Source: a virus. From it: a DNA stretch of 64,000 nt. This document shows positions 1 to 64,000 of the stretch, piece after piece (position 1 is the first letter of the stretch; each line of letters opens with the position of its first letter). The stretch lies in the IMG/VR virus record IMGVR_UViG_3300002835_000068, positions 39,273 to 103,272 of that record. The stretch is one strand, 5' to 3'. The notes beneath the pieces were generated by a model. The model was not told the origin of the DNA. It worked only from the letters and a program-made list of their open reading frames with translations, and did not search any database. The position numbers and the translations under genes are program-made.

Positions 1-3000
1 CAGCAAAACTTAGAACTGAAGCAGCAAAATGGGAAGAAGTCGCAGCACGTGAAGATGGTAAGAATATTTACACTGCTGAAAATGCTAGAGCACTAAAAAA
101 GCAGGCAGATGAAGCAGAAATAAAAGCAGCAGAGTTAAGAATAAAAGCAGCAGAAGCAGATATCCAAGCAACCCAGTTAGAAAATGGTAGTGCAACACCA
201 AACGAAATCGTAGCGAATGGAACTGCAGAGCAAGGCGATGGCCTAAGAAGAATTGTTGATGATACAGAAACTACAGCAGAATCTTCTGAAGTTGTAGCAG
301 GTCAAACAGAAGAACTTGCAAGCGTAACACAGGATGCTGTTAATGCTCAAACAGAAAATGCAACAAACCTTTCAACTGGCGCACAGATCACAAATGCAAC
401 AACTGGAAACCTTAATGATGTCCTTCAAGCAACAGATCAGACTGGTTTTGCTCAGCAAGACCTTGCAGAATCTTCAACAAATGTTGCTAACATAAATGAG
501 CAAATTGAAGCAGAAAAGCAAAGAGAACTTGAAAGACTTAAAAAATACAATGCAGAGCAAGCAGCATTGCAAGCAGCAGAAAATGGAATTGTTCCTCCAG
601 GAAGTCAATCACAAAATGATCTAAACAAAAATAGAATGGGGTCAGTTGAGGCATACGAAGAGGCATCTAACTATACAAGAGACAAGAATGGTCATATACT
701 TTTTGATCCAGAATTAGATAAAGATGGAAAGAGACAACCAACAACGCTTACTGAAAGCCAAATAAAGAAAAAGAAGCGTGGAATGCGTAGAGAGAAAGTT
801 GGAAAGTTTTCTGGAAAGGTTTCTGGAGCAGCAGGTACGGCAGCAATGGTTGCTGGTATGGCAGGAGCCCCACCTGCAGTAACGGCTGGCTTGGGAGCAG
901 TAGCAACAGTAGCACAATTTGCGCCGATGATTGCAGGAATGACTGGACCACAAGGTATTGTCGCAGCACTCGCAGCAGTTGCTATTGGAGCATATGCTTT
1001 AAATAAAAAACTAGAAGGTACTGCAATAGCCATTGCAAAGTTTACAAGATCTACAACAGTATCTGCAGACATGTTAAAAAAGATAGGAGAGCAAACTGGT
1101 AAGGTAGGCGCTTCTGAATTAATGAATAAAAGAAGGGGCGAAGGACAACTAAATACTTATGTTGAGGTCAACAGAAAGAGTACTATGGAGTCTGCACAGT
1201 TCCTTGAGGGAGAAGCAGGTAAAGCACTACAAAATGCATTTGTAGCAAATGCAACAAAGAATGGAACACAGGTTGCAGCAGAACAGTTTGCATTACAGAT
1301 AGCAGCAGCGATATCTGACGGAACAATAGCCCCTGAACTTGGACAAGATATTGCAACTCAGATGGGAATTAATCTCAAAGATTCTGTTGCTGGCGTAAGA
1401 ATTAATTTAGAGTTAAGAAAACTTATTGGACCAAATGGAGAAGATTTAGCAAAAGATCCTTTAGAGGTAAGAGCAAGAATTGCACAAAGATCAGCATCTT
1501 TGTCTGAAGAATTAGTAAGAAAAGTTAATTCAAAGGATAGGTCAGAAGTTGGTGGCAACAGCAAACTTTCTATGTTTGGAACTCTTGGACTTATTGGTGC
1601 AGCATCTGGATCTGATAAAACAGCAGCACTTGCTGTTGCGGGATCTTCAGCAATTGAAACAGCACAGGCACAAGCAGATGCAATGTCTATGTACTATGAT
1701 GAGCAATTAAAAACATTAAAAAATGAGTTGGTAGCAACAACCAATAAAGAAAAGCAGTTAGAAATACAAGAAAAGATTGTCGCAATGACAAAGGAGCAAG
1801 AGGCTGGAATGGCCAGACTTAACAATCTTGTTGCTGCACAGATTTCAAGACAAACAAGTTATGCTAGTGATATTATTAATCAAAATAAATCAAAATTATT
1901 TACTGGCAATAACTTTTTAAATGACGCAGCAAGAAGACAAGATGCTTTCTTTGATGCACAGAAAGCAGATGTAAAAGCAAAGTACAAGGGTACAGCACAA
2001 GAAGCATCAGCACAAAGAGTCTTGGATCTGGGTGCTAGAGCAGACGAAGATAAGTCTTTTGCAAATAAAAATGAAGGAAGAACCTTTGAAGCAAAAATAA
2101 ACTTCCTAATGCAGTCTGGACAAATGCAGCCAGAACAAATTGAAACAATGATGAAAATTTTTAAGGGCGACCTAAAAAAGATGGACACAGTCTTAGCAGT
2201 TGGTATGAGACTACACGGTGGAGCAAAGATGGCAGAACTTGCAGGAATGTTAAGCGGTGTTGACAAGAAAACTGCTAAGAGAATTATGATACAGATGTCT
2301 AGAAAGAATCCAGAAGAGTTTGATAGAGTAGGAAAGGCTATTGCAGTTCTTCAAAGATCAGATGGCCTAGAAGTAGATATGCAGGCAACTATAGATACAA
2401 TTGGTATGCCTGGACTAGTTGAGTTATCAAACAAACTAGCAGCACTTGAAGCATTACCAGATCCAATAGAAAAAGAAGCAATTATTAAATTTGGAATAGA
2501 CAATAATGTAGACATGCAGGGAATTATAGATAACTGGGATTACTATTCAAAACTAAAACCAGAAGTAAGAAAAGAAGCATTTGAAACATATACAACATTG
2601 TTTACTACGGCAACATCATTTAAGACACAAGCAGAAAAGGATGCTTGGGTTAAATTGCAGGCTGAAAATGCAGCAATTCTAAAGGGCGATAAGGGGTCGG
2701 CAAAATACACAGCAGAATACAACACTGTAATTAGACTGCTAACACTAGATGCAAATGGAAAGCCACTTCCTCTAAATGACTTTAAAGCAGCAGCAGCGTG
2801 GGCTAATAAGGGTGTAGAAGCAATCTTTGGTTCTGACCCCACTATTGCAAGCAAGCCTGGTGGACCTCTTGATGGCGGAGACAAGGGAAGCAAAAAGAAT
2901 CCATTAGACTTCCTTGAAGAACTTGCAATGAGAATAAAGAATGTTCGTGACGGTGCATTTGATGCAACACAACCACTAAAGTCAATGCTTGCTGCTCTTA

Positions 3001-5663
3001 ATAGTAAGAAGGCTAAAAAGGACATATCTTCATTAATGGATGTGTTTGATGGCCTGCAACAAAGAATGCTTAAGATGAAGGTTCCAAAAGAATTTAGAGA
3101 CATGATTATGGGAATGTCTGCAGAAGACTTTAAGGCCATAGCAAACTTAAAGAATGAAAAAGCAATCTTTAAATTTAAAAAGGGTAAGCCAAGAACAAAG
3201 GCTAACATTGAGGGACTAACAAAAACAGGCGATGGCCTAATGAGATTTTATAGAGAAGCACAAATTGGAGAGGCTCAACTTGTAAATAAAGAAACTGTGT
3301 CAGAAATTGCAGATAAAGAAAAAGCATTTAGAATGCTTATTGCCAGCGGAGTAAGTGCAACAGATGCGCTAAAGCATGTAGAAGATGCTGCGGTAGCAGC
3401 AGCAATTGCAGCAGGAACTCTTGGCAAAGAAGGCTCACCTGAAAGAAAAGCATACATAGATGATTTAAAGAAGGCTAGTTCTGAATTAGAAAGATTTGCA
3501 CTTAGACAAAAAATGATTCAGGCAAATGAAGAGTTCAAACTTTTAGAGCAAATGCCAAAACTTATGACTGCAATGAAGGCTGCAGGAATGTCAGCAGATC
3601 AGATGGCAGCAGCACTAGAAGATCCAGCACTAGCAAAGCATTTAATTGAAGACCTCAAAGATGGAAAGGTCGACGCTAAAGAAATAGCAGACTTCCTAAA
3701 CTCTATTGAAGCCAAAAAAATTATTGATATTCAGGTAAAGTATAATGCTGGTAAGTATGGAGAAGCAGCACAGCCTGGAATTGACGCAGCAGAAAGATTA
3801 TTTGCTGCACTTGAATCTGGGATTAGAAACGGCGTTGAAGGATTCTCTTCTCCTCAAAACAAGATAGATGTTGCAACTATTCAAAAGAACAATAAGTTAA
3901 TTGCAGAAGCAGAACTTAAGGCAGCAGGATTTAGACATCAAATAGAATTAATTAATCGTGAAATTCGTGGTATGGAACGAGATATTGAAATGAACTATAC
4001 ACGACCAATCGAAGAGGCTTCAGAAAAAATCAGTGATATGGAAAGAGAACTAGAGATGAATCCAATCTTTGGTAATCGTGCTATAGGAAAGTTAAATGAT
4101 GAAAATACAAAACTTTCTAATGACTTGGCAATTATGGCAAACCAAGCAGAAAAGATTAATGAGAGATATGACAAGCAGGCAGAAGCGCTACAAAAGGTAG
4201 CAGATATTAATGATGGAATTATTGCTCAGCAGCAAAGCCAGTTAGATCTTGCAGATGCTCTTACTCAGGGAGATATATCAGCAGCAGCAAGGGCTATGCA
4301 GGCAAGTCGTGCTGACCAAGCATCAAGAAATCAAGAAGGAGTGATGGATGCTCTTGAGCAGGCACGTACAAACGAACTAGATGGTTTGCGTGGAGCAGAG
4401 AGCGGTTTGAGTCAACTGCAAATTTCTGAAAGACAGTTTGTTATAAGTCAAGAAATCTATAAGATGGAAAATAATCCAGAAAGACTTAAGATTATGGCAG
4501 ACATTTTGGCTCTGCAAGATAAAATTTATGATTTTGAAGAAGGAAGAGAAGCAGCACTTCTAAAGATTAGAGATAAAGAAGATGCAATCTATAAAATTAA
4601 TAAAGAACAACTGTGGCCTCTTGAGGATAGCATTGCAGATATGCAGCACCAAAATGATTTAGCACAGAGAAGACTTGATATAGATGTATCTAACTTGACT
4701 GTTTTAGGAAAATCAAGAGATCAGTTTGAAAAGATAAAAGCAGAAATTGAACTTAGTGAGGTAGCAGCACAAAATCTTACTGCTGTATTTGGAGGAATGC
4801 TTGCAGCCATTGAAGCAATTAGGGCTAAGTGGGCAGAGGTTATTGCAGCAATCGCAGCAGCACAAAACGCTGCAGCAGCACAGGTTGTAGCAGATGGAAT
4901 TAAAGCAAATGCAGATGCAGCAGCAGAAGAAGTAGCAGCAGATGCAGCAGCAGCAGTAGATGGAAGTGCTGGCTCAAAGAGTGATTCTGCAGCAGATGCA
5001 TATGCAGCAGCATTAGCAAAGGGTCATTTTGAATCTGCAGCAAAGGCTGCAGCAGGAGTTAGCCCAAGCAAACTAGCATTAGCAGAAAGCGGAGCAATTG
5101 GTGCAGCATCTATTGCGTCACAACTTGCAGCAGCACAAGCAAGACTTTCTGCATCAACTACAACATCAAAGCCTACACCAAAGCCTACACCAAAGCCTAC
5201 CCCAAAACCTACTCCAACGCCTACACCAAAAAAGCAGGTTGATCCAAATCCAGGAATTAAACCAGGAACAGGAGTTTACTCTGGAAGTACGTTTATACCA
5301 GCACAAAAACTTGTTCCAGGAACAGGTGTGTATGTTGGCAGCAAGTTTGTTCCCCCACAGTATAAATCTAAGGGAGGACTAATATCTGGAGTGTTGGGGA
5401 ATAGCACATTTGCTCGTGGCACAGATACAGTTCCTGCAATGCTTACTCCAGGAGAGTTTGTGATGAGCAAGTATGCTGTGCAGTCTTATGGTTTAGAAAA
5501 AATGAAGTCAATTAATAATGGATCATCAGTTGGCGACTCAGTGTATAATTATAGTATTAATGTTAATGTAGAGTCAGAAGCAAACCCTGATGAAATTGCA
5601 AGGGTTGTTATGACACAAATACGAAGCGTTGAATCACAAAAACTTAGGGGGACTAGAATCTAA
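1..5663 (+). CDS. Tape measure protein (5'-truncated by window edge)
   Basis: The reading frame is open from base 3 with no start in the window, so this is the C-terminal ~1,886 residues of a longer protein. It is Ala/Gln/Glu/Lys-rich and largely helical, with hydrophobic stretches coded at about 820-1005, long coiled coils, a Lys-Pro-Thr repeat at about 5170-5235 and a duplicated PGTGVY-x-GS-x-F unit at 5263-5350. The C-terminus carries RGTDTVPAMLTPGEFV, a hallmark I recognise from actinophage tape measures. Such proteins fill the tail tube, set its length and assist DNA entry. The next tail gene starts inside its stop codon. A TTG at 567 is internal and not the start. Confidence 0.93.
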   Translation, partial: AKLRTEAAKWEEVAAREDGKNIYTAENARALKKQADEAEIKAAELRIKAAEADIQATQLENGSATPNEIVANGTAEQGDGLRRIVDDTETTAESSEVVAGQTEELASVTQDAVNAQTENATNLSTGAQITNATTGNLNDVLQATDQTGFAQQDLAESSTNVANINEQIEAEKQRELERLKKYNAEQAALQAAENGIVPPGSQSQNDLNKNRMGSVEAYEEASNYTRDKNGHILFDPELDKDGKRQPTTLTESQIKKKKRGMRREKVGKFSGKVSGAAGTAAMVAGMAGAPPAVTAGLGAVATVAQFAPMIAGMTGPQGIVAALAAVAIGAYALNKKLEGTAIAIAKFTRSTTVSADMLKKIGEQTGKVGASELMNKRRGEGQLNTYVEVNRKSTMESAQFLEGEAGKALQNAFVANATKNGTQVAAEQFALQIAAAISDGTIAPELGQDIATQMGINLKDSVAGVRINLELRKLIGPNGEDLAKDPLEVRARIAQRSASLSEELVRKVNSKDRSEVGGNSKLSMFGTLGLIGAASGSDKTAALAVAGSSAIETAQAQADAMSMYYDEQLKTLKNELVATTNKEKQLEIQEKIVAMTKEQEAGMARLNNLVAAQISRQTSYASDIINQNKSKLFTGNNFLNDAARRQDAFFDAQKADVKAKYKGTAQEASAQRVLDLGARADEDKSFANKNEGRTFEAKINFLMQSGQMQPEQIETMMKIFKGDLKKMDTVLAVGMRLHGGAKMAELAGMLSGVDKKTAKRIMIQMSRKNPEEFDRVGKAIAVLQRSDGLEVDMQATIDTIGMPGLVELSNKLAALEALPDPIEKEAIIKFGIDNNVDMQGIIDNWDYYSKLKPEVRKEAFETYTTLFTTATSFKTQAEKDAWVKLQAENAAILKGDKGSAKYTAEYNTVIRLLTLDANGKPLPLNDFKAAAAWANKGVEAIFGSDPTIASKPGGPLDGGDKGSKKNPLDFLEELAMRIKNVRDGAFDATQPLKSMLAALNSKKAKKDISSLMDVFDGLQQRMLKMKVPKEFRDMIMGMSAEDFKAIANLKNEKAIFKFKKGKPRTKANIEGLTKTGDGLMRFYREAQIGEAQLVNKETVSEIADKEKAFRMLIASGVSATDALKHVEDAAVAAAIAAGTLGKEGSPERKAYIDDLKKASSELERFALRQKMIQANEEFKLLEQMPKLMTAMKAAGMSADQMAAALEDPALAKHLIEDLKDGKVDAKEIADFLNSIEAKKIIDIQVKYNAGKYGEAAQPGIDAAERLFAALESGIRNGVEGFSSPQNKIDVATIQKNNKLIAEAELKAAGFRHQIELINREIRGMERDIEMNYTRPIEEASEKISDMERELEMNPIFGNRAIGKLNDENTKLSNDLAIMANQAEKINERYDKQAEALQKVADINDGIIAQQQSQLDLADALTQGDISAAARAMQASRADQASRNQEGVMDALEQARTNELDGLRGAESGLSQLQISERQFVISQEIYKMENNPERLKIMADILALQDKIYDFEEGREAALLKIRDKEDAIYKINKEQLWPLEDSIADMQHQNDLAQRRLDIDVSNLTVLGKSRDQFEKIKAEIELSEVAAQNLTAVFGGMLAAIEAIRAKWAEVIAAIAAAQNAAAAQVVADGIKANADAAAEEVAADAAAAVDGSAGSKSDSAADAYAAALAKGHFESAAKAAAGVSPSKLALAESGAIGAASIASQLAAAQARLSASTTTSKPTPKPTPKPTPKPTPTPTPKKQVDPNPGIKPGTGVYSGSTFIPAQKLVPGTGVYVGSKFVPPQYKSKGGLISGVLGNSTFARGTDTVPAMLTPGEFVMSKYAVQSYGLEKMKSINNGSSVGDSVYNYSINVNVESEANPDEIARVVMTQIRSVESQKLRGTRI

Positions 5664-6319
5664 TGGCAACTAACAATTACATGTCTGGAAGAAAGAAGTA
5701 TTCTAGACCACAGGCAATGCTATTTGCTGATAACCCTGGAACAAAGGTTGATGGTTTCTACATCCCAGACGGCAGTGAAATAGGGTCCTATACAGCCTCT
5801 GAAGGCTCCAATGGCGAGTTTTTAATACTTTCGGATGATAACAGATCAGACATTAATTTTAAGCCTACCAGAATTGAAAAAAGAGAAAGAATGATTAATG
5901 GCCGAATGAGGTCATATCATATTGCAGATAAACTACAGATAACAGCATCCTGGGATATGCTCCCATCAAGAGCATATGATACCAAGGCAGACTTTGATGC
6001 TAATGGAAATGCAGATATGCTTAAGACCGCATCAAGGACAAACCCTTTAGAGTTTACAACAGATGGCGGAGCAGGCGGAGTAGAACTTCTTAATTGGTAT
6101 GAAAATCACAGAGGTTCTTTCTGGGTATATCTTTCTTACGATAAGTATACAAATTTTGAAGATACAGACACTAGCGAGATAGATAATAGATTTAATAATA
6201 TTAATAAGTATAATGAGATAGTAGAAGTTTTTTTCTCAGACTTTAGTTATTCAGTTGTAAAAAGAAGCGGTTTAAACTTTGACTTTTGGAATGTGTCTCT
6301 TACACTGGAAGAGGCATAA
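5663..6319 (+). CDS. Minor tail protein, distal-tail-like
   Basis: A 218-residue soluble protein whose ATG overlaps the tape-measure stop codon (TAATG). By position directly after the tape measure and before the large hub protein it corresponds to the distal tail (Dit) slot of siphophages. No catalytic motif is visible; aromatic-rich beta-type segments (NWYENHRGSFWVYLSY) suit a structural protein. Function is inferred from gene order only. Confidence 0.65.
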   Translation: MATNNYMSGRKKYSRPQAMLFADNPGTKVDGFYIPDGSEIGSYTASEGSNGEFLILSDDNRSDINFKPTRIEKRERMINGRMRSYHIADKLQITASWDMLPSRAYDTKADFDANGNADMLKTASRTNPLEFTTDGGAGGVELLNWYENHRGSFWVYLSYDKYTNFEDTDTSEIDNRFNNINKYNEIVEVFFSDFSYSVVKRSGLNFDFWNVSLTLEEA

Positions 6320-9300
6320 TGTTTCAAGACAAAGATTTATTAAATTATATAGAGACAAACTCTTCAGTTCAAACAAGATCATCAGTAATTGCTGAATGGA
6401 ACATGAATATAGCATCAAACATTAAGATGGTTGGAAACTATAGATACAGACCAACCCAGCAGGATTCTGCATACAGAACAATTCCAAATACTTTTGATCC
6501 ATTAGAATCTAGTACAAACGGTGTAAAATATTACACTGGTGCAACAGATGCAGACATAAAAATAGATGGTGGATTTGATGACGAAGGTATTCCAACATCC
6601 TTGTATCCAGCAAAAGATAAAATGAAGATGCTGTACTCTTTAGAAAATTGTTTTTCATATCAACGTCCACGCAGCGGAATCAATAAGGCAACATACCTTA
6701 ATGGTAAATTTTTACATAATCCAAATATCAATATGGCCAAGAGACCAAGATACTATATGCCAGATAAAAAGGATCCATTTAAATACTGGACATCTTTTAG
6801 AACAGAAAGTGGTATTGAGTATGGAGTTGCCAACAAGACAGTAAATGGAAAGAATAGAATAGAAGATGCTTGCCCATTCGTGGTTTATAAAGAGCAGATA
6901 CCAGCAAACAGAATAGTTGTAAAGATGCAAACAAATACTGGGGAGTTGGACTATGGAATATTCTCAAACTCTGCTGAAACATTTTTAGATCCCTACTTTG
7001 GAGAAAACAATAGAACTACGCCTAACAACTGGAAAATTCAAGTATTAAAAAATAATAGTTGGGTAGACGCTAAGTCTTTTTCTAGCAGTGACAAAAGAAA
7101 AGACGGTACAGCAATCATAGGATCTGATGGATACGTAGAATTGTCTTATGGATTAATAGTTCCAGTCGCATACTCAGATACATTTAATTTTATTAAAGAG
7201 ATTTCCTCTGTACTACTAAGGCCAGAGTCTGCAAATGAAGGAGATGCATTTTTGGTTGTACCAAATAGTACATCTTTAGGTACATTCCACATATGGAGTA
7301 GGGGTGCCTGGAAAACCTTTACACCAACATACGGGTGGTCCCTTGAAGATTCAGTTGTCAGTGGACTCACAAGTTTTGTAACAGATCTAACAAACCCACC
7401 ATCTTTTGTTGCTAATAATGTTACAAAATATAAAGAGTTTGAATATATTTCTGGCATCAGAATAGTTGTTGACTCAATGAATAAGTTTGATTCTACTTTT
7501 GATTTAATTGAAATATCTCCAAGGCTAACAGCAGACTTAAGCGATAGGGTAATGAAATACTCTGTAAACAAGAGTGCTTCTGATTTAGGAGTAAGCGGAT
7601 TGCCAGTAGGACAACTACTCGCCTCAACAGGATCGATTTCACTATTTGATTTTGACGATGCTTTTCATTCAGATAACCCAACAAGCATAATTAGTAGATA
7701 TGTTTCAAAAAACATTCAAATAAAACTATATGAAGTTATAACAGATACACAGGGCATTGAATACTACATGCCAATAAAAACGATGTACGCAGATGGGTTT
7801 CCAAAACTAAATAATCAATCAAAAGAAGTTTCAATAGAACTTAGAGATTTATATTTTTATTTTGAATCACAGACTGCACCACAAATGCTACTGACTAATG
7901 CCTCTGTAAGTTCTGCAGTTTCTATACTTCTTGATTCAATAGGATTTTCTAATTATGTTTTTAAAAGAGTAGAGGGCGAATCAGAAGTAATAATACCATA
8001 CTTTTTTATTCCTCCAGAAAAAAGTGTTGCAAAGGTTTTAGAGGATATTGCCATATCAACTCAGACTGCAATGTTTTTTGATGAATACAATAACTTTGTT
8101 ATGATGAGCAAAGATTATATAATGCCGTCATTAGATCAAAGACCAACAGACCTTACGCTTTATGGAACTACAGACTTTAGTGATGATGGAGTATTAAAAA
8201 ATAAAAAATCAAATAGCAAACTTTCTAATATTATAGAAATAACATCACAAGATAATGAAGTGTATAACGATGGGAAAATTGTATATACAACAAGATATAT
8301 ACAGAGATCTCTAGGAAGCATAAAGCAGGCAAGCCTTATAGATAATGAAAAAACTTGGATATACAAGCCAGTGCTTCTTTGGGAAGTTCAGGGAACTCAA
8401 AATACAAAATCTATCAATGGCGAAGTTGGAAACCAATCAACATATATGCTAAGTGCAATACCATTAAACTCAAACCTTTCTGAAAGTTTACCATCTGTAA
8501 AAAATAATAGGCTTGTAGACAATATAATGGACCTTGGAGAAGGAGTTTACTGGATAACTAGGTATAACGGATACTTCTACTCAAACGGAGAAATTATTAA
8601 GTATGATGCGGTTCAGTACAATATTTCTGGTACTGGAGATGTCTGGATCAATAATGTTCAAGAGTACGATAAGTATTTTTCATCTTTGCCGTTTAATGGA
8701 AAGATATATCCAACAGGACTAGTTAGAATTTATGCAGAGCCAAATTACGAAGAAATTTCTGGTGTATATAAACTTAAGAATGGTCCAGTTTCAAAGCATG
8801 GAAGAGGTCAGTTCGGAACGCCAGTTTCTGAGCATGGGGCAGGTTTAAACCCTTATTGGTCAAACAATTCTAATGTTCGTGGATGCACGATGCAGTCAAA
8901 GTACTTATTTGATTTAAACCAAACAGCACCTGTAACTACTGTTGGCCCAGCAGGAATAAACAATACTCTTGCACAAAAAACATCAAGAAATGGTATTATA
9001 AAAAACTTCTTAGCATCAAAATATATCTCTGAGTCAGAAGTAAACGGAATGCTATCTACACAGGCAGGTACTGTACAGTCTTCGGCTTTAGTCATGAACG
9101 GTCCAGGGTTTACTACAACAGAGTCGCCAGTTGATTTTGTTTCTTACGTTTATAAAAAATTAGAAAACAAGTATAAGCATTTTGGGACTAGAATGAGAAT
9201 TGTAGGCAAGGTTGAAAATGATGCAAATCGTGGACAAACTCCAGTAGGTGCATCAACATACTTTACTGTTCCAGGGACAACTCCAGAAAAAAGTATCAGT

Positions 9301-10596
9301 ATCGTTGGAGGTTCTGGAGGGTTAGCAGTAATGATTAACCCAGAAAGTAATAACGGATACTACTTTGAAATTATCGCTTTGGGTGCCAACAACCTTAATG
9401 AGTCTGAGAAAAAAAATGTAAACAACGTAATGTTTTACAAGGTTAAGGCATCTGGAACTAATGCAATTCCTATCAAGTTGTATGAAGGACTAACAAATAT
9501 TGTTGTAGACGATGGAAGATTTACTGGTCAATACAGAATGTCAACAGAAGAAAACCCAACAGTCTTTGACCTGTCCGTTGAGTACCAAGATATTGGAACA
9601 AGAAGAAGGTTTTTCTTATATATAAATAACAATCTAATTGCAACAGTTGACGACGAAGAGCCATTGCCAGCATACAACAATATGGCCCTTTTTGTTCGTG
9701 GATCATCTAGGGTAATGTTTGAAAATATATATGCACTTGCAAATAATTACTCGCAAAATACTGCATTTAAGATTAATGCTCCAATAGCCTCAGCCTTTGG
9801 TGATTCTGAAATAAATGCAAACGATTCATTTATGAAGTATGCGATGAGTGGTGTCGTGCAAGGAACTTATCTTGCAGGAATAAGTTCTGCCGAGCCACCT
9901 GCATTTAGTATGTACTTTGAAGAGTTTGGAACAATAATGAGAGAGGCTGCATCATTTAATATTAAGTATGACAAGGCCTATCCAGCACTATACGCAAAAC
10001 TCTCTCCTACATTTAACAGAATTAAAGGCTATTCAATTTCTGGATTTACAGCGGGATCATACGGAGCAGAGTTTTTAGTTTTTAACTCAACAGACACTGC
10101 CTTAAGTTTAGATGAAAGTAGTGGAAATTACTTAAGAATTCAGGGAATTGCTTTTAGCCAGCAATCTGACAACGACTTAACAGTTGATGAGTATTTTGCA
10201 AAGAATAGTAATTTGGCAGATCCAGAGACCATTGATTCATCTTTAGTCTCATACCCATTTAAAGTTGCAAAAGATTATGAGGATATAAAATTAAGCCGTA
10301 TGTCTTACGGCAAAAAAGACTTTAGTCTAGAAGTTCCATATATTCAGTCTCATGACGCAGCAGAAAACCTAATGTCTTGGGTTATTAAAAAAATAATGAA
10401 ACCAAGAAGATCGATGGGTGTTAAGATATTTGCAAACCCTATGATCCAACTTGGAGATATTGTTTCCGTAGACTATGTTGATAATGGTATAGATATGGTT
10501 TCATCAGTAGAAAAACGATTTGTTGTGTATAATATAGAGTATGCAAGAGAAAACGATGGTCCAACAATGACAGTATTTTTAAGTGAGGTCGTTTAA
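6319..10596 (+). CDS. Large tail-tip / hub protein with LamG-like insert
   Basis: A 1,425-residue structural protein. The ATG at 6319 overlaps the previous stop (TAATG); an upstream in-frame TTG at 6286 would overlap the neighbour without reason. The C-terminal ~110 residues (QLGDIVSVDYV followed by RFVVYNIEY) resemble the end of siphophage tail-hub/Tal-type baseplate proteins. Residues ~950-1140 look like a laminin-G/concanavalin-type beta sandwich (FYLYINNNLIATVDD, then ALFVRGSSRVMFENIYA), a fold often used for glycan binding. Likely forms the tail tip and contributes to receptor recognition. No peptidase motif was found. Confidence 0.75.
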   Translation: MFQDKDLLNYIETNSSVQTRSSVIAEWNMNIASNIKMVGNYRYRPTQQDSAYRTIPNTFDPLESSTNGVKYYTGATDADIKIDGGFDDEGIPTSLYPAKDKMKMLYSLENCFSYQRPRSGINKATYLNGKFLHNPNINMAKRPRYYMPDKKDPFKYWTSFRTESGIEYGVANKTVNGKNRIEDACPFVVYKEQIPANRIVVKMQTNTGELDYGIFSNSAETFLDPYFGENNRTTPNNWKIQVLKNNSWVDAKSFSSSDKRKDGTAIIGSDGYVELSYGLIVPVAYSDTFNFIKEISSVLLRPESANEGDAFLVVPNSTSLGTFHIWSRGAWKTFTPTYGWSLEDSVVSGLTSFVTDLTNPPSFVANNVTKYKEFEYISGIRIVVDSMNKFDSTFDLIEISPRLTADLSDRVMKYSVNKSASDLGVSGLPVGQLLASTGSISLFDFDDAFHSDNPTSIISRYVSKNIQIKLYEVITDTQGIEYYMPIKTMYADGFPKLNNQSKEVSIELRDLYFYFESQTAPQMLLTNASVSSAVSILLDSIGFSNYVFKRVEGESEVIIPYFFIPPEKSVAKVLEDIAISTQTAMFFDEYNNFVMMSKDYIMPSLDQRPTDLTLYGTTDFSDDGVLKNKKSNSKLSNIIEITSQDNEVYNDGKIVYTTRYIQRSLGSIKQASLIDNEKTWIYKPVLLWEVQGTQNTKSINGEVGNQSTYMLSAIPLNSNLSESLPSVKNNRLVDNIMDLGEGVYWITRYNGYFYSNGEIIKYDAVQYNISGTGDVWINNVQEYDKYFSSLPFNGKIYPTGLVRIYAEPNYEEISGVYKLKNGPVSKHGRGQFGTPVSEHGAGLNPYWSNNSNVRGCTMQSKYLFDLNQTAPVTTVGPAGINNTLAQKTSRNGIIKNFLASKYISESEVNGMLSTQAGTVQSSALVMNGPGFTTTESPVDFVSYVYKKLENKYKHFGTRMRIVGKVENDANRGQTPVGASTYFTVPGTTPEKSISIVGGSGGLAVMINPESNNGYYFEIIALGANNLNESEKKNVNNVMFYKVKASGTNAIPIKLYEGLTNIVVDDGRFTGQYRMSTEENPTVFDLSVEYQDIGTRRRFFLYINNNLIATVDDEEPLPAYNNMALFVRGSSRVMFENIYALANNYSQNTAFKINAPIASAFGDSEINANDSFMKYAMSGVVQGTYLAGISSAEPPAFSMYFEEFGTIMREAASFNIKYDKAYPALYAKLSPTFNRIKGYSISGFTAGSYGAEFLVFNSTDTALSLDESSGNYLRIQGIAFSQQSDNDLTVDEYFAKNSNLADPETIDSSLVSYPFKVAKDYEDIKLSRMSYGKKDFSLEVPYIQSHDAAENLMSWVIKKIMKPRRSMGVKIFANPMIQLGDIVSVDYVDNGIDMVSSVEKRFVVYNIEYARENDGPTMTVFLSEVV

Positions 10597-11090
10597 TGAC
10601 AACGGATTCAGTAGCAAATCAATCAAAGCCAGACATAAAGTCATCCTCTTTAGCATCAGTTAAGTCTGCAACGCCAGAACTAATTGCTTTGAGCAATCCT
10701 CCAATGGACATAGACATCATGGCAGATATGATTTTTGAAAATATTGGGGGACAAGAATTAATAAATATATCAAGAAGTGACACAATCAATGGCCAAGATG
10801 TAATCTATAGCCCTTTAAAAAACCTTAAAGATCTGTATATTCAGTACAACCCTAATAATATAATAAAACTAGAAAGCACTGCAGATACATACTTTAAGAA
10901 TTTTCCAATAAGGCTAGAGTCAAAGTTACCTCCTTACGGGACAGGGCCAAGTGGAGAGGTTGTATATTTAGACCCCGTTACTGGAGATCTTGTCATAAAT
11001 GTTTCTTCCCTTGACCCTGATGAGCAGGTTGATGTTCAGATACTAAACAGTGGAGAGACACTTAATGGTACAATATATGGTGAGGTATAA
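10596..11090 (+). CDS. Tail-associated protein of unknown function
   Basis: A 164-residue protein that starts inside the stop codon of the hub gene. The N-terminal ~45 residues are polar and Ser/Pro-rich, followed by an acidic region with beta-type segments and a C-terminus rich in Asp, Val and Gly. No recognised domain. Co-transcription between the hub and fibre-like genes makes it a minor tail component. Confidence 0.6.
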   Translation: MTTDSVANQSKPDIKSSSLASVKSATPELIALSNPPMDIDIMADMIFENIGGQELINISRSDTINGQDVIYSPLKNLKDLYIQYNPNNIIKLESTADTYFKNFPIRLESKLPPYGTGPSGEVVYLDPVTGDLVINVSSLDPDEQVDVQILNSGETLNGTIYGEV

Positions 11091-11093
11091 AAA

Positions 11094-12230
11094 ATGATAA
11101 CTAATACAGGTAAGAATATTTTAGCCAAATATCTTGTTGGACAGGCCCCAGCATATGCATCATACATTGCTATTGGCTGTGGAGCAAAACCACTACCTGC
11201 TGATGGAGTTCTTGGAGACTACTCTGCAAAAAAATCTTTAGATTTTGAAATGTTTCGTGTACCAATAACATCTCGTGGATATGTTACTGAAAACGGACAA
11301 TCAAAAATTGTTTTTACAGCAGAACTTCCAACAGCAGAAAGATATGAGATAACTGAAGTAGGCGTTTGGTCAGCAGGGGCAAACCCAACTGCAGGATCCT
11401 ATGATAGCAAAACAATATATTCTTTTAGCGGAACAGAAAACTGGGAATACCATAACCAAAATGGTGCTGTAGCAATTCTTCCAATTTATGAACCATTAGA
11501 CTCAGGATCAAATCCTCCTAACAATATTATCAGTACAAGTAGTCAAGTTTTTCAAACTAACGCAGATAATAGAATTTTTACAAATCAGGAAAGATCGTCA
11601 CGGTATGAAAGATGTAGATTCTTAAACAATATTATGGTTATAAGAGGAGACATGACAAACCTGTCACTTACTAGCGGAGTTGTTGGTGTTCCAAATGGGT
11701 CAAGTCACATACACTTGACTGGAGCAAATGTTGACTTTAATAAAAATGCTCCAACAGATCAACTTAAACTTGCTTTTTCTGTTATAAATAAAGATGGAGA
11801 ATCAGAGGTACAGCCAGACGAAGTTAGAATTGTTGTTGAATTTTCTGATACGGATGAGGCAAACTCTACAAACTCTCAGTATGCAAGGCATCAAATAGTC
11901 TTAAAGGATACAGATCCAACTGTTGATTTTGCAACAGGACGATATTTTGTATCTTCAGTAGAACTTCAAGATTTAATTAAGACATCTGGTTTTACTTGGA
12001 ACGTTGTAGACACTGTAAAGTTTTATGTTTCGGTAATAAAAAACAATGTTGCTTCAAGTGACTACTATGTTTGCTTGGATGCTCTAAGACTAGAAAATGT
12101 GACATCCTCTAACCCTGTATACGGGCTATCTGGATACTCTGTGATAAAAAATTTAAATGCAGAGCCAATAATTAAAAATGCTAATACAACAAATCACATT
12201 GAGTTTAGGTTTGGAATGGATGTTCTTTAA
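11094..12230 (+). CDS. Tail fibre / tip adaptor-like protein
   Basis: A 378-residue protein three bases after the preceding gene. Its start (MITNTGKNILAKYLVGQAP, then YIAIGCGA) resembles the N-terminal collar-type module of phage tail fibre proteins, where a short helix leads into a beta domain that attaches the fibre to the tail. The rest is beta-rich (for example QVFQTNADNRIFTNQERSSR). Likely a receptor-binding or adaptor protein; host specificity cannot be read from sequence. Confidence 0.6.
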   Translation: MITNTGKNILAKYLVGQAPAYASYIAIGCGAKPLPADGVLGDYSAKKSLDFEMFRVPITSRGYVTENGQSKIVFTAELPTAERYEITEVGVWSAGANPTAGSYDSKTIYSFSGTENWEYHNQNGAVAILPIYEPLDSGSNPPNNIISTSSQVFQTNADNRIFTNQERSSRYERCRFLNNIMVIRGDMTNLSLTSGVVGVPNGSSHIHLTGANVDFNKNAPTDQLKLAFSVINKDGESEVQPDEVRIVVEFSDTDEANSTNSQYARHQIVLKDTDPTVDFATGRYFVSSVELQDLIKTSGFTWNVVDTVKFYVSVIKNNVASSDYYVCLDALRLENVTSSNPVYGLSGYSVIKNLNAEPIIKNANTTNHIEFRFGMDVL

Positions 12231-12661
12231 TGTCAAACCCAGTTGTTAAAAAGGTTGTTATAAAAAAAGAAGACCTTCCAGCATTTAATGGAACAGAGCA
12301 AAACTATTTAGTTAGATATAGGATAGTGTCTGAAGACAGAAACAGGACATCTCACTGGTCTCCATACTACTCTGTTACTACTCCAACAGTGGCACAGGTT
12401 GCTTGCTCAGTAACTGTTTTATCAAATGTTATTAACATGGTTTGGCAGAATCCAACATCCACGACATTTCAGCAATACGATGTATATATAAAGACAAATA
12501 TAGAGGACTGGACCTATCTGTCTAGTTCTTCTTCAACCCAATTTTCTACACTCGTCCCAACAGGAATATCTTCTTTTCAGGTTGCAGTTCAGGTGCCTAC
12601 ATATCCAAAAAAATATTTCACAAATGCTGCAATTTTTACATCAACACAGATAGCCGTTTAG
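12230..12661 (+). CDS. Fibronectin type III-like tail protein
   Basis: A 143-residue protein starting inside the previous stop codon. The pattern YLVRYRIVSEDRNRTSHWSP, a central Trp (MVWQNP) and a tyrosine-bearing strand (QQYDVYIK) fit a fibronectin III-like beta sandwich, a common decoration of phage tail and fibre proteins. Probably binds carbohydrate or stabilises the fibre. Confidence 0.55.
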   Translation: MSNPVVKKVVIKKEDLPAFNGTEQNYLVRYRIVSEDRNRTSHWSPYYSVTTPTVAQVACSVTVLSNVINMVWQNPTSTTFQQYDVYIKTNIEDWTYLSSSSSTQFSTLVPTGISSFQVAVQVPTYPKKYFTNAAIFTSTQIAV

Positions 12662-12670
12662 TGGTATAAT
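12662..12670 (+). promoter_or_regulatory. Extended -10 promoter (TGGTATAAT)
   Basis: TGG followed by TATAAT at 12665-12670, just after the stop of the upstream gene and 9 bases before the ATG at 12680. There is no convincing -35. A start site 6-9 bases downstream would give an almost leaderless mRNA. The same TGGTATAAT string recurs in front of many genes here. Confidence 0.55.
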
Positions 12671-12679
12671 TAATATACT

Positions 12680-13123
12680 ATGGCAAAAATACCTTTACCT
12701 GAGCGTGGACAACCACTAGACGTTACATACATTTCTCAGTTAGCCCAAGCAGTTAATGATTTATCATCTGCTATTTCACCAGCAACATATAAGTACACCT
12801 CCATTGACACCCCAAATGCTGGAAGACAAAATATTAAAGGCAGTGAGGCCAGAGTTATCGGAGGATACGTTCGTGTAGTTAATAGCGGAACAATCACTGC
12901 TGGAGAAGAAAAATCATTTACATATTCTTTCCCTGGTGAATTTAAGTACACTCCAATTGCAACAGCAACAGCCATCAACACTGGCAATACAGTTGCTGGC
13001 AAAAACGTTACAATTGTTTTAAAAAGCATTACAACATCTGGAGTTGAAGGAATTGTAAGATTTAATACATCTGGAGATGTGTCTATTGATGTTAACTTAA
13101 TTATCATTGGCGTACCTAATTAA
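12680..13123 (+). CDS. Fibre-like structural protein
   Basis: A 147-residue protein. A short helical N-terminus (LAQAVNDLSSAIS) precedes a Gly/Thr/Val-rich beta region with regular alternation, as in small trimeric fibre or tail-surface proteins. It is separated from the upstream tail genes by its own promoter-like element, so it may be expressed at a different level. No enzymatic motif. Assignment rests on position and composition. Confidence 0.5.
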   Translation: MAKIPLPERGQPLDVTYISQLAQAVNDLSSAISPATYKYTSIDTPNAGRQNIKGSEARVIGGYVRVVNSGTITAGEEKSFTYSFPGEFKYTPIATATAINTGNTVAGKNVTIVLKSITTSGVEGIVRFNTSGDVSIDVNLIIIGVPN

Positions 13124-13314
13124 TGCTAAAGTGTAAAAGATGTAGTGGGAGAATGTTTCTTGATAGACAATACAGTACAGTCGGTCACCTTGAAACCTAT
13201 TGCATTTCATGTGGATCAAGAAGTTTTTATAACCCACCAGAAAGTTCTGCGGAGGGGTCATGGCTGTTAAAAAGGGAAGTATCGAGAGCGAAGGCTACAA
13301 TGTCCTCCCTGTAA
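13123..13314 (+). CDS. Zinc-ribbon protein
   Basis: A 63-residue protein with CKRC near the N-terminus and CISC about 25 residues later, a four-cysteine zinc ribbon. The ATG overlaps the preceding stop (TAATG). Its 3' end overlaps the next gene by 55 bases in another frame. Probably a small nucleic-acid-binding or adaptor protein. Confidence 0.65.
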   Translation: MLKCKRCSGRMFLDRQYSTVGHLETYCISCGSRSFYNPPESSAEGSWLLKREVSRAKATMSSL

Positions 13315-13802
13315 TTCCAGGGAATAAAAAGGTCTGGTTCTTAAATGGAGACCTTGTAAGAGTACACCACCTAAACAAGTCTAACGGGATCATGTCTGTT
13401 TACAATATAACAAAAGATCAGATTGAAAGTTGTTTAATTTCTGATTTTAAAAAGAAACGTGAAAGAGCATATACTGTTAGAGAGACTGCTGATTTAGTTA
13501 ATCGCCATAAAAAATATATGCCATCACTAATGAAACGAGGAGTTATTCCATTTCCAACGGGATCTCAAAAAGGTGGAGCAAGAGGATTTCAGGTAAGATC
13601 CTATTACTCAGAATCGCAAGTAAGGGAGATTCGTGATATACTTGCTACATACCATATTGGTAGACCAAGAAAAGATAATTTAATAACAAATGATATCACC
13701 CCAAGCAAGCAAGAGTTGACACGAAGAATGGGCGATGGTATACTTACATATACGAGAACTGAAGATGGTCGATTCATTCCAATCTGGTCTGAATCTATTT
13801 AA
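13260..13802 (+). CDS. DNA-binding protein with HTH region
   Basis: A 180-residue basic protein. Residues ~70-125 (YTVRETADLVNRHKKYMPSL, then a proline-rich turn and RSYYSESQVREIRDIL) look like a MerR/excisionase-type winged helix-turn-helix. GGAGGGG a few bases before ATG 13260 is a strong ribosome site and supports this start despite the 55-base overlap. It sits between tail and replication genes and may regulate the switch between them; that role is inference. Confidence 0.6.
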   Translation: MAVKKGSIESEGYNVLPVIPGNKKVWFLNGDLVRVHHLNKSNGIMSVYNITKDQIESCLISDFKKKRERAYTVRETADLVNRHKKYMPSLMKRGVIPFPTGSQKGGARGFQVRSYYSESQVREIRDILATYHIGRPRKDNLITNDITPSKQELTRRMGDGILTYTRTEDGRFIPIWSESI

Positions 13803-13816
13803 CGAAGGGTATGAAC

Positions 13817-14023
13817 ATGGAAAACGAAGACACAAAGGTATCTGTAACACTTGGATACACACTTAACCTTGGAAACTTTCAATCACTAAGACTTGATCTT
13901 GGAATTGTAGATTCAAGACGTAACGGAGAAACTGCAGACCAGGCATTTGAACGTGTTTATAAGTTTGTAGAAGATAAGTTAACTGAAAAGATTAACGAAG
14001 CAAAGTCTGAAATTAACGAGTAA
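13817..14023 (+). CDS. Small hypothetical protein
   Basis: A 68-residue acidic protein with a beta-rich first half (VSVTLGYTLNLGNFQSLRLD) and a C-terminal charged helix. The second ATG (13817) is preferred because GAAGGG at 13804-13809 is 7 bases from it but only 1 base from ATG 13811. Similar short proteins precede helicase genes in some actinophages; function unknown. Confidence 0.6.
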   Translation: MENEDTKVSVTLGYTLNLGNFQSLRLDLGIVDSRRNGETADQAFERVYKFVEDKLTEKINEAKSEINE

Positions 14024-14331
14024 TGGCAGAACGCAAAGACCGTATGGCTTTGCTTTCAAGATACAGTAAGTATCATACCGCAAGGTACGAGTCAAAGCCA
14101 TCACTTAATTTAAACGTAGAGCAGTGGGCCTCAGATGGCCTTGTAGAGTCATACGGACTATCTGGCTGCTACGATATACTTGAGTATTATTTTTCAGTTT
14201 CAGAAAATCCTTCATGGAATTACTTTGCTTATAACGCAGAAAAAATTTTACAGGCAAAAAAAGATAAAAAAAGAGACGATGAAGAGAGAGCAGAGCGTAG
14301 AAGAATGGCTAAGGAGTGGCTAAGTGAATAA
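14023..14331 (+). CDS. Hypothetical protein upstream of helicase
   Basis: A 102-residue protein whose ATG overlaps the preceding stop and whose end overlaps the helicase start by 8 bases. The C-terminal third is a strongly charged helix (KDKKRDDEERAERRRMAKEW). Tight coupling to a DnaB-type helicase gene makes a helicase-loading or partner role worth considering, but no loader motif is visible. Confidence 0.6.
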   Translation: MAERKDRMALLSRYSKYHTARYESKPSLNLNVEQWASDGLVESYGLSGCYDILEYYFSVSENPSWNYFAYNAEKILQAKKDKKRDDEERAERRRMAKEWLSE

Positions 14332-15544
14332 TACAGAGTCCAAACTAATTACTGCAGTTCTTCAGGATAAGCAGATCCACGTTCTTTTACAGGCCAACGT
14401 AGATAACTTACTTAGAACTCACGGAGATATTTGGAACTTCATACGGCTATACTTTGAAAACAATAAGTCACTTCCTCCTTCAGAATTGGTTACAGAAAAG
14501 TTTAGAGATTTCTCTCCTATTTCAAATGTTGGTGCAACAAAACATCACCTTGAAGAGTTGCAGGGAGAATATCTAAATGATAGCCTTAAAGATATCTTAA
14601 GATCTGCAGCAACAAATGTTCAAAACAATCAGGGCAATATTGCACTAAATGATTTAATTACACAAACATCAGAGTTAAAGAAAAACACTTCGGCCATTCG
14701 TGATATTGACGTAACTGACCTTGAGTCTGCAGTAGCATACTTTGAGAATTTAAAGATTCAGCAAGCAGCAGGGCACGTTGGAATTAAAACCAATCTTCCA
14801 GGGTTCGATAACTATCTTCCTTCTGGAATTATGCCAGGTCAATTAGGGGTCTTTTTAGCATACCCAGGTATAGGAAAGTCATGGATGGCTCTGTACTTTG
14901 CTGTACAAGCCTGGAAACAGGGTAAGACACCCCTTGTAATCTCACTTGAGATGAGCGAGACAGAAGTTCGTAACCGTGTATTTACAATTATGGGAGAAGG
15001 CCTTTGGTCGCACAGAAAATTGTCTAATGGAGATGTTGAGTTGGACACTCTTAAGGCTTGGCATGAAAGGCACTTAAAGGGTAAGCCAGAGTTTCATATC
15101 ATTTCAAATGACCAGGGTGGAGAAATCAATCCGTCAGTTCTTCGTGGAAAGATTGATCAGTATAAACCAGACTTTGTAATCGTTGACTACCTACAGTTGA
15201 TGGCTCCTAATCAGAAGTCAGACAACGAAACGGTACGAATGAAGAACCTTTCAAGAGAACTCAAACTCATGGCTATTGGAGAAGAGGTTCCAATTATTGC
15301 TATCTCATCTGCAACACCAGACGATGTAAATGATCTAAGCGGTGTTCCAACTCTTGGACAGACTGCTTGGTCAAGGCAGATTGCATACGATGCAGACTGG
15401 GTTATTGCACTTGGTCGTGCAAGCAATAGCGATATTATTGAGTGTGCTTTTAGAAAGAACCGTAATGGGTTTATGGGAGACTTCCTTGTACAGGTTGATT
15501 TTGACAAGGGATACTACAGATATAAAGACTATGAAGATAAGTAG
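14324..15544 (+). CDS. Replicative DnaB-type DNA helicase
   Basis: A 406-residue RecA-fold helicase with a GTG start overlapping the preceding gene. Residues 1-140 are helical as in the DnaB N-terminal domain. Walker A is AYPGIGKSW at ~179-187, Walker B is VIVDYLQLM, followed by the switch segment IAISSAT and a C-terminal arginine-bearing FRKNRNG. It unwinds the fork 5'-3' as a hexamer and is shorter than host DnaB (about 450-470 residues), as usual in phages. Primase, SSB, polymerase and RecA genes follow. Confidence 0.92.
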   Translation: MNNTESKLITAVLQDKQIHVLLQANVDNLLRTHGDIWNFIRLYFENNKSLPPSELVTEKFRDFSPISNVGATKHHLEELQGEYLNDSLKDILRSAATNVQNNQGNIALNDLITQTSELKKNTSAIRDIDVTDLESAVAYFENLKIQQAAGHVGIKTNLPGFDNYLPSGIMPGQLGVFLAYPGIGKSWMALYFAVQAWKQGKTPLVISLEMSETEVRNRVFTIMGEGLWSHRKLSNGDVELDTLKAWHERHLKGKPEFHIISNDQGGEINPSVLRGKIDQYKPDFVIVDYLQLMAPNQKSDNETVRMKNLSRELKLMAIGEEVPIIAISSATPDDVNDLSGVPTLGQTAWSRQIAYDADWVIALGRASNSDIIECAFRKNRNGFMGDFLVQVDFDKGYYRYKDYEDK

Positions 15545-15545
15545 G

Positions 15546-15551
15546 TATAAT
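15546..15551 (+). promoter_or_regulatory. -10 element (TATAAT), leaderless geometry
   Basis: TATAAT overlapping the end of the helicase gene, 7 bases before ATG 15559. No -35 at the right distance. Spacing matches the leaderless pattern seen at many genes in this window. Confidence 0.45.
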
Positions 15552-15558
15552 ATGTTAC

Positions 15559-15885
15559 ATGGCGAACTATCACCACAAGCCAATCAAGAAGTTCAATTTG
15601 AATGGAGTAATTCATGACGAATCGGCACTTGGCAGGCTTAAAGAAGAATATATCAGGCTACTGGAGTCTGAGATGCGCCTATCTGGATACGTACCAAGAC
15701 TTGACATAAACCCAGACTTTACTATAGACTATAATGAAAGAAAAAAATATTTTGAGTTTGAATTAACAGTACACGGTATACATACAGGGAGAAAGCAAAG
15801 CGAATGGATAGCAGGGATAGACGGAAGCACACCAATCTATACACAAAAGAACAAATCAAAAGAGTTCTCACAGGAACAGGTGTAA
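15559..15885 (+). CDS. Hypothetical protein between helicase and primase
   Basis: A 108-residue protein. Amphipathic N-terminal helix (ALGRLKEEYIRLLESEMR), then a beta segment (KYFEFELTVHGIHTG). It overlaps the primase gene by 82 bases in another frame, so translation of the two is probably coupled. Conserved placement suggests a replication-related role; no motif recognised. Confidence 0.6.
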   Translation: MANYHHKPIKKFNLNGVIHDESALGRLKEEYIRLLESEMRLSGYVPRLDINPDFTIDYNERKKYFEFELTVHGIHTGRKQSEWIAGIDGSTPIYTQKNKSKEFSQEQV

Positions 15886-16748
15886 CGATTGAGTCTGAGG
15901 TAGACTCAGACTATATAATCTTTTGTCCATACCACAATAACAATAGAACGCCAGCAGGAGAAATAGACAAGAACAATGGAACATTTTTTTGCTTTGCCTG
16001 TCATCATGTAACTGGACTTACAGAGTTCGTAATGCATATGTCTAACAGGACTTACTTTGAAGCAGCAAGATTTATAAAAAGTAAAGAGACAGAAACAAGT
16101 ATTGAGACCGATATAGATAAGGCGCTATACAAAAAGCCAGAGTTCACACTGTTTGATGAACTAGTTCTTAAGCGTTTGCACAATAACCTTCTTTCCTTTG
16201 ATAGAGCAAAAGATTATTTTAACTACAGAAAGATAACCAAAGAGTCTGCATCAAAGTTTTCTTTAGGATACTCAGACAAACAGGATATGGTTACTGTACC
16301 TGTTCATAGCCCAGATGGTTTACCAATTGGCTTTGTTGGAAGATCTATTGAGGGCAAAGAGTTCAAGAATACTCCAGGACTTCCAAAATCAAAAACACTT
16401 TTTAATCTTCACAGGGTTAAGAGTTCTGGGAAAGTGTATGTTGTAGAGTCATCATTTGACGCTATTAGGCTTGACCAGTGTGGCTTTCCTGCAGTAGCAA
16501 CCCTTGGCTCAAACGTATCTAACATACAAATAGAATTGCTTAAAAAGTACTTTAATGATATAATTGTTATTGCAGACAACGATGAAGCAGGTGGAAATAT
16601 GAAAACTAAGATAGTTGAAAAACTTGGTTCTCGTGTATCTGTAATACAACTAAATAAGCAATATAAAGATATAGGCGACATGGACGATAAGTCAATTCAA
16701 GAACTGGACTTCCAGTTTGACAAATCAATACAGTCTATGCTAAACTAA
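15804..16748 (+). CDS. DnaG-type primase
   Basis: A 314-residue primase. An N-terminal zinc finger (CPYH ... CFACH, residues ~41-70) of the CHC2/DnaG class is followed by a TOPRIM core with VYVVESSFDAI (metal-binding glutamate) and VIADNDEAG (aspartates). The C-terminal helicase-binding domain of host DnaG is absent, giving the compact phage form. It makes RNA primers for the DnaE-type polymerase encoded downstream. The start at 15804 keeps the usual distance to the zinc finger. Confidence 0.9.
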   Translation: MDSRDRRKHTNLYTKEQIKRVLTGTGVTIESEVDSDYIIFCPYHNNNRTPAGEIDKNNGTFFCFACHHVTGLTEFVMHMSNRTYFEAARFIKSKETETSIETDIDKALYKKPEFTLFDELVLKRLHNNLLSFDRAKDYFNYRKITKESASKFSLGYSDKQDMVTVPVHSPDGLPIGFVGRSIEGKEFKNTPGLPKSKTLFNLHRVKSSGKVYVVESSFDAIRLDQCGFPAVATLGSNVSNIQIELLKKYFNDIIVIADNDEAGGNMKTKIVEKLGSRVSVIQLNKQYKDIGDMDDKSIQELDFQFDKSIQSMLN

Positions 16749-16772
16749 CATAACACAGAAAAGAGAAAACAC

Positions 16773-17426
16773 ATGGCAATACTAAGAGGAATAAAGGAAA
16801 TGGGCCCAGTACTAGACGGCCCAAAGGGTGGAGATGGTCCAAAGGTTAAGTGGCTAAAACTTGCTGACGGACAATCAGTAAAGATTCGGTTCTTAGAAGA
16901 ACTAGACGAAGATTCAGCAAACTATAACGCAGAGCGTGGACTAGCAATTGTTGTATCAGAACACACAAACCCAAAGGACTATAAGCGCAAGGCTGTAGAC
17001 ACAATGGATACAGAAGGTCGTGACTGGGCTGAAGAAATGCACCGCAAGGATCCAAAGGCTGGCTGGAGAGCACGTCTTCGCTTCTACTGCAACGTTCTTG
17101 TAGACGATGGCATTGAATCACCATATGTTGCAATCTGGTCAATGGGTATCAGCAAGCAATCATCATTCAACACAATTCGTGAGTATGCACTTGAAACAGG
17201 AAGCATCTCAAATGTACAGTGGAAGTTAAAGCGTAATGGTCAGGGAACTGAAACAAATTACACTCTTATTCCATCTGCACCAGACAAGGAACCATTTAAC
17301 TGGGGAGACATTAAGCCTTACCCACTAGAATCTGCACTACGCAAGGTTCCATACGCAGAACAAGAAGCGTTCTATTTGGGCTTTGATGGCCCATCTGCCA
17401 CCTCAGCAACTAACGCTGATTGGTAA
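16773..17426 (+). CDS. Single-stranded DNA-binding protein (probable)
   Basis: A 217-residue protein between primase and polymerase. VKWLKLADGQSVKIRFLEEL followed by beta strands is consistent with an OB fold of the gp32/gp2.5 type; the C-terminus ends in Asp-Trp. Codon choice is shifted towards C-ending codons (CGC, AAC, GAC) relative to neighbours, as expected of an abundant protein. It lies in its own frame with 24 bases upstream and a weak ribosome site. The assignment combines context and fold impression. Confidence 0.65.
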   Translation: MAILRGIKEMGPVLDGPKGGDGPKVKWLKLADGQSVKIRFLEELDEDSANYNAERGLAIVVSEHTNPKDYKRKAVDTMDTEGRDWAEEMHRKDPKAGWRARLRFYCNVLVDDGIESPYVAIWSMGISKQSSFNTIREYALETGSISNVQWKLKRNGQGTETNYTLIPSAPDKEPFNWGDIKPYPLESALRKVPYAEQEAFYLGFDGPSATSATNADW

Positions 17427-17427
17427 T

Positions 17428-20400
17428 ATGAACTACGTCGGCTTACATGTCCATACCCATTTTAGTTTATTTGATGGGATTGCTACTCCAGAAGAATACG
17501 TGAACCGTGCAGTTGAGTTAGGGATGCCTGCAATAGCCATCACTGACCACGGTACTTTATCTGGGCATAGGGAACTGCACCGTATTGCAAAAGCAAAGGG
17601 CATTAAGCCAATTCTAGGTCTAGAAGGATACATGTGTGCAGACATATCTGATACACGAGATAAGTCTGAAAGAGAAGGTCAACAAGATCTTGTCTACAAT
17701 CACATTATCCTTCTAGCCAAGAATCAAATTGGTTTAGAAAATCTTAACAAGATTAGTGAACTATCTTGGACAGATGGTTTTTTTAAGAAGCCACGATTTG
17801 ACTTTACTATTTTAGAAAAGTATAAAGAGGGTATTATCGTTACCTCTGCTTGTCCAAGTAGCGTTTTAGTTAAAGCACTTGAGGAAGAAGAGTTTGCACT
17901 TGCTAAGAAGTACATTTCTTGGTTTAAAGAACGTTTTGGAGATGATTACTACATTGAAGTCATGCCACATAACGAAGCACACATTAATAAATATCTTATT
18001 GCACTTGCTGACGAGTTTGAAGTCAAGGTAGTTGTAACTCCAGACTGTCACCATGTTGACTCATCACAAAAGGAAGTTCAAGAGTTTAAGTTGCTCATGA
18101 ACACACACGGCAAGGTATTAAAAGATACAACATACGAAAAGTCAAAAAAGAAAACAAACATGATGGAACGCCTTGACTACCTTTATGGAGAAGACCGTCA
18201 GATTACTTTTAATAAGTTTGATATTCATCTGCTCTCATATGAAGAGATGAAGGCAGCGATGGAATCGCAGGGGATTGATCGACCAGACATCTACTCAAAT
18301 ACACTCCTATTAGCAGATACAGTAGGAGACTATGGCATTCAAGATGGCATGAATCTTCTACCTGTACAGTATAAGAGTCCAGATAAAGAACTAAAGAAGA
18401 TTGCATACGAAGGTTTAGAGCAAAGAGGTTTTGCAAATAACCCAGAATATGTTGCAAGAGTTGAAGAAGAACTTGAAATTATTAAAGATAAGAAGTTTGC
18501 TCCATACTTCCTTGTAGTTCAAAGCATGATTGCTTGGGCTAAGAAAGAAGGAATAATGGTAGGGCCAGGTCGAGGATCTGCTGCTGGATCATTGGTTTGC
18601 TACGCTCTTGGAATTACAGATGTAGATCCTATTAAGTATGGACTTTTGTTTTTCCGTTTTATTAATCCAGAGCGCAACGACTTCCCTGATATTGATACAG
18701 ATATTCAAGACTCTCGTCGTGATGAGGTTAAAGACTATCTTGTTAGACAATATAGGCACGTTGCATCTATTGCGACATTCTTACAGTTTAAAGATAAGGG
18801 TGTTGTCCGAGATGTTGCACGAGTATTAAACATTCCTCTTACAGACGTTAATAAGGTACTTAAGTTAGTTGACACTTGGGAAGACTTCTGCACATCAAAG
18901 TCAACAAGAGAGTTTAGAGAAAAGTATCCAGAGGTAGAGATTTATGGAGAGCAACTTCGTGGTCGCATTCGTGGTACAGGTATTCATGCTGCTGGTGTTG
19001 TAACATCTAAGGATCCAATCTTTAGATATGCACCAATGGAAACAAGATCATCTCCAGGTTCTGATGAAAGAATTCCTGTTGTTGGTGTTGATATGGAAGA
19101 AGCAGAGCGAATTGGCCTTATTAAGATTGATGCTTTGGGTCTAAAGACTCTTAGTGTTATTCAAGATGCTGTTGCAATGATTAAAGAGAATCATTACAAG
19201 GATATTGATTTACACTCGCTTGACCTTGCAGACCCAAAGATTTATGAAATGCTTTCTGACGGCTACACAAAAGGTGTATTCCAGTGTGAAGCAACACCAT
19301 ACACAAACCTTCTTGTTAAGATGGGTGTAAAGAACTTTAACGAACTTGCTGCATCAAATGCTCTTGTTCGTCCAGGTGCTATGAATACAATTGGTAAAGA
19401 TTACATTGCACGTAAGCACGGAAAGCAGAATGTATCTTATAGTCACCAAATTATGAAACCATTTACGGAGGATACTTATGGTTGCGTTTTATACCAGGAA
19501 CAAGTTATGCAAGCATGCGTACACCTTGGACAGATGTCCATGTCAGAAGCAGATAAAGTTAGAAAGATCATTGGAAAGAAAAAAGATGCTAAAGACTTTG
19601 ATGAGTTCAAAGACAGGTTTGTCAAGGGCGCTTCTGCCTTTGTTAGTCCCAATCAGGCTCTTGATCTATGGCATGACTTTGAAGCGCATGCGGGTTACTC
19701 GTTCAACAAGTCTCATGCGGTTGCTTACTCTACGCTCTCGTATTGGACGGCGTGGCTAAAGTATTATTATCCACTAGAGTTTATGTTTGCCCTTCTTAAA
19801 AATGAAAAGGACAAGGATAACAGAACTGAGTACCTTATTGAGGCAAAGCGTATGGGGATTCCTGTAAAGTTACCTCATATCAACGACTCAGACTTTGACT
19901 TTAAGATTGAAGGTAAAGGTATTAGATTTGGCCTGACTGGTATTAAGTACATATCAAGCAACATTGCAGAAAAGTATATTGCTGCAAGACCTTTTAAGAC
20001 ATTGAAAGAGGTGGAGGAGTTTACTTTTACCAAAGGTAATGGGGTAAACAGTCGTGCACTTCAAGCAATGAATATGGTTGGCGCTTTAACGTTTCCAGAT
20101 AATCCAAGAAACGATAGTCAGATTAAAGAAAACCTATACGAATATTTAAACCTTCCAGAGTTTAATATTACAATTCCTTCACACTACTACGCATTTATAC
20201 AGGATGTGGAAGAGTTTGAGGAAAAGGGGTCATATGTTTTACTGGGTATGGTAAAATCAATTAAACGAGGAACAGGATGGTCACGAGTTGAAGTTTTGGA
20301 CAAGACTGGTAGTGTTGGTATATTTGATGAAGAAGGAACGACTATTGAGACTGGTCGTACTTACCTTATTCTTTGTAATGATAACAGGATTGTTTCTGCA

Positions 20401-20703
20401 GTACCTGCTGATGAAATAAAAGGATCTTCAAACGCCCTTGTAAAGTTCTTGGGTTATAAGCAGTTACCTTATAAAGATGAAGAAATGTTTGTAGTTTCTT
20501 TTAAACCAAGAATTACAAAGGCTGGAAAAAAGATGGCATCTCTTACATTAGCAGATACAGACAGAGATCTTCATTCTATTACAGTTTTCCCTACATCTTT
20601 TGCAAAAGCATATATGCATATTGAAGAAGGAAAGGCTTATAAATTTAGTTTTGGTAAAACAAAAGACGGAACAGTAACATTGGAGGATGTACATGTCAGT
20701 TAG
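17428..20703 (+). CDS. dnaE: DNA polymerase III alpha subunit (DnaE type, with PHP)
   Basis: A 1,091-residue C-family polymerase, slightly shorter than host DnaE. ATG 17428 directly follows the upstream stop, and the protein then begins with the PHP motif HVHTHFSLFDG (residues ~6-16) and ITDHGTLSG. The palm has GPGRGSAAGS (~378), the catalytic PDIDTDI (~420) and the third acidic position in KIDALGLKTL. The C-terminal ~170 residues contain an OB-like region (SYVLLGMVKSIKRGTGWSRV). It synthesises phage DNA with the encoded helicase and primase. No separate clamp, clamp-loader or epsilon gene was seen, so these may come from the host. Confidence 0.95.
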   Translation: MNYVGLHVHTHFSLFDGIATPEEYVNRAVELGMPAIAITDHGTLSGHRELHRIAKAKGIKPILGLEGYMCADISDTRDKSEREGQQDLVYNHIILLAKNQIGLENLNKISELSWTDGFFKKPRFDFTILEKYKEGIIVTSACPSSVLVKALEEEEFALAKKYISWFKERFGDDYYIEVMPHNEAHINKYLIALADEFEVKVVVTPDCHHVDSSQKEVQEFKLLMNTHGKVLKDTTYEKSKKKTNMMERLDYLYGEDRQITFNKFDIHLLSYEEMKAAMESQGIDRPDIYSNTLLLADTVGDYGIQDGMNLLPVQYKSPDKELKKIAYEGLEQRGFANNPEYVARVEEELEIIKDKKFAPYFLVVQSMIAWAKKEGIMVGPGRGSAAGSLVCYALGITDVDPIKYGLLFFRFINPERNDFPDIDTDIQDSRRDEVKDYLVRQYRHVASIATFLQFKDKGVVRDVARVLNIPLTDVNKVLKLVDTWEDFCTSKSTREFREKYPEVEIYGEQLRGRIRGTGIHAAGVVTSKDPIFRYAPMETRSSPGSDERIPVVGVDMEEAERIGLIKIDALGLKTLSVIQDAVAMIKENHYKDIDLHSLDLADPKIYEMLSDGYTKGVFQCEATPYTNLLVKMGVKNFNELAASNALVRPGAMNTIGKDYIARKHGKQNVSYSHQIMKPFTEDTYGCVLYQEQVMQACVHLGQMSMSEADKVRKIIGKKKDAKDFDEFKDRFVKGASAFVSPNQALDLWHDFEAHAGYSFNKSHAVAYSTLSYWTAWLKYYYPLEFMFALLKNEKDKDNRTEYLIEAKRMGIPVKLPHINDSDFDFKIEGKGIRFGLTGIKYISSNIAEKYIAARPFKTLKEVEEFTFTKGNGVNSRALQAMNMVGALTFPDNPRNDSQIKENLYEYLNLPEFNITIPSHYYAFIQDVEEFEEKGSYVLLGMVKSIKRGTGWSRVEVLDKTGSVGIFDEEGTTIETGRTYLILCNDNRIVSAVPADEIKGSSNALVKFLGYKQLPYKDEEMFVVSFKPRITKAGKKMASLTLADTDRDLHSITVFPTSFAKAYMHIEEGKAYKFSFGKTKDGTVTLEDVHVS

Positions 20704-21703
20704 TATCGAAGAAGCGTTAGCACAGTTAGATCCCAAGTTAAGAAAGAGATTGGGCAGTGGAGTAGGAGTCAACTATGAGTATCAGCCCACTCCTAGTTTT
20801 GGGCTAAACCGTGCTCTTGGTGGAGGGCTTCCTTACGGTAGACAGGTACTTATCTGGGGATCAAAGTCTTCAGCAAAGTCTTCTATGTGTCTTCAGATGA
20901 TCGCTTTAGCACAGGCAGAAGGAAAGTTGTGTGCATGGATTGACTCAGAGATGTCATACTCAGAAGACTGGGCTAGAACTTTGGGAGTAGATCCAGAAAA
21001 ACTAATCTACTCACAAGCAAGAACTATTAGCGATATGGTAGATGTAGGTGTTGGACTTATGAACGCTGGAGTTGACCTAATTGTGGTAGACTCTATTACA
21101 TCAATGCTTCCAGCAATCTATTTTGAAAAAGATACAGATGAGATGAAGGCATTAGAAAACACTAAACAGATTGGAGCCGAATCCCGTGACTTTAGTAACG
21201 CATGGAAAATGCTTAACTATGCAAACAATAAAGTTAAGCCAACTCTGCTTGTTCTCATTTCTCAGTCTCGTAATAATATTAATGCTATGTATACTAGCCA
21301 GCAGCCTTCTGGTGGCCAGGCTACTAAGTTTTATTCCTCATGTATTGTTAAACTCTTTTCTTCAGAGTCAGACAATCAAGCGATTAAGGGCAAGATCAAA
21401 GTAGGAGATAAATTAATTGAAGAAAAAATTGGTAGAACTATTAAATGGGAACTCCAGTTCTCCAAAACCTCTCCAGGGTTCCAATCTGGTGAGTATGATT
21501 TTTACTTTAGAGGTGACGATATTGGTCTTGATACCATTGGTGATCTGGTTACTACAGCAGAACTAAATGGTATTGTAGAGCGCACAGGGGCTTGGTATAT
21601 CCTTCCTGATGGCTCAAAGGTTCAGGGTAAGGAAGCGTTTGTGAATCGTGTAAGAGAGGATCTTGACTTGCAAGAATCAATCAAGGCAAGGTTAAATGGC
21701 TAA
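20693..21703 (+). CDS. RecA/UvsX-like recombinase
   Basis: A 336-residue RecA-fold ATPase. ATG 20693 is preferred over 20687 because TGGAGG sits 6 bases upstream; it overlaps the polymerase stop by 11 bases. Walker A reads GSKSSAKSS (~55-63), with Ala where GKS/T loops have Gly, comparable to the deviant T4 UvsX loop. Walker B is LIVVDSIT and LLVLISQSRNN is the loop-2 leader. It pairs homologous DNA during replication and repair, with the nearby RuvC-like and Hjc-like resolvases as partners. Confidence 0.9.
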   Translation: MSVSIEEALAQLDPKLRKRLGSGVGVNYEYQPTPSFGLNRALGGGLPYGRQVLIWGSKSSAKSSMCLQMIALAQAEGKLCAWIDSEMSYSEDWARTLGVDPEKLIYSQARTISDMVDVGVGLMNAGVDLIVVDSITSMLPAIYFEKDTDEMKALENTKQIGAESRDFSNAWKMLNYANNKVKPTLLVLISQSRNNINAMYTSQQPSGGQATKFYSSCIVKLFSSESDNQAIKGKIKVGDKLIEEKIGRTIKWELQFSKTSPGFQSGEYDFYFRGDDIGLDTIGDLVTTAELNGIVERTGAWYILPDGSKVQGKEAFVNRVREDLDLQESIKARLNG

Positions 21704-21872
21704 CTACAGCATATACGAAGGAAAGTTTCCTTGCAAAACATGTAAAAAAGAAGTAAAGACTATGAGAGTTTATATGGAGACTGGAATGGCCTCTTGGATG
21801 TGCTCAGACAAACATCTGTCAGAGGTGATGCTATTTAAAAAAGGATACAAGAAAGTAAAAAGAGATGACTGA
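21696..21872 (+). CDS. Small zinc-finger protein
   Basis: A 58-residue protein starting inside the RecA gene's end (ATG 21696) and overlapping the next gene by 8 bases. CKTC near residue 13 and a later Cys-Ser-Asp-Lys-His (CSDKH) give a C-x2-C ... C-x3-H zinc site. Basic C-terminus. Probably a small DNA-binding accessory protein. Confidence 0.6.
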   Translation: MANYSIYEGKFPCKTCKKEVKTMRVYMETGMASWMCSDKHLSEVMLFKKGYKKVKRDD

Positions 21873-22149
21873 AAAAAGTGAAAGCAAAAGGATTGGGGCT
21901 AAGCAGCACAAGAACTCTGGTCGTAACACCCAAAAGGGAGATGCTTCTTGGAAAAACTTTGTTGTAGATTTTAAAGAGGTTGGAAAATCTTTTACTTTAA
22001 ATAAAGAGGTTTGGGCAAAGGCTACCACCGATGCTATGAAGAATGGCAAGGATCCAGCAATAGTTGTAGTAATAGGCGAGGGTAACTCAAAGGTAAGACT
22101 TGCAATAATTGAAATGTCAATTCTTGAGAATCTAACTGATGGTGTATAA
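21865..22149 (+). CDS. Hjc-like PD-(D/E)XK nuclease
   Basis: A 94-residue protein. The order NSGRNTQKGDASW, then VVDFKEVGKSF, then a helix with KNGKDPAIVVVIGE matches the small Holliday-junction-resolvase type of PD-(D/E)XK fold, with Asp in GDA and the D-x-K motif in VDFK as catalytic residues. It would cut branched DNA made by the RecA-like protein. A RuvC-like resolvase is also encoded (25553-26149), so the two may serve different steps. Confidence 0.55.
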   Translation: MTEKSESKRIGAKQHKNSGRNTQKGDASWKNFVVDFKEVGKSFTLNKEVWAKATTDAMKNGKDPAIVVVIGEGNSKVRLAIIEMSILENLTDGV

Positions 22150-22150
22150 T
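22145..22150 (+). promoter_or_regulatory. -10 element (TATAAT), leaderless geometry
   Basis: TATAAT lies exactly 6 bases before ATG 22157 and overlaps the upstream stop codon. No good -35. It opens the run of three oxygenase genes. Confidence 0.5.
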
Positions 22151-22156
22151 AAGAGT

Positions 22157-22789
22157 ATGGCAAACAATAGTTATAAAGAAAATGTATTTACTGAAGAAGA
22201 AATTAAGGATATAGAGACAAACATCTCAAATGAACTTAAAAGTAGAGAGCATGTTGAATGGTCAGATGCTCTTATGGGTAATACACATACAGAAAACCTT
22301 GTTAGAATTAAAAGAGATTTTCTTGGAAGGATTGAAATTAATAACCTACCAATGCCAGACTCAGTTATTGAAAAGGTTTTAAAACTTGCAAAAGATATGT
22401 ATCAACTAGAAACTTCACACCCTCAAAATATTAGTGGTATAACGTACGTTGAGTATAATCCAAAATATGGTACACCATCTTTAAATGTTCATAAAGATAA
22501 TGGGTCCTGTGGCTTTATATTGGATTATCAACTTGCTTCAAACATATCTTGGCCATTTGGTGTTGAGGAGTCGACATACGTCTTGTCAGATAATTCTATT
22601 TTGGCTATGTATCCAACCACACATTATCATTGGAGACCAAGTATTAAATGGAGTGAGGGTAACTTTGTTAGACTTATATTCTTTGAGTTTTTTACTCCAG
22701 GGCTAATAAAGGTTGAAGATCCAGAAAAGTATCAAAGTGCTTTGAGTTTTGCCAATAGTTTTGTACAGGAGGATAAGAATGAAGTATGA
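22157..22789 (+). CDS. 2OG-Fe(II) oxygenase-like protein, tandem copy 1
   Basis: A 210-residue protein with a jelly-roll signature: VHKDNG supplies the H-x-D metal pair, HYHWRP a distal His, and the strand RLIFFEFF follows. Closest relatives in the window are the next two genes, which share the Ile/Tyr-His-Trp-Arg segment. Family members hydroxylate or otherwise oxidise proteins, nucleic acids or small molecules using 2-oxoglutarate; the substrate is unknown. Translation starts next to a -10 element. Confidence 0.65.
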   Translation: MANNSYKENVFTEEEIKDIETNISNELKSREHVEWSDALMGNTHTENLVRIKRDFLGRIEINNLPMPDSVIEKVLKLAKDMYQLETSHPQNISGITYVEYNPKYGTPSLNVHKDNGSCGFILDYQLASNISWPFGVEESTYVLSDNSILAMYPTTHYHWRPSIKWSEGNFVRLIFFEFFTPGLIKVEDPEKYQSALSFANSFVQEDKNEV

Positions 22790-23369
22790 TGAAGTAAATA
22801 CGATTGTTGACTCAGTTTTAACTGAAGAAGAAATTAAAATGATTTATTCGTTAGTTGAAAAGTCTAACGAGGGCTACCTAATGGAACTGTTTAATCAAAA
22901 AATATCAAACTTTCCATTACCAGAAGATATATCTAAAAAAATAATTAGTAAATGTGAGGAGTTGTCTGGGGAGTCAGGATTGGAGATATCTGAGTACCAG
23001 TTTTCTAAATATGAAAAAACAACAGATGAAAATGGAAAGACAAGGTATCCAAACCTATTCCCTCATTTTGACGACACCTTTCCAGAGCCAAGGTTCACCT
23101 TTGACTATCAGATAGGTGGTAATACTACCTGGCCACTAGTAGTTGAAGGCAGTGTCTTTGAGTTAAAAAATAATCAGGCTTTAACATTTTCTGGAACACA
23201 CCAGATTCATTGGAGAGTAAAAAAAGATTTTAAAGATGGAGAAAGAATAGATATGATTTTCTTCCATCTCAGAAAAAGAGGCGGGGATAAAAAAGACCCT
23301 TCTGTAAACGAAACAATGAATGCTAAAGAGGGAAAGTTTAGAAAGATGTACGATCAGGGGAATAACTAA
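22779..23369 (+). CDS. 2OG-Fe(II) oxygenase-like protein, tandem copy 2
   Basis: A 196-residue protein. ATG 22779 is preferred because CAGGAGGA lies just upstream, overlapping the previous gene by 11 bases. PHFDD is the H-x-D motif and QIHWRVKKDFKDGERIDMI carries the distal His with the basic 2OG-binding strand. It shares a strand layout (FTFDYQIGGNTTWPL) with copy 1 (ILDYQLASNISWPF). Tandem duplication and divergence are evident. Confidence 0.65.
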   Translation: MKYDEVNTIVDSVLTEEEIKMIYSLVEKSNEGYLMELFNQKISNFPLPEDISKKIISKCEELSGESGLEISEYQFSKYEKTTDENGKTRYPNLFPHFDDTFPEPRFTFDYQIGGNTTWPLVVEGSVFELKNNQALTFSGTHQIHWRVKKDFKDGERIDMIFFHLRKRGGDKKDPSVNETMNAKEGKFRKMYDQGNN

Positions 23370-23370
23370 A

Positions 23371-24159
23371 ATGGCAGAAATGCATAACTACCTAACACCA
23401 ATGGATAAGTATTCAAAAAGACTGCCTTTTTATATAGACAACTTATTTGATTCAGACCAAGTTTTAAGAATTAAATCTCTTTTAGAAGAGAACAGAAAAC
23501 TAGAACCTTTTATCATTGGTGACAGAATTGAAGATGGATACATAAGAACTTCTGAATTTAGAAGTAGGTATCAGCCAAAGATTGCAAAGAATATGTCAAG
23601 AACTTTGATCGAGTTTGATATGCCAGAAGACTGTGAGAAGGTTTTGGATAGCATTGCTAAGCCGTTGTATGACGGTGATATAGCGCTATGTCACTATAAC
23701 TATATTGACTACAATATTAAGTATGGGTATGGAGACAATAGCCCAGCGCTACCACCACACCTTGATGCAGATGAGAACCTTATAACTATTAACTACTGCC
23801 TTGATACAAATATTGACTGGGACCTTTACATAAGTACCCCAGAAGATTCTTCTAAATTTGAAAAGTATACACTGACTGCTGGTCAAACCATTGTCTTTAG
23901 TGCTGTTAATCAAATTCACTGGAGACCAAAAAGAAAATTTAAAGAAGGGGAGTTCTGTGAGATTATTAGCATGGATTACTGCCCAACTACCAACTATAGG
24001 TTTACTGGAGAGGACAATCCTATTGATCCAGAAAAAAGCCCAATGAAAAGAAAAGAGTATCTAGATAAGTTACAGTCTCGCCAAGAGATGATGGCTGCAT
24101 TTAATTTATGGAACGAAGAGGGTCTTCGTGACGGTATTGACATGAAATCGATGGGGTAA
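23371..24159 (+). CDS. 2OG-Fe(II) oxygenase-like protein, tandem copy 3
   Basis: A 262-residue protein, the longest of the tandem set, with AGGGGAA as ribosome site before ATG 23371. PPHLDADENL gives H-x-D and NQIHWRPKRKFKEGEF the distal His and basic residues; INYCLDTNIDWDLYIS parallels the strand layout of copies 1 and 2. The C-terminal ~45 residues are a charged extension (DPEKSPMKRKEYLDKLQSRQ). Substrate unknown. Confidence 0.65.
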   Translation: MAEMHNYLTPMDKYSKRLPFYIDNLFDSDQVLRIKSLLEENRKLEPFIIGDRIEDGYIRTSEFRSRYQPKIAKNMSRTLIEFDMPEDCEKVLDSIAKPLYDGDIALCHYNYIDYNIKYGYGDNSPALPPHLDADENLITINYCLDTNIDWDLYISTPEDSSKFEKYTLTAGQTIVFSAVNQIHWRPKRKFKEGEFCEIISMDYCPTTNYRFTGEDNPIDPEKSPMKRKEYLDKLQSRQEMMAAFNLWNEEGLRDGIDMKSMG

Positions 24160-24161
24160 AC

Positions 24162-24467
24162 ATGGAACAACAAGGTACAACAATAGATATGGTAAACGGT
24201 CTAGCAGAGATTGCAGACTACATGCAGGATGAGGAGTTAACAGTAGCGCTTACAATGATAGCCAAGTTAATTATTAAGCCAGACATTCCTTTGAACGTAG
24301 CACACGTAGAGATAGTACGGCTTCAAGCAATAGCAGCAAAGATGGCTTTTAAGGCTACATGGATGGCTAATGTTGATAAGTCAGATCGTGGAAAGAAGAA
24401 TCTTTATTATACTGCAGCAGAGTCTCTTAATAATTTAGTGTCTGCACTCAAATATATAACCCGTTAA
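24162..24467 (+). CDS. Small helical hypothetical protein
   Basis: A 101-residue mostly helical protein (MVNGLAEIADYMQDEELTVA, later a segment rich in Ala and Lys). Two bases after the third oxygenase gene, so probably co-transcribed. No motif recognised. Confidence 0.55.
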   Translation: MEQQGTTIDMVNGLAEIADYMQDEELTVALTMIAKLIIKPDIPLNVAHVEIVRLQAIAAKMAFKATWMANVDKSDRGKKNLYYTAAESLNNLVSALKYITR

Positions 24468-24469
24468 TC

Positions 24470-24478
24470 TGCTATACT
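24470..24478 (+). promoter_or_regulatory. Extended -10 promoter (TGC TATACT)
   Basis: TATACT at 24473-24478 with an upstream TG, 24 bases before the nuclease ATG at 24503. No clear -35. The start would leave a short leader containing a weak GAG ribosome site. Confidence 0.45.
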
Positions 24479-24502
24479 TATACTAATAGAAACGAGTAAA
24501 AC

Positions 24503-25303
24503 ATGACAAAAAGTTTATTACAGCAGATTATGGTTAAACAGGAAAAGCCACCAGTGCACTCAGTAGATGTTGCTGGTTTGACTGAAAAGATTCAGTCTGG
24601 ATATATTGTAAACCGAATTGATAAGCAAACACAGAAGAAAACCTTTGCCCCATCTACAATTGCCTACGGGCATGGAGAGTGTCCAAGGTATTGGTATCTT
24701 GCATTTGATGGTCAAATGTTTGAGGATGATGCAACACCATATAGTGCAGCAAACATGACTGCAGGAACAAAATCTCACGAAAGAATTCAGGAAGCCATGG
24801 GCAACGTTCCAGACTTTCTTGTTGACTCTGAGTTTAAAATTACAAACAATGATCCACCAATCTTTGGATATGGGGACGTTATTGTAAATTGGCAGGGAGA
24901 AGAACTCCTTGGGGAAATCAAGACAATGATGAATGAAGGGTTTGAATACCGTAAGGCACACAACAAACCTAAGAGCGGTCACCTAATTCAGTTATTGATT
25001 TATATGAAGATTCTAAAGAAGGCTAAGGCAGTTCTTATTTATGAGAACAAGAATAACCATGAGTTGCTAATCCTTCCAGTAGAAGTTAATGATTATTATC
25101 GTCGGTGGGTAGACCAGACGTTTGAATGGATGAGATCAGTTCGTAAGGCTTGGGTCGACAGAACCCTACCTGAAAAGAACTATCGCTCAAATTCAAAAAT
25201 TTGCAAATCATGTCCAATTAAAAAGGCATGTGCAGAGGCTGGTAAGGGAGACTTTAAACTAAAGTCCTTGGAGCCACTAGATGAAACACTGCCAATGGTG
25301 TGA
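24503..25303 (+). CDS. Cas4/RecB-family exonuclease (PD-(D/E)XK)
   Basis: A 266-residue nuclease. An early cysteine (GECPRYWYL, ~residue 55) and a C-terminal CKSCPIKKAC form the four-cysteine iron-sulfur cluster of Cas4/AddB-type nucleases. The catalytic core shows FGYGDVIV (metal Asp) and LLGEIKTMM (E-x-K), followed by the HLIQLLIYM helix. It probably resects DNA ends for the recombinase. There is no CRISPR array or Cas1 nearby, so a CRISPR role is not indicated. Confidence 0.85.
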   Translation: MTKSLLQQIMVKQEKPPVHSVDVAGLTEKIQSGYIVNRIDKQTQKKTFAPSTIAYGHGECPRYWYLAFDGQMFEDDATPYSAANMTAGTKSHERIQEAMGNVPDFLVDSEFKITNNDPPIFGYGDVIVNWQGEELLGEIKTMMNEGFEYRKAHNKPKSGHLIQLLIYMKILKKAKAVLIYENKNNHELLILPVEVNDYYRRWVDQTFEWMRSVRKAWVDRTLPEKNYRSNSKICKSCPIKKACAEAGKGDFKLKSLEPLDETLPMV

Positions 25304-25556
25304 TAAACAATTTAAAACAGATATAACATATCAAATATACTGTTCACCAGAGTGCAGAGATATGTCTACTAAAGAAAAAATTGCTGCAAGGTATATGATT
25401 TCTAGACGACAAAAAAGAAAAGGCAAGGAAAGAAATTGCAAGTCATGTAAAGAACCTTTATCAATATATAACGATGAAAGTCTTTGTGTTAAGTGCAATG
25501 TAAATCCTTCAGATGTTGCAAAAGCATTAAAAGAAATTAAGGATAATCTAAAATGA
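25281..25556 (+). CDS. Double zinc-finger protein
   Basis: A 91-residue protein overlapping the nuclease gene by 23 bases. CQWC ... CSPEC and later CKSC ... CVKC make two metal sites linked by a basic helix (RYMISRRQKRKGKER). Likely nucleic-acid binding; placement between two DNA nucleases suggests recombination or repair. Confidence 0.65.
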   Translation: MKHCQWCDKQFKTDITYQIYCSPECRDMSTKEKIAARYMISRRQKRKGKERNCKSCKEPLSIYNDESLCVKCNVNPSDVAKALKEIKDNLK

Positions 25557-26149
25557 AATTAGCAGAGGCAATAGGGATAAAAATCCCAAAGACTATTTGT
25601 GCTATTGATGCAAGCACTAATAGCCTTGCCTTTGCTATTTTTAACACAGAGAAAAAAACCTTAGAGTCAGTTGGCAAGATTACCTTTAAAGGAAAAGACA
25701 CCTATGAAAAGGTTATGGACGCAGGACAAAAAGTTAAACTATTTATTGACATGTATGGTGGCTTTGAGGCAATAATTATTGAGCATACTGTTTTTATGAA
25801 TAGTCCTAAAACTGCTGCTGACCTTGCTTTGGTTCAGGGGGCAATACTTGGGTCTGCTGGACAGTCTGGTACCAAGATTATTGGAAAGGTTTCCCCAATA
25901 ACTTGGCAAAACTTTATCGGAAATAAAAAGATCTCTAAAGAAGAGCAACTTATTATTCGTGCACAAACCCCAGGAAAATCTGAATCATACTATAAAGCCT
26001 ACGAGAGAATGCTTCGCAAAGAAAGAACAATAAACTTTATTAATATTAATTATGATAGGTCTATTACAGATAACGATGTGGCAGATGCTTGTGGAATTGG
26101 CCACTGGGCACTATCAAACTGGGGTAAGGCAATTGGAGTTGACAAATAA
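25553..26149 (+). CDS. RuvC-like Holliday junction resolvase
   Basis: A 198-residue RNase H-fold nuclease. Acidic residues sit where RuvC has them: AIDASTNSLAFAIF (strand 1 Asp), IIIEHTVF (Glu) and TDNDVADACGIGHWAL (C-terminal Asp pair in a helix). It resolves four-way junctions or trims branched DNA before packaging, fitting its place just ahead of the terminase genes. The start overlaps the previous gene by 4 bases. Confidence 0.85.
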   Translation: MKLAEAIGIKIPKTICAIDASTNSLAFAIFNTEKKTLESVGKITFKGKDTYEKVMDAGQKVKLFIDMYGGFEAIIIEHTVFMNSPKTAADLALVQGAILGSAGQSGTKIIGKVSPITWQNFIGNKKISKEEQLIIRAQTPGKSESYYKAYERMLRKERTINFININYDRSITDNDVADACGIGHWALSNWGKAIGVDK

Positions 26150-26153
26150 TACT

Positions 26154-26309
26154 ATGGCTGCTAAACTATATACAAGTGAAGTCTTTATGCGTAAGAGGTA
26201 TCTTGTGGATAAAAAGACTCCAGAAGAGATTGCAAAGGAGTGCGGATCTAGTGTTGAAACTATATACGTATACCTTGCTAAATTTGGATTAAGGAAATCA
26301 AAAAGATGA
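26154..26309 (+). CDS. Small HTH DNA-binding protein
   Basis: A 51-residue protein. TPEEIAKECGSSVETIYVYL is a compact helix-turn-helix of the resolvase/sigma-region-4 type, followed by a basic tail (KFGLRKSKR). The ATG lies 4 bases after the RuvC-like stop, which is favoured over an upstream in-frame start at 26052 inside that gene. Possibly a regulator of late genes or a packaging accessory. Confidence 0.6.
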   Translation: MAAKLYTSEVFMRKRYLVDKKTPEEIAKECGSSVETIYVYLAKFGLRKSKR

Positions 26310-26428
26310 AAAAGATTAAATATGTAGCGTTTGTTCTATCATTGGTAGCAGCGGTAGGAATTGCATATGCAACTGCAACTCTTAAAGGGTTTCCAGATGC
26401 ATTTGATATGGAGGAAGATGATGAGTGA
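26306..26428 (+). CDS. Tiny membrane or secreted peptide
   Basis: A 40-residue peptide starting in an ATGA overlap with the preceding stop. Basic start (MKKIKY), one hydrophobic segment (VAFVLSLVAAVGIAYATA), then an acidic tail ending in EEDDE. It could be a membrane anchor or a cleaved secreted peptide. Overlap on both sides argues that it is a real gene. Confidence 0.5.
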   Translation: MKKIKYVAFVLSLVAAVGIAYATATLKGFPDAFDMEEDDE

Positions 26429-26669
26429 AAACTTAAACATAACTGTTGATCAAGTCAACCACCCAGCCCACTATACTACAGACCCTTCTGGAGTAGAATG
26501 TATTCAAATTACACGTCATCGTAACTTTAACATTGGTAATGCTTTTAAGTATTTGTGGAGAGCAGGAATCAAGGATGAATCAAAAACCATCCAGGATCTT
26601 GAGAAAGCCATCTTTTATATCAAAGACGAAATCAACAGATTAGAAGGTAAGTATGTCAACCGAAGATGA
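26421..26669 (+). CDS. DUF3310-type protein (T7 gp1.7-like region)
   Basis: An 82-residue protein. VNHPAHYT, GVECIQITR, FNIGNAFKYLWRAGIKD and LEKAIFYIKDEI are the hallmarks of the DUF3310 family, also present in the T7 gp1.7 nucleotide kinase. A role in nucleotide metabolism is suggested by that link but is unproven for stand-alone forms. GGAGG at 26410-26414 is 6 bases before the chosen ATG. Confidence 0.8.
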   Translation: MSENLNITVDQVNHPAHYTTDPSGVECIQITRHRNFNIGNAFKYLWRAGIKDESKTIQDLEKAIFYIKDEINRLEGKYVNRR

Positions 26670-27189
26670 TTTAGTTAAGCACCTTGATCAGGTAAACCTG
26701 GTAGTAGAAGAATACCTAAAAGGTAACGATCCTACAGTAATTTCAAAGCAACTGGATATACCAAGAACAAAGGTTGTTACACTAATCAATGAATGGAAAG
26801 TCATGGCATCTGCTAATGATGCTATTCGTGCCCGTGCCAAAGAAGCACTTGCAGCAGCAGATACACACTATAGCAAGTTGGTTTCACGCACATACGAGGT
26901 GATTGATGAAGCCTCTATGACTAACAATCTTAGTGCAAAGACTGCAGCAATTAAACTTGTTATGGACATTGAGTCCAAAAGAATTGACATGTTGCAAAAG
27001 GCTGGCCTGCTTGAAAACAAAGAACTTGCAGAAGAGATGATTGAAATTGAGCGTCGCCAAGAAGTTCTTGTTTCTATATTAAAGGACATTGCTTCAGAGT
27101 ATCCACAGGTTCGTGATGAGATTATGCGTAGACTTTCTTCATTTGCAAAAGACAACGAGGTGATTACAGTTGTCCACGATGTTCAATGA
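26653..27189 (+). CDS. Terminase small subunit (probable)
   Basis: A 178-residue helical protein immediately upstream of the large subunit, overlapping it. An N-terminal helix-turn-helix (VISKQLDIPRTKVVTLINEW) would recognise the packaging site; the middle (KTAAIKLVMDIESKRIDMLQ) resembles oligomerisation helices of TerS proteins. It would form a ring that delivers DNA to the motor. Confidence 0.75.
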   Translation: MSTEDDLVKHLDQVNLVVEEYLKGNDPTVISKQLDIPRTKVVTLINEWKVMASANDAIRARAKEALAAADTHYSKLVSRTYEVIDEASMTNNLSAKTAAIKLVMDIESKRIDMLQKAGLLENKELAEEMIEIERRQEVLVSILKDIASEYPQVRDEIMRRLSSFAKDNEVITVVHDVQ

Positions 27190-28951
27190 GTTTTTAGAAG
27201 CACTACAAGATGATCACTTTCAAGAGATTCCAGTAGACGCAAGAACATTTGTAGAGGGAGAAGCATACCTTGGCCAACCTCCACTGTCAGATATTCAGTA
27301 CGACATTGTAGAAGCCATGAGCCAGATCTATCGTAAAGAAGATCTTATAAATTTGCTGGGGGAAGAAAAAGGAAACCAATATTATAATAAGTATACTAAG
27401 AACGAAATCATTCTGCAACTTGGCAAGGGATCTGGAAAAGACTTTACATCAACAGTAGCATGCTCATACATCGTATATAAACTTCTATGTTTAAAAGACC
27501 CAGCAAAATATTTTGGTAAGCCCTCTGGAGATGCTATTGACCTTATCAATGTGGCTATTAACGCTCAACAAGCAAAAAATGTTTTCTTTAAAGGTTTTAA
27601 GACCAAGATTGAAAAGTCTCCTTGGTTTGTTGGAAAGTACAATGCTAAGGCAGACTCAGTTGAGTTTGATAAGTCTATTACAGTTTATTCTGGTCACTCA
27701 GAAAGAGAGTCTCATGAGGGTTTAAACCTTCTTCTTGCTGTTCTTGATGAAATCTCTGGCTTTGCTTCTGAGATTGGAACAGGAAATGATCAGGGTAAGA
27801 CTGCTGACAATATCTACAGAGCATTCCGTGCTTCAGTAGATTCTCGCTTTCCTGACTTAGGCAAGGTTGTTTTGCTTTCATTCCCAAGATATCCAGGAGA
27901 CTTTATTTCAGAAAGATATGATGCTGTAATTGCTGAAAAAGAGTCAATTGAAAAGACTCACAGGTTTATTATCAATCCAATCTTGCCAGAAGATGATCCA
28001 GATAACTATTTTGATATTTCCTGGGATGAAGATCAAATTCTTTCATATAAATATCCAGGAGTCTTCGCATTAAAGAAACCAACATGGGAAGTAAACCCTA
28101 CAAGAAAGATTGATGATTTTAAGATTGCATTTTTAACAGACATAGGAGATGCAATGCAAAGATTTGCATGCGTTCCAACTTTTGCATCAGATGCCTTTTT
28201 TAAGCAGTCTGAAAAAGTAAGAGCCTGTATGACATTGAGAAACCCTGTAGATAACTTTAGAAGGTTTGATGAATCTTTTAAACCAGATCCAGACAAGGTT
28301 TATTATGTTCATGCTGACCTTGCACAAAAGCATGACAAGTGTGCTGTTGCTATTGCTCACGTAGATAAATGGGTAAATATTCAGGTAATTAATAACTATG
28401 AACAAGTAGCACCAATTGTTGTGGTAGATGCAGTAGCCTGGTGGGAGCCAAAGGTTGAAGGACCTGTTAACCTATCTGAAGTAAAGATGTGGATTCAAAA
28501 CCTTCGTAGGCTTGGATTTAATATTGGAATGGTTTCCTTTGACCGCTGGCAGTCATTCGATATTCAAAATGAGTTAAAGCAGGTAGGAATGAGAACTGAT
28601 ACTGTTTCTGTTGCCAAAAAACATTATGAAGATATGGCTATGCTTGTCTATGAGGAAAGACTGGCTATGCCAGCAATCGAACTATTGTTCGATGAACTAA
28701 CCCAGTTAAAGATTATGAAAAATAACAGAGTTGACCACCCACGAAAGAAGTCAAAAGACCTGGCAGATGCCGTGTGTGGAGCAATATTTGGGGCAATATC
28801 ACATACCCCAAAAGACCAAAATATGGTGGTCGAAGTTCATACCATTAGTGATCGACCTAAGCAGGTTGACACAGGTAGAGACAATGTGATAGAATATAAA
28901 CCTATGCCAGATGATGTAAAAGATTATCTGGATAGATTCAATCTACTATAA
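27179..28951 (+). CDS. Terminase large subunit
   Basis: A 590-residue packaging motor. Walker A is QLGKGSGKDFT (~82), Walker B LLLAVLDEISGF (~184). The C-terminal RNase H-like nuclease shows VHADLAQKHDKCAVAI (~376), SFDRWQS and SKDLADAVCGA, whose aspartates bind metal. It cuts concatemers and pumps DNA into proheads. ATG 27179 is preferred to an upstream TTG at 27170. Portal and capsid genes are not in the window. Confidence 0.93.
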   Translation: MFNEFLEALQDDHFQEIPVDARTFVEGEAYLGQPPLSDIQYDIVEAMSQIYRKEDLINLLGEEKGNQYYNKYTKNEIILQLGKGSGKDFTSTVACSYIVYKLLCLKDPAKYFGKPSGDAIDLINVAINAQQAKNVFFKGFKTKIEKSPWFVGKYNAKADSVEFDKSITVYSGHSERESHEGLNLLLAVLDEISGFASEIGTGNDQGKTADNIYRAFRASVDSRFPDLGKVVLLSFPRYPGDFISERYDAVIAEKESIEKTHRFIINPILPEDDPDNYFDISWDEDQILSYKYPGVFALKKPTWEVNPTRKIDDFKIAFLTDIGDAMQRFACVPTFASDAFFKQSEKVRACMTLRNPVDNFRRFDESFKPDPDKVYYVHADLAQKHDKCAVAIAHVDKWVNIQVINNYEQVAPIVVVDAVAWWEPKVEGPVNLSEVKMWIQNLRRLGFNIGMVSFDRWQSFDIQNELKQVGMRTDTVSVAKKHYEDMAMLVYEERLAMPAIELLFDELTQLKIMKNNRVDHPRKKSKDLADAVCGAIFGAISHTPKDQNMVVEVHTISDRPKQVDTGRDNVIEYKPMPDDVKDYLDRFNLL

Positions 28952-28968
28952 ATAAGGAGAAATACCGA

Positions 28969-30108
28969 ATGAATTCATTCAAGAAAATCGCACTAGCCAT
29001 GGTTGCAGCCATGACTTTGGGCACAATCGTAGCAACACCTGCAAGTGCTGCTGTAATGACAGTTGCTGTAGATCTTGCTGGAACGGCTAACACAACCGCT
29101 TCTTCAATTGCTACACCTGCTGCATTGCCAGTCCCTGCAGACAACACAGTTGACGCTGCTGACGCACTTAAGTTCGTCGCAACAGTTGACACAGGAACAG
29201 TCGTTTCTGTAGTGACAACAAACGCAACAATCGTGTCTGCATTACACACATCTGCTGCACCAGTAGCAGCGACATCAGGATCATCGTCATTGACAATCGC
29301 AACTGGTACAGGAACAACTGCAACATTCTATGTCTATACAAAGACAACAGCAATTGGCACAGTTGTAATCAACAACGGTGGAACAACCCTTACATACTAT
29401 GTACAGGGCACTGCTGGTAAGATCAACAACCTAACAGTAACCGCTCCAGTATCAGGTGCTGCAGGTACAAAGCAAGACATTCTAGTTACAGCAACAGACG
29501 TATTTGGAAACAAGGTTTCTGGTAAGTCCCTTACTGCAACAGTATTTGCTGCAACAGCAACACTTGATTCAGCAACAGCATCAACAGGTGCTACACTTTC
29601 AGACTTTGGAGTTGCAACATTTAAGGCAACACTTCCAACAGTTGGAACACGAGCACTAGTTATGTTTGCTCCAACAACATCAACAGATGCAGTTGCTGCA
29701 GCAGTTGTAGGCTTGACTGCTCCAACACTTGCTCCATTTGCAGAGATCACAGTCCGTGATCTTGTAGCAGAACTTGCTGCTCAGATTGCTGCTAAGACTG
29801 CAGCAGAAAAGGCTCTTGCAGATGCTCTTGCCAAGGCTGCAGCCGATTCTGCTACTGCTAAGTCAGTTGCAGATTCAAATGCGCTCACTGCAGCAGCAGA
29901 GATTGCTAAGTTAAAGGCAGAGGCTGTTTCAGCCAAGATTGCTTCAGACAAGGCTCTTGTTGACGCTATCGCTGCTAAGGATGCTCAGATTGCTAAGTTG
30001 ACTTCAGATAACACTGCTGCACTTGCATCACTAAAGAAGGCATTCAACACACTTGCAAACAAGTGGAACAAGAAGAATCCAAAGGCAAAGGTTACTTTAG
30101 TTAAGTAA
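28969..30108 (+). CDS. Secreted surface-type protein, Ala/Thr-rich
   Basis: A 379-residue protein behind an AAGGAG ribosome site. The first ~28 residues (MNSFKKIALAMVAAMTLGTI ... PASA) form a signal peptide. Residues ~160-245 include TDVFGNKVSGKSLTATVFAA, typical of bacterial Ig-like (Big) domains. A long Ala-rich coiled coil and a basic tail end the protein. Codon use is richer in G/C (GCT, ACA/ACC, AAG) than in neighbours, suggesting host-derived origin or high expression. It looks like a host cell-surface protein rather than a virion component; a strong terminator follows. Confidence 0.75.
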   Translation: MNSFKKIALAMVAAMTLGTIVATPASAAVMTVAVDLAGTANTTASSIATPAALPVPADNTVDAADALKFVATVDTGTVVSVVTTNATIVSALHTSAAPVAATSGSSSLTIATGTGTTATFYVYTKTTAIGTVVINNGGTTLTYYVQGTAGKINNLTVTAPVSGAAGTKQDILVTATDVFGNKVSGKSLTATVFAATATLDSATASTGATLSDFGVATFKATLPTVGTRALVMFAPTTSTDAVAAAVVGLTAPTLAPFAEITVRDLVAELAAQIAAKTAAEKALADALAKAAADSATAKSVADSNALTAAAEIAKLKAEAVSAKIASDKALVDAIAAKDAQIAKLTSDNTAALASLKKAFNTLANKWNKKNPKAKVTLVK

Positions 30109-30121
30109 TTATTCCAACATT

Positions 30122-30154
30122 AAAGGGGTTGCCAATTACGGCAGCCCCTTTTTT
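30122..30154 (+). terminator. Rho-independent terminator
   Basis: A 12-bp stem (30122-30133 with 30140-30151, one G-T pair) around a 6-base loop, followed by T residues, directly after the stop at 30108. It isolates the surface-protein gene from the next transcription unit. Confidence 0.9.
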
Positions 30155-30165
30155 GTGCAATAAAA

Positions 30166-30174
30166 TGGTATAAT
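30166..30174 (+). promoter_or_regulatory. Extended -10 promoter (TGGTATAAT)
   Basis: TGG plus TATAAT at 30169-30174, 12 bases downstream of the terminator. It would drive the PA14-like protein and holin genes with a leader of about 30 bases containing an AGGGGG ribosome site. Confidence 0.65.
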
Positions 30175-30212
30175 CATCCTATCAGACATGTCGTCTGCAA
30201 GGGGGAAAGGTA

Positions 30213-32354
30213 ATTAAACGACTACTAAGAATAGTAACGGCCACAGTCTTAGCCTTTGGCTGGCTACTTATAGCCCCCCAGGAAGCCCACTCTGATGATC
30301 CACTCACAGTAGCAGCCCAAGAAATACAGGAACTTAACGATAGCGTAGATGACCTTGGCTATCAAGATGATTTTATAGATCTTATAGAGATAGCAGAAAA
30401 TAAGTTTGCCTCAGCCACAAATGCGAAGGAACTTAAAGATGATGCCTATGATGCCCACGAAGATGCAGTAGAAGCAGAAGCCACAGCCTTAGAAGCAAAA
30501 AATCTTGCCCAGTCAAATGTGGATGGTCAGACAGCCACAGTAGCCTTGGCCCTTGAACATAAAGACAACGCTCTTGAAGAAAGAAACGATGCACAGGATG
30601 CTCTCAGCATAGCCAACATAAATGTTCAAACCACACAGTCTAATATGCAGGCTGCTGGAGGAACAGGGTTAGCCTATACGGTTTATACTCTTGTCAGACA
30701 AGGAAATGTCGCTACCCCAGGATCTGTGCTTTGTTCTGGCACTTGGAACTCAAACTCTATGTATCTTCCAGTTTGTGGCAACAGGTATGAAAATTTTATA
30801 GTTAAATTTACTGGAACGATTACTGTCCCATCATGGTTTACAACAACATATTTTGCAGGATATACAGATGATGGATTTAGAATGTATGTAGACGGAGTTC
30901 TTGCAGTTGATAACTGGCAAGAGCAAGGCACTACTTGGAGTGATTATTCACCAGTATATGATGTTAGTGAAGACAAAACATTGGGTGTAGAAATTTGGTG
31001 GTATAACGGCGGAGGTCCTGGATCTTATCATCTTGGATGGGCAATTCCTGGAGGCTGGACTGGAGTAGGATGCGACTATGCTGGAGATCCACGAGTATGG
31101 GGACAAAACTTTAGTTGTAATCTTAATACATTTTCTTCTGGCTCAGGACCAACACAGGAACAGATCAATGCTTACAATGATGCTGTTGAAGCACAGGCTA
31201 TAGCACAAACAATCTATAATAATAAATTAGCAGTATATAATGACAAACTAAATGTTTACAATCAAGAAGTACAAGTCTTACAAAATCTCACATCAAACCT
31301 CACAACAGCAATACAAAACCTAACAATCGCACAACAAAACCTAACATCTGCTTTAGAATTAAAAAATAATAGAATCAACACATATAATCAATCTATAATT
31401 GATTTAAATGCTGCTATTGAAGATGCATGGACTTATTATTTTGAGCAGGCACAAAGAGAACTTAATGCTGCTATTGCTCAGGCAGCAGCCAATGCTGCAG
31501 CCAATCAGCCTACCCCAGAACCAACACCAGAACCTTCTCCAGAACCAACTGAAGAGCCAACAGATGAACCAAGCCCAGAGCCCTCACCAGAGCCTACAGA
31601 GGAACCAACTGAAGAACCTACACCAGAACCATCTCCAGAGCCTACAGTAGACCCTACAGATGAGCCTACACCTGAACCTACCCCAGAGGTTACACCAGAT
31701 CCAGAACCAACTGAGGAGCCAGTTGTAGAGCCTACTGAAGAACCTACCCCAGAACCTTCACCAGAACCTGGACCAGATCCAGAACCAGAAGATAATCCTT
31801 GGACTGAACCAGATGTAGAAATCAAAGATGAAGTATTAGAAGCCCTCATTCCTGAAAAGGGAACTGGTACATCAGAAGATTTATCTGGAGTTATTGCTAA
31901 CCTTACAAGCAAAGATAATAAGTTAGTTACTCTTTCCCCTGAACAAATTACAGCAGTAAGTCAAACACTCAAAGCATTGACGCAAGAAGCAAAAGTAGAA
32001 GTTGCAGAAGACCTTGGCATTAAGCCGTCAGAAGTTGCACAGATTGCTGAGCAGATGAAGTCTAACCCAGAACTTGCCTCAGCATTTGTTGAGTTCGCAG
32101 AAAGAGCAGGGGATGCAGGAGAAACCCCAATGCCATTTACATTAGCAGATGCAGTAACAGAAGTACAGACAGAAGCATTTTTAGCAGACCCACTTGGTGC
32201 AGTATTTGAAGTGGATGTTACAGAACTCCTATCCAATTTCTCTGAGTTGGGTATGGATATGACAGATGATCAGAGAGAAAAAGCCCAAGAAGTCATTATC
32301 CCAGTAATCATTGTTTCACAGATTGCAAATGTAATGATTGGGATGAGGAGGTAA
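30213..32354 (+). CDS. Secreted PA14-like protein with Pro/Glu repeat; probable ATT start
   Basis: The frame is open back to an excellent signal peptide (KRLLRIVTATVLAFGWLLIA, then PQEAHS), but no ATG/GTG/TTG precedes it. The codon right after the AGGGGGAAAGGTA ribosome site is ATT at 30213, giving 713 residues. The GTG at 30519 would discard the signal peptide. Coiled-coil segments flank a PA14-like beta domain (YTDDGFRMYVDGVLAVDNW, residues ~200-290), often glycan-binding. Then come ~100 residues of Pro-Glu/Thr repeats (31505-31795) and a helical C-terminus. Likely an exported, wall-spanning adhesin-type protein. Upstream: own promoter. Confidence 0.7.
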   Translation: MKRLLRIVTATVLAFGWLLIAPQEAHSDDPLTVAAQEIQELNDSVDDLGYQDDFIDLIEIAENKFASATNAKELKDDAYDAHEDAVEAEATALEAKNLAQSNVDGQTATVALALEHKDNALEERNDAQDALSIANINVQTTQSNMQAAGGTGLAYTVYTLVRQGNVATPGSVLCSGTWNSNSMYLPVCGNRYENFIVKFTGTITVPSWFTTTYFAGYTDDGFRMYVDGVLAVDNWQEQGTTWSDYSPVYDVSEDKTLGVEIWWYNGGGPGSYHLGWAIPGGWTGVGCDYAGDPRVWGQNFSCNLNTFSSGSGPTQEQINAYNDAVEAQAIAQTIYNNKLAVYNDKLNVYNQEVQVLQNLTSNLTTAIQNLTIAQQNLTSALELKNNRINTYNQSIIDLNAAIEDAWTYYFEQAQRELNAAIAQAAANAAANQPTPEPTPEPSPEPTEEPTDEPSPEPSPEPTEEPTEEPTPEPSPEPTVDPTDEPTPEPTPEVTPDPEPTEEPVVEPTEEPTPEPSPEPGPDPEPEDNPWTEPDVEIKDEVLEALIPEKGTGTSEDLSGVIANLTSKDNKLVTLSPEQITAVSQTLKALTQEAKVEVAEDLGIKPSEVAQIAEQMKSNPELASAFVEFAERAGDAGETPMPFTLADAVTEVQTEAFLADPLGAVFEVDVTELLSNFSELGMDMTDDQREKAQEVIIPVIIVSQIANVMIGMRR
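31505..31795 (+). repeat. Pro/Glu/Thr-coding tandem repeat
   Basis: Imperfect repeats of CCAGAACCTTCTCC-type units coding PTPEPSPEPTEEPT segments inside the PA14-like protein. Such stretches form extended wall-spanning linkers. The opposite strand shows an unbroken Gly/Ser frame that is only a shadow of the repeat. Confidence 0.85.
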
Positions 32355-32356
32355 AA

Positions 32357-32563
32357 ATGAAAATAATCAAAAAGGTTGTGAAGGGATTCTTCACATGGCT
32401 TAAAGATGCAGGGGTGGAAGTGATTGCACAGGCCTTTACTCTCCTTGGCTTCTTCATCGCATGGCTAACTTTGACGGGATCAGCAAGAGACATTGTTGGT
32501 ATTGCAGTACTTGCAACTACAGTAATCTGGCTTATTACAATCCCACTAAGAAAGGAGGACTAA
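32357..32563 (+). CDS. Small membrane protein, holin candidate
   Basis: A 68-residue protein three bases after the preceding gene. A basic amphipathic N-terminus is followed by two hydrophobic segments (VIAQAFTLLGFFIAWLTL and IVGIAVLATTVIWLITI) and a charged end (RKED). Position before a holin-like gene suggests a lysis partner (holin or antiholin). Confidence 0.6.
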   Translation: MKIIKKVVKGFFTWLKDAGVEVIAQAFTLLGFFIAWLTLTGSARDIVGIAVLATTVIWLITIPLRKED

Positions 32564-32565
32564 AT

Positions 32566-32850
32566 ATGGCAACTAAAAAGGTAGTAGAGCCTCCTAAGAA
32601 GGAGCACCCACAAAAGGCAATTACTAATATATTGATGAGAATCGTAGCAGTCTTTGCAGCATCTGGTCTATCAGTACTTGGTGCTGGAGCAGTTGTAGGA
32701 ATTGACACAGTTCAGGCAGTATTCTTAGCAGGACTATTAGGCGTAGCAACAGTCATTGAAAGACTGGCAAGGGCTTTTTTGGACGATGGAAAACTCACAT
32801 TGGCAGAGATCAATGATGCGTTTAAAACGGTAGACAAAAAGGCTAATTAG
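32566..32850 (+). CDS. Holin, r1t-like
   Basis: A 94-residue protein with AAAGGAGG upstream of ATG 32566; the longer frame from 32461 overlaps the previous gene. Two membrane segments (IVAVFAASGLSVLGAGAVV and AVFLAGLLGVATVIERLA) and a charged C-terminus resemble r1t-type holins of actinophages. Holins permeabilise the inner membrane to release the endolysin, here encoded at 42153. Confidence 0.65.
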   Translation: MATKKVVEPPKKEHPQKAITNILMRIVAVFAASGLSVLGAGAVVGIDTVQAVFLAGLLGVATVIERLARAFLDDGKLTLAEINDAFKTVDKKAN

Positions 32851-32866
32851 TCATTATTAACGTTAG

Positions 32867-32896
32867 TTGACAGCCCTCTCTGGGCAATGGTATACT
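32867..32896 (+). promoter_or_regulatory. Strong sigma-70-type promoter
   Basis: TTGACA (32867-32872), 18 bases, TATACT (32891-32896) with an upstream TGG. It drives the HslV-like peptidase gene with a ~25-base leader containing GGAGAGGG. Confidence 0.8.
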
Positions 32897-32922
32897 TAAG
32901 TATCACCTATCTGGAGAGGGCT
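32872..32922 (+). promoter_or_regulatory. Nested dyads overlapping promoter (operator candidate)
   Basis: A perfect 12-bp palindrome ATACTTAAGTAT (32892-32903) covers the -10 and start region. It is nested in a 9-bp inverted repeat, AGCCCTCTC (32872-32880) and GAGAGGGCT (32914-32922). Since the left arm lies upstream of the start site, this cannot be only an RNA hairpin and suggests a protein-binding operator. Confidence 0.5.
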
Positions 32923-32927
32923 TTGTC

Positions 32928-33452
32928 ATGACCTGTATTGCTGTAGTAAAACATGAAGATAAAATCTACATGGCTGGAGATCGTGGAGCATCAGACGATG
33001 GGACTATTCTAGCACTTGATGCACCAAAGGTTTGGAAGATAGGTCCTTATCTTATTGGCTATGCTGGATCAATGGACGGAGAAAGAATCCGTTTTAACTT
33101 TAAGCCAAGTGCTCCTAACATTAAAGATACAGATAAGTTTATGCAGACAAGGTTTATTAAAGAACTAAAGGAATTCTATAATGAGTTCTGGGTTGACACA
33201 TCCAAAGACGGAGACCTTGGTTTGATCATTGCAGTTCGTGGAGAAATCTATGAACACAGTTCTGGGGATATGTCTTTATCTAAGTACATACTTCCTTATC
33301 TTGCAATGGGCTCTGGAGCAGAGTATGCTTATGGGGTTTTGTATGCAACTGATAAACAAAAAAATGCAAGAAATAGGGTTGTTCAAGCAGTTAACGCTGC
33401 TATCAAGTTTAATCCTTCTTGCATGGGGCCAGTAGATGTAGTTAGTTTATGA
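32928..33452 (+). CDS. Proteasome/HslV-like Ntn-hydrolase
   Basis: A 174-residue protein, the same length as bacterial HslV. It begins Met-Thr-Cys-Ile-Ala, so Met removal would expose a catalytic N-terminal Thr; AGDRGAS and DAPKVWKIG supply the expected Asp and Lys, and YLAMGSGAEYAYGVL matches the conserved glycine-rich helix start of proteasome-fold peptidases. No HslU-like ATPase is encoded. Possible roles are degradation of host proteins, processing of phage proteins, or a peptidase partnered by a host ATPase. The last 4 bases overlap the next gene. Confidence 0.8.
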   Translation: MTCIAVVKHEDKIYMAGDRGASDDGTILALDAPKVWKIGPYLIGYAGSMDGERIRFNFKPSAPNIKDTDKFMQTRFIKELKEFYNEFWVDTSKDGDLGLIIAVRGEIYEHSSGDMSLSKYILPYLAMGSGAEYAYGVLYATDKQKNARNRVVQAVNAAIKFNPSCMGPVDVVSL

Positions 33453-34252
33453 GAGAGTTTCGCACTGACACAAATAATATTATCAATAAAACTTCTTGGA
33501 ATCTAGTTGGAGCGTATAAAGAAGTTTTTGGCAACCTTAATGACAAACTTTATCCATGCGTAATAAATGATAAAAAAGTTATTCTTGGTGGGTATAATAA
33601 CTGGGATTGGCCCACCCTGCAGTTCATGAATATTGATGGGTATAGGTCTGACAACTTTAAAAAAAATACAGAAAACGATATTGTTTTTTTAGGTTGTTCA
33701 CAAACTTTTGGAGTTGGTATTGCACAAAATTTTACTTGGCCAAAAGTTGTACTAGATTCTATTGCACCAAACAATAACCTAAATAATTTGTCTCTTGTTT
33801 CAGGAGCAATAGAAGAAATTATTTATAATTTTTTTAAATATTGTAATATATATGATAATCCAGGAACAGTGTTTTTTTTAATGCCAGACATACATCGTGG
33901 CTTTGAGCCAGTATTAGAGTTGGCTCAATTAAGAGCAATACAGTTTTATCAAATATTAGAAATTTACTGCAAGATAAACAATATTAATCTTATTTCATCT
34001 ACTTGGGATATTAGGAGACCTAATAATAATGATCAGAGTTTAAATGATTTTTTTGATGGAATGTTTGACACATTTTACAAAATAAATATACAGGATTATG
34101 CTAAAGATATTAATGATTTTATGGAAAAAAACAGCCATGAAGAGTATCTCTTGGTTGCTAGAGATAAAAAGCATATGGGTATTGCTATGCATCACGCTAC
34201 TGCAAAGTTTATGGTAGAAAAATATTTAAACTTGACATCCAAACAAGAATAG
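33449..34252 (+). CDS. SGNH/GDSL-like hydrolase, copy 1
   Basis: A 267-residue protein. FLGCSQTFGVGI (block I nucleophile Ser with nearby Gly) preceded by GYRSDNFKKN, an internal TWD segment and a C-terminal ARDKKHMGIAMHH (D-x-x-H type dyad) fit the SGNH hydrolase plan. Two more copies lie at 41236-42105 and 55181-56221. Such enzymes remove or transfer acyl groups, often on glycans. Confidence 0.6.
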   Translation: MREFRTDTNNIINKTSWNLVGAYKEVFGNLNDKLYPCVINDKKVILGGYNNWDWPTLQFMNIDGYRSDNFKKNTENDIVFLGCSQTFGVGIAQNFTWPKVVLDSIAPNNNLNNLSLVSGAIEEIIYNFFKYCNIYDNPGTVFFLMPDIHRGFEPVLELAQLRAIQFYQILEIYCKINNINLISSTWDIRRPNNNDQSLNDFFDGMFDTFYKINIQDYAKDINDFMEKNSHEEYLLVARDKKHMGIAMHHATAKFMVEKYLNLTSKQE

Positions 34253-34260
34253 GATACACT
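34232..34260 (+). promoter_or_regulatory. Promoter, leaderless geometry
   Basis: TTGACA (34232-34237), 17 bases, TACACT (34255-34260), overlapping the end of the upstream gene. ATG 34267 is 6 bases after the -10, so the mRNA should begin at or next to the start codon. Confidence 0.75.
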
Positions 34261-34266
34261 TTATAT

Positions 34267-34488
34267 ATGAGCGAAGAATTTGAAGAAATCTTAAAAGATA
34301 TTCAAAATACAGAGGCAGATTTTAATGAGTTTGAGATCTGGCTTGAAAACGGAATTGAACGGGGATGGATAACAGAACCGTTCTGTAATACTCATGAAGG
34401 CGATCCTTATATGAGTGAAGAAGAGCAACAAGAGTGGGAAGCAGGTGGCGACCCATGTCAACTAGTAATCAAGATAAAGGGTATATAA
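34267..34488 (+). CDS. Small acidic protein
   Basis: A 73-residue very acidic protein (MSEEFEEILKDIQNTEADFN) with two cysteines. No ribosome site precedes it, but a consensus promoter ends 6 bases upstream, consistent with leaderless translation. Acidic phage proteins of this size are often inhibitors or DNA mimics; that is only a possibility. Confidence 0.55.
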   Translation: MSEEFEEILKDIQNTEADFNEFEIWLENGIERGWITEPFCNTHEGDPYMSEEEQQEWEAGGDPCQLVIKIKGI

Positions 34489-34490
34489 AT

Positions 34491-35270
34491 ATGAAAAAGT
34501 TAATCGCACTAATCGCAGTACTGTTTTCAGTAGTAGTTCCAATTAATGCAAATGCAAACACAGTTGGTTCTGTTGTAATTATTGATAGCAATTTTAACGA
34601 GTCTTTTATTTCAGGAAGCCGTGAAGTAGTTTGCCTATACACATCCAACTGCTCTGTTCCTCAGTCTGGTAAAACAACAGAGTCAATGCATGGAACTATC
34701 ATGGCAGAGGTTGCAAGAACTGCAAATCCAACCGCAAACCTTATTCTAATTAAGGCTGCAACTACTCCAACTGGAATCGTAAATGGAGATGATTTTAACA
34801 CTGCTTTGTCTTGGGTTATTGCAAACCTAAAGACAAAGAATATCAAGTCTGTATCATTTGCTCGTGGATCAGGTGCAGCGTCTAATACGTCTACTGGGTG
34901 CATGCCAACACATCACACTGACAGGAATGTTCTAAAGGCAAAGACGATTGTGAATGTAGATTTACTGTCTTCGTCTGGAGTAAAGGTGTATGCCTCTACT
35001 GGAAACACAAACAAGGTTGGAAGTCTTGAGTATCCAGCATGCTTGCCAAATGTAACAGCCGTAACAACGCTGTCAAGACAAAAGACAGATGGGGTCAATG
35101 AGTACACAGATATCCTATTGTCTGCTGGATCATTAAAGGTTGTATCTTTAACTGGTGTCAATACAAAGCAGGTTTTTATGACAACATCTGCAACTGCTAC
35201 TTTAGCAGCAGCGATGTACGACAAGATCTCATTTGTTCCTAACGGAAGAACAAGAGTATTGCTTCCTTAA
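34491..35270 (+). CDS. Secreted subtilisin-like (S8) protein
   Basis: A 259-residue protein with a signal peptide (MKKLIALIAVLFSVVVPINA). The catalytic order of subtilases is visible: Asp32 in VVIIDSNF, His67 in SMHGTIMA, the oxyanion Asn in YASTGN and Ser233 in MTTSATATLA. The Ser motif lacks the usual Gly (GTSMA in the family) and the protein lacks a prodomain, so activity is uncertain. It may process cell-surface proteins during infection or release. Confidence 0.65.
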   Translation: MKKLIALIAVLFSVVVPINANANTVGSVVIIDSNFNESFISGSREVVCLYTSNCSVPQSGKTTESMHGTIMAEVARTANPTANLILIKAATTPTGIVNGDDFNTALSWVIANLKTKNIKSVSFARGSGAASNTSTGCMPTHHTDRNVLKAKTIVNVDLLSSSGVKVYASTGNTNKVGSLEYPACLPNVTAVTTLSRQKTDGVNEYTDILLSAGSLKVVSLTGVNTKQVFMTTSATATLAAAMYDKISFVPNGRTRVLLP

Positions 35271-35277
35271 TTAGGAT

Positions 35278-35350
35278 TGGGCTGTAACTCAGATGGTAGA
35301 GTGCCGAACTGTTAATTCGGATGTCGCAGGATCGATACCTGCCAGCCCAG
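35278..35350 (+). tRNA. tRNA-Asn (GUU)
   Basis: Acceptor stem TGGGCTG with CAGCCCA, anticodon arm CCGAA-CTGTTAA-TTCGG giving GUU, and a T arm with ATCGATAC. No encoded CCA. It is the only tRNA gene on the plus strand in this window. Confidence 0.93.
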
Positions 35351-35366
35351 CAAAGTAAGTTATATG

Positions 35367-35375
35367 GTGTATAAT
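35367..35375 (+). promoter_or_regulatory. -10 element (TATAAT)
   Basis: TATAAT at 35370-35375, 17 bases after the tRNA-Asn gene and 30 bases before the GTG start at 35406, leaving a leader with a GGAG ribosome site. Confidence 0.5.
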
Positions 35376-35405
35376 TGTTTTAGTAATTGAGAAGAATGGA
35401 GCAGC

Positions 35406-36089
35406 GTGGAATACCCATCAATTTTAAACAATATCACTGATGACTTTGATATATGGTACAAGACTAAAGATCCCGTTTTTTCTGATCTAAGTTTAAAGTC
35501 AAGGCTTCCAGATAGGTGGGTTAGGTTTGATACTGTAGCCAAGGGCAAATATAAAGACAGTGTAATTAAACCAATCAACACATATGTTCAGGCACTCTAC
35601 CCAGCACCAACTTTAGTAAGTATAGAAAATGGTGTTGTTAGGCTTAGACAAAGAAACCATGCGGAGTTCTTTTTGCTTGAGACATCTACAAGGCTAAGAA
35701 ATATTGACAGACCCTGGATGAGGCAATACTATAACACAGACTTTAAAATGGCAAAAGACAAAGAATGTTTTGATGATGTCTTTAAGTTTTACGCACCATG
35801 GTATATAGATTTAGACGTTGAGGTCTTTTATGAAACTCCACAAGAGGACTCTCCTTTTGTCATAAGCCCAGACTCATCAGTTCATAAAAAGATAGATAAA
35901 GAATTAATATATTTAGAGCCAGACTTTATACCCTTTAAATTTAAGAGAGTTGGCCCTCATATGGTTGACCATAGGTTTGGCAAAATAAAAAGGTATTCAG
36001 CGATGTTTGATATAGTATTTAAAGTAGATGGTATAATTGAAGAGAAAGTTAGGAACTTTTATGAACAAGATCAAGTTTTACCCATTTAG
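35406..36089 (+). CDS. Hypothetical protein, divergent member of a local trio
   Basis: A 227-residue protein with a GTG start. The segment FYAPWYIDLDVEVFYETPQE aligns by eye with NWFYETPPGYSVL of the gene at 36780 and the equivalent of 36061, so the three appear to be diverged tandem copies. No catalytic motif is seen. A promoter-like element for the next gene lies within its 3' end. Confidence 0.55.
   Translation: MEYPSILNNITDDFDIWYKTKDPVFSDLSLKSRLPDRWVRFDTVAKGKYKDSVIKPINTYVQALYPAPTLVSIENGVVRLRQRNHAEFFLLETSTRLRNIDRPWMRQYYNTDFKMAKDKECFDDVFKFYAPWYIDLDVEVFYETPQEDSPFVISPDSSVHKKIDKELIYLEPDFIPFKFKRVGPHMVDHRFGKIKRYSAMFDIVFKVDGIIEEKVRNFYEQDQVLPI
36029..36037 (+). promoter_or_regulatory. Extended -10 (TGGTATAAT) inside a gene
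   Basis: TGG plus TATAAT at 36032-36037, 23 bases before ATG 36061. It coincides with coding sequence for DGIIEE, so it could be chance, but the string is the recurrent promoter of this genome. Confidence 0.4.
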
Positions 36090-36783
36090 CCAGTCAACAA
36101 CAGAGTTTACCCCAAAGCCATATCCTGCTTTAAAGGCTATTCCAGACTGGTATAAAAGTCAGCCATCAGTAATGAATGAGAAAGAATCTCTTGCACAGGG
36201 GTTTTCTACTTCAACAATTAAGAGATGCATGCCAATATTTGACTACATAACTGCGGGATACATACTATCTATCCCATGTGATATATATATTGATGCTACC
36301 AATCCAGAAAAACTAGAATGGTCAGTTCCACAACCTATGAAGACATTTGCGATAAGCATGATAGCCTCACATGCTGAAGAGCAGTATTCTCATTTTCCTA
36401 TAGATAAAGATAAATACCATAAGCAACTGTTTAGAATTTTACCTTTCTGGTCAGTAAAAACAGAGCCAGGATATAGTTGTTTGTTTCTTCATCCAACACA
36501 TAAAGATCCAGTACCTTTCCTAACAATAGAAGCAATAATAGACACTGATAATTTTATTACAGATGGACATGTTTCTATGTTAATTGAAAAAGATTTTAAG
36601 GGTGTTATAAAGCAAGGAACACCTTTTATTCAGGTACTTCCCTTTCAAAGAGAAGACTGGGAGATGGAACTGGTTGACCCAGAAGTTGCACAAAAAGAAA
36701 TAACTGCACAAAGATTATCTCTTCGTAGTACTTTTTCTTTTGGATATAAGAACAAAATGAGATCAAAAAAGGATTTTAAGTGA
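36061..36783 (+). CDS. Hypothetical protein, local trio copy 2
   Basis: A 240-residue protein; ATG 36061 is favoured over an upstream TTG. Conserved features shared with the next gene: YPALKAIPDWYKS, RCMPIFDYITAGY, FLTIEAIIDT and GTPFIQVLPFQREDWE. This pattern is that of an uncharacterised phage protein family (possibly DUF6065; not verified). Function unknown; surroundings suggest particle or surface modification. Confidence 0.6.
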   Translation: MNKIKFYPFSQSTTEFTPKPYPALKAIPDWYKSQPSVMNEKESLAQGFSTSTIKRCMPIFDYITAGYILSIPCDIYIDATNPEKLEWSVPQPMKTFAISMIASHAEEQYSHFPIDKDKYHKQLFRILPFWSVKTEPGYSCLFLHPTHKDPVPFLTIEAIIDTDNFITDGHVSMLIEKDFKGVIKQGTPFIQVLPFQREDWEMELVDPEVAQKEITAQRLSLRSTFSFGYKNKMRSKKDFK

Positions 36784-37553
36784 GTGATGTCCCACTTCCT
36801 ATAAAATTTACCCCAACATTCTTAGGTCACTCTGGAATGCTTACTATGCCAGTACCAGCGGTGTCTAAGGTTCCAGAATGGTACAGAAGTCTTGCACGTT
36901 TTGATAGATCAAATGACGATATAACTCTTGGGGTAAATAATAATGTAGGTACTGATGGAGCAATGGTAGCAACAAAAATGTGTATGCCATTTTTTGATGC
37001 ACTAACTGCTGGATATCAGTATGTTCTAGAAGATGATGTATATGTTGACTTAGATAAAGATGGAAAGCCAATCATTTCATGGAAAGGCCAGGTAATGATG
37101 GTAGATAAAAGACCAACGATAGAATTACCAGTACCAGACAATTGTCATCCAATACACTATGGCTGGAGAATGAATTGGTTCTACGAAACTCCTCCAGGAT
37201 ATTCAGTATTGATTACACACCCAATGAATAGGTATGACCTTCCATTTTACACAATGTCTGGTATCGTTGAGTCAGATATATGGGGGCTTCCAGTTTTTAC
37301 AGCCTTCTTTTTAAAAAGAAACTTTATAGGAGTAATACCAAAAGGAACTCCAATATTCCAGATTGTTCCAATTAAAAGAGATTCCTGGGAGTCTGAGTGC
37401 ATCGAGACAGACGAGGCACTTGATAGACATGAACTAGCAGCAGAGAATAGAAGATCACGACTTTATGGATACTACAAACAAACAGCCTGGAGAAAAAAGA
37501 TGTTTGGTGTAAAAAATTCTAAAATAAAAGAAGTTTCACACGACGATGAATGA
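36780..37553 (+). CDS. Hypothetical protein, local trio copy 3
   Basis: A 257-residue protein with a GTG start that overlaps the preceding stop by 4 bases. It repeats the family pattern: VPAVSKVPEWYRSL, KMCMPFFDALTAGY, HYGWRMNWFYETPPGYSVL and GTPIFQIVPIKRDSWE. About 240-260 residues appears to be the family length. Confidence 0.6.
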   Translation: MSDVPLPIKFTPTFLGHSGMLTMPVPAVSKVPEWYRSLARFDRSNDDITLGVNNNVGTDGAMVATKMCMPFFDALTAGYQYVLEDDVYVDLDKDGKPIISWKGQVMMVDKRPTIELPVPDNCHPIHYGWRMNWFYETPPGYSVLITHPMNRYDLPFYTMSGIVESDIWGLPVFTAFFLKRNFIGVIPKGTPIFQIVPIKRDSWESECIETDEALDRHELAAENRRSRLYGYYKQTAWRKKMFGVKNSKIKEVSHDDE

Positions 37554-38406
37554 TATATTAGTTTTGATTTATTCCTACAAAGGTAAAAATCTTAAAGATG
37601 TTGTTGACAATGTTTTTAAAAATTCTAGCGGTAAAAGAAAAATAAAGGTTATAGTATCAGACCAACACCCACTAAACAGAAGAGACACCTTCTCTAGCAT
37701 AGACTGCAGTTACTTTCATATATTTTGGGATTTTATAACAAGTCCATGCCATCATAAAAATTCTTTTATAAGGACAAACCTATCTAAGTATTCTTTAATT
37801 TTGGGAGACTCAGTTATGGTTCCAAAAAATTGGGATGATGATCTTGTTAGTCTTGTAGAAGAAAACAATTGCGTTATTTCTGGATCTGGCAAAACTGTTT
37901 TAGGGATAGAGAGCCTTTTCTTTTTAAAGAAAGAAAACATACATAGTGATAGTTTTTCAGTTACACAATACATAGACAGAGATTTTATCTTTGGGCTAAC
38001 ATCTTTTTTATCAGAAGTTAAATATCCAACCTATCTAAAATATAACGGAGAAGAAGAATCCCTGTCTGTTAAGATTTTTACAAAGGGTGTTGATATATAT
38101 TCTGCCCCATCAAACTACTATAAAAAAGTTTCAGAAAATCTTATAGGTGAAATATATGTCCCATTTTCTTTAAATCATAACTATAATGAGGCAATAAGCC
38201 TTTTGCAAAATGGGTCTAATTCCTTTGAAAATATCAATGGACTAGAAAGAAGTGTAGAAGATTTTAATATTTTTCACGGAAATATATTTCAGCATCTAAA
38301 TAATTTACCATTTCACACTAACGATGTTGAGTATGATCCACAAGCCCTTTCTTTTAATAAGGTAGATGCAAGAAGATATCTAGGCAACACAAAAGCAATC
38401 CATTAA
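37546..38406 (+). CDS. Glycosyltransferase-like protein
   Basis: A 286-residue protein. DILVLIYSYKGKNLKDVVDN with KVIVSDQHP and later KYSLILGDSVMVPKNWDDDL resemble the Rossmann-like start and metal-binding segment of GT2/GT60-type (GlcNAc) glycosyltransferases, although the DxD is poorly defined (GDS). It overlaps the preceding gene by 8 bases. Probably acts in the cytoplasm on a phage or host glycan. Confidence 0.5.
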   Translation: MNDILVLIYSYKGKNLKDVVDNVFKNSSGKRKIKVIVSDQHPLNRRDTFSSIDCSYFHIFWDFITSPCHHKNSFIRTNLSKYSLILGDSVMVPKNWDDDLVSLVEENNCVISGSGKTVLGIESLFFLKKENIHSDSFSVTQYIDRDFIFGLTSFLSEVKYPTYLKYNGEEESLSVKIFTKGVDIYSAPSNYYKKVSENLIGEIYVPFSLNHNYNEAISLLQNGSNSFENINGLERSVEDFNIFHGNIFQHLNNLPFHTNDVEYDPQALSFNKVDARRYLGNTKAIH

Positions 38407-38415
38407 TGGTATAAT
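38407..38415 (+). promoter_or_regulatory. Extended -10 promoter (TGGTATAAT)
   Basis: TGG plus TATAAT at 38410-38415 directly after the stop at 38406, with AAAGGAG as ribosome site before ATG 38433. Confidence 0.6.
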
Positions 38416-38432
38416 TATATAAAGGAGAAAAT

Positions 38433-39125
38433 ATGACAGACTCAGATATGCCTGCAGAGCGCAGGGCAGACCTAAAAGGTGGACATAGAATCCACGTAAT
38501 TAAGAATTTCATAACACCAGAAGACGCACAAACCCTTATTGATGAGCAAAGAAATCCATCATCAACAAACCCTTATCCAGAATACTATAAGAAGAGATTC
38601 GGAGGAACCTCTTTTCCATATAATGATCGTGTAATGGATATCTTAAAGAAGTATGGAGAAAAAGCAAATGAGGTTCATAAAGAACAGAATGCTTTTTATA
38701 ATGATATCTATGTCTTTAAGGCTTTTGGCTCTTGGTGGACTGAGGGAACAAAGGGTGGCCTACATATAGACGCACAAGACCCTGAACCATTTATTGAGTG
38801 GAGTACAATTATCTACTTAAACGGTAACTTAAATCCACAAGAAGAAGAAGATGGGCAAACAATAAGTCCAGACCTAGAGTTTACTGGTGGAAGAATTTAT
38901 TTCCCAAACCAAAACTATGTATATGAGCCAAGAAGATATTCTGCAGTATTTTTCCCTAGCGCTGGAACAGAGTACATTCATGGAATAACTAAGGTTCTAT
39001 CTGGTAACAGACATACAGCATTATATATGCATACAAGTCTTCCTACCCACGCCGATCCAGATTTTATTAAGCCAGGGGTTGTTCCAAAATGGAAGGCTAT
39101 GGGATACCCATTAAATGATGAATGA
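38433..39125 (+). CDS. Prolyl-4-hydroxylase-like 2OG-Fe(II) oxygenase
   Basis: A 230-residue protein. HVIKNFITPEDAQTLIDEQ is the typical entry helix of P4H-type oxygenases; GGLHIDAQDPEPF has the H-x-D pair, GGRIYFPNQN the glycine-rich strand, and FFPSAGTEYIHGITKVLSG the distal His followed by a conserved strand. It starts a probable operon with the next oxygenase and the carbamoyltransferase. Confidence 0.75.
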   Translation: MTDSDMPAERRADLKGGHRIHVIKNFITPEDAQTLIDEQRNPSSTNPYPEYYKKRFGGTSFPYNDRVMDILKKYGEKANEVHKEQNAFYNDIYVFKAFGSWWTEGTKGGLHIDAQDPEPFIEWSTIIYLNGNLNPQEEEDGQTISPDLEFTGGRIYFPNQNYVYEPRRYSAVFFPSAGTEYIHGITKVLSGNRHTALYMHTSLPTHADPDFIKPGVVPKWKAMGYPLNDE

Positions 39126-39783
39126 TTTTGAAATTTTAGATCTTGGTTTAGTTTATTATAAAAATGTAGTAAATGATCCACAGGGTCTGATTAAAAAGAT
39201 CGAAGAACTTGATTCAAGATATCAAGAGGAAAAGCCAGCACCCTTTATGACATCAGTAAAGCCATGGATTCCATGGACGTATGGAGAAGGTTCAAATAAG
39301 GTTACTTTTAATATGCAAAAGTTTATACCACAAGTTAAAGATATTTCAAAAACAGATATCTATTTAAACCAACAAACTTTTATATCAAATGAACTGTTCG
39401 GGGCACTTGATAGAACACTTAGTCACTACTCAACTGAACTTTATCCTTTTGCTGAAAAAAACATAAAGTCTAGAGAAAAGACCATGCATCTGCTTAAATA
39501 TGATAAAACTGGACACCTACCAGCACATCAGGATCAAGGAATTAGTACAAGAGTTTTATCTGTTCTTTTATATCTAAATGATGACTACGAGGGTGGAGAA
39601 ATTGAGTTTAGACATTCTGGGTTAAAGTTTAAGCCAGAGGCAGGAAGCGTACTGTTTTTTCCATCAAACTTCTTATATGTTCATGAGGTGTACCCAGTCA
39701 CAAAGGGTCCAAGGTATGCACTACCAAATTGGTACCATAATGTCCCACTTGAGTTTAAGAGAGACTCAACAGGTGATGAATGA
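39115..39783 (+). CDS. 2OG-Fe(II) oxygenase
   Basis: A 222-residue protein overlapping the previous gene by 11 bases; ATG 39115 or 39118 are both possible. LPAHQDQGISTRVLSVLLYL, EGGEIEFRHSGLKFKPEAGS, LFFPSNFLYVHEVYPVTKGP and RYALPNWYH show H-x-D, the jelly-roll strands, the distal His and the 2OG-binding Arg in canonical order. Its core is close to the minus-strand gene at 52445. Substrate unknown. Confidence 0.82.
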   Translation: MMNDFEILDLGLVYYKNVVNDPQGLIKKIEELDSRYQEEKPAPFMTSVKPWIPWTYGEGSNKVTFNMQKFIPQVKDISKTDIYLNQQTFISNELFGALDRTLSHYSTELYPFAEKNIKSREKTMHLLKYDKTGHLPAHQDQGISTRVLSVLLYLNDDYEGGEIEFRHSGLKFKPEAGSVLFFPSNFLYVHEVYPVTKGPRYALPNWYHNVPLEFKRDSTGDE

Positions 39784-41243
39784 TAATTCTTGGTATTAAC
39801 GAAACCACACATGATGCATCAGTATCTTTAATTAAAGATGGAGAGATACTTTTTGCTGGTCATGCAGAAAGATACAGCAAGGAAAAAAATGATTGGTTTA
39901 CAAATAGAGAACTTATTAAAGATGCTCTTCAATACGGTTATCCAGATCAAATTGCATACTATGAAAAGCCATTACTAAAAAAAACAAGGTTGTTATTAAA
40001 AGGCGGATTCGGTGGAGGTAGACCATGGTTTGAAACAACAGAACTTGGAAAACTGCCAAGAAAAAACTTTAAGCATCACTACTCTCATGCAGCAGCAGGA
40101 TACTATACAAGTAGTTTTGATGATGCTGTAATTGTAGTGTTAGATGCTATTGGTGAGTGGGAAACTTGCAGTGTCTGGGTTGGTGAAGGAGAAAAGATAA
40201 AACATGTTTACTCTGATAGTTACCCTTTTAGTTTTGGCTTGTTTTATTCAGCATTTACACAACTAATAGGTCTAATGCCAAACCAAGAGGAATATATCAT
40301 GATGGGTATGGCTGCCTATGGGGACTGGAAGAAGCATTATCTAAAAGTTAATGCATACTTTGAATCTACAATCTATCAAAAGTATAACTTTCACAAGGGC
40401 ATTCAAGACTGGGGTGTTATTGAAAATGAACAAGACAGATTTGATATAGCAGCAGCCGTTCAGTATGTATATGAAAGAAGGCTATTGGAGTTTATGTCGC
40501 AAGCAAAGTCTAATACAGGTAAAAAGAACTTAGTCTTTATGGGTGGTTGTGCTCTTAACTCATCAGCAAATACAGCCCTGTGGACACTTTTCGATATGAT
40601 TTGGATCATGCCCAACCCTGGAGATGCTGGTAGTTCTTTAGGTGCAGCAGCAGCCTTATACGGAAAACACCTTGACTGGAAGACTCCATATCTTGGCTAT
40701 GATCTTGGAGGAGAGTATCCTGTTCAGCAAATTGTGGACGGTATATTAAAAGATGGAATCGTTGCAGTAGCATCAGGCAAAGCAGAGTATGGCCCAAGAG
40801 CATTAGGAAATAGATCTATCCTTGCCGATCCAAGAGATCCACTCATCAAAGACAAAGTAAACCTAATTAAACAAAGAGAACTTTTTAGGCCCTTTGCCCC
40901 AGTTGTTTTGGCTGAACATGCACATAAATGGTTTGATATGGATTTTGAAAGCCCATACATGCAATATACAGTAAAATGTTTGCAACCAGAAAAGATACCT
41001 TCTGTAGTGCACAAAGATGGAACCTCCAGGGTACAGACGGTCACTAAAGATCAGCACCCAGGATTATATAGAGCAATAAACAAGTTCTACCTTCAAACTG
41101 GTGTTCCAGTTCTTTTAAATACAAGTCTTAATATTAAAGGACAGCCATTGCTTAATGATGAAAATGATATTATTAAGTGGGAAAAAGAATATAATTTTAA
41201 TATATTGGGAGACAAGGGTGTCAGAACATTATTTGATGAGTAG
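39780..41243 (+). CDS. NodU/CmcH-type carbamoyltransferase
   Basis: A 487-residue enzyme. ILGINETTHDASVSLIKDGE and FKHHYSHAAAGYYTSSFDDA belong to the N-terminal ATP/carbamate (Kae1-like) domain with metal-binding His residues; the C-terminal domain has YGPRALGNRSILADPRD and ELFRPFAPVVLAEHA. The family transfers a carbamoyl group from carbamoyl phosphate to a hydroxyl of a sugar or small molecule. Shorter than many relatives but both domains are present. Overlaps neighbours on both sides. Confidence 0.88.
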   Translation: MIILGINETTHDASVSLIKDGEILFAGHAERYSKEKNDWFTNRELIKDALQYGYPDQIAYYEKPLLKKTRLLLKGGFGGGRPWFETTELGKLPRKNFKHHYSHAAAGYYTSSFDDAVIVVLDAIGEWETCSVWVGEGEKIKHVYSDSYPFSFGLFYSAFTQLIGLMPNQEEYIMMGMAAYGDWKKHYLKVNAYFESTIYQKYNFHKGIQDWGVIENEQDRFDIAAAVQYVYERRLLEFMSQAKSNTGKKNLVFMGGCALNSSANTALWTLFDMIWIMPNPGDAGSSLGAAAALYGKHLDWKTPYLGYDLGGEYPVQQIVDGILKDGIVAVASGKAEYGPRALGNRSILADPRDPLIKDKVNLIKQRELFRPFAPVVLAEHAHKWFDMDFESPYMQYTVKCLQPEKIPSVVHKDGTSRVQTVTKDQHPGLYRAINKFYLQTGVPVLLNTSLNIKGQPLLNDENDIIKWEKEYNFNILGDKGVRTLFDE

Positions 41244-42105
41244 TATTTTAAAAAACGATATTGTCGAGTCTTTGTTTTTTAATAATTTAGAAAAAATAGA
41301 AAGAACAGAAAGTGAAAGATTTGTTCACAGAACAGAAAATATAACTAAAAAAGATAAAGCAAATACAGATGTTGAATATCTGTATAATAGTTTTGGTTTT
41401 CGCTCAGATGAATTTAAAAAGGATCATGAAAAGGAGCACATACTTTTTGCTGGCTGTTCAGAAACAGAAGGGATTGGTGGCAACCTGGATTCGGCTTGGG
41501 CACATATGCTTTATTCTAAGATTTTAAAAGAAGTGGAACTGTCTGGATTTTTTAATATAGGACGGGCTGGATGGGGTTATGATAGGATAATTTCAAATAT
41601 TATGTCCTATATAGATTCTTATGGAAAGCCAGATAAAATATTTATTCTTTTCCCAAACATTGGTAGATTTTATAATTGGGATGGGGCTCAATCAAAATAT
41701 CTAGAAGTTTTTGAGTATTCTTCATCAATACCTCCAGAAATTGACGACGAAGAAAAAAAAATATATCCCAAGCACAAAAAAGATTTAAATATAGGAGATC
41801 ATAGAAAACTTTTTATTTCATTTACAATGATATTAAAAATATTTGAAGAGTATTGTTCTTCTTCTGGTATAGAATTGTTTTGGTCCACATGGAATAGTTA
41901 TGATTTAAAAAATTTAGAGAAGGTTAATACTTTTAAGAGATATATCCCTATGAATTGCACTGATTTTTATAAAGAAAAAGAAGACTATCTTTTAAAAATC
42001 TCAAAAGACCGTAAAGACTGGGGGTCAAAAAGAGATGGGCATGCTGGATACCTTCTTCATTTATCCTGGTGTGAAAAATTTTATAGTCAAATAAATTTTG
42101 ACTAA
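41236..42105 (+). CDS. SGNH/GDSL-like hydrolase, copy 2
   Basis: A 289-residue protein starting 8 bases inside the carbamoyltransferase gene. GFRSDEFKKDHEKEHILFAG continues into CSETEGIGGN (block I), then FFNIGRAGWGYDRI, ELFWSTWNSYD and KRDGHAGYLLHLSW with the C-terminal D-x-H. Same plan as the proteins at 33449 and 55181. Likely acts on glycans made or modified by neighbouring genes. Confidence 0.6.
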   Translation: MSSILKNDIVESLFFNNLEKIERTESERFVHRTENITKKDKANTDVEYLYNSFGFRSDEFKKDHEKEHILFAGCSETEGIGGNLDSAWAHMLYSKILKEVELSGFFNIGRAGWGYDRIISNIMSYIDSYGKPDKIFILFPNIGRFYNWDGAQSKYLEVFEYSSSIPPEIDDEEKKIYPKHKKDLNIGDHRKLFISFTMILKIFEEYCSSSGIELFWSTWNSYDLKNLEKVNTFKRYIPMNCTDFYKEKEDYLLKISKDRKDWGSKRDGHAGYLLHLSWCEKFYSQINFD

Positions 42106-42126
42106 ATGGCAGATTAGTGGTATACT
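42098..42126 (+). promoter_or_regulatory. Sigma-70-type promoter of endolysin
   Basis: TTGACT (42098-42103), 17 bases, TATACT (42121-42126) preceded by TGG; start of the mRNA leaves a leader with AAAGGAGG before ATG 42153. Confidence 0.8.
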
Positions 42127-42152
42127 AGAACAATAAACAAAGGAGGCCAGAC

Positions 42153-42803
42153 ATGGCAGCAAAAGGTAGTCTAGAAGCAATCATTGAGGTTGCAAAGAAG
42201 GAAGTGGGCACAATTGAAGGCCCAAAGGATAATGAAACAAAGTACGGCGCTTGGATTAAGGTAAACTTCCAACCATGGTGCCAGTCATTTGTTTCTTGGT
42301 GTGCATTTACTTCGGGAGTAAAGTCATTCCCTAAGTCTGCATCAACAGTTCAAGCAGCAGACTGGTTTAAGAAGAATGAGCGATGGTCAGATGCTCGTAA
42401 TGATGATCCACAAGCAGGAGACTGGATCTATTTTGATTTCCCAGACGATGGTGTAAATCGTATTTCACATGTTGGTCTTTGCATTAAGAACAATGGCGAT
42501 GGAACAATCCAAGTTATTGAAGGAAATACTTCAGGAACTGCAAAGGGAGATCAGCGCAATGGAGGAATGTGTGTTGAGAAGACTCGTGCATATGTTAAGA
42601 ACAACAAGAAGAAGTTAGTTAATGCTGTTGTTGGTTGGGGCCGTCCAGTTTATACTGGTGAAGAAAATGCTCCACTACTAAACAAGTTGGCAGCAACACC
42701 TACACCAGTTAAAACAACTTCAGCAGATGCAGCAAAGAAGTCTGTAAAGCCAGCGGTTAAGAAATCATCTGGTGGCGGAGGAAAAGGTTCGGTGGCACTA
42801 TAA
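42153..42803 (+). CDS. Endolysin, CHAP domain
   Basis: A 216-residue cell-wall hydrolase. Residues ~8-160 form a CHAP domain: PWCQSFVSWCAF carries the nucleophile Cys, ISHVGLCI the His and VIEGNTSG the polar third residue. The C-terminal ~45 residues are Lys/Ala-rich and end in KKSSGGGGKGSVAL, a tail shared with the membrane protein at 52104. It cleaves peptidoglycan amide or peptide bonds. No separate wall-binding domain is recognised; the basic tail may bind the anionic wall. Confidence 0.85.
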   Translation: MAAKGSLEAIIEVAKKEVGTIEGPKDNETKYGAWIKVNFQPWCQSFVSWCAFTSGVKSFPKSASTVQAADWFKKNERWSDARNDDPQAGDWIYFDFPDDGVNRISHVGLCIKNNGDGTIQVIEGNTSGTAKGDQRNGGMCVEKTRAYVKNNKKKLVNAVVGWGRPVYTGEENAPLLNKLAATPTPVKTTSADAAKKSVKPAVKKSSGGGGKGSVAL

Positions 42804-43003
42804 TGGAGTCAACCAAAAGAACACTATTAAAAACAGCAAGTTGGGAGACTTTTCACCTTGTTGGTGTCGCTGGAGTAATTTATCTTTTCACTGGTGAATG
42901 GGAGTATGCAAGTCTTGGTGCTCTTATTTATATAGGTTGGGAAGCACTGGGATATTTCTTGCATGAAAGAGTCTGGGCTAAATTTGGAAAGAGGATCAAG
43001 TAA
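42803..43003 (+). CDS. DUF2061 small membrane protein, copy 1
   Basis: A 66-residue protein starting in the endolysin stop codon. KRTLLKTASWETFHLVGVAG and a C-terminal ALGYFLHERVWAKFGKRIK are the two ends of the DUF2061 family, with two membrane segments. A second copy is at 44373. Unknown function; lysis-region location suggests a membrane role late in infection. Confidence 0.75.
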   Translation: MESTKRTLLKTASWETFHLVGVAGVIYLFTGEWEYASLGALIYIGWEALGYFLHERVWAKFGKRIK

Positions 43004-43110
43004 TGCGTATTAAGATTATTCGTTTTGTTGTAAAAGCACTTGGATACGAATGGTCTGGAGATGAACTCAAACTGCCAGTTTGGTATGTAAAAGAAAAGAA
43101 AAAGAAATAG
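43003..43110 (+). CDS. Tiny basic protein
   Basis: A 35-residue protein whose ATG overlaps the previous stop (TAATG). Sequence features: IKIIRFVVKALGYEWSGDEL and a lysine-rich end. No motif recognised. Confidence 0.45.
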   Translation: MRIKIIRFVVKALGYEWSGDELKLPVWYVKEKKKK

Positions 43111-43114
43111 CACA

Positions 43115-43300
43115 ATGGCGTTGTACGAATACGATTGTATGCCTTGCGGTCAGCGGTATACAAAAGAAAGATCAATTAAAGACAACGATCCAGGGTATGA
43201 TTGTGAAACTTGCAATCTACCGCTGGTTCGTGTATACTCTAATGTAGGAGCAGTTTTCAACGGTAGTGGATTTTATTCCACCGATAATAGAAAGAAGTAG
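43115..43300 (+). CDS. FmdB-type zinc ribbon protein
   Basis: A 61-residue protein. YEYDCMPCGQRYTKERSI followed by CETCNLPLVRVYSN is the FmdB/CxxC-CxxC regulatory-type zinc ribbon. The last residues (GSGFYSTDNRKK) match the usual GSGFYxTD ending of the family. Probably a small regulator or nucleic-acid-binding protein. Confidence 0.85.
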   Translation: MALYEYDCMPCGQRYTKERSIKDNDPGYDCETCNLPLVRVYSNVGAVFNGSGFYSTDNRKK

Positions 43301-43302
43301 AG

Positions 43303-43308
43303 TATACT
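43303..43308 (+). promoter_or_regulatory. -10 element (TATACT)
   Basis: TATACT touches ATG 43309 and is 9 bases from the next in-frame ATG at 43318, which makes 43318 the more likely start on a leaderless mRNA. No -35 seen. Confidence 0.4.
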
Positions 43309-43317
43309 ATGAGTACT

Positions 43318-43566
43318 ATGATTGATACACCTGTAGAAGTTAAAGAGTGGGTACTTAAGGCAACTGACAGATGTGATTCATGTGCAGCAGAAGCATTGGT
43401 TCAGATTACTGGATTAAACGGAGACCTTCTTTTTTGTGGTCACCACTACAACAAAATCATGAATAATCCAGAAGGATACAAAAAAATGATGTCTTTTATG
43501 ATTACTTTGATTGATGAACGAGATAAACTTATTGAAAACAAGGCAAAGGAAGCACCACACGCATGA
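43318..43566 (+). CDS. Small zinc-binding protein of actinobacterial type
   Basis: An 82-residue protein (85 if read from ATG 43309). TDRCDSCAAEALVQITGL followed by LLFCGHHYNKI is a C-x2-C ... C-x-H-H site found in a short family of Actinobacteria and their phages (DUF7455-like, from memory). Supports an actinobacterial host. Overlaps the next gene by 4 bases. Confidence 0.7.
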   Translation: MIDTPVEVKEWVLKATDRCDSCAAEALVQITGLNGDLLFCGHHYNKIMNNPEGYKKMMSFMITLIDERDKLIENKAKEAPHA

Positions 43567-44324
43567 TTATTCAGATTATTGGCCTACCTGGTTCTGGTAA
43601 AACAGAACTGGCTAAGGCCCTAAAAGAACGCATTAACGCTATTCATCTCAATGCAGATGAAGTTCGTGCAACAGTTAATTCAGACCTTGGGTTTACGCCA
43701 GAGGATCGTATTGAGCAAGCACGACGTATGGGAGAGATGGCTCGTCTTATCTCTAAGCAAGGTGTTGCTCCAGTAATTGTAGACTTTGTATGTCCTACAG
43801 ATTTAACTCGTGCAGCATTTGGTAAGCCAGATATCTTGGTGTTTATGGATACAATTGCTGAGGGCAGGTTTGAAGATACAAACAAGATGTTTGAACGACC
43901 AGACAATGCAGATGTATCATTTATTAGTCACAACCTAGATGCTGAAGCAAAGGCATCACACATCATTGATAAGTTTAGTCTTCATGATTGGTCTGCCCCT
44001 ACAACACTTATGCTGGGTAGGTACCAGCCATGGCACGAAGGTCACCACGCCCTTTATAAGGAGGCTGGCAAGAGAACTGACCAAGTACTTCTTGGAGTCC
44101 GCAATACCTACAACACAAGCGAAAAAGATCCTCTTAAGTTTGATCAGGTAAAAGAATATATTGCCAAGGACGACTTTATGGATGGTGCATTAGTATTAAG
44201 ACTACCTAACATTACCAATATTGTATATGGTCGTGATGTAGGATATAAGATTGAGCAAGTAGATTTGGGGGCAGACATTCATGCTATTTCGGCTACGCAA
44301 AAGCGTAAAGAGATGGGTATCTAA
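43563..44324 (+). CDS. APS-kinase-like / nucleotidyltransferase fusion
   Basis: A 253-residue two-domain protein. Residues 1-~135: P-loop GLPGSGKTELAKAL and LNADEVRATVNSDLGFTPED, then RIEQARRMGEMARLI, which closely follow adenylylsulfate kinase (CysC). Residues ~140-253: MLGRYQPWHEGHHAL (H-x-G-H) and ISATQKRKEMG (IS-x-T-x2-R) of the cytidylyl/NMN-adenylyltransferase superfamily. It may make an activated sulfate or another nucleotide-linked donor; two sulfotransferase-like genes lie at 53204 and 53790. The C-terminal domain is far shorter than ATP sulfurylase. Confidence 0.8.
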   Translation: MIIQIIGLPGSGKTELAKALKERINAIHLNADEVRATVNSDLGFTPEDRIEQARRMGEMARLISKQGVAPVIVDFVCPTDLTRAAFGKPDILVFMDTIAEGRFEDTNKMFERPDNADVSFISHNLDAEAKASHIIDKFSLHDWSAPTTLMLGRYQPWHEGHHALYKEAGKRTDQVLLGVRNTYNTSEKDPLKFDQVKEYIAKDDFMDGALVLRLPNITNIVYGRDVGYKIEQVDLGADIHAISATQKRKEMGI

Positions 44325-44372
44325 GGTTTGGAACATAATCAGTAAAGGTCCTAAAAATATGGAGTGGCCAGC

Positions 44373-44576
44373 ATGAATGTATCTAAACAAAGATCAGCAC
44401 TAAAGGCTATTACCTGGCGTATAATTGGAACAGCAGATACATTTGCTATTGCTTGGCTTATAACCAAAGAGCCAGTTACAGCAGGTGCAATCGCAAGTTT
44501 CGAGGTAGTTACAAAAACAATCCTTTATTACTTCCATGAGCGTGGTTGGAATAAAGTTAAATGGGGGAGAAAATAA
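44373..44576 (+). CDS. DUF2061 small membrane protein, copy 2
   Basis: A 67-residue protein; ATG 44373 has GGAG 8 bases upstream. SKQRSALKAITWRIIGTADT and ILYYFHERGWNKVKWGRK are the family ends, closer to the standard DUF2061 consensus than the copy at 42803. Two membrane segments expected. Confidence 0.8.
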   Translation: MNVSKQRSALKAITWRIIGTADTFAIAWLITKEPVTAGAIASFEVVTKTILYYFHERGWNKVKWGRK

Positions 44577-44983
44577 TGTTTGAATATTATGTAAAGAAAG
44601 TAACAAAGGTCGTTGATGGAGATACCATTGATGTCGATATTGATTTAGGGTTTGACATTTCTTTTAGTTCAAGAGTGAGGCTGGCTGGTATTGATACCCC
44701 TGAGTCTCGCACTACAGACAAGGCTGAAAAGGCTTTAGGGCTGGAATCAAAGGCTTATTTGAAGCATGCTATCGACAACGCTAAGAGTGTGGTTATTAAG
44801 ACTGAGAAAATTAACTCATCTGAAAAATATGGTCGCATTCTTGGTTGGGTTTATTTAGATGGCGATACAGAGTCTCTTAATGATAAGATGATTAATGACG
44901 GATATGCCTGGGGATATATGGGTGACACAAAGGTTAAAGACTTTGATGCTCTTGCAAAGGCTAGAAAGAAGTCTGGTAAGTAA
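44576..44983 (+). CDS. Staphylococcal-nuclease-like (SNase) protein
   Basis: A 135-residue protein overlapping the preceding stop. VDGDTIDVDIDLGF, RVRLAGIDTPESR and KYGRILGWVYLDG are the catalytic and structural segments of thermonucleases (Asp, Arg, Glu). No signal peptide, so it acts in the cell, perhaps in host DNA breakdown or repair. Confidence 0.88.
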   Translation: MFEYYVKKVTKVVDGDTIDVDIDLGFDISFSSRVRLAGIDTPESRTTDKAEKALGLESKAYLKHAIDNAKSVVIKTEKINSSEKYGRILGWVYLDGDTESLNDKMINDGYAWGYMGDTKVKDFDALAKARKKSGK

Positions 44984-44984
44984 T

Positions 44985-45323
44985 TTGGAGTTTAAAGACG
45001 AGGACGATGCTATTGAAAAACTGATACTTGCGGGAGCGCTGGAGGTTGCTGGTATAGACATAGATACTGGAGAGCCAGTTTATAATTTTACAGAAAAACT
45101 AATTGACGTAAATCCAGAACTTCATAATGAGGTATCAACATATTTTTCTCGTGAGACTATGGCTTTATGGCAAGAAGGTTTTTTAGATATGGACATAACT
45201 GAAAAAAATCCAATAGTTAGGCTAACTCAAAAAGCATTAGACGAGATAGAGGTAGCAAATCTAAACAAGGATAAGCAGTACACTCTAAAAGAAATAATAA
45301 GAATTATTTCATTAGATAGGTAG
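44985..45323 (+). CDS. Hypothetical protein
   Basis: A 112-residue protein; the likely start is TTG 44985 just after the nuclease stop, since the longer frame runs inside that gene. Acidic, mixed alpha/beta (AIEKLILAGALEVAGIDI). No motif recognised. Confidence 0.5.
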   Translation: MEFKDEDDAIEKLILAGALEVAGIDIDTGEPVYNFTEKLIDVNPELHNEVSTYFSRETMALWQEGFLDMDITEKNPIVRLTQKALDEIEVANLNKDKQYTLKEIIRIISLDR

Positions 45324-45329
45324 TATAAT
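45324..45329 (+). promoter_or_regulatory. -10 element (TATAAT)
   Basis: TATAAT immediately after a stop codon, 15 bases before ATG 45345. The AGGAGG ribosome site at 45335-45340 would lie at or near the very 5' end of the mRNA. Confidence 0.5.
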
Positions 45330-45344
45330 TGTTTAGGAGGAACT

Positions 45345-45764
45345 ATGGAATATTTTTTGGGATCTTTGCTAACCCTATTAGCCATGTTTGTCACAACAAA
45401 ATTGGTATCTTCAAAAACAAATACTATAGTTAAGAGTCCTTTTAGATACAGTCAAAGCCATATCCACGAAATAATATCTCCGTTGGTGCCAGATATAAAG
45501 TTGTACAAGAAAAAGAAAGATCGTCAATCAGATAAGCAAGAAGAAAGAACAAATATAAAGGTTGTTATTTTTGACAACAAGGCTTATTTTGTTAAAGATG
45601 GAACCTTTTATTGTGCAGAAATGCACGGAACAGAGATAGACGGAGCCAATGCTACCCTAGTTGACACGATGGGTATGGATAAGGTACAATTAGACAAGAT
45701 GCTATTTATAATGGATCAACTTAGAGATGGGAAGAAAAATGATAGTGGGGATTCAAGGAACTAG
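45345..45764 (+). CDS. Membrane-anchored hypothetical protein
   Basis: A 139-residue protein with TTAGGAGG upstream. One N-terminal membrane helix (FLGSLLTLLAMFVTTKLV), then a basic linker (LYKKKKDRQSDKQEE) and a cytosolic beta-rich part (KVVIFDNKAYFVKDGTFYCA). Function unknown. Confidence 0.6.
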   Translation: MEYFLGSLLTLLAMFVTTKLVSSKTNTIVKSPFRYSQSHIHEIISPLVPDIKLYKKKKDRQSDKQEERTNIKVVIFDNKAYFVKDGTFYCAEMHGTEIDGANATLVDTMGMDKVQLDKMLFIMDQLRDGKKNDSGDSRN

Positions 45765-46089
45765 TGGTTTTGATGACTACCAGGTATTTCTTAGAGCCAT
45801 GGCAGTCACCATGTCTTCTTTAAAAGACGAGGACCCATTCTTTTATCTTTACTCTGCAGGACCAGCAAACATCAATGCAATGGCTATGGAGTTTGCAAAT
45901 CTTTCAGAGCGTGGGCTTAAGGCTCGTGGTAAAAAAATTAAATACAAGCCAGTACCACCTTGGTGGATTACAGAAAATATTTCAGATATAAACTACTTTG
46001 CGTTTTTAAGTAAAGAAAGAGAACAGGTTTCAAAACTTGTTGATGAAGCAAAAAACAATAATGTCGAATACGGCATTTTCAGATACTAA
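45739..46089 (+). CDS. SLOG/Rossmann-like hypothetical protein
   Basis: A 116-residue protein; ATG 45739 starts the protein directly at the strand IVGIQGTSGFDDYQVF. The later YLYSAGPANINAMAMEFANL is reminiscent of nucleotide- or ligand-binding SLOG-type folds (YspA-like). It overlaps the preceding gene by 26 bases. Ligand unknown. Confidence 0.5.
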   Translation: MIVGIQGTSGFDDYQVFLRAMAVTMSSLKDEDPFFYLYSAGPANINAMAMEFANLSERGLKARGKKIKYKPVPPWWITENISDINYFAFLSKEREQVSKLVDEAKNNNVEYGIFRY

Positions 46090-46103
46090 CAGAAAGAATA
46101 ACA

Positions 46104-46313
46104 ATGCAGATCAAATCATTAGAACAAATGGAAACAATTGTAAATTCAAACAAGTCACTAGTTTGGGATGGATGGACTGTGGTCAATTCTTATCCTTCTG
46201 AGAAGGGAAGAACATCACAGCAGGGAGCATTTGTTAATGGCAAGTGGCACCTACAGCGTCGTTTTGTACCTTCAAAGAGTGGATGGGACATACCAGACAA
46301 GTTTGTGAGTTAA
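46104..46313 (+). CDS. Small hypothetical protein
   Basis: A 69-residue protein rich in Trp (VWDGWTVVNSYP, KSGWDIPDKFV) with a central GKWHLQRRF. Similar small proteins occur in actinophages as far as I recall; function unknown. Ends one base before the WhiB gene. Confidence 0.6.
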   Translation: MQIKSLEQMETIVNSNKSLVWDGWTVVNSYPSEKGRTSQQGAFVNGKWHLQRRFVPSKSGWDIPDKFVS

Positions 46314-46314
46314 T

Positions 46315-46602
46315 ATGCCAAAGCATGAATGGAAAGATGATGCAATTTGTTTGGACTATGATACAAACTTGTTCTTTGATAAGTATGAAGAAGATGAATT
46401 ACTTAGACCAGCAATAGATAAACTATGTTCTGGTTGTCCTGTTGCAAAAATGTGTTTTGCTGTTGGAGTTTCTCAAAAAGAGTGGGGTGTTTGGGGTGGG
46501 GTATACCTAGAAAATGGACAAATGTCTAAAGAGTTTTCACGACACAAGAGTAAGTCTGATTGGGCCAATACCTGGCAATACCTTACAATGGAGTCTCAAT
46601 AG
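46315..46602 (+). CDS. whiB: WhiB-family transcription factor
   Basis: A 95-residue protein. The four cluster-binding cysteines (AIC ... LCSGCPVAKMC) and the GVWGGV turn define WhiB/Wbl proteins, which carry an iron-sulfur cluster, bind the sigma-factor region 4 and are confined to Actinobacteria and their phages. Phage copies such as TM4 WhiBTM4 alter host division and exclusion. This is the strongest single clue to the host. The basic C-terminus typical of DNA contact is short. Confidence 0.93.
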   Translation: MPKHEWKDDAICLDYDTNLFFDKYEEDELLRPAIDKLCSGCPVAKMCFAVGVSQKEWGVWGGVYLENGQMSKEFSRHKSKSDWANTWQYLTMESQ

Positions 46603-47556
46603 GTGTTAGTTCTAGGACAAGAAACAAGGCCAGAAATCTTTGAGGGGGTTTATTCCTTAGAGTTTTCTGGCACCTATTATTCTCCACCAAATATAGAAAA
46701 AACAGAAGACTTTGAAAACTATGAAGTTTTTGATAATACAGAAAGTAAATGTGTAGTTATACTATCTGACAGATATTATCATACATTCATGGAGTCGTTA
46801 GGAATTATACTTCAAGAGTTTAATAAGAATAAAGAGACTCACTTCTTTATCCTAAGCGGTGCACCACCTGAGAACATGCTACAAGAACATGTTCTATTTT
46901 TTATTAAAGTTTTAAAAATGAATAAAGTAAAGCATACATTTGTAGATCTTTTAGAATATAAAGTTATGGATAAAAGGTTTTTAATAAAAGATTTTTATTA
47001 TTATTCATCTCCAAAGTTAACAGATAATTTTGTCACCAACTTGTATAGTGTTTCAAGTCCTTATCATTTTGAAGGTAGTCCATTTAGAAAGGTATACTGT
47101 AGTAGAGGAAAGACAAAGTATAAAACTGGATCTTGGATAACTGGAGATAGGGACCCAGAGACATTAAAAATAAAAGATGATTCTGCGAGAATGTCGGATG
47201 AGTTAGCACTTGAATCATACTTAAAATCTAATGGATTTGAGATTGTTTATCCAGAAGACTTTGACTCTTTTGAGGATCAGATAAAATACTTTAGTTCAGT
47301 TAAGACATTGATATCTCCTACGGGAGCAGGGCTAATCAACATGTGCTTTATGAAGGATGGATGTCAGGTCGTTGAACTAACCATACCTATGATGGTTCAG
47401 GGAGAGAGCACTATACACCAACACTATGCACCAATTGCCTGGGCTAAGGGTCTGGTTTATTTTTCTATTCCGTCAATGAGATCGTCAGAAGATGTTTTAA
47501 AGATAATGGACTCAAACAGTATAATAAAAGGACTTATAATGGAGGAGACATGCTAG
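46603..47556 (+). CDS. GT61-type glycosyltransferase, copy 1
   Basis: A 317-residue protein starting with GTG right after the WhiB stop. DRYYHTFMESLGIILQEF, RKVYCSRGK and GFEIVYPEDFDSFEDQIKYF then LISPTGAGLINMCFM are the conserved elements of GT61 (DUF563). It transfers a sugar to a glycan or protein in the cytoplasm. The neighbouring gene is a diverged copy; a HAD-nucleotidyltransferase fusion follows. Confidence 0.82.
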   Translation: MLVLGQETRPEIFEGVYSLEFSGTYYSPPNIEKTEDFENYEVFDNTESKCVVILSDRYYHTFMESLGIILQEFNKNKETHFFILSGAPPENMLQEHVLFFIKVLKMNKVKHTFVDLLEYKVMDKRFLIKDFYYYSSPKLTDNFVTNLYSVSSPYHFEGSPFRKVYCSRGKTKYKTGSWITGDRDPETLKIKDDSARMSDELALESYLKSNGFEIVYPEDFDSFEDQIKYFSSVKTLISPTGAGLINMCFMKDGCQVVELTIPMMVQGESTIHQHYAPIAWAKGLVYFSIPSMRSSEDVLKIMDSNSIIKGLIMEETC

Positions 47557-48512
47557 TATTCTTTAACGATAGTAGGAATATCCTAAAATATGAACCAGAT
47601 ACAGTATATCTTCTAATTTCTAAAGATGACGATAACGACATATACCTTAAAAAAGAACTGTCAGAAGAAGAAGATAAACTTTTTTATTATAAGTTAGACT
47701 TATGCTCAAATGAAAATAAATTTTTTATAAACTTGCCTACATCCTACTATCATGCGGTAGCAGATACTTTATCACATATACTTGTGCATAACAAAAAGTA
47801 TCCTTCAACAAAATTTATCATCAACTGTTTTGAAAAAGATGTGTCAGAAGGCCTAAACTCTTTCTACAAGTTTTTCTTTGATGCTTTAGTTGCCGAAGGA
47901 ATAAACTATGAATCAATATATATTGATAAAAGAACCGCACTAAAGATAAACAATATTTCATACATAGAATCTATGGCTGTGTTTGAAGAAGGAGTTAAGG
48001 CTGTATCAGAACTTATAGAAAAATATCGTCCTCAAGAATCTGTAGATCCATATAGAAAAGTTTTTTTAAGTAGAGCAAAAACAAGAAAAAGAAAGAATAA
48101 CGGACTGTTTGGTGGCAGAGATCCAAAAAACTTTAATTTTTTCAATGATGACAGAGTAGATTCTGAACAAAGGTTGTCTGAGTATTTTTACTCTATGGGT
48201 TTTGAAATAGTTTGTCCAGAAGACTTTCTTTCTTTTGAAGATCAAATAGAGTATTTTAATTCAGTAAAGACGTTAGTTTCACCAACTAGTGCTGGACTTG
48301 TAAATGGACTACTAATGAAAAAAAATCAAACTATTATTGAGTTAGAGGTACCAATGGTTTCAAGAGGAAAAGAAACTCTGCACTCCCTATACCCAGGTCT
48401 TTTATTTAATATGGGTCATATCTTTATAATGATTCCAAGTCTTAGAAATAGCACAGAAATTATAAATAAAATAAAATTAAATAAATACATAATGGGGATT
48501 TTAAATGACTAG
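47550..48512 (+). CDS. GT61-type glycosyltransferase, copy 2
   Basis: A 320-residue paralogue of the preceding gene, overlapping it by 7 bases. LPTSYYHAVADTLSHILVHN, YRKVFLSRAKTRKR, GFEIVCPEDFLSFEDQIEYF and LVSPTSAGLVNGLLM correspond one to one. The central regions are diverged, suggesting different acceptors or donors. Confidence 0.82.
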   Translation: MLVFFNDSRNILKYEPDTVYLLISKDDDNDIYLKKELSEEEDKLFYYKLDLCSNENKFFINLPTSYYHAVADTLSHILVHNKKYPSTKFIINCFEKDVSEGLNSFYKFFFDALVAEGINYESIYIDKRTALKINNISYIESMAVFEEGVKAVSELIEKYRPQESVDPYRKVFLSRAKTRKRKNNGLFGGRDPKNFNFFNDDRVDSEQRLSEYFYSMGFEIVCPEDFLSFEDQIEYFNSVKTLVSPTSAGLVNGLLMKKNQTIIELEVPMVSRGKETLHSLYPGLLFNMGHIFIMIPSLRNSTEIINKIKLNKYIMGILND

Positions 48513-49869
48513 CCTAATAGTTTTTGACTTAGATGGAGTTCTTGTTGATAGCAAGACTATTCACTTTGATGCACTTAACGATGCTTTGAGAGCACTAAGT
48601 CCTGACTATATAATTACTAAAGAGGAACAGGAAAACATATATGAGGGGCTTCCAACAAAGGCTAAACTAAGTCTTTTGAATAAATATAAGGGTCTTCCAG
48701 AAGAAAGTTTTGATAGTGTCTGGAGACTTAAGCAAGACATAACAAGTACTATGTTTTCAAATATTCCAGAAGATAAAGAACTAATTGGACTACTTACAAT
48801 AATTAAAGACAATAAGATTAATATAGCGGTAGCAAGTAATAGTATTCGTAATACTGTGTTTGATTGCTTAGAGGGGCTAGGTATCGTACACTTAATAGAC
48901 CATGTTGTAAGTAATGAAGACGTAAAGCATCCAAAGCCTCACCCAGAAATGTACTGGAAGGCTATGTCTTACTTTGGTGTGATTGCAGATGAGACTGTTA
49001 TTTTTGAGGATAGCCTTGTTGGTAAACTTGCTGCAAGAGATAGTAAGGCTACCCTGATTGAAATTAAAAATAGAGCAGACCTTACAGAGGATAAGATTAA
49101 TAAGGCTATTAGTCTTTTGCAATCTGGAAAAGGTACATGGAAAGATCAGGGACTTAATGTTTTAATACCAATGGCAGGCCTTGGAAGCCGTTTTAAGGAT
49201 GCTGGATATGTATTCCCTAAGCCGTTAGTGGAAGTAGACGGAAAGCCCATGATTCAGGCTGTAGTGGAGTCTATAGGGGTAAATGCAACATACACCTACA
49301 TAGTTCAAAAAGAACATTATGAGAAATATAATCTGTCTTACCTACTTAACCTTATAACTCCAGACTGCAATATTGTGCAGGTAGATGGGATAACAGAAGG
49401 AGCAGCAGTTACTTGTCTATTAGCAAAAGAATATATAGATAACGAGAGCCCATTAATCTTGGCTAATTCTGATCAGATAGTTGAATGGAATAGTAGGCAG
49501 TTTATCTATGATTTAATGACAAAAAATGCAGATGGAGGAATTGCTACATTTGAGTCCACACATCCAAAATGGTCTTATGCAAAAGTTAATTCAGATGGTT
49601 TAGTTACAGAGGTTGCAGAGAAAAAACCAATTAGCAATATAGCAACAGTTGGGATTTATTATTGGAAACATGGATCAGACTTTGTTAAATATGCTGAGCA
49701 GATGATAGATAAAGACATTAGAACAAACAATGAGTTTTATGTTTGCCCTGTTTTTAATGAGGCGATTGCGGACAATAAGAGGGTGTTTGCAAGCAATATT
49801 AAAAAAATGTGGGGGGTAGGAACCCCAGAAGATTTAAATAACTACAACTATAGGAGAGATAATGATTAA
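48505..49869 (+). CDS. HAD hydrolase - sugar nucleotidyltransferase fusion
   Basis: A 454-residue fusion. Residues 1-~200 are a HAD phosphatase (FDLDGVLVDSKTIHFDAL; ASNSIRNTV; KPHPEMYWKA; FEDSLVGKLAA). Residues ~215-454 are a nucleotidyltransferase (VLIPMAGLGSRFKDAGYVFP, then KPLVEVDGKPM; LANSDQIVEW metal Asp). Together they could dephosphorylate and activate a sugar or polyol for the GT61 enzymes. It overlaps both neighbours by 8 bases. Confidence 0.85.
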   Translation: MTSLIVFDLDGVLVDSKTIHFDALNDALRALSPDYIITKEEQENIYEGLPTKAKLSLLNKYKGLPEESFDSVWRLKQDITSTMFSNIPEDKELIGLLTIIKDNKINIAVASNSIRNTVFDCLEGLGIVHLIDHVVSNEDVKHPKPHPEMYWKAMSYFGVIADETVIFEDSLVGKLAARDSKATLIEIKNRADLTEDKINKAISLLQSGKGTWKDQGLNVLIPMAGLGSRFKDAGYVFPKPLVEVDGKPMIQAVVESIGVNATYTYIVQKEHYEKYNLSYLLNLITPDCNIVQVDGITEGAAVTCLLAKEYIDNESPLILANSDQIVEWNSRQFIYDLMTKNADGGIATFESTHPKWSYAKVNSDGLVTEVAEKKPISNIATVGIYYWKHGSDFVKYAEQMIDKDIRTNNEFYVCPVFNEAIADNKRVFASNIKKMWGVGTPEDLNNYNYRRDND

Positions 49870-50299
49870 AATAGCACATCGTGGAAATACACGAGGACCA
49901 AAACCAGAGTTAGAGAATAGCCCAGAGTATATTTCTAAGGCTATAGAAGATGGCTTTGAGGTTGAAATAGATATCTGGTTTCAAGATGGTGAAGGATTCT
50001 TTCTTGGACATGACTATCCTAAGTATAAAATAGATGAAGATTTTATAGGTGCGGTCAATCCTCATGCATGGTTTCACTGCAAAGACCTCCTGTCTCTTGA
50101 AAAATTTATAAATGATTATTCACATGCAAGATTTTTTTGGCATCAAGAAGACTCATTTACTCTTACAAGCAGTAAGCATATATGGACATATCCTGGAAAA
50201 GAAATAGTAAGTAATACTATACTTGTTCATTTAGAGGAGTTTAACGAAGATGATTTTGAAACAAAGCCATTTGCAATCTGTAGCGACTTTCTGGTATAA
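49862..50299 (+). CDS. GDPD/PI-PLC-like phosphodiesterase domain
   Basis: A 145-residue protein. IAHRGNTRG ... ENSPEYISKAIEDGFEVEID and FFLGHDYP are the start of a TIM-barrel glycerophosphodiesterase (His-Arg, Glu-x-Asp, His). It is about half the usual length, ending after the second third of a barrel, so it may be a minimal or specialised form. Belongs to the sugar-modification operon by overlap. Confidence 0.7.
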   Translation: MIKIAHRGNTRGPKPELENSPEYISKAIEDGFEVEIDIWFQDGEGFFLGHDYPKYKIDEDFIGAVNPHAWFHCKDLLSLEKFINDYSHARFFWHQEDSFTLTSSKHIWTYPGKEIVSNTILVHLEEFNEDDFETKPFAICSDFLV

Positions 50300-50300
50300 T
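50271..50300 (+). promoter_or_regulatory. Promoter with extended -10
   Basis: TTGCAA (50271-50276), 18 bases, TATAAT (50295-50300) preceded by TGG, overlapping the stop of the upstream gene and serving the run of small genes from 50324. Confidence 0.6.
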
Positions 50301-50323
50301 AGAGTTTAAAGAAATAGGTAACT

Positions 50324-50542
50324 ATGTGGTCATGGATTCTTGCCGTAATAGGCGTAACTGGTATATTTTTTGTAGGTCGAAAGACTATCTGGGGTTGGAT
50401 CGTACTTTTATTTAATGAAGTGCTGTGGATAGCCTATGCCTTATATACAGACCAGTATGGGTTCATATTTAGTGCTCTAGCATATGCAGCCGTTTATATT
50501 AAATCATACTTGCATTGGAGGAGAGAAGATGAGAAGTCATAA
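50324..50542 (+). CDS. Small membrane protein
   Basis: A 72-residue protein with three hydrophobic stretches (WILAVIGVTGIFFV, WIVLLFNEVLWIAYAL and FIFSALAYAAVYI) and a charged end. The WxWILAxxGV...LLFNEVLWIxYA pattern recurs in actinophage membrane proteins. Function unknown. Confidence 0.7.
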   Translation: MWSWILAVIGVTGIFFVGRKTIWGWIVLLFNEVLWIAYALYTDQYGFIFSALAYAAVYIKSYLHWRREDEKS

Positions 50543-50699
50543 AGAGTACGAAGACTTAGACTCTACCGTTGACCTAGTGATTCATACAAAATCTCCCAAT
50601 AAATGGCTCCTGATTGATCGTGAAACTGGGGAAGTTTACCAGGGAAATTCTGGTGGGTTTTGGGACAGATTAGATCCAGTAGAAAAAGGCAAAAGATAA
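50529..50699 (+). CDS. Small hypothetical protein
   Basis: A 56-residue protein beginning inside the membrane-protein gene with GGAGGAGAG upstream of ATG 50529. KWLLIDRETGEVYQGN followed by FWDRLDP is a pattern I associate with small actinophage proteins. Function unknown. Confidence 0.65.
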   Translation: MRSHKEYEDLDSTVDLVIHTKSPNKWLLIDRETGEVYQGNSGGFWDRLDPVEKGKR

Positions 50700-50935
50700 T
50701 GTATACAATAAACATGAAAAAGGCTTTTCGTTCAATAACACCTCCAAAAAATTTTTCATTACAGATAATTGATAATGATAACTTCTTAACAGTGAAGGCA
50801 AGTGAGGATCAATTTATGAAGTTGCCTGGTGAAGATAGGAAGGTTGCCGTAGAGTATATGATTCGTGTAAAAAAAGCATTAGAAGACAACGGCGCAATCG
50901 TATTATTAGTAAGAGATGGTGGCAAAGACCTTTGA
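50699..50935 (+). CDS. Small hypothetical protein
   Basis: A 78-residue protein starting in a TAATG overlap. Alpha/beta pattern (FSLQIIDNDNFLTVKASEDQ, then VAVEYMIRVKKALEDNGAIV). No motif recognised. Confidence 0.6.
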   Translation: MYTINMKKAFRSITPPKNFSLQIIDNDNFLTVKASEDQFMKLPGEDRKVAVEYMIRVKKALEDNGAIVLLVRDGGKDL

Positions 50936-51516
50936 AAGAGTTTATTCTAAAATATGGAAGTGCTGGAACCTGGATCACTGATGATTTATTTTTAGTATCT
51001 AGTTTACCACTTGAAGACATAGACATTAGCAATAAAAAAGATATAAGAGAAAGACTACTAACACTTGTTAAGGCAAAATTTAAATATAAAAAAAATATCA
51101 CAATAACAGATGAACCTTCTGATTCTGGGATAACTTCTATTGTCTGTCTTTCAGATGTCTGCAAAATAGAGATGCTTGGAAGTACACATACTTTAGAAAA
51201 AAGGTTTATAATTATGTTTATTGGAAACGAAAATTACAAACTTGTAGATGGTGAATTTTTAGTTGAAACATTTAAGTATAAAGATGGATTGGACGGTTTT
51301 GGAACTGGAAGCAAGAAGTATATAGTTACATCAACAATAAGAGATGTATATGAATTGCCAGTAAACGCAGAATCAGAAGAGGATGCTTTAGAAAAGTCAA
51401 AAAATTATCACATAAATGATTGGCATCACCTAGAAGACACAGATGAACATTTGAGAGATGTTGTTTTTGTTAGGGCAGCAAAATGGGGCAACTTCGAAGT
51501 AAGGGAGATAAATTAA
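50932..51516 (+). CDS. Hypothetical protein
   Basis: A 194-residue protein with a TTG start overlapping the preceding stop. Beta-rich, with a C-terminal portion (YIVTSTIRDVYELPVNAESE, then EDALEKSKNYHINDW) resembling small stress- or inhibitor-like alpha/beta domains, but no family is recognised. Confidence 0.5.
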   Translation: MKEFILKYGSAGTWITDDLFLVSSLPLEDIDISNKKDIRERLLTLVKAKFKYKKNITITDEPSDSGITSIVCLSDVCKIEMLGSTHTLEKRFIIMFIGNENYKLVDGEFLVETFKYKDGLDGFGTGSKKYIVTSTIRDVYELPVNAESEEDALEKSKNYHINDWHHLEDTDEHLRDVVFVRAAKWGNFEVREIN

Positions 51517-51518
51517 AA

Positions 51519-51944
51519 ATGTTTGATTTTTTTGCATTTGTAATTTTTATTTTTGTATTTTTCTTTTTGGTTTATAAAAACATTAAACTAAGGCTTAAGA
51601 TATCTTCAGTAACATTAGAGTTGATAAAAGCACACCTAGATAAAACAATAGTGTCAGAAAAGTTGACAGAGTTGCAAGAAATAAATAAAAATAGGAGCAA
51701 TCTGGATCAGGAGGCTTTCTTAAAATTTATTTCAGACTCAAGAGATTGGGCTTACCAATATATAGATGATGTCCAGTCATCATTAAATAAGTTTGTTAGT
51801 GATGTAGAGCCTGAGATATTATATTTTGATACTTATGGGGACCTTATGGGTGCTGAGCCAAACTATAACGCAATGAAGAAAATTTCTGGGGCATACAAAG
51901 AACTAAAGAAACTGCTACCAGAAGACTATGATAGAATAGAGTAA
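51519..51944 (+). CDS. Membrane-anchored coiled-coil protein
   Basis: A 141-residue protein from ATG 51519. One N-terminal membrane helix (FFAFVIFIFVFFFLVYKNI) is followed by long charged helices. It could be an i-spanin-like or membrane-associated accessory; host Gram-positive walls make a spanin role doubtful. No motif recognised. Confidence 0.6.
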   Translation: MFDFFAFVIFIFVFFFLVYKNIKLRLKISSVTLELIKAHLDKTIVSEKLTELQEINKNRSNLDQEAFLKFISDSRDWAYQYIDDVQSSLNKFVSDVEPEILYFDTYGDLMGAEPNYNAMKKISGAYKELKKLLPEDYDRIE

Positions 51945-52111
51945 TGATCGCCCTAAAGCATACTAAAAACCTCAACATGTTTATGTGTGAGGAAGAGTTG
52001 TGCGAGGACGAAAGTACGCAGATTTGGGCAAGTTCTGAAAGTAGAATAGTTGATCTGTGTGATTTACATTATAGTCAAGCAACACAATTCCTAGGAGGAA
52101 AAAATGAATGA
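51944..52111 (+). CDS. Tiny Cys/His protein
   Basis: A 55-residue protein starting in a TAATG overlap and overlapping the next gene by 8 bases. MCEEELCEDESTQIW and VDLCDLHYSQA give a C-x4-C ... C-x2-H arrangement, a probable single zinc site. Confidence 0.55.
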   Translation: MIALKHTKNLNMFMCEEELCEDESTQIWASSESRIVDLCDLHYSQATQFLGGKNE

Positions 52112-52403
52112 ACAAATTAAAGCAGCACTAGCGTCATACGGAAGATCAGTTCTTGGAGCAGCAACAGCAATGTATGCATCTGGAGTTACAGATCCACAGA
52201 CACTAGCATACTCACTACTTGGAGCACTTGTGCCCGTTGTATTGAGAGCAGCCAACCCTTCAGATACTGCATTTGGAAAGATGCCTTCAGTAGATGAGGT
52301 AGATGCAGCAGTTAAGTCTGCAAAGGTTGTTAAGAAGACCGCAAAGAAGGCTCCTGCAAAGAAGTCATCTGGCGGAGGCAAGACAACTAACCAAGTAAAG
52401 TAG
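52104..52403 (+). CDS. Small membrane protein with basic SGGG tail
   Basis: A 99-residue protein behind a TAGGAGG ribosome site. One or two hydrophobic segments (VLGAATAMYASGV, LAYSLLGALVPVVLRAA) are followed by KKTAKKAPAKKSSGGGK, nearly identical in style to the tail of the endolysin at 42153. Candidate second holin or structural membrane protein. The strong terminator that follows implies a highly expressed end of operon. Confidence 0.65.
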   Translation: MNEQIKAALASYGRSVLGAATAMYASGVTDPQTLAYSLLGALVPVVLRAANPSDTAFGKMPSVDEVDAAVKSAKVVKKTAKKAPAKKSSGGGKTTNQVK

Positions 52404-52416
52404 TTTAAAAAGAATT

Positions 52417-52440
52417 AGGGGGCCTTTCGGCCCCCTTTTT
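52417..52440 (+). terminator. Rho-independent terminator
   Basis: GGGGGCC (52418-52424), TTTC, GGCCCCC (52429-52435), then five T. It ends the long rightward unit and lies between convergent genes. Confidence 0.95.
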
Positions 52441-52444
52441 CTAT

Positions 52445-53149
52445 TTAAAAAAGTTTTTTAAATTCTGGTTTATATGGAAACACTTTTAGTTTTGATCTTC
52501 TAAGTGCAGACTCATCATCTTCTCCAAAGAATAAAAATGAAACAATTGTCCATCTTGGATTGCCACTTTTAATTTCATGAATTTTATGTTCGTATGAATA
52601 TCCAGAGGGGAAAACGAGAAGATCTCCAGCCTTTGGTTTTATTGTAACTCCAAAGTGAATAAACTCTAGTTCTCCTCCTTCGTAATCATCATTTGGATAA
52701 TACACTAAAGAGACAGTTCTTGGTGTTGCATATGAGTCGTCGCTATGTGCACCAAAAAACTCGCCATTGGAAAATCTTGAAATTCTTAGAGACTCTCTAC
52801 TTTTTGGATCAATATTCCAGTGAAAACAATAGGAGTCGAGTATTCCACGAAAAGCATCATTGGCTTCTTCATGTTGCCACAGCCAGCATGTGTCTGACTG
52901 CTTTCCATTTTCCTTAGTATATTCTAGGTCATCAAAAAAATCTTCACGTACCCACTTCTTTGCTCCATCTTTACCATCTTTGTCTTCCCAAAAATCTTTG
53001 TCTAAAAGTCTATTCATTGTCTCCATTGAGTTTGGCCATACATTTCTATATAGGTGAACTCCAGGCGCAACGCTTTCAAAAGCGTATCTATTGCCTTCCT
53101 GGTCTTGAGTAAATCCTTCAGCAGCGTTTTGCATTCTTTGTTGATCCAT
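52445..53149 (-). CDS. 2OG-Fe(II) oxygenase (minus strand)
   Basis: A 234-residue protein. ATG at 53149 is preferred over a TTG at 53161. FFGAHSDDSYATPRTVSLVY has H-x-D, EGGELEFIHFGVTIKPKAGD the core strands, VFPSGYSYEHKIHEI the distal His and GNPRWTIVSFLFF the 2OG-binding Arg. Its core closely resembles the gene at 39115. It is the only gene on this strand between 1 and 57 kb and has its own divergent promoter. Confidence 0.82.
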   Translation of the reverse strand: MDQQRMQNAAEGFTQDQEGNRYAFESVAPGVHLYRNVWPNSMETMNRLLDKDFWEDKDGKDGAKKWVREDFFDDLEYTKENGKQSDTCWLWQHEEANDAFRGILDSYCFHWNIDPKSRESLRISRFSNGEFFGAHSDDSYATPRTVSLVYYPNDDYEGGELEFIHFGVTIKPKAGDLLVFPSGYSYEHKIHEIKSGNPRWTIVSFLFFGEDDESALRRSKLKVFPYKPEFKKLF

Positions 53150-53174
53150 TGTGTTTACCAACCTTCCGTATTCA

Positions 53175-53183
53175 ATTATACCA
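53175..53183 (-). promoter_or_regulatory. Leftward extended -10 promoter
   Basis: Minus-strand TGGTATAAT (TATAAT at 53180-53175), 25 bases before the oxygenase ATG. It shares a palindrome with the rightward promoter beside it. Confidence 0.65.
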
Positions 53184-53188
53184 TGCTA

Positions 53189-53197
53189 TGGTATACT
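53189..53197 (+). promoter_or_regulatory. Rightward extended -10 promoter, leaderless geometry
   Basis: TGGTATACT (TATACT 53192-53197), 6 bases before ATG 53204. With the leftward element it forms TATACCAT-GCT-ATGGTATA (53177-53195), so the two -10 regions are back to back and cannot both be fully occupied. Confidence 0.65.
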
Positions 53198-53203
53198 ATA
53201 TAT

Positions 53204-53773
53204 ATGCTAGGAAATAAACAATTCGACGATAACTTTTTGCTAATCACCTATCCAAGAACTGGATCACATTTTTTGCACCGTTATTTAAAGCAATTAACAG
53301 GATTTGAAATTAAAAAAACACATTTTCCAAGATGGTCTGGGGATAAAAAGGTAATCACAATAATAAGAGATCCAAAAGAAACTTTAAAATCAGGATTCAC
53401 AATGTCAAAGCATCACGCAGTTAACCGAATAAAAGACTTTGACTGGGAAGAGCATAAACACGAAAGAGCCTTAACGAATATAACTGGATATAACTATTTC
53501 TTTGATTATATGACAGAGCATGCTGATGTCTTTATAGACTACAATACTTTGATTGAAAGGCCTTACGATGTTTGTAAATTTTTAGGAGACTATATTGGTT
53601 TACGAGTTAAGTCAAAAGAAGACTATATTCAGGTTTTAGAGGATATTCCTGGTCAAGAGTACCTTGTTTCAAGTAAAACATCTCCATATTATGAAGATAT
53701 GGATGTGTCTTGGGTAGATCTGTCTGCTCATTATGATAGGTATTATGAGATGCTTGCCAAGAAAAGTATCTAA
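53204..53773 (+). CDS. Sulfotransferase-like protein, copy 1
   Basis: A 189-residue protein; the promoter position fixes ATG 53204 rather than upstream in-frame codons. LLITYPRTGSHFLHRYLKQL is the 5'-phosphosulfate loop of PAPS sulfotransferases, and TIIRDPKETLKSGF the 3'-phosphate motif. Shorter than the usual ~250 residues. It probably transfers sulfate from PAPS to a hydroxyl; acceptor unknown. Confidence 0.75.
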   Translation: MLGNKQFDDNFLLITYPRTGSHFLHRYLKQLTGFEIKKTHFPRWSGDKKVITIIRDPKETLKSGFTMSKHHAVNRIKDFDWEEHKHERALTNITGYNYFFDYMTEHADVFIDYNTLIERPYDVCKFLGDYIGLRVKSKEDYIQVLEDIPGQEYLVSSKTSPYYEDMDVSWVDLSAHYDRYYEMLAKKSI

Positions 53774-53789
53774 TTAAAGAATTGTGAAA

Positions 53790-54491
53790 ATGAAAAATAT
53801 AAGAGTTTTAATAAATAGTGCCCCAAGGTCTGGTCATGCCTGGCTTCAGTATTTGCTATTAAAGTCAGTTAATTTTGATAATAATATTTCAATGGGAGAG
53901 ATTCACAGTCAATTCATAATACGTGAGAATGTTCCTGTTACACTTCTTGCTAAGTTCCCAGATGTGGTTCAAACAACAATACTTAGAAGCCCTCTAGAGA
54001 TAATACCTTCAGTTGTAACAAAAACTATTGGTGGATTTGGAAACACAAGGACTATGGGTGTGTCTATGCCACATGAAAATAACAGTTTGCCATCATTAGA
54101 TCAACTTGTAGACGGTGAGTTTAATGTTTATAAAAGGTGGTCTGGTTCAATTATTAAAAATATTGAAAACTTGGAAGCCTTCACCTTTGACCAGGTATGT
54201 GATAATCCAGAATTTGTTGTAGATAGCATAATGGCAAACTTCCAATATGAATATTTTAAGGTAAAGAATATAGACTTGCCAACCTTGTTAAAAGAAGCAC
54301 GGCAGGGAATAAGCCAACATGATAAAGGTAATCCAGGATTTAATAATCCATTACCAATAGGAAAGAAACCAGACATATACTATGAAGCATTAGATATTGT
54401 AAAGAACAACAGAAGACTTCAAGAATCTATTGAACTTTTTGAGTTAGCCAAAGATGAAATATACAAAAAGCAGGGACAGATAAATGGCTAG
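53790..54491 (+). CDS. Sulfotransferase-like protein, copy 2
   Basis: A 233-residue protein (ATG 53790; GTG 53784 is an alternative). INSAPRSGHAWLQYLLLK is a recognisable P-loop-like phosphosulfate loop, and TTILRSPLEIIPSVVTK matches the 3'-phosphate motif. Diverged from the preceding gene. Same operon; substrate unknown. Confidence 0.6.
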   Translation: MKNIRVLINSAPRSGHAWLQYLLLKSVNFDNNISMGEIHSQFIIRENVPVTLLAKFPDVVQTTILRSPLEIIPSVVTKTIGGFGNTRTMGVSMPHENNSLPSLDQLVDGEFNVYKRWSGSIIKNIENLEAFTFDQVCDNPEFVVDSIMANFQYEYFKVKNIDLPTLLKEARQGISQHDKGNPGFNNPLPIGKKPDIYYEALDIVKNNRRLQESIELFELAKDEIYKKQGQING

Positions 54492-55194
54492 AAGACCTGT
54501 CAGGCCTATGTCAGACGATGCTATAAGGTCTATTAATATAGATGAAATAGAAGATTCTGAAAAAATTAGTCAAAAGCAATTAAACAATGCAAGACTATTT
54601 TCTTCAAGGGAAGAGTACGCTAAAAGCCTTCCTAAAGGTATAAAGTACATGGAGGTAGGGGTTGCTTGGGGATACTCTGTTCAGATGTTCCTTGACGCTA
54701 CTGAAGCACAATCAGCAGACCTTGTGGACTTGTATAACCAGGACCTAAAGTGCTGGTCATGGAGAAAGTTTGGATCATGCCAGTGTAATGGTTTTAAGCA
54801 TGAACTTCTATATACCCCAGATACACATGAACAGTATATTATTGATAAGTTTAGTTCTTATAAAAATGTTAGAACAATAAAAGGAGATGCAACAAAGGTT
54901 ATTCCAGAATTAAAAAATAAATATAACTTAATCTATATAGATGTTTCAAATGATAGGTTTCTGACAAGAGAGGTTCTCAAACATTGTTCTTTGCTTGTAG
55001 AAGAAGGAGGAGTTATTGGTCTAAATGATTATCTTATCTACGATGGTATAATAGAAGATACCCCATACGGTACATTTCAAACAGTAAACGAGTTCTTACA
55101 CGATAATCCAGACTGGGAAGTAGATGCTATTGCCCTACACAATCTAGGGTTTTACGATATATACATAAGGAAAGGTAGTCATGGACCTACATAA
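54484..55194 (+). CDS. Class I SAM-dependent methyltransferase
   Basis: A 236-residue protein. YMEVGVAWGYSVQMFLDA is motif I, KGDATKVIPEL precedes motif II, LIYIDVSNDRF and GGVIGLNDYLIYDG follow as in Methyltransf_24-type O-methyltransferases. Cysteines in CWSWRKFGSCQCNGF are an unusual insertion. Overlaps both neighbours by 8-14 bases, so it belongs to the sulfotransferase operon. Confidence 0.75.
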   Translation: MARRPVRPMSDDAIRSINIDEIEDSEKISQKQLNNARLFSSREEYAKSLPKGIKYMEVGVAWGYSVQMFLDATEAQSADLVDLYNQDLKCWSWRKFGSCQCNGFKHELLYTPDTHEQYIIDKFSSYKNVRTIKGDATKVIPELKNKYNLIYIDVSNDRFLTREVLKHCSLLVEEGGVIGLNDYLIYDGIIEDTPYGTFQTVNEFLHDNPDWEVDAIALHNLGFYDIYIRKGSHGPT

Positions 55195-56221
55195 AAGAAG
55201 AGCCAGAAATGATAGCAAGATGATAGATGTCGAGTTTTCAGAAGATGCTATAAATGATTTACTAATTGGAGAATTAGACGGGACATGGGGAAGGTCTAGC
55301 CAGCATGTAAACCTAAAAAGAGATTTAGATGAATACTATAGGTCATACGGTTACTTCTTTGATGGTGAGTATCACAACTTTAACAAGATTCCTCCAGAAA
55401 GAATTCTTGATGGTAGAGAAGACTGGAAGGTTGACTATAAATATAATAAAGAATTTTTTAGATCAGACAACTTTAAAAAAAATCATGACGGGTTGCACAT
55501 TGTTTTTGGAGGTTGTTCTAATACAGAAGGAGTTGGGGCTCCAATAGAGAAAACTTGGTCCCATATGCTATATGAAGAACTATCTAAAGATTATAAAGTT
55601 TCTGGATATTTTAATCTAGGAAAGGGTGGGTATGGATGGCATAAAATAATATCCTCCTATCTTGATTATGAAAAAAGATTTGGATCTCCAGACATATTTG
55701 TTGTAAATCATCCAAATATCTTAAGAGACTATTACTGGGACAGTAAACAGGATAGATGGATATATGCTCAGCAGTATCCATATGCTGCAGAAGGAACAGA
55801 AGAAGAACTAGAAGAGGCTAAGACCTTAAGAGAAGGTCATCCTTATCATGGAATAAATATCAATGTTTTTCCAACATTAGATGAATACAGACGTGCTTTC
55901 CCAGTATGGCTAACTGCTTGGAACCTATTCCTTGAGTACTGTAATTCTAAAAATACAAAAGTTGTTTGGGGTATGTGGGATGGATCTGGCCAGGTAAGTT
56001 TAACAAACTGTGATATATTCTTACAATCTTATGTACGACTATATAGTGTAACAGAGTCCTTTATAGAAGAGTTTAGAAAAGATGGTAAGTTAGAAGATGG
56101 AGATATGGATGCAAGAGATGGACATCCAGGGTTTTTAGTACAACTTAACTGGAAGAATCAATTTATTAAATTTATAAAAGATAGGGGATTGTTAAATGAA
56201 AATCATAAAAAAAATAATTAG
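55181..56221 (+). CDS. SGNH/GDSL-like hydrolase, copy 3
   Basis: A 346-residue protein. FFRSDNFKKNHDGLHIVFGG is followed by CSNTEGVGAP (block I), then YFNLGKGGYGWHKI, VVWGMWDGSGQ and DARDGHPGFLVQLNW. It has a longer N-terminus than copies at 33449 and 41236. Position after sulfotransferase and methyltransferase genes suggests action on the same glycan. Confidence 0.6.
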   Translation: MDLHKRRARNDSKMIDVEFSEDAINDLLIGELDGTWGRSSQHVNLKRDLDEYYRSYGYFFDGEYHNFNKIPPERILDGREDWKVDYKYNKEFFRSDNFKKNHDGLHIVFGGCSNTEGVGAPIEKTWSHMLYEELSKDYKVSGYFNLGKGGYGWHKIISSYLDYEKRFGSPDIFVVNHPNILRDYYWDSKQDRWIYAQQYPYAAEGTEEELEEAKTLREGHPYHGININVFPTLDEYRRAFPVWLTAWNLFLEYCNSKNTKVVWGMWDGSGQVSLTNCDIFLQSYVRLYSVTESFIEEFRKDGKLEDGDMDARDGHPGFLVQLNWKNQFIKFIKDRGLLNENHKKNN

Positions 56222-56231
56222 GAGATATAGG

Positions 56232-56282
56232 ATGAAAAAAATTCTAAAAGAATTAAACAAAGATAGGAAGTTTATATACTAA
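56232..56282 (+). CDS. Possible 16-residue leader peptide
   Basis: A short frame (MKKILKELNKDRKFIY) with GGAGATATAGG upstream, whose stop overlaps the ATG of the RsmI-like gene (TAATG). It may couple translation of the following gene. Could be chance. Confidence 0.3.
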   Translation: MKKILKELNKDRKFIY

Positions 56283-57052
56283 TGAGTGGTACATTATACT
56301 TAATAGGATCTCCAATTGGAAACCCTGAAGATATAAGCGATAGGCTTATCAATGCTGTAACAAATGCAACAACTATTTGTGTTGAAGATGAGGGCAGATT
56401 CTCTGAATTTTGTAGAGAAAATAACTTAACCTATACTGCAGATATTGTTGACATATCGTATTCCGTTGGAAATGATCGTGAGTTTAACAATAAAGATTTA
56501 ATCATAAATAAACTATTGTCAGGAGAAGATGTTCATATTATTTCTGATGAAGGAATGCCAGGAGTGTGTGATCCAGGACATACACTTGCCTATCTAGCAG
56601 TTAAAAAGAATATACCAGTAAAAGTTTCTCCTGGACCATCAACAATTATTGCTGCTGCAATTACTGCAAATGTTGGAAATGGATTTTCTTTTGAGCAGTT
56701 TCCTCCTCATAATGAGCAGGGTCATGAAGAAATTTTGTGGGAGAGACTTCTTCAAAAAGATAACCCAATGATCTTCTTATTACAAAATCCTCTACATCTG
56801 CCTTCAGACAATGAGGAGAAGATTAATAAAGTTTGGCCTACAAATAGTGCTTTCTACTTTATTAATAAGGCTGTTGAAAAATTTGGGGAGAACAGAAATG
56901 CAGTCTTTTGTACAAACCTTACCTACCCTAATGAGTATGTACTTAGAGGAACACTAAAAACAATAAAAGAATATATAGATAACAACCCAACTAAGTTACA
57001 TAAGATGTGCATAGTTGTTGATGGAAAAGATAAAAAGGTTGCAGTTGCTTAG
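56282..57052 (+). CDS. RsmI-like tetrapyrrole-methylase-family protein
   Basis: A 256-residue protein. TLYLIGSPIGNPEDISDRL, ICVEDEGRFSEF, ISDEGMPGVCDPGHTLAYLA and VSPGPSTIIAAAIT follow the motif order of RsmI, the 16S rRNA (cytidine-1402) 2'-O-methyltransferase. The length is slightly below host RsmI (about 280) and the C-terminal part is diverged. It may modify host ribosomes during infection, or have been adapted to another substrate. Confidence 0.75.
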   Translation: MSGTLYLIGSPIGNPEDISDRLINAVTNATTICVEDEGRFSEFCRENNLTYTADIVDISYSVGNDREFNNKDLIINKLLSGEDVHIISDEGMPGVCDPGHTLAYLAVKKNIPVKVSPGPSTIIAAAITANVGNGFSFEQFPPHNEQGHEEILWERLLQKDNPMIFLLQNPLHLPSDNEEKINKVWPTNSAFYFINKAVEKFGENRNAVFCTNLTYPNEYVLRGTLKTIKEYIDNNPTKLHKMCIVVDGKDKKVAVA

Positions 57053-57177
57053 TTCTTTTTATGCTTTACTTCATATGGTGCAATTTTAGATTTAATGCGA
57101 CCATCTTTGTATAGTCTTACAATCCAGCCATCTTTAATCTGAATAGGGTTGAATGCTGATGCTTTTTTCTTTGGCAT
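57049..57177 (-). CDS. Small basic protein
   Basis: A 42-residue minus-strand protein (start MPKKKASAFNPIQIKDGWIV, lysine-rich end) converging on the RsmI-like gene by 4 bases. The pattern DGWIVRLYKDGRI suggests a small beta hairpin. Function unknown. Confidence 0.6.
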   Translation of the reverse strand: MPKKKASAFNPIQIKDGWIVRLYKDGRIKSKIAPYEVKHKKN

Positions 57178-57179
57178 AA

Positions 57180-57497
57180 TTAGTCCTTAAATAGATTGGT
57201 AACTCTTGTTTGTTTTGAGTAATCTTTTGCTGAAAAGAATATTGACTCTGTTTTTGTAACAGGTATGCAGTTTGGAACTGGATTACCATCTGCTCCTGGC
57301 TTCATTCCTCTTTGAACGTAGCCTTCCCAACATGGATCAGCCTTACCTATTGATGAGTCATACATAGCCATAGCAACCTCTGAGTCGTTATCTGAAGAGC
57401 ACACTGGACAGTCTGGACAGTCTACATTGAGTTGTTTACAGGTCTCACAGTCGCATCCTTGGTATGTACTTGTTGGCATCATTGAATCATCACTCAT
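57180..57497 (-). CDS. Cys-rich small protein
   Basis: A 105-residue protein. The N-terminal part has CDCETCKQLNVDCPDCPVC, a dense metal-binding or disulfide cluster; further on DPCWEGYVQRGMKPGADGN precedes VPNCIPV, a motif seen at the ends of some phage structural proteins. The start at 57497 is set by a promoter whose -10 is 6 bases upstream. Confidence 0.6.
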   Translation of the reverse strand: MSDDSMMPTSTYQGCDCETCKQLNVDCPDCPVCSSDNDSEVAMAMYDSSIGKADPCWEGYVQRGMKPGADGNPVPNCIPVTKTESIFFSAKDYSKQTRVTNLFKD

Positions 57498-57503
57498 ACT
57501 ATC

Positions 57504-57512
57504 AGTATACCA
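57504..57512 (-). promoter_or_regulatory. Extended -10 promoter (TGGTATACT), leaderless geometry
   Basis: Minus-strand TATACT at 57509-57504 with TGG upstream, exactly 6 bases from the ATG at 57497. Confidence 0.6.
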
Positions 57513-57515
57513 TAT

Positions 57516-57782
57516 TTAACTAGCAAGACGGTTATGAGTTCTTATCCTATGGCAGTTGGCACAAACTACTTCGCATTTTTCAATCTCTTTTTTTATAGCC
57601 TTCCATGAAAAACCATCATGGATCATTCTTGATATGTTGTATTTCTTGTCTCTTATGTGATCAAAGTCTAGGATTATATGGTTACCAACACCACAATCTA
57701 CACAGCCAGAATCCTCTTTTATCTTAGCAAGCATCTTCTTATACTGCTGCTTATTATAATGGTCCAACTCTTTGTCAGTCAT
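57516..57782 (-). CDS. HNH endonuclease
   Basis: An 88-residue protein. CVDCG ... ILDFDHIRDKKYNISRMIHD ... CEVVCANCHRIRTHNR gives the two zinc pairs and the catalytic D-H and N-H of an HNH nuclease. ATG 57782 is preferred to upstream codons because a TATAAT ends 7 bases before it. It may be a free-standing homing enzyme. Confidence 0.85.
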   Translation of the reverse strand: MTDKELDHYNKQQYKKMLAKIKEDSGCVDCGVGNHIILDFDHIRDKKYNISRMIHDGFSWKAIKKEIEKCEVVCANCHRIRTHNRLAS

Positions 57783-57789
57783 TGATATT

Positions 57790-57795
57790 ATTATA
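57790..57795 (-). promoter_or_regulatory. -10 element (TATAAT), leaderless geometry
   Basis: Minus-strand TATAAT, 7 bases before the HNH ATG at 57782, preceded by GGCGG. Confidence 0.5.
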
Positions 57796-57799
57796 CCGC

Positions 57800-58042
57800 C
57801 AAATGTTAGGCCCCACACAGGCAATTCACCTGACTTGCGCCACGGTCTCTATCCAATGGGTAACTAATCCATCACTAAGGTCCTGTGTGGGACAATTATA
57901 TTGTAGCATAGGAAATGAGCAGTTTATAGACGACTGCTCAGGTCTATTAGCCACGAAGATTCAACTCCTGCTAACTCTCCACTCATAGGAGCATCCGTTG
58001 TAAAACCTTTTAAAGTCTTATATCGGAATGTTATCTATTATA
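57800..58042 (-). ncRNA. Unassigned structured stretch between HNH and Hsp20 genes
   Basis: About 240 bases without a convincing gene. A 10-bp perfect inverted repeat, CCCACACAGG (57812-57821) and CCTGTGTGGG (57882-57891), encloses 60 bases; a 7-bp hairpin GAGCAGT/ACTGCTC sits at 57917-57939; a minus-strand TATAAT (58042-58037) directly after the Hsp20 stop could start a transcript through it. It matches no tRNA, tmRNA or riboswitch I know. Strand is a guess. Confidence 0.35.
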
Positions 58043-58459
58043 CTACTTAATTTTAATAGATTTAGGCTTCTTTTCTTCAGGAACGATACGAACCACATTG
58101 ACATGTAGCATGCCGTCCTTAAGTTCTGCAGATGTTACTTCCATATATTCTCCCAGTGCAAAAGATCTTACGAACTTTCTTCCTGCGATACCCTTGTGGA
58201 CTATCTCTGCATCTGTGACTTCAACAATGTCACCCTTAATAATGAGTGTTCCATTGTCTACGGATACATCAATATCTTCCTTAGAAAACCCAGCGACAGC
58301 AAGTGAAATCTTATATGTATCTTCATCTAGTTTGATAAGATCATACGGAGGATATGATTGTGAGTTTGTTTTATGTGCAGTGTTTAGGCGATTTAACTCT
58401 CTGTTAAAGCCAATAAAAAAAGGATCATTGAACAGATCCATAGCGTACTTTGTTACCAT
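58043..58459 (-). CDS. Hsp20 small heat-shock protein
   Basis: A 138-residue alpha-crystallin-domain protein. YPPYDLIKLDEDTYKISLAV, then AGFSKEDIDVSVDNGTLIIK and FVRSFALGEYMEVTSAELKD, then GMLHVNV are the conserved strands; the C-terminal IKI resembles the I-x-I assembly motif. It holds unfolded proteins. Preceded by a leader of ~50 bases with an imperfect hairpin over the AAGGGG ribosome site. Confidence 0.92.
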   Translation of the reverse strand: MVTKYAMDLFNDPFFIGFNRELNRLNTAHKTNSQSYPPYDLIKLDEDTYKISLAVAGFSKEDIDVSVDNGTLIIKGDIVEVTDAEIVHKGIAGRKFVRSFALGEYMEVTSAELKDGMLHVNVVRIVPEEKKPKSIKIK

Positions 58460-58460
58460 G

Positions 58461-58483
58461 TTATTCCCCTTTCAAGCGAATAA
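58461..58483 (-). promoter_or_regulatory. Hairpin covering the Hsp20 ribosome site
   Basis: On the minus strand TTATTC (58483-58478) pairs with GAATAA (58466-58461), with inner CTT/AAG pairs, enclosing the AAAGGGG ribosome site just before the ATG. A weak, A/U-rich stem of this kind could act as an RNA thermometer; this is inference. Confidence 0.4.
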
Positions 58484-58515
58484 GTTAATTACCCCCCATT
58501 TGGGCAGGTAAATAT

Positions 58516-58521
58516 ATTATA
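58516..58521 (-). promoter_or_regulatory. -10 element of Hsp20 gene
   Basis: Minus-strand TATAAT between the tRNA-Arg gene and Hsp20, giving a leader of roughly 50 bases. Confidence 0.5.
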
Positions 58522-58529
58522 TCATAAAG

Positions 58530-58602
58530 TACCCCTGGCAAGAATCGAACTTGCGACGCATGGCTTAGAAGTCCATCGTTCTGTCCACTGAACTACAGAG
58601 GT
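58530..58602 (-). tRNA. tRNA-Arg (UCU)
   Basis: Acceptor ACCTCTG pairs with CAGGGGT; anticodon loop CTTCTAA gives UCU, reading AGA, the dominant Arg codon here. T arm contains GTTCGATT. No encoded CCA. Confidence 0.92.
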
Positions 58603-58606
58603 AAAG

Positions 58607-58679
58607 CATCTCCAACGGAATTCGAATCCGTGTTGCTGCCGTGAAAGGGCAGAGTCCTGGGCCACTAGACGATGGAGAC
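58607..58679 (-). tRNA. tRNA-Glu (UUC)
   Basis: Acceptor GTCTCCA with TGGAGAT; anticodon arm CTGCC-CTTTCAC-GGCAG gives UUC; T arm CGGATTCGAATTCCG. No encoded CCA. Confidence 0.93.
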
Positions 58680-58680
58680 T

Positions 58681-58754
58681 TGGAGCGGATGATGAGAATC
58701 GAACTCACCCCTTCTGCTTGGAAGGCAGAGGCACTACCAATATGCAACATCCGC
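58681..58754 (-). tRNA. tRNA-Gly (UCC)
   Basis: Acceptor GCGGATG with CATCCGC; anticodon loop CTTCCAA gives UCC, reading GGA. Unlike the others it carries an encoded CCA (58683-58681). Confidence 0.93.
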
Positions 58755-58758
58755 ATCG

Positions 58759-58832
58759 TACATCTGGAAGGACTTGAACCTTCGGCTCTCTGCATATAAG
58801 GCAGGTACTCTAACCAACTGAGTTACAGATGT
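58759..58832 (-). tRNA. tRNA-Ile (UAU)
   Basis: Acceptor ACATCTG with CAGATGT, perfect 7 bp; D arm ACTC/GAGT; anticodon loop CTTATAT with U33 gives UAU, which reads AUA directly; T arm GAAGG-TTCAAGT-CCTTC. One C-A mismatch at the top of the anticodon stem. Bacteria normally read AUA with a lysidine-modified CAU tRNA. Confidence 0.85.
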
Positions 58833-58867
58833 AAACCTTTTATATCCCGCAGGATTTTAGGAAATAT

Positions 58868-59644
58868 TTAGTAGGTTCGTTTCCAAACCAACTTCTTTCC
58901 AGACTTAACGCATGTGAACTTTGCTCCACCATACACCTGCTTTTGTCTTAACTTACTGCATGATTTACCAACAATCGCTTTCTTAATAGCAGCCTCAAGC
59001 GCAATCCTTAATTGCTCTTCTTGCTTAGCCTTTAGTTCTTCGGCAGCCTTGTTCCAAAAAGCAGCAGCAGCATCTCCTGCAGCCTTTGCATCAGCAACAA
59101 TCTTTGCATCAATTGCTGCTTTTGCAGCAGCATCTGCAATTGCTTTTGCCTCTGCCTCTGCCTTGGCTTTTGCCTCTTCAGCAGCCTTAATGACATCAGA
59201 CTGATTAGGTATAAAATTCATTGGATATGACTGATGCAGACTTAACTTTCCAGCAGAGTCAAGAAACTTTACTTGAATTTTTAATGTTAGTGGAAGTTTA
59301 ATTTCTTTTGACTCATATCCATAGATTCTGAACTCTTTGCTTTCTACTACAGAGTATGCTTCTCGCCAAAATGTTAGGTTCATATGTTGATCAAAACTAA
59401 TTTCTTTATTGCTTGCATCGTAGAGGCCTAAATTAATAACGCTAACCTCTCCTACAGGATCGGAGAATCTAATTAAAAACTCATATTCTTTTCTTTCTGA
59501 TATGCCTTGTGCAGAAGGAAGTTCATACTGAGTTGTGGTAATTGGTGTAATAAAGTTAACATACTTTGAAATTTCATTTGCATGTGCTGGAGTAAAACCC
59601 CCAGAAAATACAAGTAGTGATAGTATGAAAGCAATTTTCTTCAT
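58868..59644 (-). CDS. Secreted protein with actinobacterial C-terminal motif
   Basis: A 258-residue protein with a signal peptide (MKKIAFILSLLVFSGGFTPA, cleavage after AHA). A beta-rich domain (~25-150) precedes an Ala/Lys coiled coil (~155-225). The C-terminus KSCSKLRQKQVYGGAKFTC followed by VKSGKKLVWKR is a cysteine-pair module that I recall from secreted proteins of aquatic Actinobacteria. The protein likely attaches to the host surface and was probably acquired from the host lineage. Confidence 0.75.
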   Translation of the reverse strand: MKKIAFILSLLVFSGGFTPAHANEISKYVNFITPITTTQYELPSAQGISERKEYEFLIRFSDPVGEVSVINLGLYDASNKEISFDQHMNLTFWREAYSVVESKEFRIYGYESKEIKLPLTLKIQVKFLDSAGKLSLHQSYPMNFIPNQSDVIKAAEEAKAKAEAEAKAIADAAAKAAIDAKIVADAKAAGDAAAAFWNKAAEELKAKQEEQLRIALEAAIKKAIVGKSCSKLRQKQVYGGAKFTCVKSGKKLVWKRTY

Positions 59645-59673
59645 TTTAATCCTTTGTTAGTAGTTATGTTATA

Positions 59674-59702
59674 AGTATACCGAATTCTGCACGGTATGTC
59701 AA
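59674..59702 (-). promoter_or_regulatory. Sigma-70-type promoter
   Basis: Minus-strand TTGACA (59702-59697), 17 bases, TATACT (59679-59674) with GG before it, then a leader with AAAGGA before the secreted-protein ATG. The -35 region TTGACATACCGTG is repeated exactly at 62746-62734. Confidence 0.8.
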
Positions 59703-59703
59703 G

Positions 59704-59778
59704 TACACCAGGTAGGACTTGAACCTACGAATAGCCGAATTATGAGTTCGGTGCCTTAACCAACTTGGCTACTGGTGC
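59704..59778 (-). tRNA. tRNA with CAU anticodon (Met, or Ile after modification)
   Basis: Acceptor GCACCAG with CTGGTGT (G-U at pair 1-72), anticodon arm CCGAA-CTCATAA-TTCGG gives CAU, T arm GTAGG-TTCAAGT-CCTAC. The absence of an initiator-type mismatch at 1-72 argues for elongator Met or a lysidine-type Ile tRNA. Confidence 0.88.
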
Positions 59779-59784
59779 TAGACC

Positions 59785-59928
59785 TTATTTAATTAGTAAT
59801 CCAAAAAATGTTCCAATTAAAAAGCATAAAAACCCAACTGTCCAATGGTAGTAGGTTTTCATATGTTCTTTAATTATGTGATGCTTTAAATCATCTGGAA
59901 TTTTTTTTAACTTATCGTAATCAACCAT
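59785..59928 (-). CDS. Small single-span membrane protein
   Basis: A 47-residue protein: charged, His-containing start (MVDYDKLKKIPDDLKHHIIK) and one membrane helix (WTVGFLCFLIGTFFGLLI). AGGAAG lies upstream of the ATG at 59928. Unknown function. Confidence 0.55.
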   Translation of the reverse strand: MVDYDKLKKIPDDLKHHIIKEHMKTYYHWTVGFLCFLIGTFFGLLIK

Positions 59929-59951
59929 AGCACTTCCTAATCTTTATTTAG

Positions 59952-60104
59952 TTAAGAGTTTAAAGCAGAAAATATGATTCCTTCTCTAATTGACTTTTGC
60001 TTACGCTCAAACCTTGATAGGTATGGCTTAGCCTGTATTCTTTTTTTGTTTTTGTTTGCTCTTTTGATCTTGTGCTGAGATACTTTGTTGTTAGACTTCT
60101 TCAT
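59952..60104 (-). CDS. Small very basic protein
   Basis: A 50-residue lysine/arginine-rich protein (begins MKKSNNKVSQHKIKRANKNK). Its ATG overlaps the stop of the upstream zinc-ribbon gene. Could bind nucleic acid. Confidence 0.55.
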   Translation of the reverse strand: MKKSNNKVSQHKIKRANKNKKRIQAKPYLSRFERKQKSIREGIIFSALNS

Positions 60105-60238
60105 TACTGCCCCTGACTTTCTGATATATTGTCACATGGACAAATAATTGATTCTGGAAGTTCATGAACCTTTGTAACAATAGTGATCATAGTTTCACAT
60201 TCATTACACTTGTATACTTTTTTAATTCGTTTGCTCAT
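60104..60238 (-). CDS. Small zinc-ribbon protein
   Basis: A 44-residue protein with CNEC and, 21 residues later, CPC, a probable zinc site (start MSKRIKKVYKCNECETMITI). A consensus promoter ends 6 bases before its ATG. Confidence 0.6.
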   Translation of the reverse strand: MSKRIKKVYKCNECETMITIVTKVHELPESIICPCDNISESQGQ

Positions 60239-60244
60239 ATACTA

Positions 60245-60273
60245 ATGATACCACTTTCTATTCTGTAAGTCAA
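60245..60273 (-). promoter_or_regulatory. Promoter, leaderless geometry
   Basis: Minus-strand TTGACT (60273-60268), 17 bases, TATCAT (60250-60245) with TGG upstream, 6 bases to ATG 60238; overlaps the end of the phosphatase gene. Confidence 0.7.
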
Positions 60274-60737
60274 GACTTATCTCCATCCCACGTACCAATC
60301 TTAGTAGTAGGAATTTGGTTATCTTCCCATAACCTGATAACATTTGGGTTGTCATCTACCGCATGAAGAACTTTCCAATGATTATTAATCTTGTGAAGTA
60401 TATCTCTTTTAACCTCATAGTCTGGTCTGTTGTCTTCGTCTGATCTCATAAATAAAGCATGAGACCTTAGATTATTTTTTGCAAGCCACATAGATGTTAG
60501 CCCACGCCACTTATCTTTACGAGAAGTTACAATAAGAATAGCATGCTGATCTGCAACAGCATTATTTAACATCTCAACTACTTCCAAATTTGGCAGGGCA
60601 TCTATAGAAGCCTCATGAAAGGCATCGTAGTCCCTATTAGAGCCACGAACATGGTGCAGGTAGGGATCTACATTGGCTAGAGTACCATCTACATCAAATA
60701 TGTAGGCGGTTGGCCTGTTATCAATCTTGATTAACAT
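60270..60737 (-). CDS. HAD-type phosphatase (PNKP-like)
   Basis: A 155-residue protein. YIFDVDGTLANVDPYLHHV (nucleophile Asp and general acid), LIVTSRKDKWRGLTSMWL and HAVDDNPNVIRLW are HAD motifs; the layout is close to the 3'-phosphatase half of phage polynucleotide kinases. Likely removes 3' phosphates from nucleic acid or nucleotides, perhaps in tRNA or DNA repair. No kinase half is attached. Confidence 0.8.
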   Translation of the reverse strand: MLIKIDNRPTAYIFDVDGTLANVDPYLHHVRGSNRDYDAFHEASIDALPNLEVVEMLNNAVADQHAILIVTSRKDKWRGLTSMWLAKNNLRSHALFMRSDEDNRPDYEVKRDILHKINNHWKVLHAVDDNPNVIRLWEDNQIPTTKIGTWDGDKS

Positions 60738-60810
60738 TATAAGTCATAATAAAATAGCAGGCAGCATACCCTAAAATAAATGCTGGAATTAAAAATAGTG
60801 CACTAATCAT
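60721..60810 (-). CDS. Tiny membrane peptide
   Basis: A 29-residue hydrophobic peptide (MISALFLIPAFILGYAACYF then a polar end). Its ATG forms an ATGA overlap with the previous stop and its end overlaps the phosphatase start by 17 bases. Confidence 0.45.
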   Translation of the reverse strand: MISALFLIPAFILGYAACYFIMTYNVNQD

Positions 60811-60980
60811 TCGAAGTCCTCCTGTCTTTCAAACATACTTGTCATATAATTATCTTCTCCTCTTGCAATCTTTGCTGCAAGCATTCTCATACCAATTGCA
60901 TTAGTTACAGACTCTTCAATAGGAAGAGACTCAATAGCCTTTGCAATCTCCTCTCTCAATACCATTTCATCTATACTCAT
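60807..60980 (-). CDS. Small hypothetical protein
   Basis: A 57-residue helical acidic protein (MSIDEMVLREEIAKAIESLP). Overlaps neighbours by 4 bases at each end. No motif recognised. Confidence 0.55.
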   Translation of the reverse strand: MSIDEMVLREEIAKAIESLPIEESVTNAIGMRMLAAKIARGEDNYMTSMFERQEDFE

Positions 60981-61300
60981 TCTTTATCCTTATCCCAATA
61001 TGCTTTACCAAATTCATCATAATCGTCCCATCCTGAATCAGACATATCAATTTTGATCTGATCCAACTCTTTTTTCCAAGCCTCCATGTCTATGGTGTAA
61101 TAGGTTCCCCACCACTCGTAAGGTTTGTTAAGATACTTCCACATTTTTGCGTGGTATTTATATTGCCACCCATGCTCCTGATGTTCATCCATATTAACAC
61201 ACTTAACTAAATGATTCCCAGCAAACTCTCCAGAAATATTACCGATCCATCGTAATGGAAGTATCTTAGTTCTTTCTGTCTTGGTTGAATGATTTATCAT
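60977..61300 (-). CDS. Hypothetical Trp/Tyr-rich protein
   Basis: A 107-residue protein from ATG 61300; a TTG at 61351 would overlap the next gene more. Repeated aromatic pairs (HGWQYKYHAKMWKYL, YEWWGTYYTIDMEAW) and an acidic end. The true start may lie further inside, near ILPLRWIGNISGEF. Function unknown. Confidence 0.5.
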   Translation of the reverse strand: MINHSTKTERTKILPLRWIGNISGEFAGNHLVKCVNMDEHQEHGWQYKYHAKMWKYLNKPYEWWGTYYTIDMEAWKKELDQIKIDMSDSGWDDYDEFGKAYWDKDKE

Positions 61301-61391
61301 CTTTAGGCACCCACACTTTCTTTCCATCTTTCCATACAGGCCAATAGCCAAGGCTACGCCAGTCCATTTGGGCTATCTTAGGCTCTTTCAT
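61266..61391 (-). CDS. Tiny hypothetical protein
   Basis: A 41-residue protein (begins MKEPKIAQMDWRSLGYWPVW, ends in a charged tail). AGGAG lies upstream of the ATG at 61391. Overlaps both neighbours. No motif recognised. Confidence 0.5.
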   Translation of the reverse strand: MKEPKIAQMDWRSLGYWPVWKDGKKVWVPKDDKSFNQDRKN

Positions 61392-61497
61392 CCATACTCC
61401 TATCCCATAAAATTAAGCATTTAGTACATTGTATACCATTCTCACGCATATACCAAGTATGACTACACTCTTTTGGCACACCACACCCTGTAATCAC
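61378..61497 (-). CDS. Tiny zinc-finger protein
   Basis: A 39-residue protein with a GTG start: CGVPKECSHTWYMRENGIQC and TKC form a C/H zinc site (C-x-H ... C-x2-C). Overlaps the next genes on both sides. Confidence 0.5.
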   Translation of the reverse strand: MITGCGVPKECSHTWYMRENGIQCTKCLILWDRSMDERA

Positions 61498-61564
61498 TCA
61501 TAGTTTGATGGGTATCCCAGTACTCAATGTTTTCTTTGTTCATCCCGCAGGTTTTGCAGATCAT
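61463..61564 (-). CDS. Tiny Cys protein
   Basis: A 33-residue protein (MICKTCGMNKENIEYWDTHQ and a later Cys), with CKTC as a possible half zinc site. ATG overlaps the preceding stop. It could be a real short gene or a by-product of dense coding. Confidence 0.4.
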   Translation of the reverse strand: MICKTCGMNKENIEYWDTHQTMSDYRVWCAKRV

Positions 61565-61683
61565 TGCCTATGCCTCTTCTTGTTGCCAAACTTAGACTTG
61601 ACCTCAGCCTTAGCCTGATTAACTATAGCGTTCGTAATCTCTTCAACACTAAACTCTTGGTCGAAGGTTTGTTCAGTATCCAC
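61561..61683 (-). CDS. Tiny hypothetical protein
   Basis: A 40-residue protein with a GTG start (MDTEQTFDQEFSVEEITNAI) and a basic end (FGNKKRHRQ). Overlaps both neighbours by a few bases. Confidence 0.45.
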   Translation of the reverse strand: MDTEQTFDQEFSVEEITNAIVNQAKAEVKSKFGNKKRHRQ

Positions 61684-61882
61684 CTAGGCACTCATTTCTT
61701 GTATGGTATAAACGAATTTTTGTCATAATTTTGCGGGAGGGAGCAAACAAGTCTTCCTTACATGTAGAACATCTAAAAGACCATTCACCACTAAAGAAGT
61801 CATACACAGCACCCTTAGCGTTAGCATACTTCTTGGCTACAAAGGTTTGAAATGGATCTGGGATTTCCATGTTAGTAATCAT
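61673..61882 (-). CDS. Small Cys/His protein
   Basis: A 69-residue protein; WSFRCSTCKEDLFAPSRK and YHTRNECLGG give a C-x2-C ... H-x4-C zinc site. Overlaps the gene upstream by 4 bases. Confidence 0.6.
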   Translation of the reverse strand: MITNMEIPDPFQTFVAKKYANAKGAVYDFFSGEWSFRCSTCKEDLFAPSRKIMTKIRLYHTRNECLGGY

Positions 61883-62022
61883 AGTTTAGCCACATATTGA
61901 GCAGCCATTTTTAGACCCTTAACAAGGCCATCATGATAGTCTTGGTTCTTAATAACCTTAGTTGTGTCCCAAATACGATAGGATTCCTGGTTTAATAGAT
62001 CAGATATTTCTTGATTGGTCAT
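61879..62022 (-). CDS. Small hypothetical protein
   Basis: A 47-residue protein (start MTNQEISDLLNQESYRIWDT). ATG 62022 is fixed by a consensus promoter ending 6 bases before it, rather than an upstream ATG at 62097. Helical; no motif recognised. Confidence 0.6.
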   Translation of the reverse strand: MTNQEISDLLNQESYRIWDTTKVIKNQDYHDGLVKGLKMAAQYVAKL

Positions 62023-62028
62023 ACTATA

Positions 62029-62057
62029 ATAATACCCTATGTGGGCATGAGTGTCAA
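62029..62057 (-). promoter_or_regulatory. Consensus promoter, leaderless geometry
   Basis: Minus-strand TTGACA (62057-62052), 17 bases, TATTAT (62034-62029), 6 bases, ATG 62022. Confidence 0.8.
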
Positions 62058-62060
62058 GTC

Positions 62061-62186
62061 TTAGGAAACAAGACCCATAGATAGGTGGGTCATACACACA
62101 TCAGCGACTATCCAGTTAGCGTGATTTACGACAATATCGTAATGAGTTGCCTCTTTTTCGCAAAAATAACATTTAGACTTTTCCAT
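62061..62186 (-). CDS. Small zinc-finger protein
   Basis: A 41-residue protein: MEKSKCYFCEKEATHYDIVV with a later VCMTH, a C-x2-C ... C-x2-H site similar to the protein at 43318. Its -10 lies 6 bases before the ATG. Confidence 0.6.
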   Translation of the reverse strand: MEKSKCYFCEKEATHYDIVVNHANWIVADVCMTHLSMGLVS

Positions 62187-62192
62187 CTAATT

Positions 62193-62201
62193 ATTATATC
62201 A
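62193..62201 (-). promoter_or_regulatory. Extended -10 (TGATATAAT), leaderless geometry
   Basis: Minus-strand TATAAT (62198-62193) preceded by TGA, 6 bases before ATG 62186. No clear -35. Confidence 0.6.
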
Positions 62202-62243
62202 CGTTTAGAGTTCGGCGAAAAATAGAGGTAACAAACCCCCACA

Positions 62244-62258
62244 TGCCCCACAGGGGCA
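62244..62258 (-). terminator. Possible terminator hairpin
   Basis: TGCCCC/GGGGCA perfect 6-bp stem with a 3-base loop just after the stop at 62266 in the leftward direction. The following T tract is weak, so termination is uncertain. Confidence 0.4.
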
Positions 62259-62265
62259 ATATTGG

Positions 62266-62481
62266 TTAGAAACCCTTGTCCGCCAATGACTTGTCATGCT
62301 TGATCCTTCGTGCATTCTTTGTCTTCCAAGCAGCATCTCTTTCCTTATTGGCCTTAGCCCAATCTAGTTTTTGTTGCTTTTCAAGAGCACGGTATTCATC
62401 AGAAGGTGGGCATTCATTACACCAATGGTAACTGGTAAAGTAAGGCTCTCCACGCTTATAAGCACAAAGTGAACTTTTCAT
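62266..62481 (-). CDS. Small basic hypothetical protein
   Basis: A 71-residue protein with a Cys/His-containing start (SSLCAYKRGEPYFTSYHWCN, then EC) and a long charged helix (KLDWAKANKERDAAWKTKNA). Possibly a zinc site plus nucleic-acid-binding helix. Overlaps the upstream gene by 4 bases. Confidence 0.6.
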   Translation of the reverse strand: MKSSLCAYKRGEPYFTSYHWCNECPPSDEYRALEKQQKLDWAKANKERDAAWKTKNARRIKHDKSLADKGF

Positions 62482-62711
62482 GACTGCTCCTTAGCGTACA
62501 TAATCTTAAACTCTAACTCATCCCTATTTTCTGCAACTGTTCTGGCAGTCCAATTAATCAAAGATATGGTTCTGGTAATATCATTATGTGATACATCCTC
62601 AGACTTGGCAACCTGAAGATATCTAGTGATATCATTTTTGAGGTTTTCTAGGACAAAGACAAAATCCTCTTCGTATTGGTGCATTTGCTTCTTATTTTTT
62701 TTAGTAATCAT
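62478..62711 (-). CDS. Small helical hypothetical protein
   Basis: A 77-residue helical protein (begins MITKKNKKQMHQYEEDFVFV). First gene of a leftward unit, with a consensus promoter ending 6 bases before ATG 62711. Confidence 0.6.
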   Translation of the reverse strand: MITKKNKKQMHQYEEDFVFVLENLKNDITRYLQVAKSEDVSHNDITRTISLINWTARTVAENRDELEFKIMYAKEQS

Positions 62712-62717
62712 AAACCA

Positions 62718-62746
62718 ATCATATCAAATTTGCCACGGTATGTCAA
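62718..62746 (-). promoter_or_regulatory. Consensus promoter, leaderless geometry
   Basis: Minus-strand TTGACA (62746-62741), 17 bases, TATGAT (62723-62718), 6 bases to ATG 62711. Lies back to back with a rightward promoter. Confidence 0.8.
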
Positions 62747-62747
62747 G

Positions 62748-62753
62748 TATAAT
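62748..62753 (+). promoter_or_regulatory. -10 element (TATAAT), leaderless geometry
   Basis: TATAAT 6 bases before ATG 62760; its upstream region overlaps the -35 and spacer of the leftward promoter. Confidence 0.6.
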
Positions 62754-62759
62754 GAACCT

Positions 62760-63077
62760 ATGGATGAAGCAGTCTTATATATACTATACAGCCCACTACA
62801 TAAGGCTGTCAAGGTAGGTATATCAGATATAAGCGGAAGAAGGTTTGCAAGCCATAGGACCAAGGGTTGGATACTAATTAAGTATTGGCATTTTTTCGAA
62901 CGGGATAAGGCAAGAAAGGTCGAAACCCTAGTACTAAGAACACTAAGGGAAAGATATGGACATTTTCTGGATAAGGCAGATATGCCTCAAAGCGGATACA
63001 CAGAGACCTTTGATGCCTCAAAGATAACTCGTAGGGCCTTGATCCGTATGGTCAATAAAGCAATTAAAGAGGTTTGA
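62760..63077 (+). CDS. GIY-YIG-type nuclease (T5orf172-like)
   Basis: A 105-residue protein. AVLYILYSPLHKAVKVGISD replaces the GIY-YIG strands, followed by FASHRTKGW, the helix KARKVETLVLRTLRERYGHF (Glu) and SGYTETFDAS. This fits the T5orf172/Meiothermus-type GIY-YIG family. ATG 62760 is fixed by the -10 six bases upstream. Could be a homing or DNA-processing nuclease. Confidence 0.75.
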   Translation: MDEAVLYILYSPLHKAVKVGISDISGRRFASHRTKGWILIKYWHFFERDKARKVETLVLRTLRERYGHFLDKADMPQSGYTETFDASKITRRALIRMVNKAIKEV

Positions 63078-63286
63078 TACCCTGGCATTTTGGACACTTG
63101 GATGTAGGGTTTGATACCCCATAAGGTACTTGATACATACCACCACAGTTAAAGCATAGGACATCTAACATTATCCAGTCATCCTTATCTGTTGTAGGTA
63201 GGCCATATAGTTAAGAAATATGAATAGGCCAAGCATGATGATTAGGAAAGGTTTCATATATCAAGTATAGCATGATGGTTTGATAG

Positions 63287-63340
63287 TTATCCACACCCTG
63301 ATAGGCTAAAAATGTCATAGTTATCCACATGTTATCCACA
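63287..63340 (+). repeat. Three perfect DnaA boxes (TTATCCACA)
   Basis: TTATCCACA at 63287-63295, 63321-63329 and 63332-63340, all in the same orientation; a near match, TTATCCAGT, is at 63171. Confidence 0.8.
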
Positions 63341-63445
63341 ATTAAATGTTACTGATTATGTTGTTAGACATTCTAGAAGTGGAGTGAAGTGGAGGATAGT
63401 GGGTTAGGGAGCCCTTTTATAGATGGGGTCGTAATCTCTAGCGGC

Positions 63446-63516
63446 CAAACCTTCATATCTCCAAACCTTTATAGCCGCATTTTACCACAAACCTTTATAT
63501 CTGTCAAACCTTTATA
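63446..63516. repeat. CAAACCTTTATA iteron-like repeats
   Basis: CAAACCTT(C/T)ATA at 63446-63457, 63462-63473, 63488-63499 and 63505-63516; inverse copies TATAAAGGTTTG at 63627-63638 and close variants at about 63659, 63971 and 63985 to the window end. Shorter GGTTTG cores occur at 63071, 63108, 63277, 63550, 63689 and 63731. Confidence 0.75.
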
Positions 63517-63574
63517 TGCATGGTTTGGGCATTATAACCTATAAATTATGGTTTGTCAAGCCCATTTTATGCAT

Positions 63575-63599
63575 AAAAAAATCTCCCAAAATCAGGAGA
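63575..63599 (-). terminator. Leftward rho-independent terminator
   Basis: On the minus strand TCTCC, 8-base loop, GGAGA, followed by seven T (63581-63575). It would end transcripts from the gene at 63937-63749 before they enter the DnaA-box region. Confidence 0.75.
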
Positions 63600-63748
63600 A
63601 ATTGTCGATAAATCGTAATAAAAATATATAAAGGTTTGATAAATATTTAAAAATCAGGATAAAAGGTTTGTATATGTTTTAGTACTAGTGGTTTGGTATA
63701 TAATCTCTTTATCCCCTGGCAAAAACGGCCAGGTTTGGGGAAAAATTT

Positions 63749-63937
63749 TTAGGCGTTCGTAATCTTATTTTCAGTTTCTTGATCCACCTGAAACTCGGCG
63801 GGAGAGAAAGAGAAGAACCTATTAACTATAGGAACATGCTTAGTGATAGATACAAAACCATTCCACATGTTATCTGAGAATGCTTGATAGCCTTTAGGAT
63901 CTCTTTGTTGATATGCTGCAAAGTGTCTTGGGCTCAT
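63749..63937 (-). CDS. Small hypothetical protein
   Basis: A 62-residue protein (start MSPRHFAAYQQRDPKGYQAF). ATG 63937 is set by a -10 element 6 bases upstream; an earlier ATG at 63952 lies in the -10 region. No motif recognised; position next to the repeat cluster could mean a replication accessory role. Confidence 0.6.
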   Translation of the reverse strand: MSPRHFAAYQQRDPKGYQAFSDNMWNGFVSITKHVPIVNRFFSFSPAEFQVDQETENKITNA

Positions 63938-63943
63938 AGATAC

Positions 63944-63972
63944 ATTATACACCTGATATTAAGGTTTGACAA
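63944..63972 (-). promoter_or_regulatory. Promoter, leaderless geometry, overlapping a repeat
   Basis: Minus-strand TTGTCA (63972-63967), 17 bases, TATAAT (63949-63944), 6 bases to ATG 63937. The -35 overlaps a CAAACCTT repeat, so a repeat-binding protein could regulate it. Confidence 0.7.
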
Positions 63973-64000
63973 ATAAAGGTTTGTATGGTATAAGGTTTGG

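Follow-up and report, generated by a model that had tools for sequence, protein, structure and literature searches.

One gene of the DNA examined here raises the question of whether a phage can make an active proteasome-like peptidase that has no ATPase beside it and, if so, what kind of enzyme it is and when it would be produced. ATPase-less proteasome-like enzymes are a stated open question in the available text of Fuchs, Alva and Lupas (2021; PMC8665760). The gene has a single place in a 103,272-base virus record, and "the window" below means the whole 64,000-nt stretch analyzed. The encoded protein is called P0001.

32928..33452, + strand: proteasome-like (Ntn-fold) threonine peptidase, P0001, 174 aa, with the triad Thr2/Asp18/Lys34, Gly47 and G128-S129-G130

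We concluded that P0001 is a divergent phage proteasome-like peptidase with a well-supported fold, carried by actinophages.

Fold and active site

The reading frame is intact, from the ATG at 32928 to a TGA stop that ends at 33452, and encodes a protein of the HslV-like length that the original prediction had noted. Pfam family PF00227 (Proteasome) matched P0001 at 24.5 bits (cut-off 22.4; E 2.5e-5), and PHROG 1040, annotated as "peptidase HslV family", matched residues 1-173 with an E value of 4.8e-23. None of the defence-system models matches P0001.

An AlphaFold2 model built from a 108-sequence alignment reached a mean pLDDT of 93.1 and a pTM of 0.89, with four helices (residues 51-57, 68-86, 131-140, and 147-161). 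The top Foldseek match of the model was BPH from Thiobacillus (TM 0.81). BPH gave a Z score of 20.5 over 165 aligned residues (2.4 A) and HslV one of 20.0 over 163 residues (2.7 A), and by the predicted model the two are tied as the best solved matches. Proteasome beta was also among the matches, and the Z score was at least 8 for all of 1000 chains. In the alignment with mature BPH, residue 2 of the model falls on chain residue 1. Thr2, Asp18, and Lys34 sit at the proteasome triad, and we take them to be the equivalents of proteasome Thr1, Asp17, and Lys33 after Met removal; the oxyanion Gly47 is present (G47). The N-terminal Met-Thr, the Asp and Lys partners, and the GSG helix start had been read from the sequence beforehand, and in the model GSG 128-130 indeed opens the helix at 131-140.

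Thr2, Asp18, and Lys34 are invariant in the 108-sequence alignment, as are Met1, Gly44, Gly128, and Gly130; the invariance of Thr2 in this set is partly a matter of selection, because only sequences with Thr directly after the start codon were picked. Of the 426 homologous ORFs present before that pick, 421 carried Thr there; in the remaining five, the match began at profile position 7 or 40. The original prediction was staked on an Ntn fold and a conserved Thr2, and both were found: the model is predicted to have the alpha-beta-beta-alpha Ntn fold at pLDDT 93, and Thr is kept in nearly all homologous ORFs. Pairwise counting over 57 distinct coding sequences gave a dN/dS of 0.043 within the P0001 clade, indicating strong purifying selection. 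Taken together, the fold, the triad, the conservation, and the dN/dS point to an active enzyme, an activity that we infer from fold and residues, and they support the earlier view that an actinophage carries a stand-alone proteasome-like peptidase with a complete active site.

Relation to HslV and to known phage homologs

P0001 resembles HslV (ClpQ) in length, fold (Z 20.0), triad, and the GxAG and GSG motifs. It differs in falling far under the cut-offs of the curated HslV models (TIGR03692, 21.2 bits vs. 157.75; NF003964, 19.8 bits vs. 137), and neither the phage searches nor the sampled host class yielded HslU. HslV in the strict sense was rejected on this score (21 bits vs. a cut-off of 158).

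The group I proteasome homologs are HslV, BPH, AAH, CPH, and PPH, with AAH and PPH found in phages (Fuchs et al., 2021; PMC8665760, available text). The gene is therefore less new than the original prediction implied, since phage proteasome homologs were described in that work. PPH is defined there as a protein of about 140 residues in which the second helix H2 is missing; P0001, with 174 aa and four model helices, was rejected as a PPH. The same available text gives no function or context for the homologs and no Actinobacteria-specific phage with AAH. Phage proteasome-like homologs are thus already known (Fuchs et al., 2021; PHROG 1040), and what is added here is a divergent actinophage clade.

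In a tblastn search with P0001, 154 phage records contained relatives, none of which reached 60% identity; most are T5-like phages of Salmonella and E. coli, and the rest include Vibrio, Aeromonas, and other phages. Similar relatives occur in Azospirillum, Rhizobiaceae, Frankia, Streptomyces, Paenibacillus, and many phages. This large set fits the published AAH range, and we call its members AAH-like, a provisional label taken from host range. The AAH/PHROG 1040 homologs (T5-like, Vibrio, and Moorella phages; Azospirillum, Frankia, and Streptomyces) share with P0001 the length class, the triad, and the MTCI start, and they are likewise phage-borne with no known partner ATPase. However, identity between AAH-like sequences and P0001 is only 20-32%. 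After the oxyanion strand, S-F-R-M-G-Q is present in nearly all of the former (of 102 sequences outside the P0001 clade, 100 have F49 and R50 and 97 have Q52), whereas P0001 has S-M-D-G-E (M49/D50/E52). This signature is our own observation on AAH-like sequences and not a published criterion. P0001 also keeps GxAG and GSG, where AAH-like sequences mostly have T-S and GCG.

In a careful tree of 57 rows, with 39 AAH-like sequences picked from 120 cluster representatives and the BPH row omitted because of its very long branch, the P0001 clade was split off by a branch at 100/100. In the best tree it is sister to the AAH-like rows (94/86) and not within them; the AAH-like clade itself is at 78/86, and HslV and PrcB stand apart at 99/93. 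By AU tests, joining P0001 with the clade of Planktophila phages E7 and F5 (see below) is neither shown nor rejected (p 0.47), and joining it with HslV and PrcB is not rejected either (p 0.37). The P0001 clade is, by these sequence comparisons, a deep lineage for which the AU tests leave several tree positions standing.

BPH (beta-proteobacterial proteasome homolog; PDB 5ovs, 5ovt, and 5ovu) is cellular, not phage-borne, and is 19-23% identical to P0001. Its hallmark is a long, highly acidic pore loop; in the P0001 model, residues 87-96, which follow the second helix, form a short stretch of lower confidence. Homologs in Vibrio and Pseudoalteromonas phages have long C-terminal extensions, at L084 6001-6867, L088 6001-6984, and L094 5001-6167 (total lengths 288, 327, and 388 aa, respectively). 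The phiTY18 protein as a query had no match in viral contigs.

Distribution and host

Exact 8-residue patterns detected 548 relatives of P0001 in IMG/VR, the best 80 of them at 92-100% identity. A second listing comprised the best 80 of 487 relatives, partly on the same contigs. Statements on conservation within the clade rest on these listings: 161 loci were examined, 155 of them with upstream sequence, giving 59 distinct upstream sequences (L601, which has no start, and five loci that were too short were left out). Copies of the clade in IMG/VR number in the hundreds.

An actinobacterial host is suggested mainly by a gene farther downstream in the window:

46315-46599, + strand: WhiB-like transcription factor (PF02467, E 5.7e-11)

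WhiB is taken as a mark of actinophages (PMC6802176 and PMC10202952, available texts). It was encoded in the window and in 13 of 14 records with the P0001 clade, which were hand-chosen from the best 80 of the 548 loci; in the control, only Corynebacterium was positive among 14 genomes. Gene content thus points to actinobacterial hosts for the clade. Homologs were present in 36 of 394 Actinomycetes genomes, all at 24-30% identity to P0001, and those of nine genomes reached via the loci were likewise at 23-30%. These are therefore AAH-like, and no cellular copy of the P0001 clade was seen; such a copy was rejected for all 36 matches. On plasmids, no close homologs were detected, only three distant matches.

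Records OX376640.1, described as LanE43-AprE7, and OX376641.1 both match P0001 by tblastn; by name or by size they correspond to the cultured Planktophila phages E7 and F5, of 39.1 and 38.9 kb (PMC10202952, available text).

L508 7500-8036: proteasome-like gene of Planktophila phage E7, 178 aa, next after the portal gene

The E7/F5 homolog is actinophage-borne like P0001, belongs to PHROG 1040, and is also without SFRMGQ, but it forms a separate clade (100/97) and in E7 adjoins the portal gene. The E7 homolog has 144 relatives in IMG/VR. The available main text of PMC10202952 names no HslV, proteasome or protease, but does mention genes for host protein degradation. With the E7/F5 homologs and the P0001 clade, actinophages, cultured ones included, therefore carry proteasome-like genes. 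The P0001 clade is frequent in phages from metagenomes, its sequence is highly constrained, and its host phylum is indicated; the second divergent member in E7 and F5 makes knock-out and substrate tests feasible in a real phage-host pair.

The promoter and a hairpin over the ribosome-binding site

The region directly upstream of the peptidase gene contains the following features:

32867..32896, + strand: sigma-A-type promoter TTGACA-18-TATACT with a TG extended -10, a consensus match; putative transcription start ~32903
32868..32884, + strand: 5' arm of a predicted 17-bp hairpin, upstream of the putative start point
32910..32928, + strand: 3' arm of the hairpin, which holds the Shine-Dalgarno (SD) sequence and extends to the A of the start codon
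32913..32920, + strand: SD sequence GGAGAGGG, 7 nt before the ATG, conserved in the upstream alignment

The promoter scores 11/12 against the consensus, and among the 59 distinct upstream sequences TTGACA is kept in 57, as is the TGG before the -10. Exact TTGACA-N16-19-TATACT occurs three times in the window vs. 0.10 expected. The original prediction called this the best promoter in the window; it is real by consensus, but its rank is shared with an 11/12 site inside a gene at 28866 and with two other exact pairs. The latter lie at 13716-13744 (+) and 59674-59702 (-), the second preceding a gene at 58868-59644, and no obvious SD-masking repeat was seen at either.

The 5' arm lies upstream of the putative start and would therefore be present only in read-through RNA. 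RNA spanning both arms folded at -29.9 kcal/mol (z -3.96, with 0 of 200 shuffles as good), whereas RNA starting near ~32903 had no such structure (z +1.5). Pairing at -18 kcal/mol or better was found in 53 of the 59 distinct upstream sequences. Across 48 distinct upstream sequences 90.1% of cells were paired, only slightly above the 88.7% of shuffles; shifting the partner by 1-3 columns lowered pairing to 38-59%. Six pairs were changed on both sides, against a shuffle value of 2.4 (at least 6 in 4 of 500), further pair types were not unusual (71 of 500 shuffles as high), and this covariation comes from closely related sequences with few events. The two main SD types gave -25.1 and -24.5 with their own partners, -21.8 and -15.8 across classes, and -12.0 when shuffled. 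The hairpin is missing in the remaining six sequences (L010, L017, L029, L049, L055, and L081) and is therefore not essential for every member. In L049, the sequence upstream of the -10 (upstream of 1108) has been replaced, so that TTGACA and the 5' arm are gone but the 3' arm remains, as would result from recombination at the promoter.

Two small ORFs precede the promoter:

32357..32563, + strand: small membrane-like ORF, 68 aa, a conserved neighbour (tblastn match in 69 of 80 loci) with no family match
32566..32850, + strand: holin-like ORF, 94 aa, with a weak match to PHROG 443 (holin) and a stronger one to PHROG 26427 ("nuclease"); match in 69 of 80 loci

These counts refer to the best 80 of the 548 loci, and many of the 80 stop short of the upstream genes. 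Sixteen bases separate the end of the holin-like gene from the promoter, and a simple scan found no terminator-like site on the + strand from 27731 to 41096; read-through is plausible for these reasons, with the holin-like ORF a possible source of the RNA. Because the SD forms the 3' arm, translation is expected from mRNA of the gene's own promoter but not from read-through mRNA. Known control of this kind comes from phage T4 genes e, soc, and 49: the gene e promoter is embedded in the 5' arm of a hairpin covering the ribosome-binding site, so that translation occurs from short transcripts and not from long ones (PMC3014915, available text). By structure prediction and pair counts P0001 would share the masked SD and the 5' arm missing from internal-promoter RNA. 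A difference is timing: the P0001 promoter is of the host sigma-A type, and P0001 is therefore expected to be early or constitutive, not late.

The inverted repeat could instead be a DNA operator or a weak terminator, which we regard as possible though on the unlikely side. Symmetric half-sites of an operator would covary too, and the stem followed by TTTGTC can be read as a terminator remnant. On the other hand, the arms are about 25 nt apart and flank the -10, the 3' arm coincides with the SD, the tail has no T run, and the terminator scan did not list the site. The SD arm sequence has one exact occurrence in the window, the nearest other having one mismatch and lying inside a gene, and no repeated hairpin was seen elsewhere in the window. 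The "operator-like dyads" of the original prediction are real as dyads, but one long RNA hairpin over the ribosome-binding site fits them better; that the gene is probably regulated is supported. An expression switch by the SD-masking hairpin is thus plausible from the predicted structures, and the promoter-in-hairpin layout offers a cheap and concrete test of protease timing.

Proposed function and alternatives

In the mechanism that we propose, Met1 would be removed by the host methionine aminopeptidase, exposing Thr1 as the nucleophile. Subunits would assemble into one or two rings that, unaided by a dedicated unfoldase, cleave peptides, unfolded proteins or a specific host protein. Host RNA polymerase would transcribe the gene early from its own promoter, and read-through RNA from the upstream lysis-side genes would hide the SD and yield no peptidase. 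P0001 would then be made early or independently of the late operon, a mirror image of the T4 lysozyme gene e. Host takeover or protein turnover is the most likely use. On balance we lean, narrowly, towards this whole explanation, including ring, early expression, and switch, for a stand-alone phage threonine peptidase that belongs with the compact proteasome-like enzymes of bacteria (HslV/BPH/AAH kind) and forms its own lineage. A bolder version is tentative and rather unlikely: an ancient, phage-only actinophage lineage would degrade host proteins early without an ATPase, and the promoter hairpin would silence read-through mRNA, confining the protease to one phase and sparing virion proteins.

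We consider it unlikely that P0001 instead acts on one specific substrate as a processing enzyme or protein ligase, perhaps without forming a closed ring. The wider family does include a monomeric ligase, connectase (PMC8665760, available text), and the P0001 clade differs at many positions that are >80% conserved elsewhere, suggesting a changed interface or substrate. However, the S3/S4 two-helix insertion of the connectase kind is absent from the P0001 model, the compact shape of which matches the ring-formers BPH and HslV.

A partner ATPase was sought in the phage and in host genomes. Neither PF07724 (AAA_2) nor PF00004 (AAA) had a match in the 103-kb record, which is possibly incomplete; each was positive in 14 of 14 control genomes. 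PF07724 also had no match in the 14 records with close copies, which may be incomplete as well. The reported lack of an HslU-type ATPase was thus confirmed for the record, and a dedicated phage ATPase was rejected on the searches with these two models. Among 197 Actinomycetes genomes, none was over the HslU cut-off (TIGR00390) and 163 were over that for Mpa/ARC (TIGR03689). Host HslU is therefore unlikely to be available, which disfavors borrowing of HslU. The original suggestion of a borrowed host AAA+ ATPase (HslU-like, Mpa/ARC or ClpX), with P0001 as the proteolytic part of the resulting hybrid machine, seems quite improbable to us. A proteasome ATPase is often at hand, as the Mpa/ARC count shows, but Mpa docks on PrcA alpha rings, which P0001 would not provide. 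In addition, the available text of Fuchs et al. (2021; PMC8665760) reports no AAA+ partner co-occurring with the new homologs. Borrowing of Mpa/ARC is conceivable, and nothing points to it.

A role as a virion-assembly or virion-borne peptidase, e.g., in head maturation, is very improbable: the E7 homolog does directly follow the portal gene, but the phage of the window encodes a separate head maturation protease (PHROG 9427, E 1e-113) next to portal and capsid genes, tens of kb from P0001, and the T5-like and Vibrio homologs sit elsewhere. P0001 as the head maturation protease itself was rejected, given the separate enzyme.

Gene neighbourhood

We return to the stand-alone peptidase and its surroundings. 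The T5-like and Vibrio homologs adjoin genes for ribonucleotide reductase, thymidylate synthase or PhoH, and the E7 homolog adjoins portal. Neighbourhoods that differ by phage make a single conserved role in timing or assembly less likely, and because of this variation the peptidase gene behaves as an accessory gene moving between modules. Within the P0001 clade, the next gene in most relatives is the following one, and genes farther downstream vary:

34267..34488, + strand: small acidic protein, 73 aa; matched in 79 of 80 loci, with its start usually 540 nt downstream of that of the peptidase

The acidic gene (34232-34488, +) seems leaderless, with TTGACA-17-TACACT ending 6 nt before the ATG; its relatives have TATACTT a few nt before the ATG. 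In the window, a gene at 33449-34252 (+) overlaps the peptidase stop (ATGA) and encodes a 267-aa protein that looks SGNH-hydrolase-like by eye, with no family match. It was matched in just 14 of 80 loci and is absent from this place in most relatives. At 34491-35270 (+) lies a secreted-looking 259-aa protein, by eye a degenerate subtilisin-type protease (HGT, TTSATA), with weak matches only (QhpE, E 0.006; sphericase, E 0.04). Just upstream of the holin-like genes, at a conserved position, 30519-32354 (+) encodes a 611-aa PA14-domain protein with long PT/EP-rich repeats. Farther downstream, a carbamoyltransferase (39780-41243), an APS-kinase-like protein (43563-44324), and a HAD phosphatase-nucleotidyltransferase fusion (48505-49869), all on the + strand, suggest a small-molecule or glycan modification module.

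Follow-up and report, generated by a model that had tools for sequence, protein, structure and literature searches.

A probable DnaA-dependent replication origin in gene-free DNA of a phage related to Stanwilliamsviridae

The right end of the stretch of DNA analysed here (the window: 64,000 nucleotides, bases 39273-103272 of the 103,272-bp linear virus record IMGVR_UViG_3300002835_000068) most likely holds, at about 63280-63740, the DnaA-dependent replication origin of the phage; the phage thus seems to borrow DnaA, its host's initiator, for starting DNA copying. This reading agrees in part with the original prediction and draws support from a conserved tandem pair of DnaA boxes with its trios and surroundings, from a match to the BUS layout described for bacterial origins, and from box clusters in the gene-free DNA of Streptomyces relatives.

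Elements of the candidate origin

The window ends where the record ends and not where the genome ends, as the record stops inside the feature and shows no terminal overlap or circularity over its 103,272 bp. A contig with 100% identity over the last 6,976 bp of the record, and 4,794 bp more beyond it (L085), represents the same phage; in this extension the repeats described below go on slightly past the window end, and to the right of the site come leftward early genes, one of them a DUF932 gene. The origin had been placed at 63078-64000, in what was taken to be the only long gene-free stretch. This holds for 63172-63748, which is without genes, and fails for the remainder, where two minus-strand ORFs are found, one of 67 aa (63749-63952) lying inside and a zinc-ribbon-like one of 35 aa (63064-63171) overlapping the left edge. 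In the window and in most relatives, the left flank is formed by a GIY-YIG/T5orf172-like ORF (62676-63077, plus strand; Pfam 17.5 bits at a cut-off of 20; phrog_681 endonuclease, E 4e-8), which runs rightward amid leftward genes and whose DNA is about 80-90% identical in many relatives. DNA searches against annotated phages gave no match with the 1-kb region as query, and short chance-like matches only with its 141-bp core.

Three exact DnaA boxes, TTATCCACA, all on the plus strand and together covering 54 bases, were confirmed at 63287, 63321 and 63332, as had been claimed. Box 1 (63287-63295) lies 34 bp upstream of a tandem pair, TTATCCACA-TG-TTATCCACA (63321-63340, pitch 11 bp), which consists of box 2 (63321-63329) and box 3 (63332-63340), and the window contains one further copy at 26204. 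The 103-kb record was simulated 60 times with an order-2 Markov model, and the largest number of boxes in any 60 bp was one, compared with the three observed. The pair is followed by a 5-bp spacer and seven DnaA-trios (63341-63366), reading 3'-TAC AAT GAC TAA TAC AAC AAT-5' on the bottom strand; the trios proper occupy 63346-63366 and start 16 bp from the end of the pair's first box. BUS has been defined by DnaA boxes, often tandem and no more than 3 bp apart, which a short spacer separates from three or more trinucleotides whose middle base is adenine, the consensus of the DnaA-trio being 3'-GAT-5' (PMC8287927). The phage has tandem TTATCCACA boxes within the 3-bp limit and more than the three middle-A trios called for within 16 bp of the first box. 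We propose the spacer-trio segment (63341-63366) as the strand-opening site, and an AT-rich segment at 63570-63689 (75-82% A+T, 96th-99.5th percentile of the genome) as an alternative or second unwinding element. To the right of the trios are three plus-strand AGTGG(AG) elements with a 10-bp pitch (63378-63402; starts at 63378, 63388 and 63398), which are inverted TCCAC cores and possibly weak opposite-facing DnaA sites, and a TCGTAATC element (63429-63436, plus strand), with more copies at 63613 and 63757 and, past the window end, at 64018 and 64052. A structured-RNA reading of the core was rejected, as 0 of 17 predicted pairs carried a double change (no covariation), and Rfam returned tRNAs only.

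Repeats, promoters and replication genes

The remainder of the region is rich in GGTTTG repeats. The 12-mer CAAACCTTTATA is found in four exact copies (63462, 63488 and 63505 on the plus strand, 63627 on the minus strand) and with one mismatch at three further sites (63446, 63957 and 63972), so that the count of at least seven given earlier stands once a single mismatch is allowed. Four copies reading TATAAAGGTTTG on the minus strand occupy 63446-63516 (63446, 63462, 63488 and 63505, one with a mismatch, in steps of 16, 26 and 17); six plus-strand GGTTTG copies lie at 63522-63737 (63522, 63550, 63633, 63665, 63690 and 63732), with a near-invariant ATATAAAGGTTTG among them at 63626-63638; and further plus-strand repeats at 63957-64000 (GGTTTG at 63963, 63978 and 63994) continue past the window end in L085. 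Over 201 repeat sites, the core is GGTTTG with an A/T-rich stretch before it that often reads ATAAA. GGTTTG reaches 18 per kb here versus 0.96 per kb genome-wide, and AAGGTTTG has nine sites in 0.8 kb versus a simulated maximum of two (order-2 Markov); the other 102 kb of the record has 17 sites, on both strands. An even spread of the repeats over the genome, in the manner of stoperators, had been named beforehand as a result that would speak against an origin; the repeats are concentrated here, and a stoperator system of the mycobacteriophage type was rejected. A recurrent plus-strand module, GGTTTGGGGAAAA-N(about 12)-TCGTAA, was also observed at 63732-63763 and, past the window in L085, at about 63994-64060 and 66774-66840. 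It looks like a bipartite regulatory element, and a similar TTTCCCC...TTCGTAAA repeat occurs in the phage LukeCage.

Two minus-strand promoters lie within the array. P1 (63531-63559) scores 12/12, with a -35 TTGACA (63554-63559) and a -10 TATAAT (63531-63536) separated by a 17-bp spacer, and P2 (63479-63507) has its -35 TTGACA (63502-63507) inside AAGGTTTGACA and a -10 TAAAAT (63479-63484) with extended TG. Among 15 aligned loci, P1 is perfect in 13 and scores 11/12 in the other two, while an equivalent of P2, about 50 bp beyond P1, scores 10-12 of 12 in 12. The predicted overlap of repeats with a -35 element is indeed present at both promoters, where repeat copies adjoin or lie within TTGACA (63559 and 63507), and repeats overlie or flank the -35, spacer and start region of both. 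A terminator-like hairpin with a T run (63582-63599, minus strand), a consensus match only, appears placed to insulate P1 from leftward transcription arriving from the right. Given that the repeats overlap or flank P1 and P2, and that leftward transcripts would cross the trios, we take the repeats to be operators for promoters that belong to the origin itself. They look more like such operators than like iterons of a known Rep system, since no Rep-type initiator was found among the tested proteins and the repeats are placed over and beside promoters, which makes the operator the simpler reading; moreover, the direct repetition in helical register expected of iterons is lacking, with unequal steps and mixed orientation. 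The description of the site as iteron-rich thus finds no support here, and a protein binding the repeats may possibly have a role in replication.

The phage carries genes for helicase, primase, SSB, polymerase, RecA-like, Cas4-like and RuvC-like proteins, and no initiator (Rep-type or O-like) was found among about 20 of its proteins tested, consistent with the earlier picture of a phage with helicase, primase and polymerase and no recognised initiator. Most of the small early proteins gave no match to a functionally characterised family. On contig L002, the C-terminal domains (SLAPMTKVRMADGS...) of two repeat-rich proteins (5379-7976 and 16574-18178) are alike and presumably resemble Hint/intein-type domains. 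The TerL of the window phage shares 55% identity with its counterpart in Streptomyces phages of Stanwilliamsviridae, and from this kinship and the low GC we infer a host among freshwater actinobacteria of Nanopelagicales type; a search of genome contigs with phage proteins of host-like character returned no relative. The GC-skew change suggested as a check is absent at the site, the skew turning with gene strand near 57.5 kb, and strand composition has no consistent left-right difference in eight loci, where skew follows gene strand and is confounded by transcription. Such a change is a supporting sign of a BUS-type origin and not a defining one.

In the mechanism proposed, host DnaA would bind the three boxes, and a DnaA-ATP filament starting from the tandem pair would run rightward onto the trios, opening the duplex there, so that the DnaB-type helicase, primase, SSB and DnaE-type polymerase of the phage could then load. 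A phage regulator would bind the GGTTTG repeats and control P1 and P2, and because transcripts from these promoters would cross the opening site, early transcription and initiation would be controlled at one place.

Conservation among relatives and other readings of the site

The core was aligned over 15 mutually related loci, namely L085 for the window phage and 14 other relatives. Some of these were found by repeat pattern or box-pair pattern, and for them the searched element is not independent evidence; five distinct loci reached via TerL instead of a motif (G001, G002, G005, G006/G008 and G007) share the same anatomy. The tandem pair is present in 15/15 loci with a pitch of 11-12 bp and a gap of 2-3 bp (2 bp in the window), and box 1 precedes it by 32-34 bp in most relatives. 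The order of the module in relatives is box pair, trios, three AGTGGAG-type elements, TCGTAAT, and repeats around leftward sigma-70 promoters. Invariant in all 15 are GTTATCCACA, TTATCCACA, the block TTACTGAT within the trio segment, AGTGGAG, the next GTGGAG 10 bp on, and the TCGTAAT of the TCGTAATC element. The motif search in relatives proposed with the prediction thus found the box pair, trios and surroundings strongly conserved in the 14 others. Relatives have 5-8 trios (seven in the window) after a spacer of 2-5 bp, and shuffling gave P 0.000-0.043 per sequence, a weak test for single sequences whose values must not be multiplied because the loci are related. Among 12 contigs in which two copies of CAAACCTTTATA stand side by side, the tandem pair occurs at its usual place in seven; one contig has just a single box, and in four no exact box is nearby. 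Repeats and boxes therefore do not always go together.

Secondary tandem pairs of TTATCCACA that lack trios, AGTGGAG elements and a repeat array occur 5-13 kb rightward in some relatives (G002:71950-71969 and 77235-77255; L091:11142-11162; G023:16213-16232; L155:6693-6712), and several adjoin CRP/GlxR-like TGTGA-N6-TCACA palindromes and TTACGA motifs. They are possibly DnaA-regulated early promoters. Their existence means that boxes alone do not define an origin, and their nearness to CRP-like palindromes that DnaA may also act on transcription. Another viral contig (L127, IMGVR_UViG_3300050343_000022) has seven TTATCCACA boxes in about 115 bp, partly with 11-bp pitch, possibly a DnaA-box array elsewhere. 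It is improbable that the site is a promoter/operator hub only, with host DnaA and a phage regulator controlling leftward early promoters as transcription factors and with replication beginning at some other place. Such a hub would fit the conservation of P1 and P2 and the repeats that cover their -35, spacer and start region, as well as the relatives' other tandem boxes beside CRP-like palindromes, apparently upstream of early genes; however, those secondary pairs are the ones without trios and TTACTGAT/AGTGGAG elements, and a hub leaves unexplained the trios, the fixed pair pitch, and why TTACTGAT and the AGTGGAG block, at a long distance downstream of the promoters, are invariant. A decoy that titrates host DnaA and halts host replication is highly improbable: high-affinity boxes in a gene-free stretch would serve it, but titration needs number and not arrangement, and the site has only three boxes, whose distances to the trios and the remaining conserved elements are fixed.

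In Streptomyces relatives, clusters of TTATCCACA are likewise retained in gene-free DNA, accompanied by different repeats, the type differing by subfamily (GGTTTG type, ATATAAGAC, palindromic TTGAACGTTCAA). An inverted TTATCCACA pair lies in a gene-free stretch of LukeCage, Yaboi, Wofford and Samisti12, with a third copy in Samisti12, and Mildred21 has one exact copy; in these five Boydwoodruffvirinae the boxes start 58-94 bp before the start of the terminal repeat, which a TGTGTAAT element adjoins. LukeCage, where the site is at about 120.8 kb, has ATATAAGAC repeats and TTCGTAA copies around its boxes. Among Loccivirinae, Gilson (L250) and Annadreamy (L256) have a tandem pair 12 bp apart and a third box 255 bp on, and in BillNye (L252) the tandem pair, 13 bp apart, is joined by an inverted box and, 255 bp beyond that, by a fourth; in all three, this last TTATCCACA lies exactly 255 bp from the cluster's nearest box. 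The cluster occupies the largest gene-free stretch examined in Gilson and Annadreamy and a smaller gap in BillNye, and the terminal repeat of these phages starts 5-6.5 kb away, at an end with its own GGTAATA-type element; in Gilson the boxes are at about 121.0 kb and the terminal-repeat start at 127.6 kb. In Rhodococcus phage Trina (TerL 41%) no box was found in the gene-free stretch near the end.

The closeness of box and terminal-repeat start beside TGTGTAAT in the five Boydwoodruffvirinae speaks for a packaging site, at which terminase would recognise the AGTGGAG-type repeats and cut to generate one end of a long direct terminal repeat, with the DnaA boxes simply lying nearby. Short tandem repeats are common at terminase sites, and a DUF932 gene (50% identity) lies to the right in both the window clade and Boydwoodruffvirinae. 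Yet this reading is decidedly improbable, the main argument being the distance of the Loccivirinae clusters from the terminal repeat, by which the boxes are not simply a packaging signal; the separate element at the Loccivirinae end also counts against it, no GTAATA/G-type end element was found at this site in the window phage, and DnaA boxes are not known to play a part in packaging. Against the replication origin we count the missing skew change, the boxes by the terminus in Boydwoodruffvirinae, the secondary pairs and the repeat contigs without the pair. As a tentative wider proposal, somewhat doubtful at present, a large actinobacterial phage family without a recognised initiator gene might start from an oriC-like DnaA module inside its own promoter/operator array, with a nearly fixed distance to the packaging end in one subfamily tying host-driven initiation to genome-end formation.

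Comparison with known systems

The best-known cases of dependence on DnaA are plasmids and prophages of plasmid-like type, and our literature search found no paper on origins of Stanwilliamsviridae or of the window phage's clade. A BUS conserved across a phage clade would be a natural comparative set for asking which origin elements DnaA needs, would tie phage timing to host DnaA-ATP levels, and would offer a route to locating origins in phages without an initiator gene. The terminal-repeat ends of Stanwilliamsviridae (Streptomyces BE phages, PMC5764925) are akin to the present site through TerL and through the TTATCCACA near the terminal-repeat start in Boydwoodruffvirinae, from which the Loccivirinae, with boxes away from the end, differ. 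Iteron origins with DnaA boxes, such as P1 oriR, RK2, F and pSC101 (PMC4980987), likewise combine boxes, repeat arrays and a nearby AT-rich segment. Unlike them, the phage has no Rep initiator among the tested proteins, and its repeats are irregular, in both orientations, on promoters and of subfamily-specific sequence. Lambda uses its own O protein, whereas no O-like protein was found among those tested here and the boxes are of DnaA type. A likeness to the lambda-type transcription-coupled origin lies in the promoter transcript proposed to cross the origin (PMC3985674). A close parallel is the BUS of bacterial oriC, as in Bacillus subtilis (PMC8287927, PMC6669920): although the present module, known from sequence, sits in a phage genome with adjoining repeats and promoters and has three opposite-facing GTGGAG-type elements outside the BUS definition, it shares with BUS the tandem boxes no more than 3 bp apart, the short spacer, and at least three trios on the expected strand.
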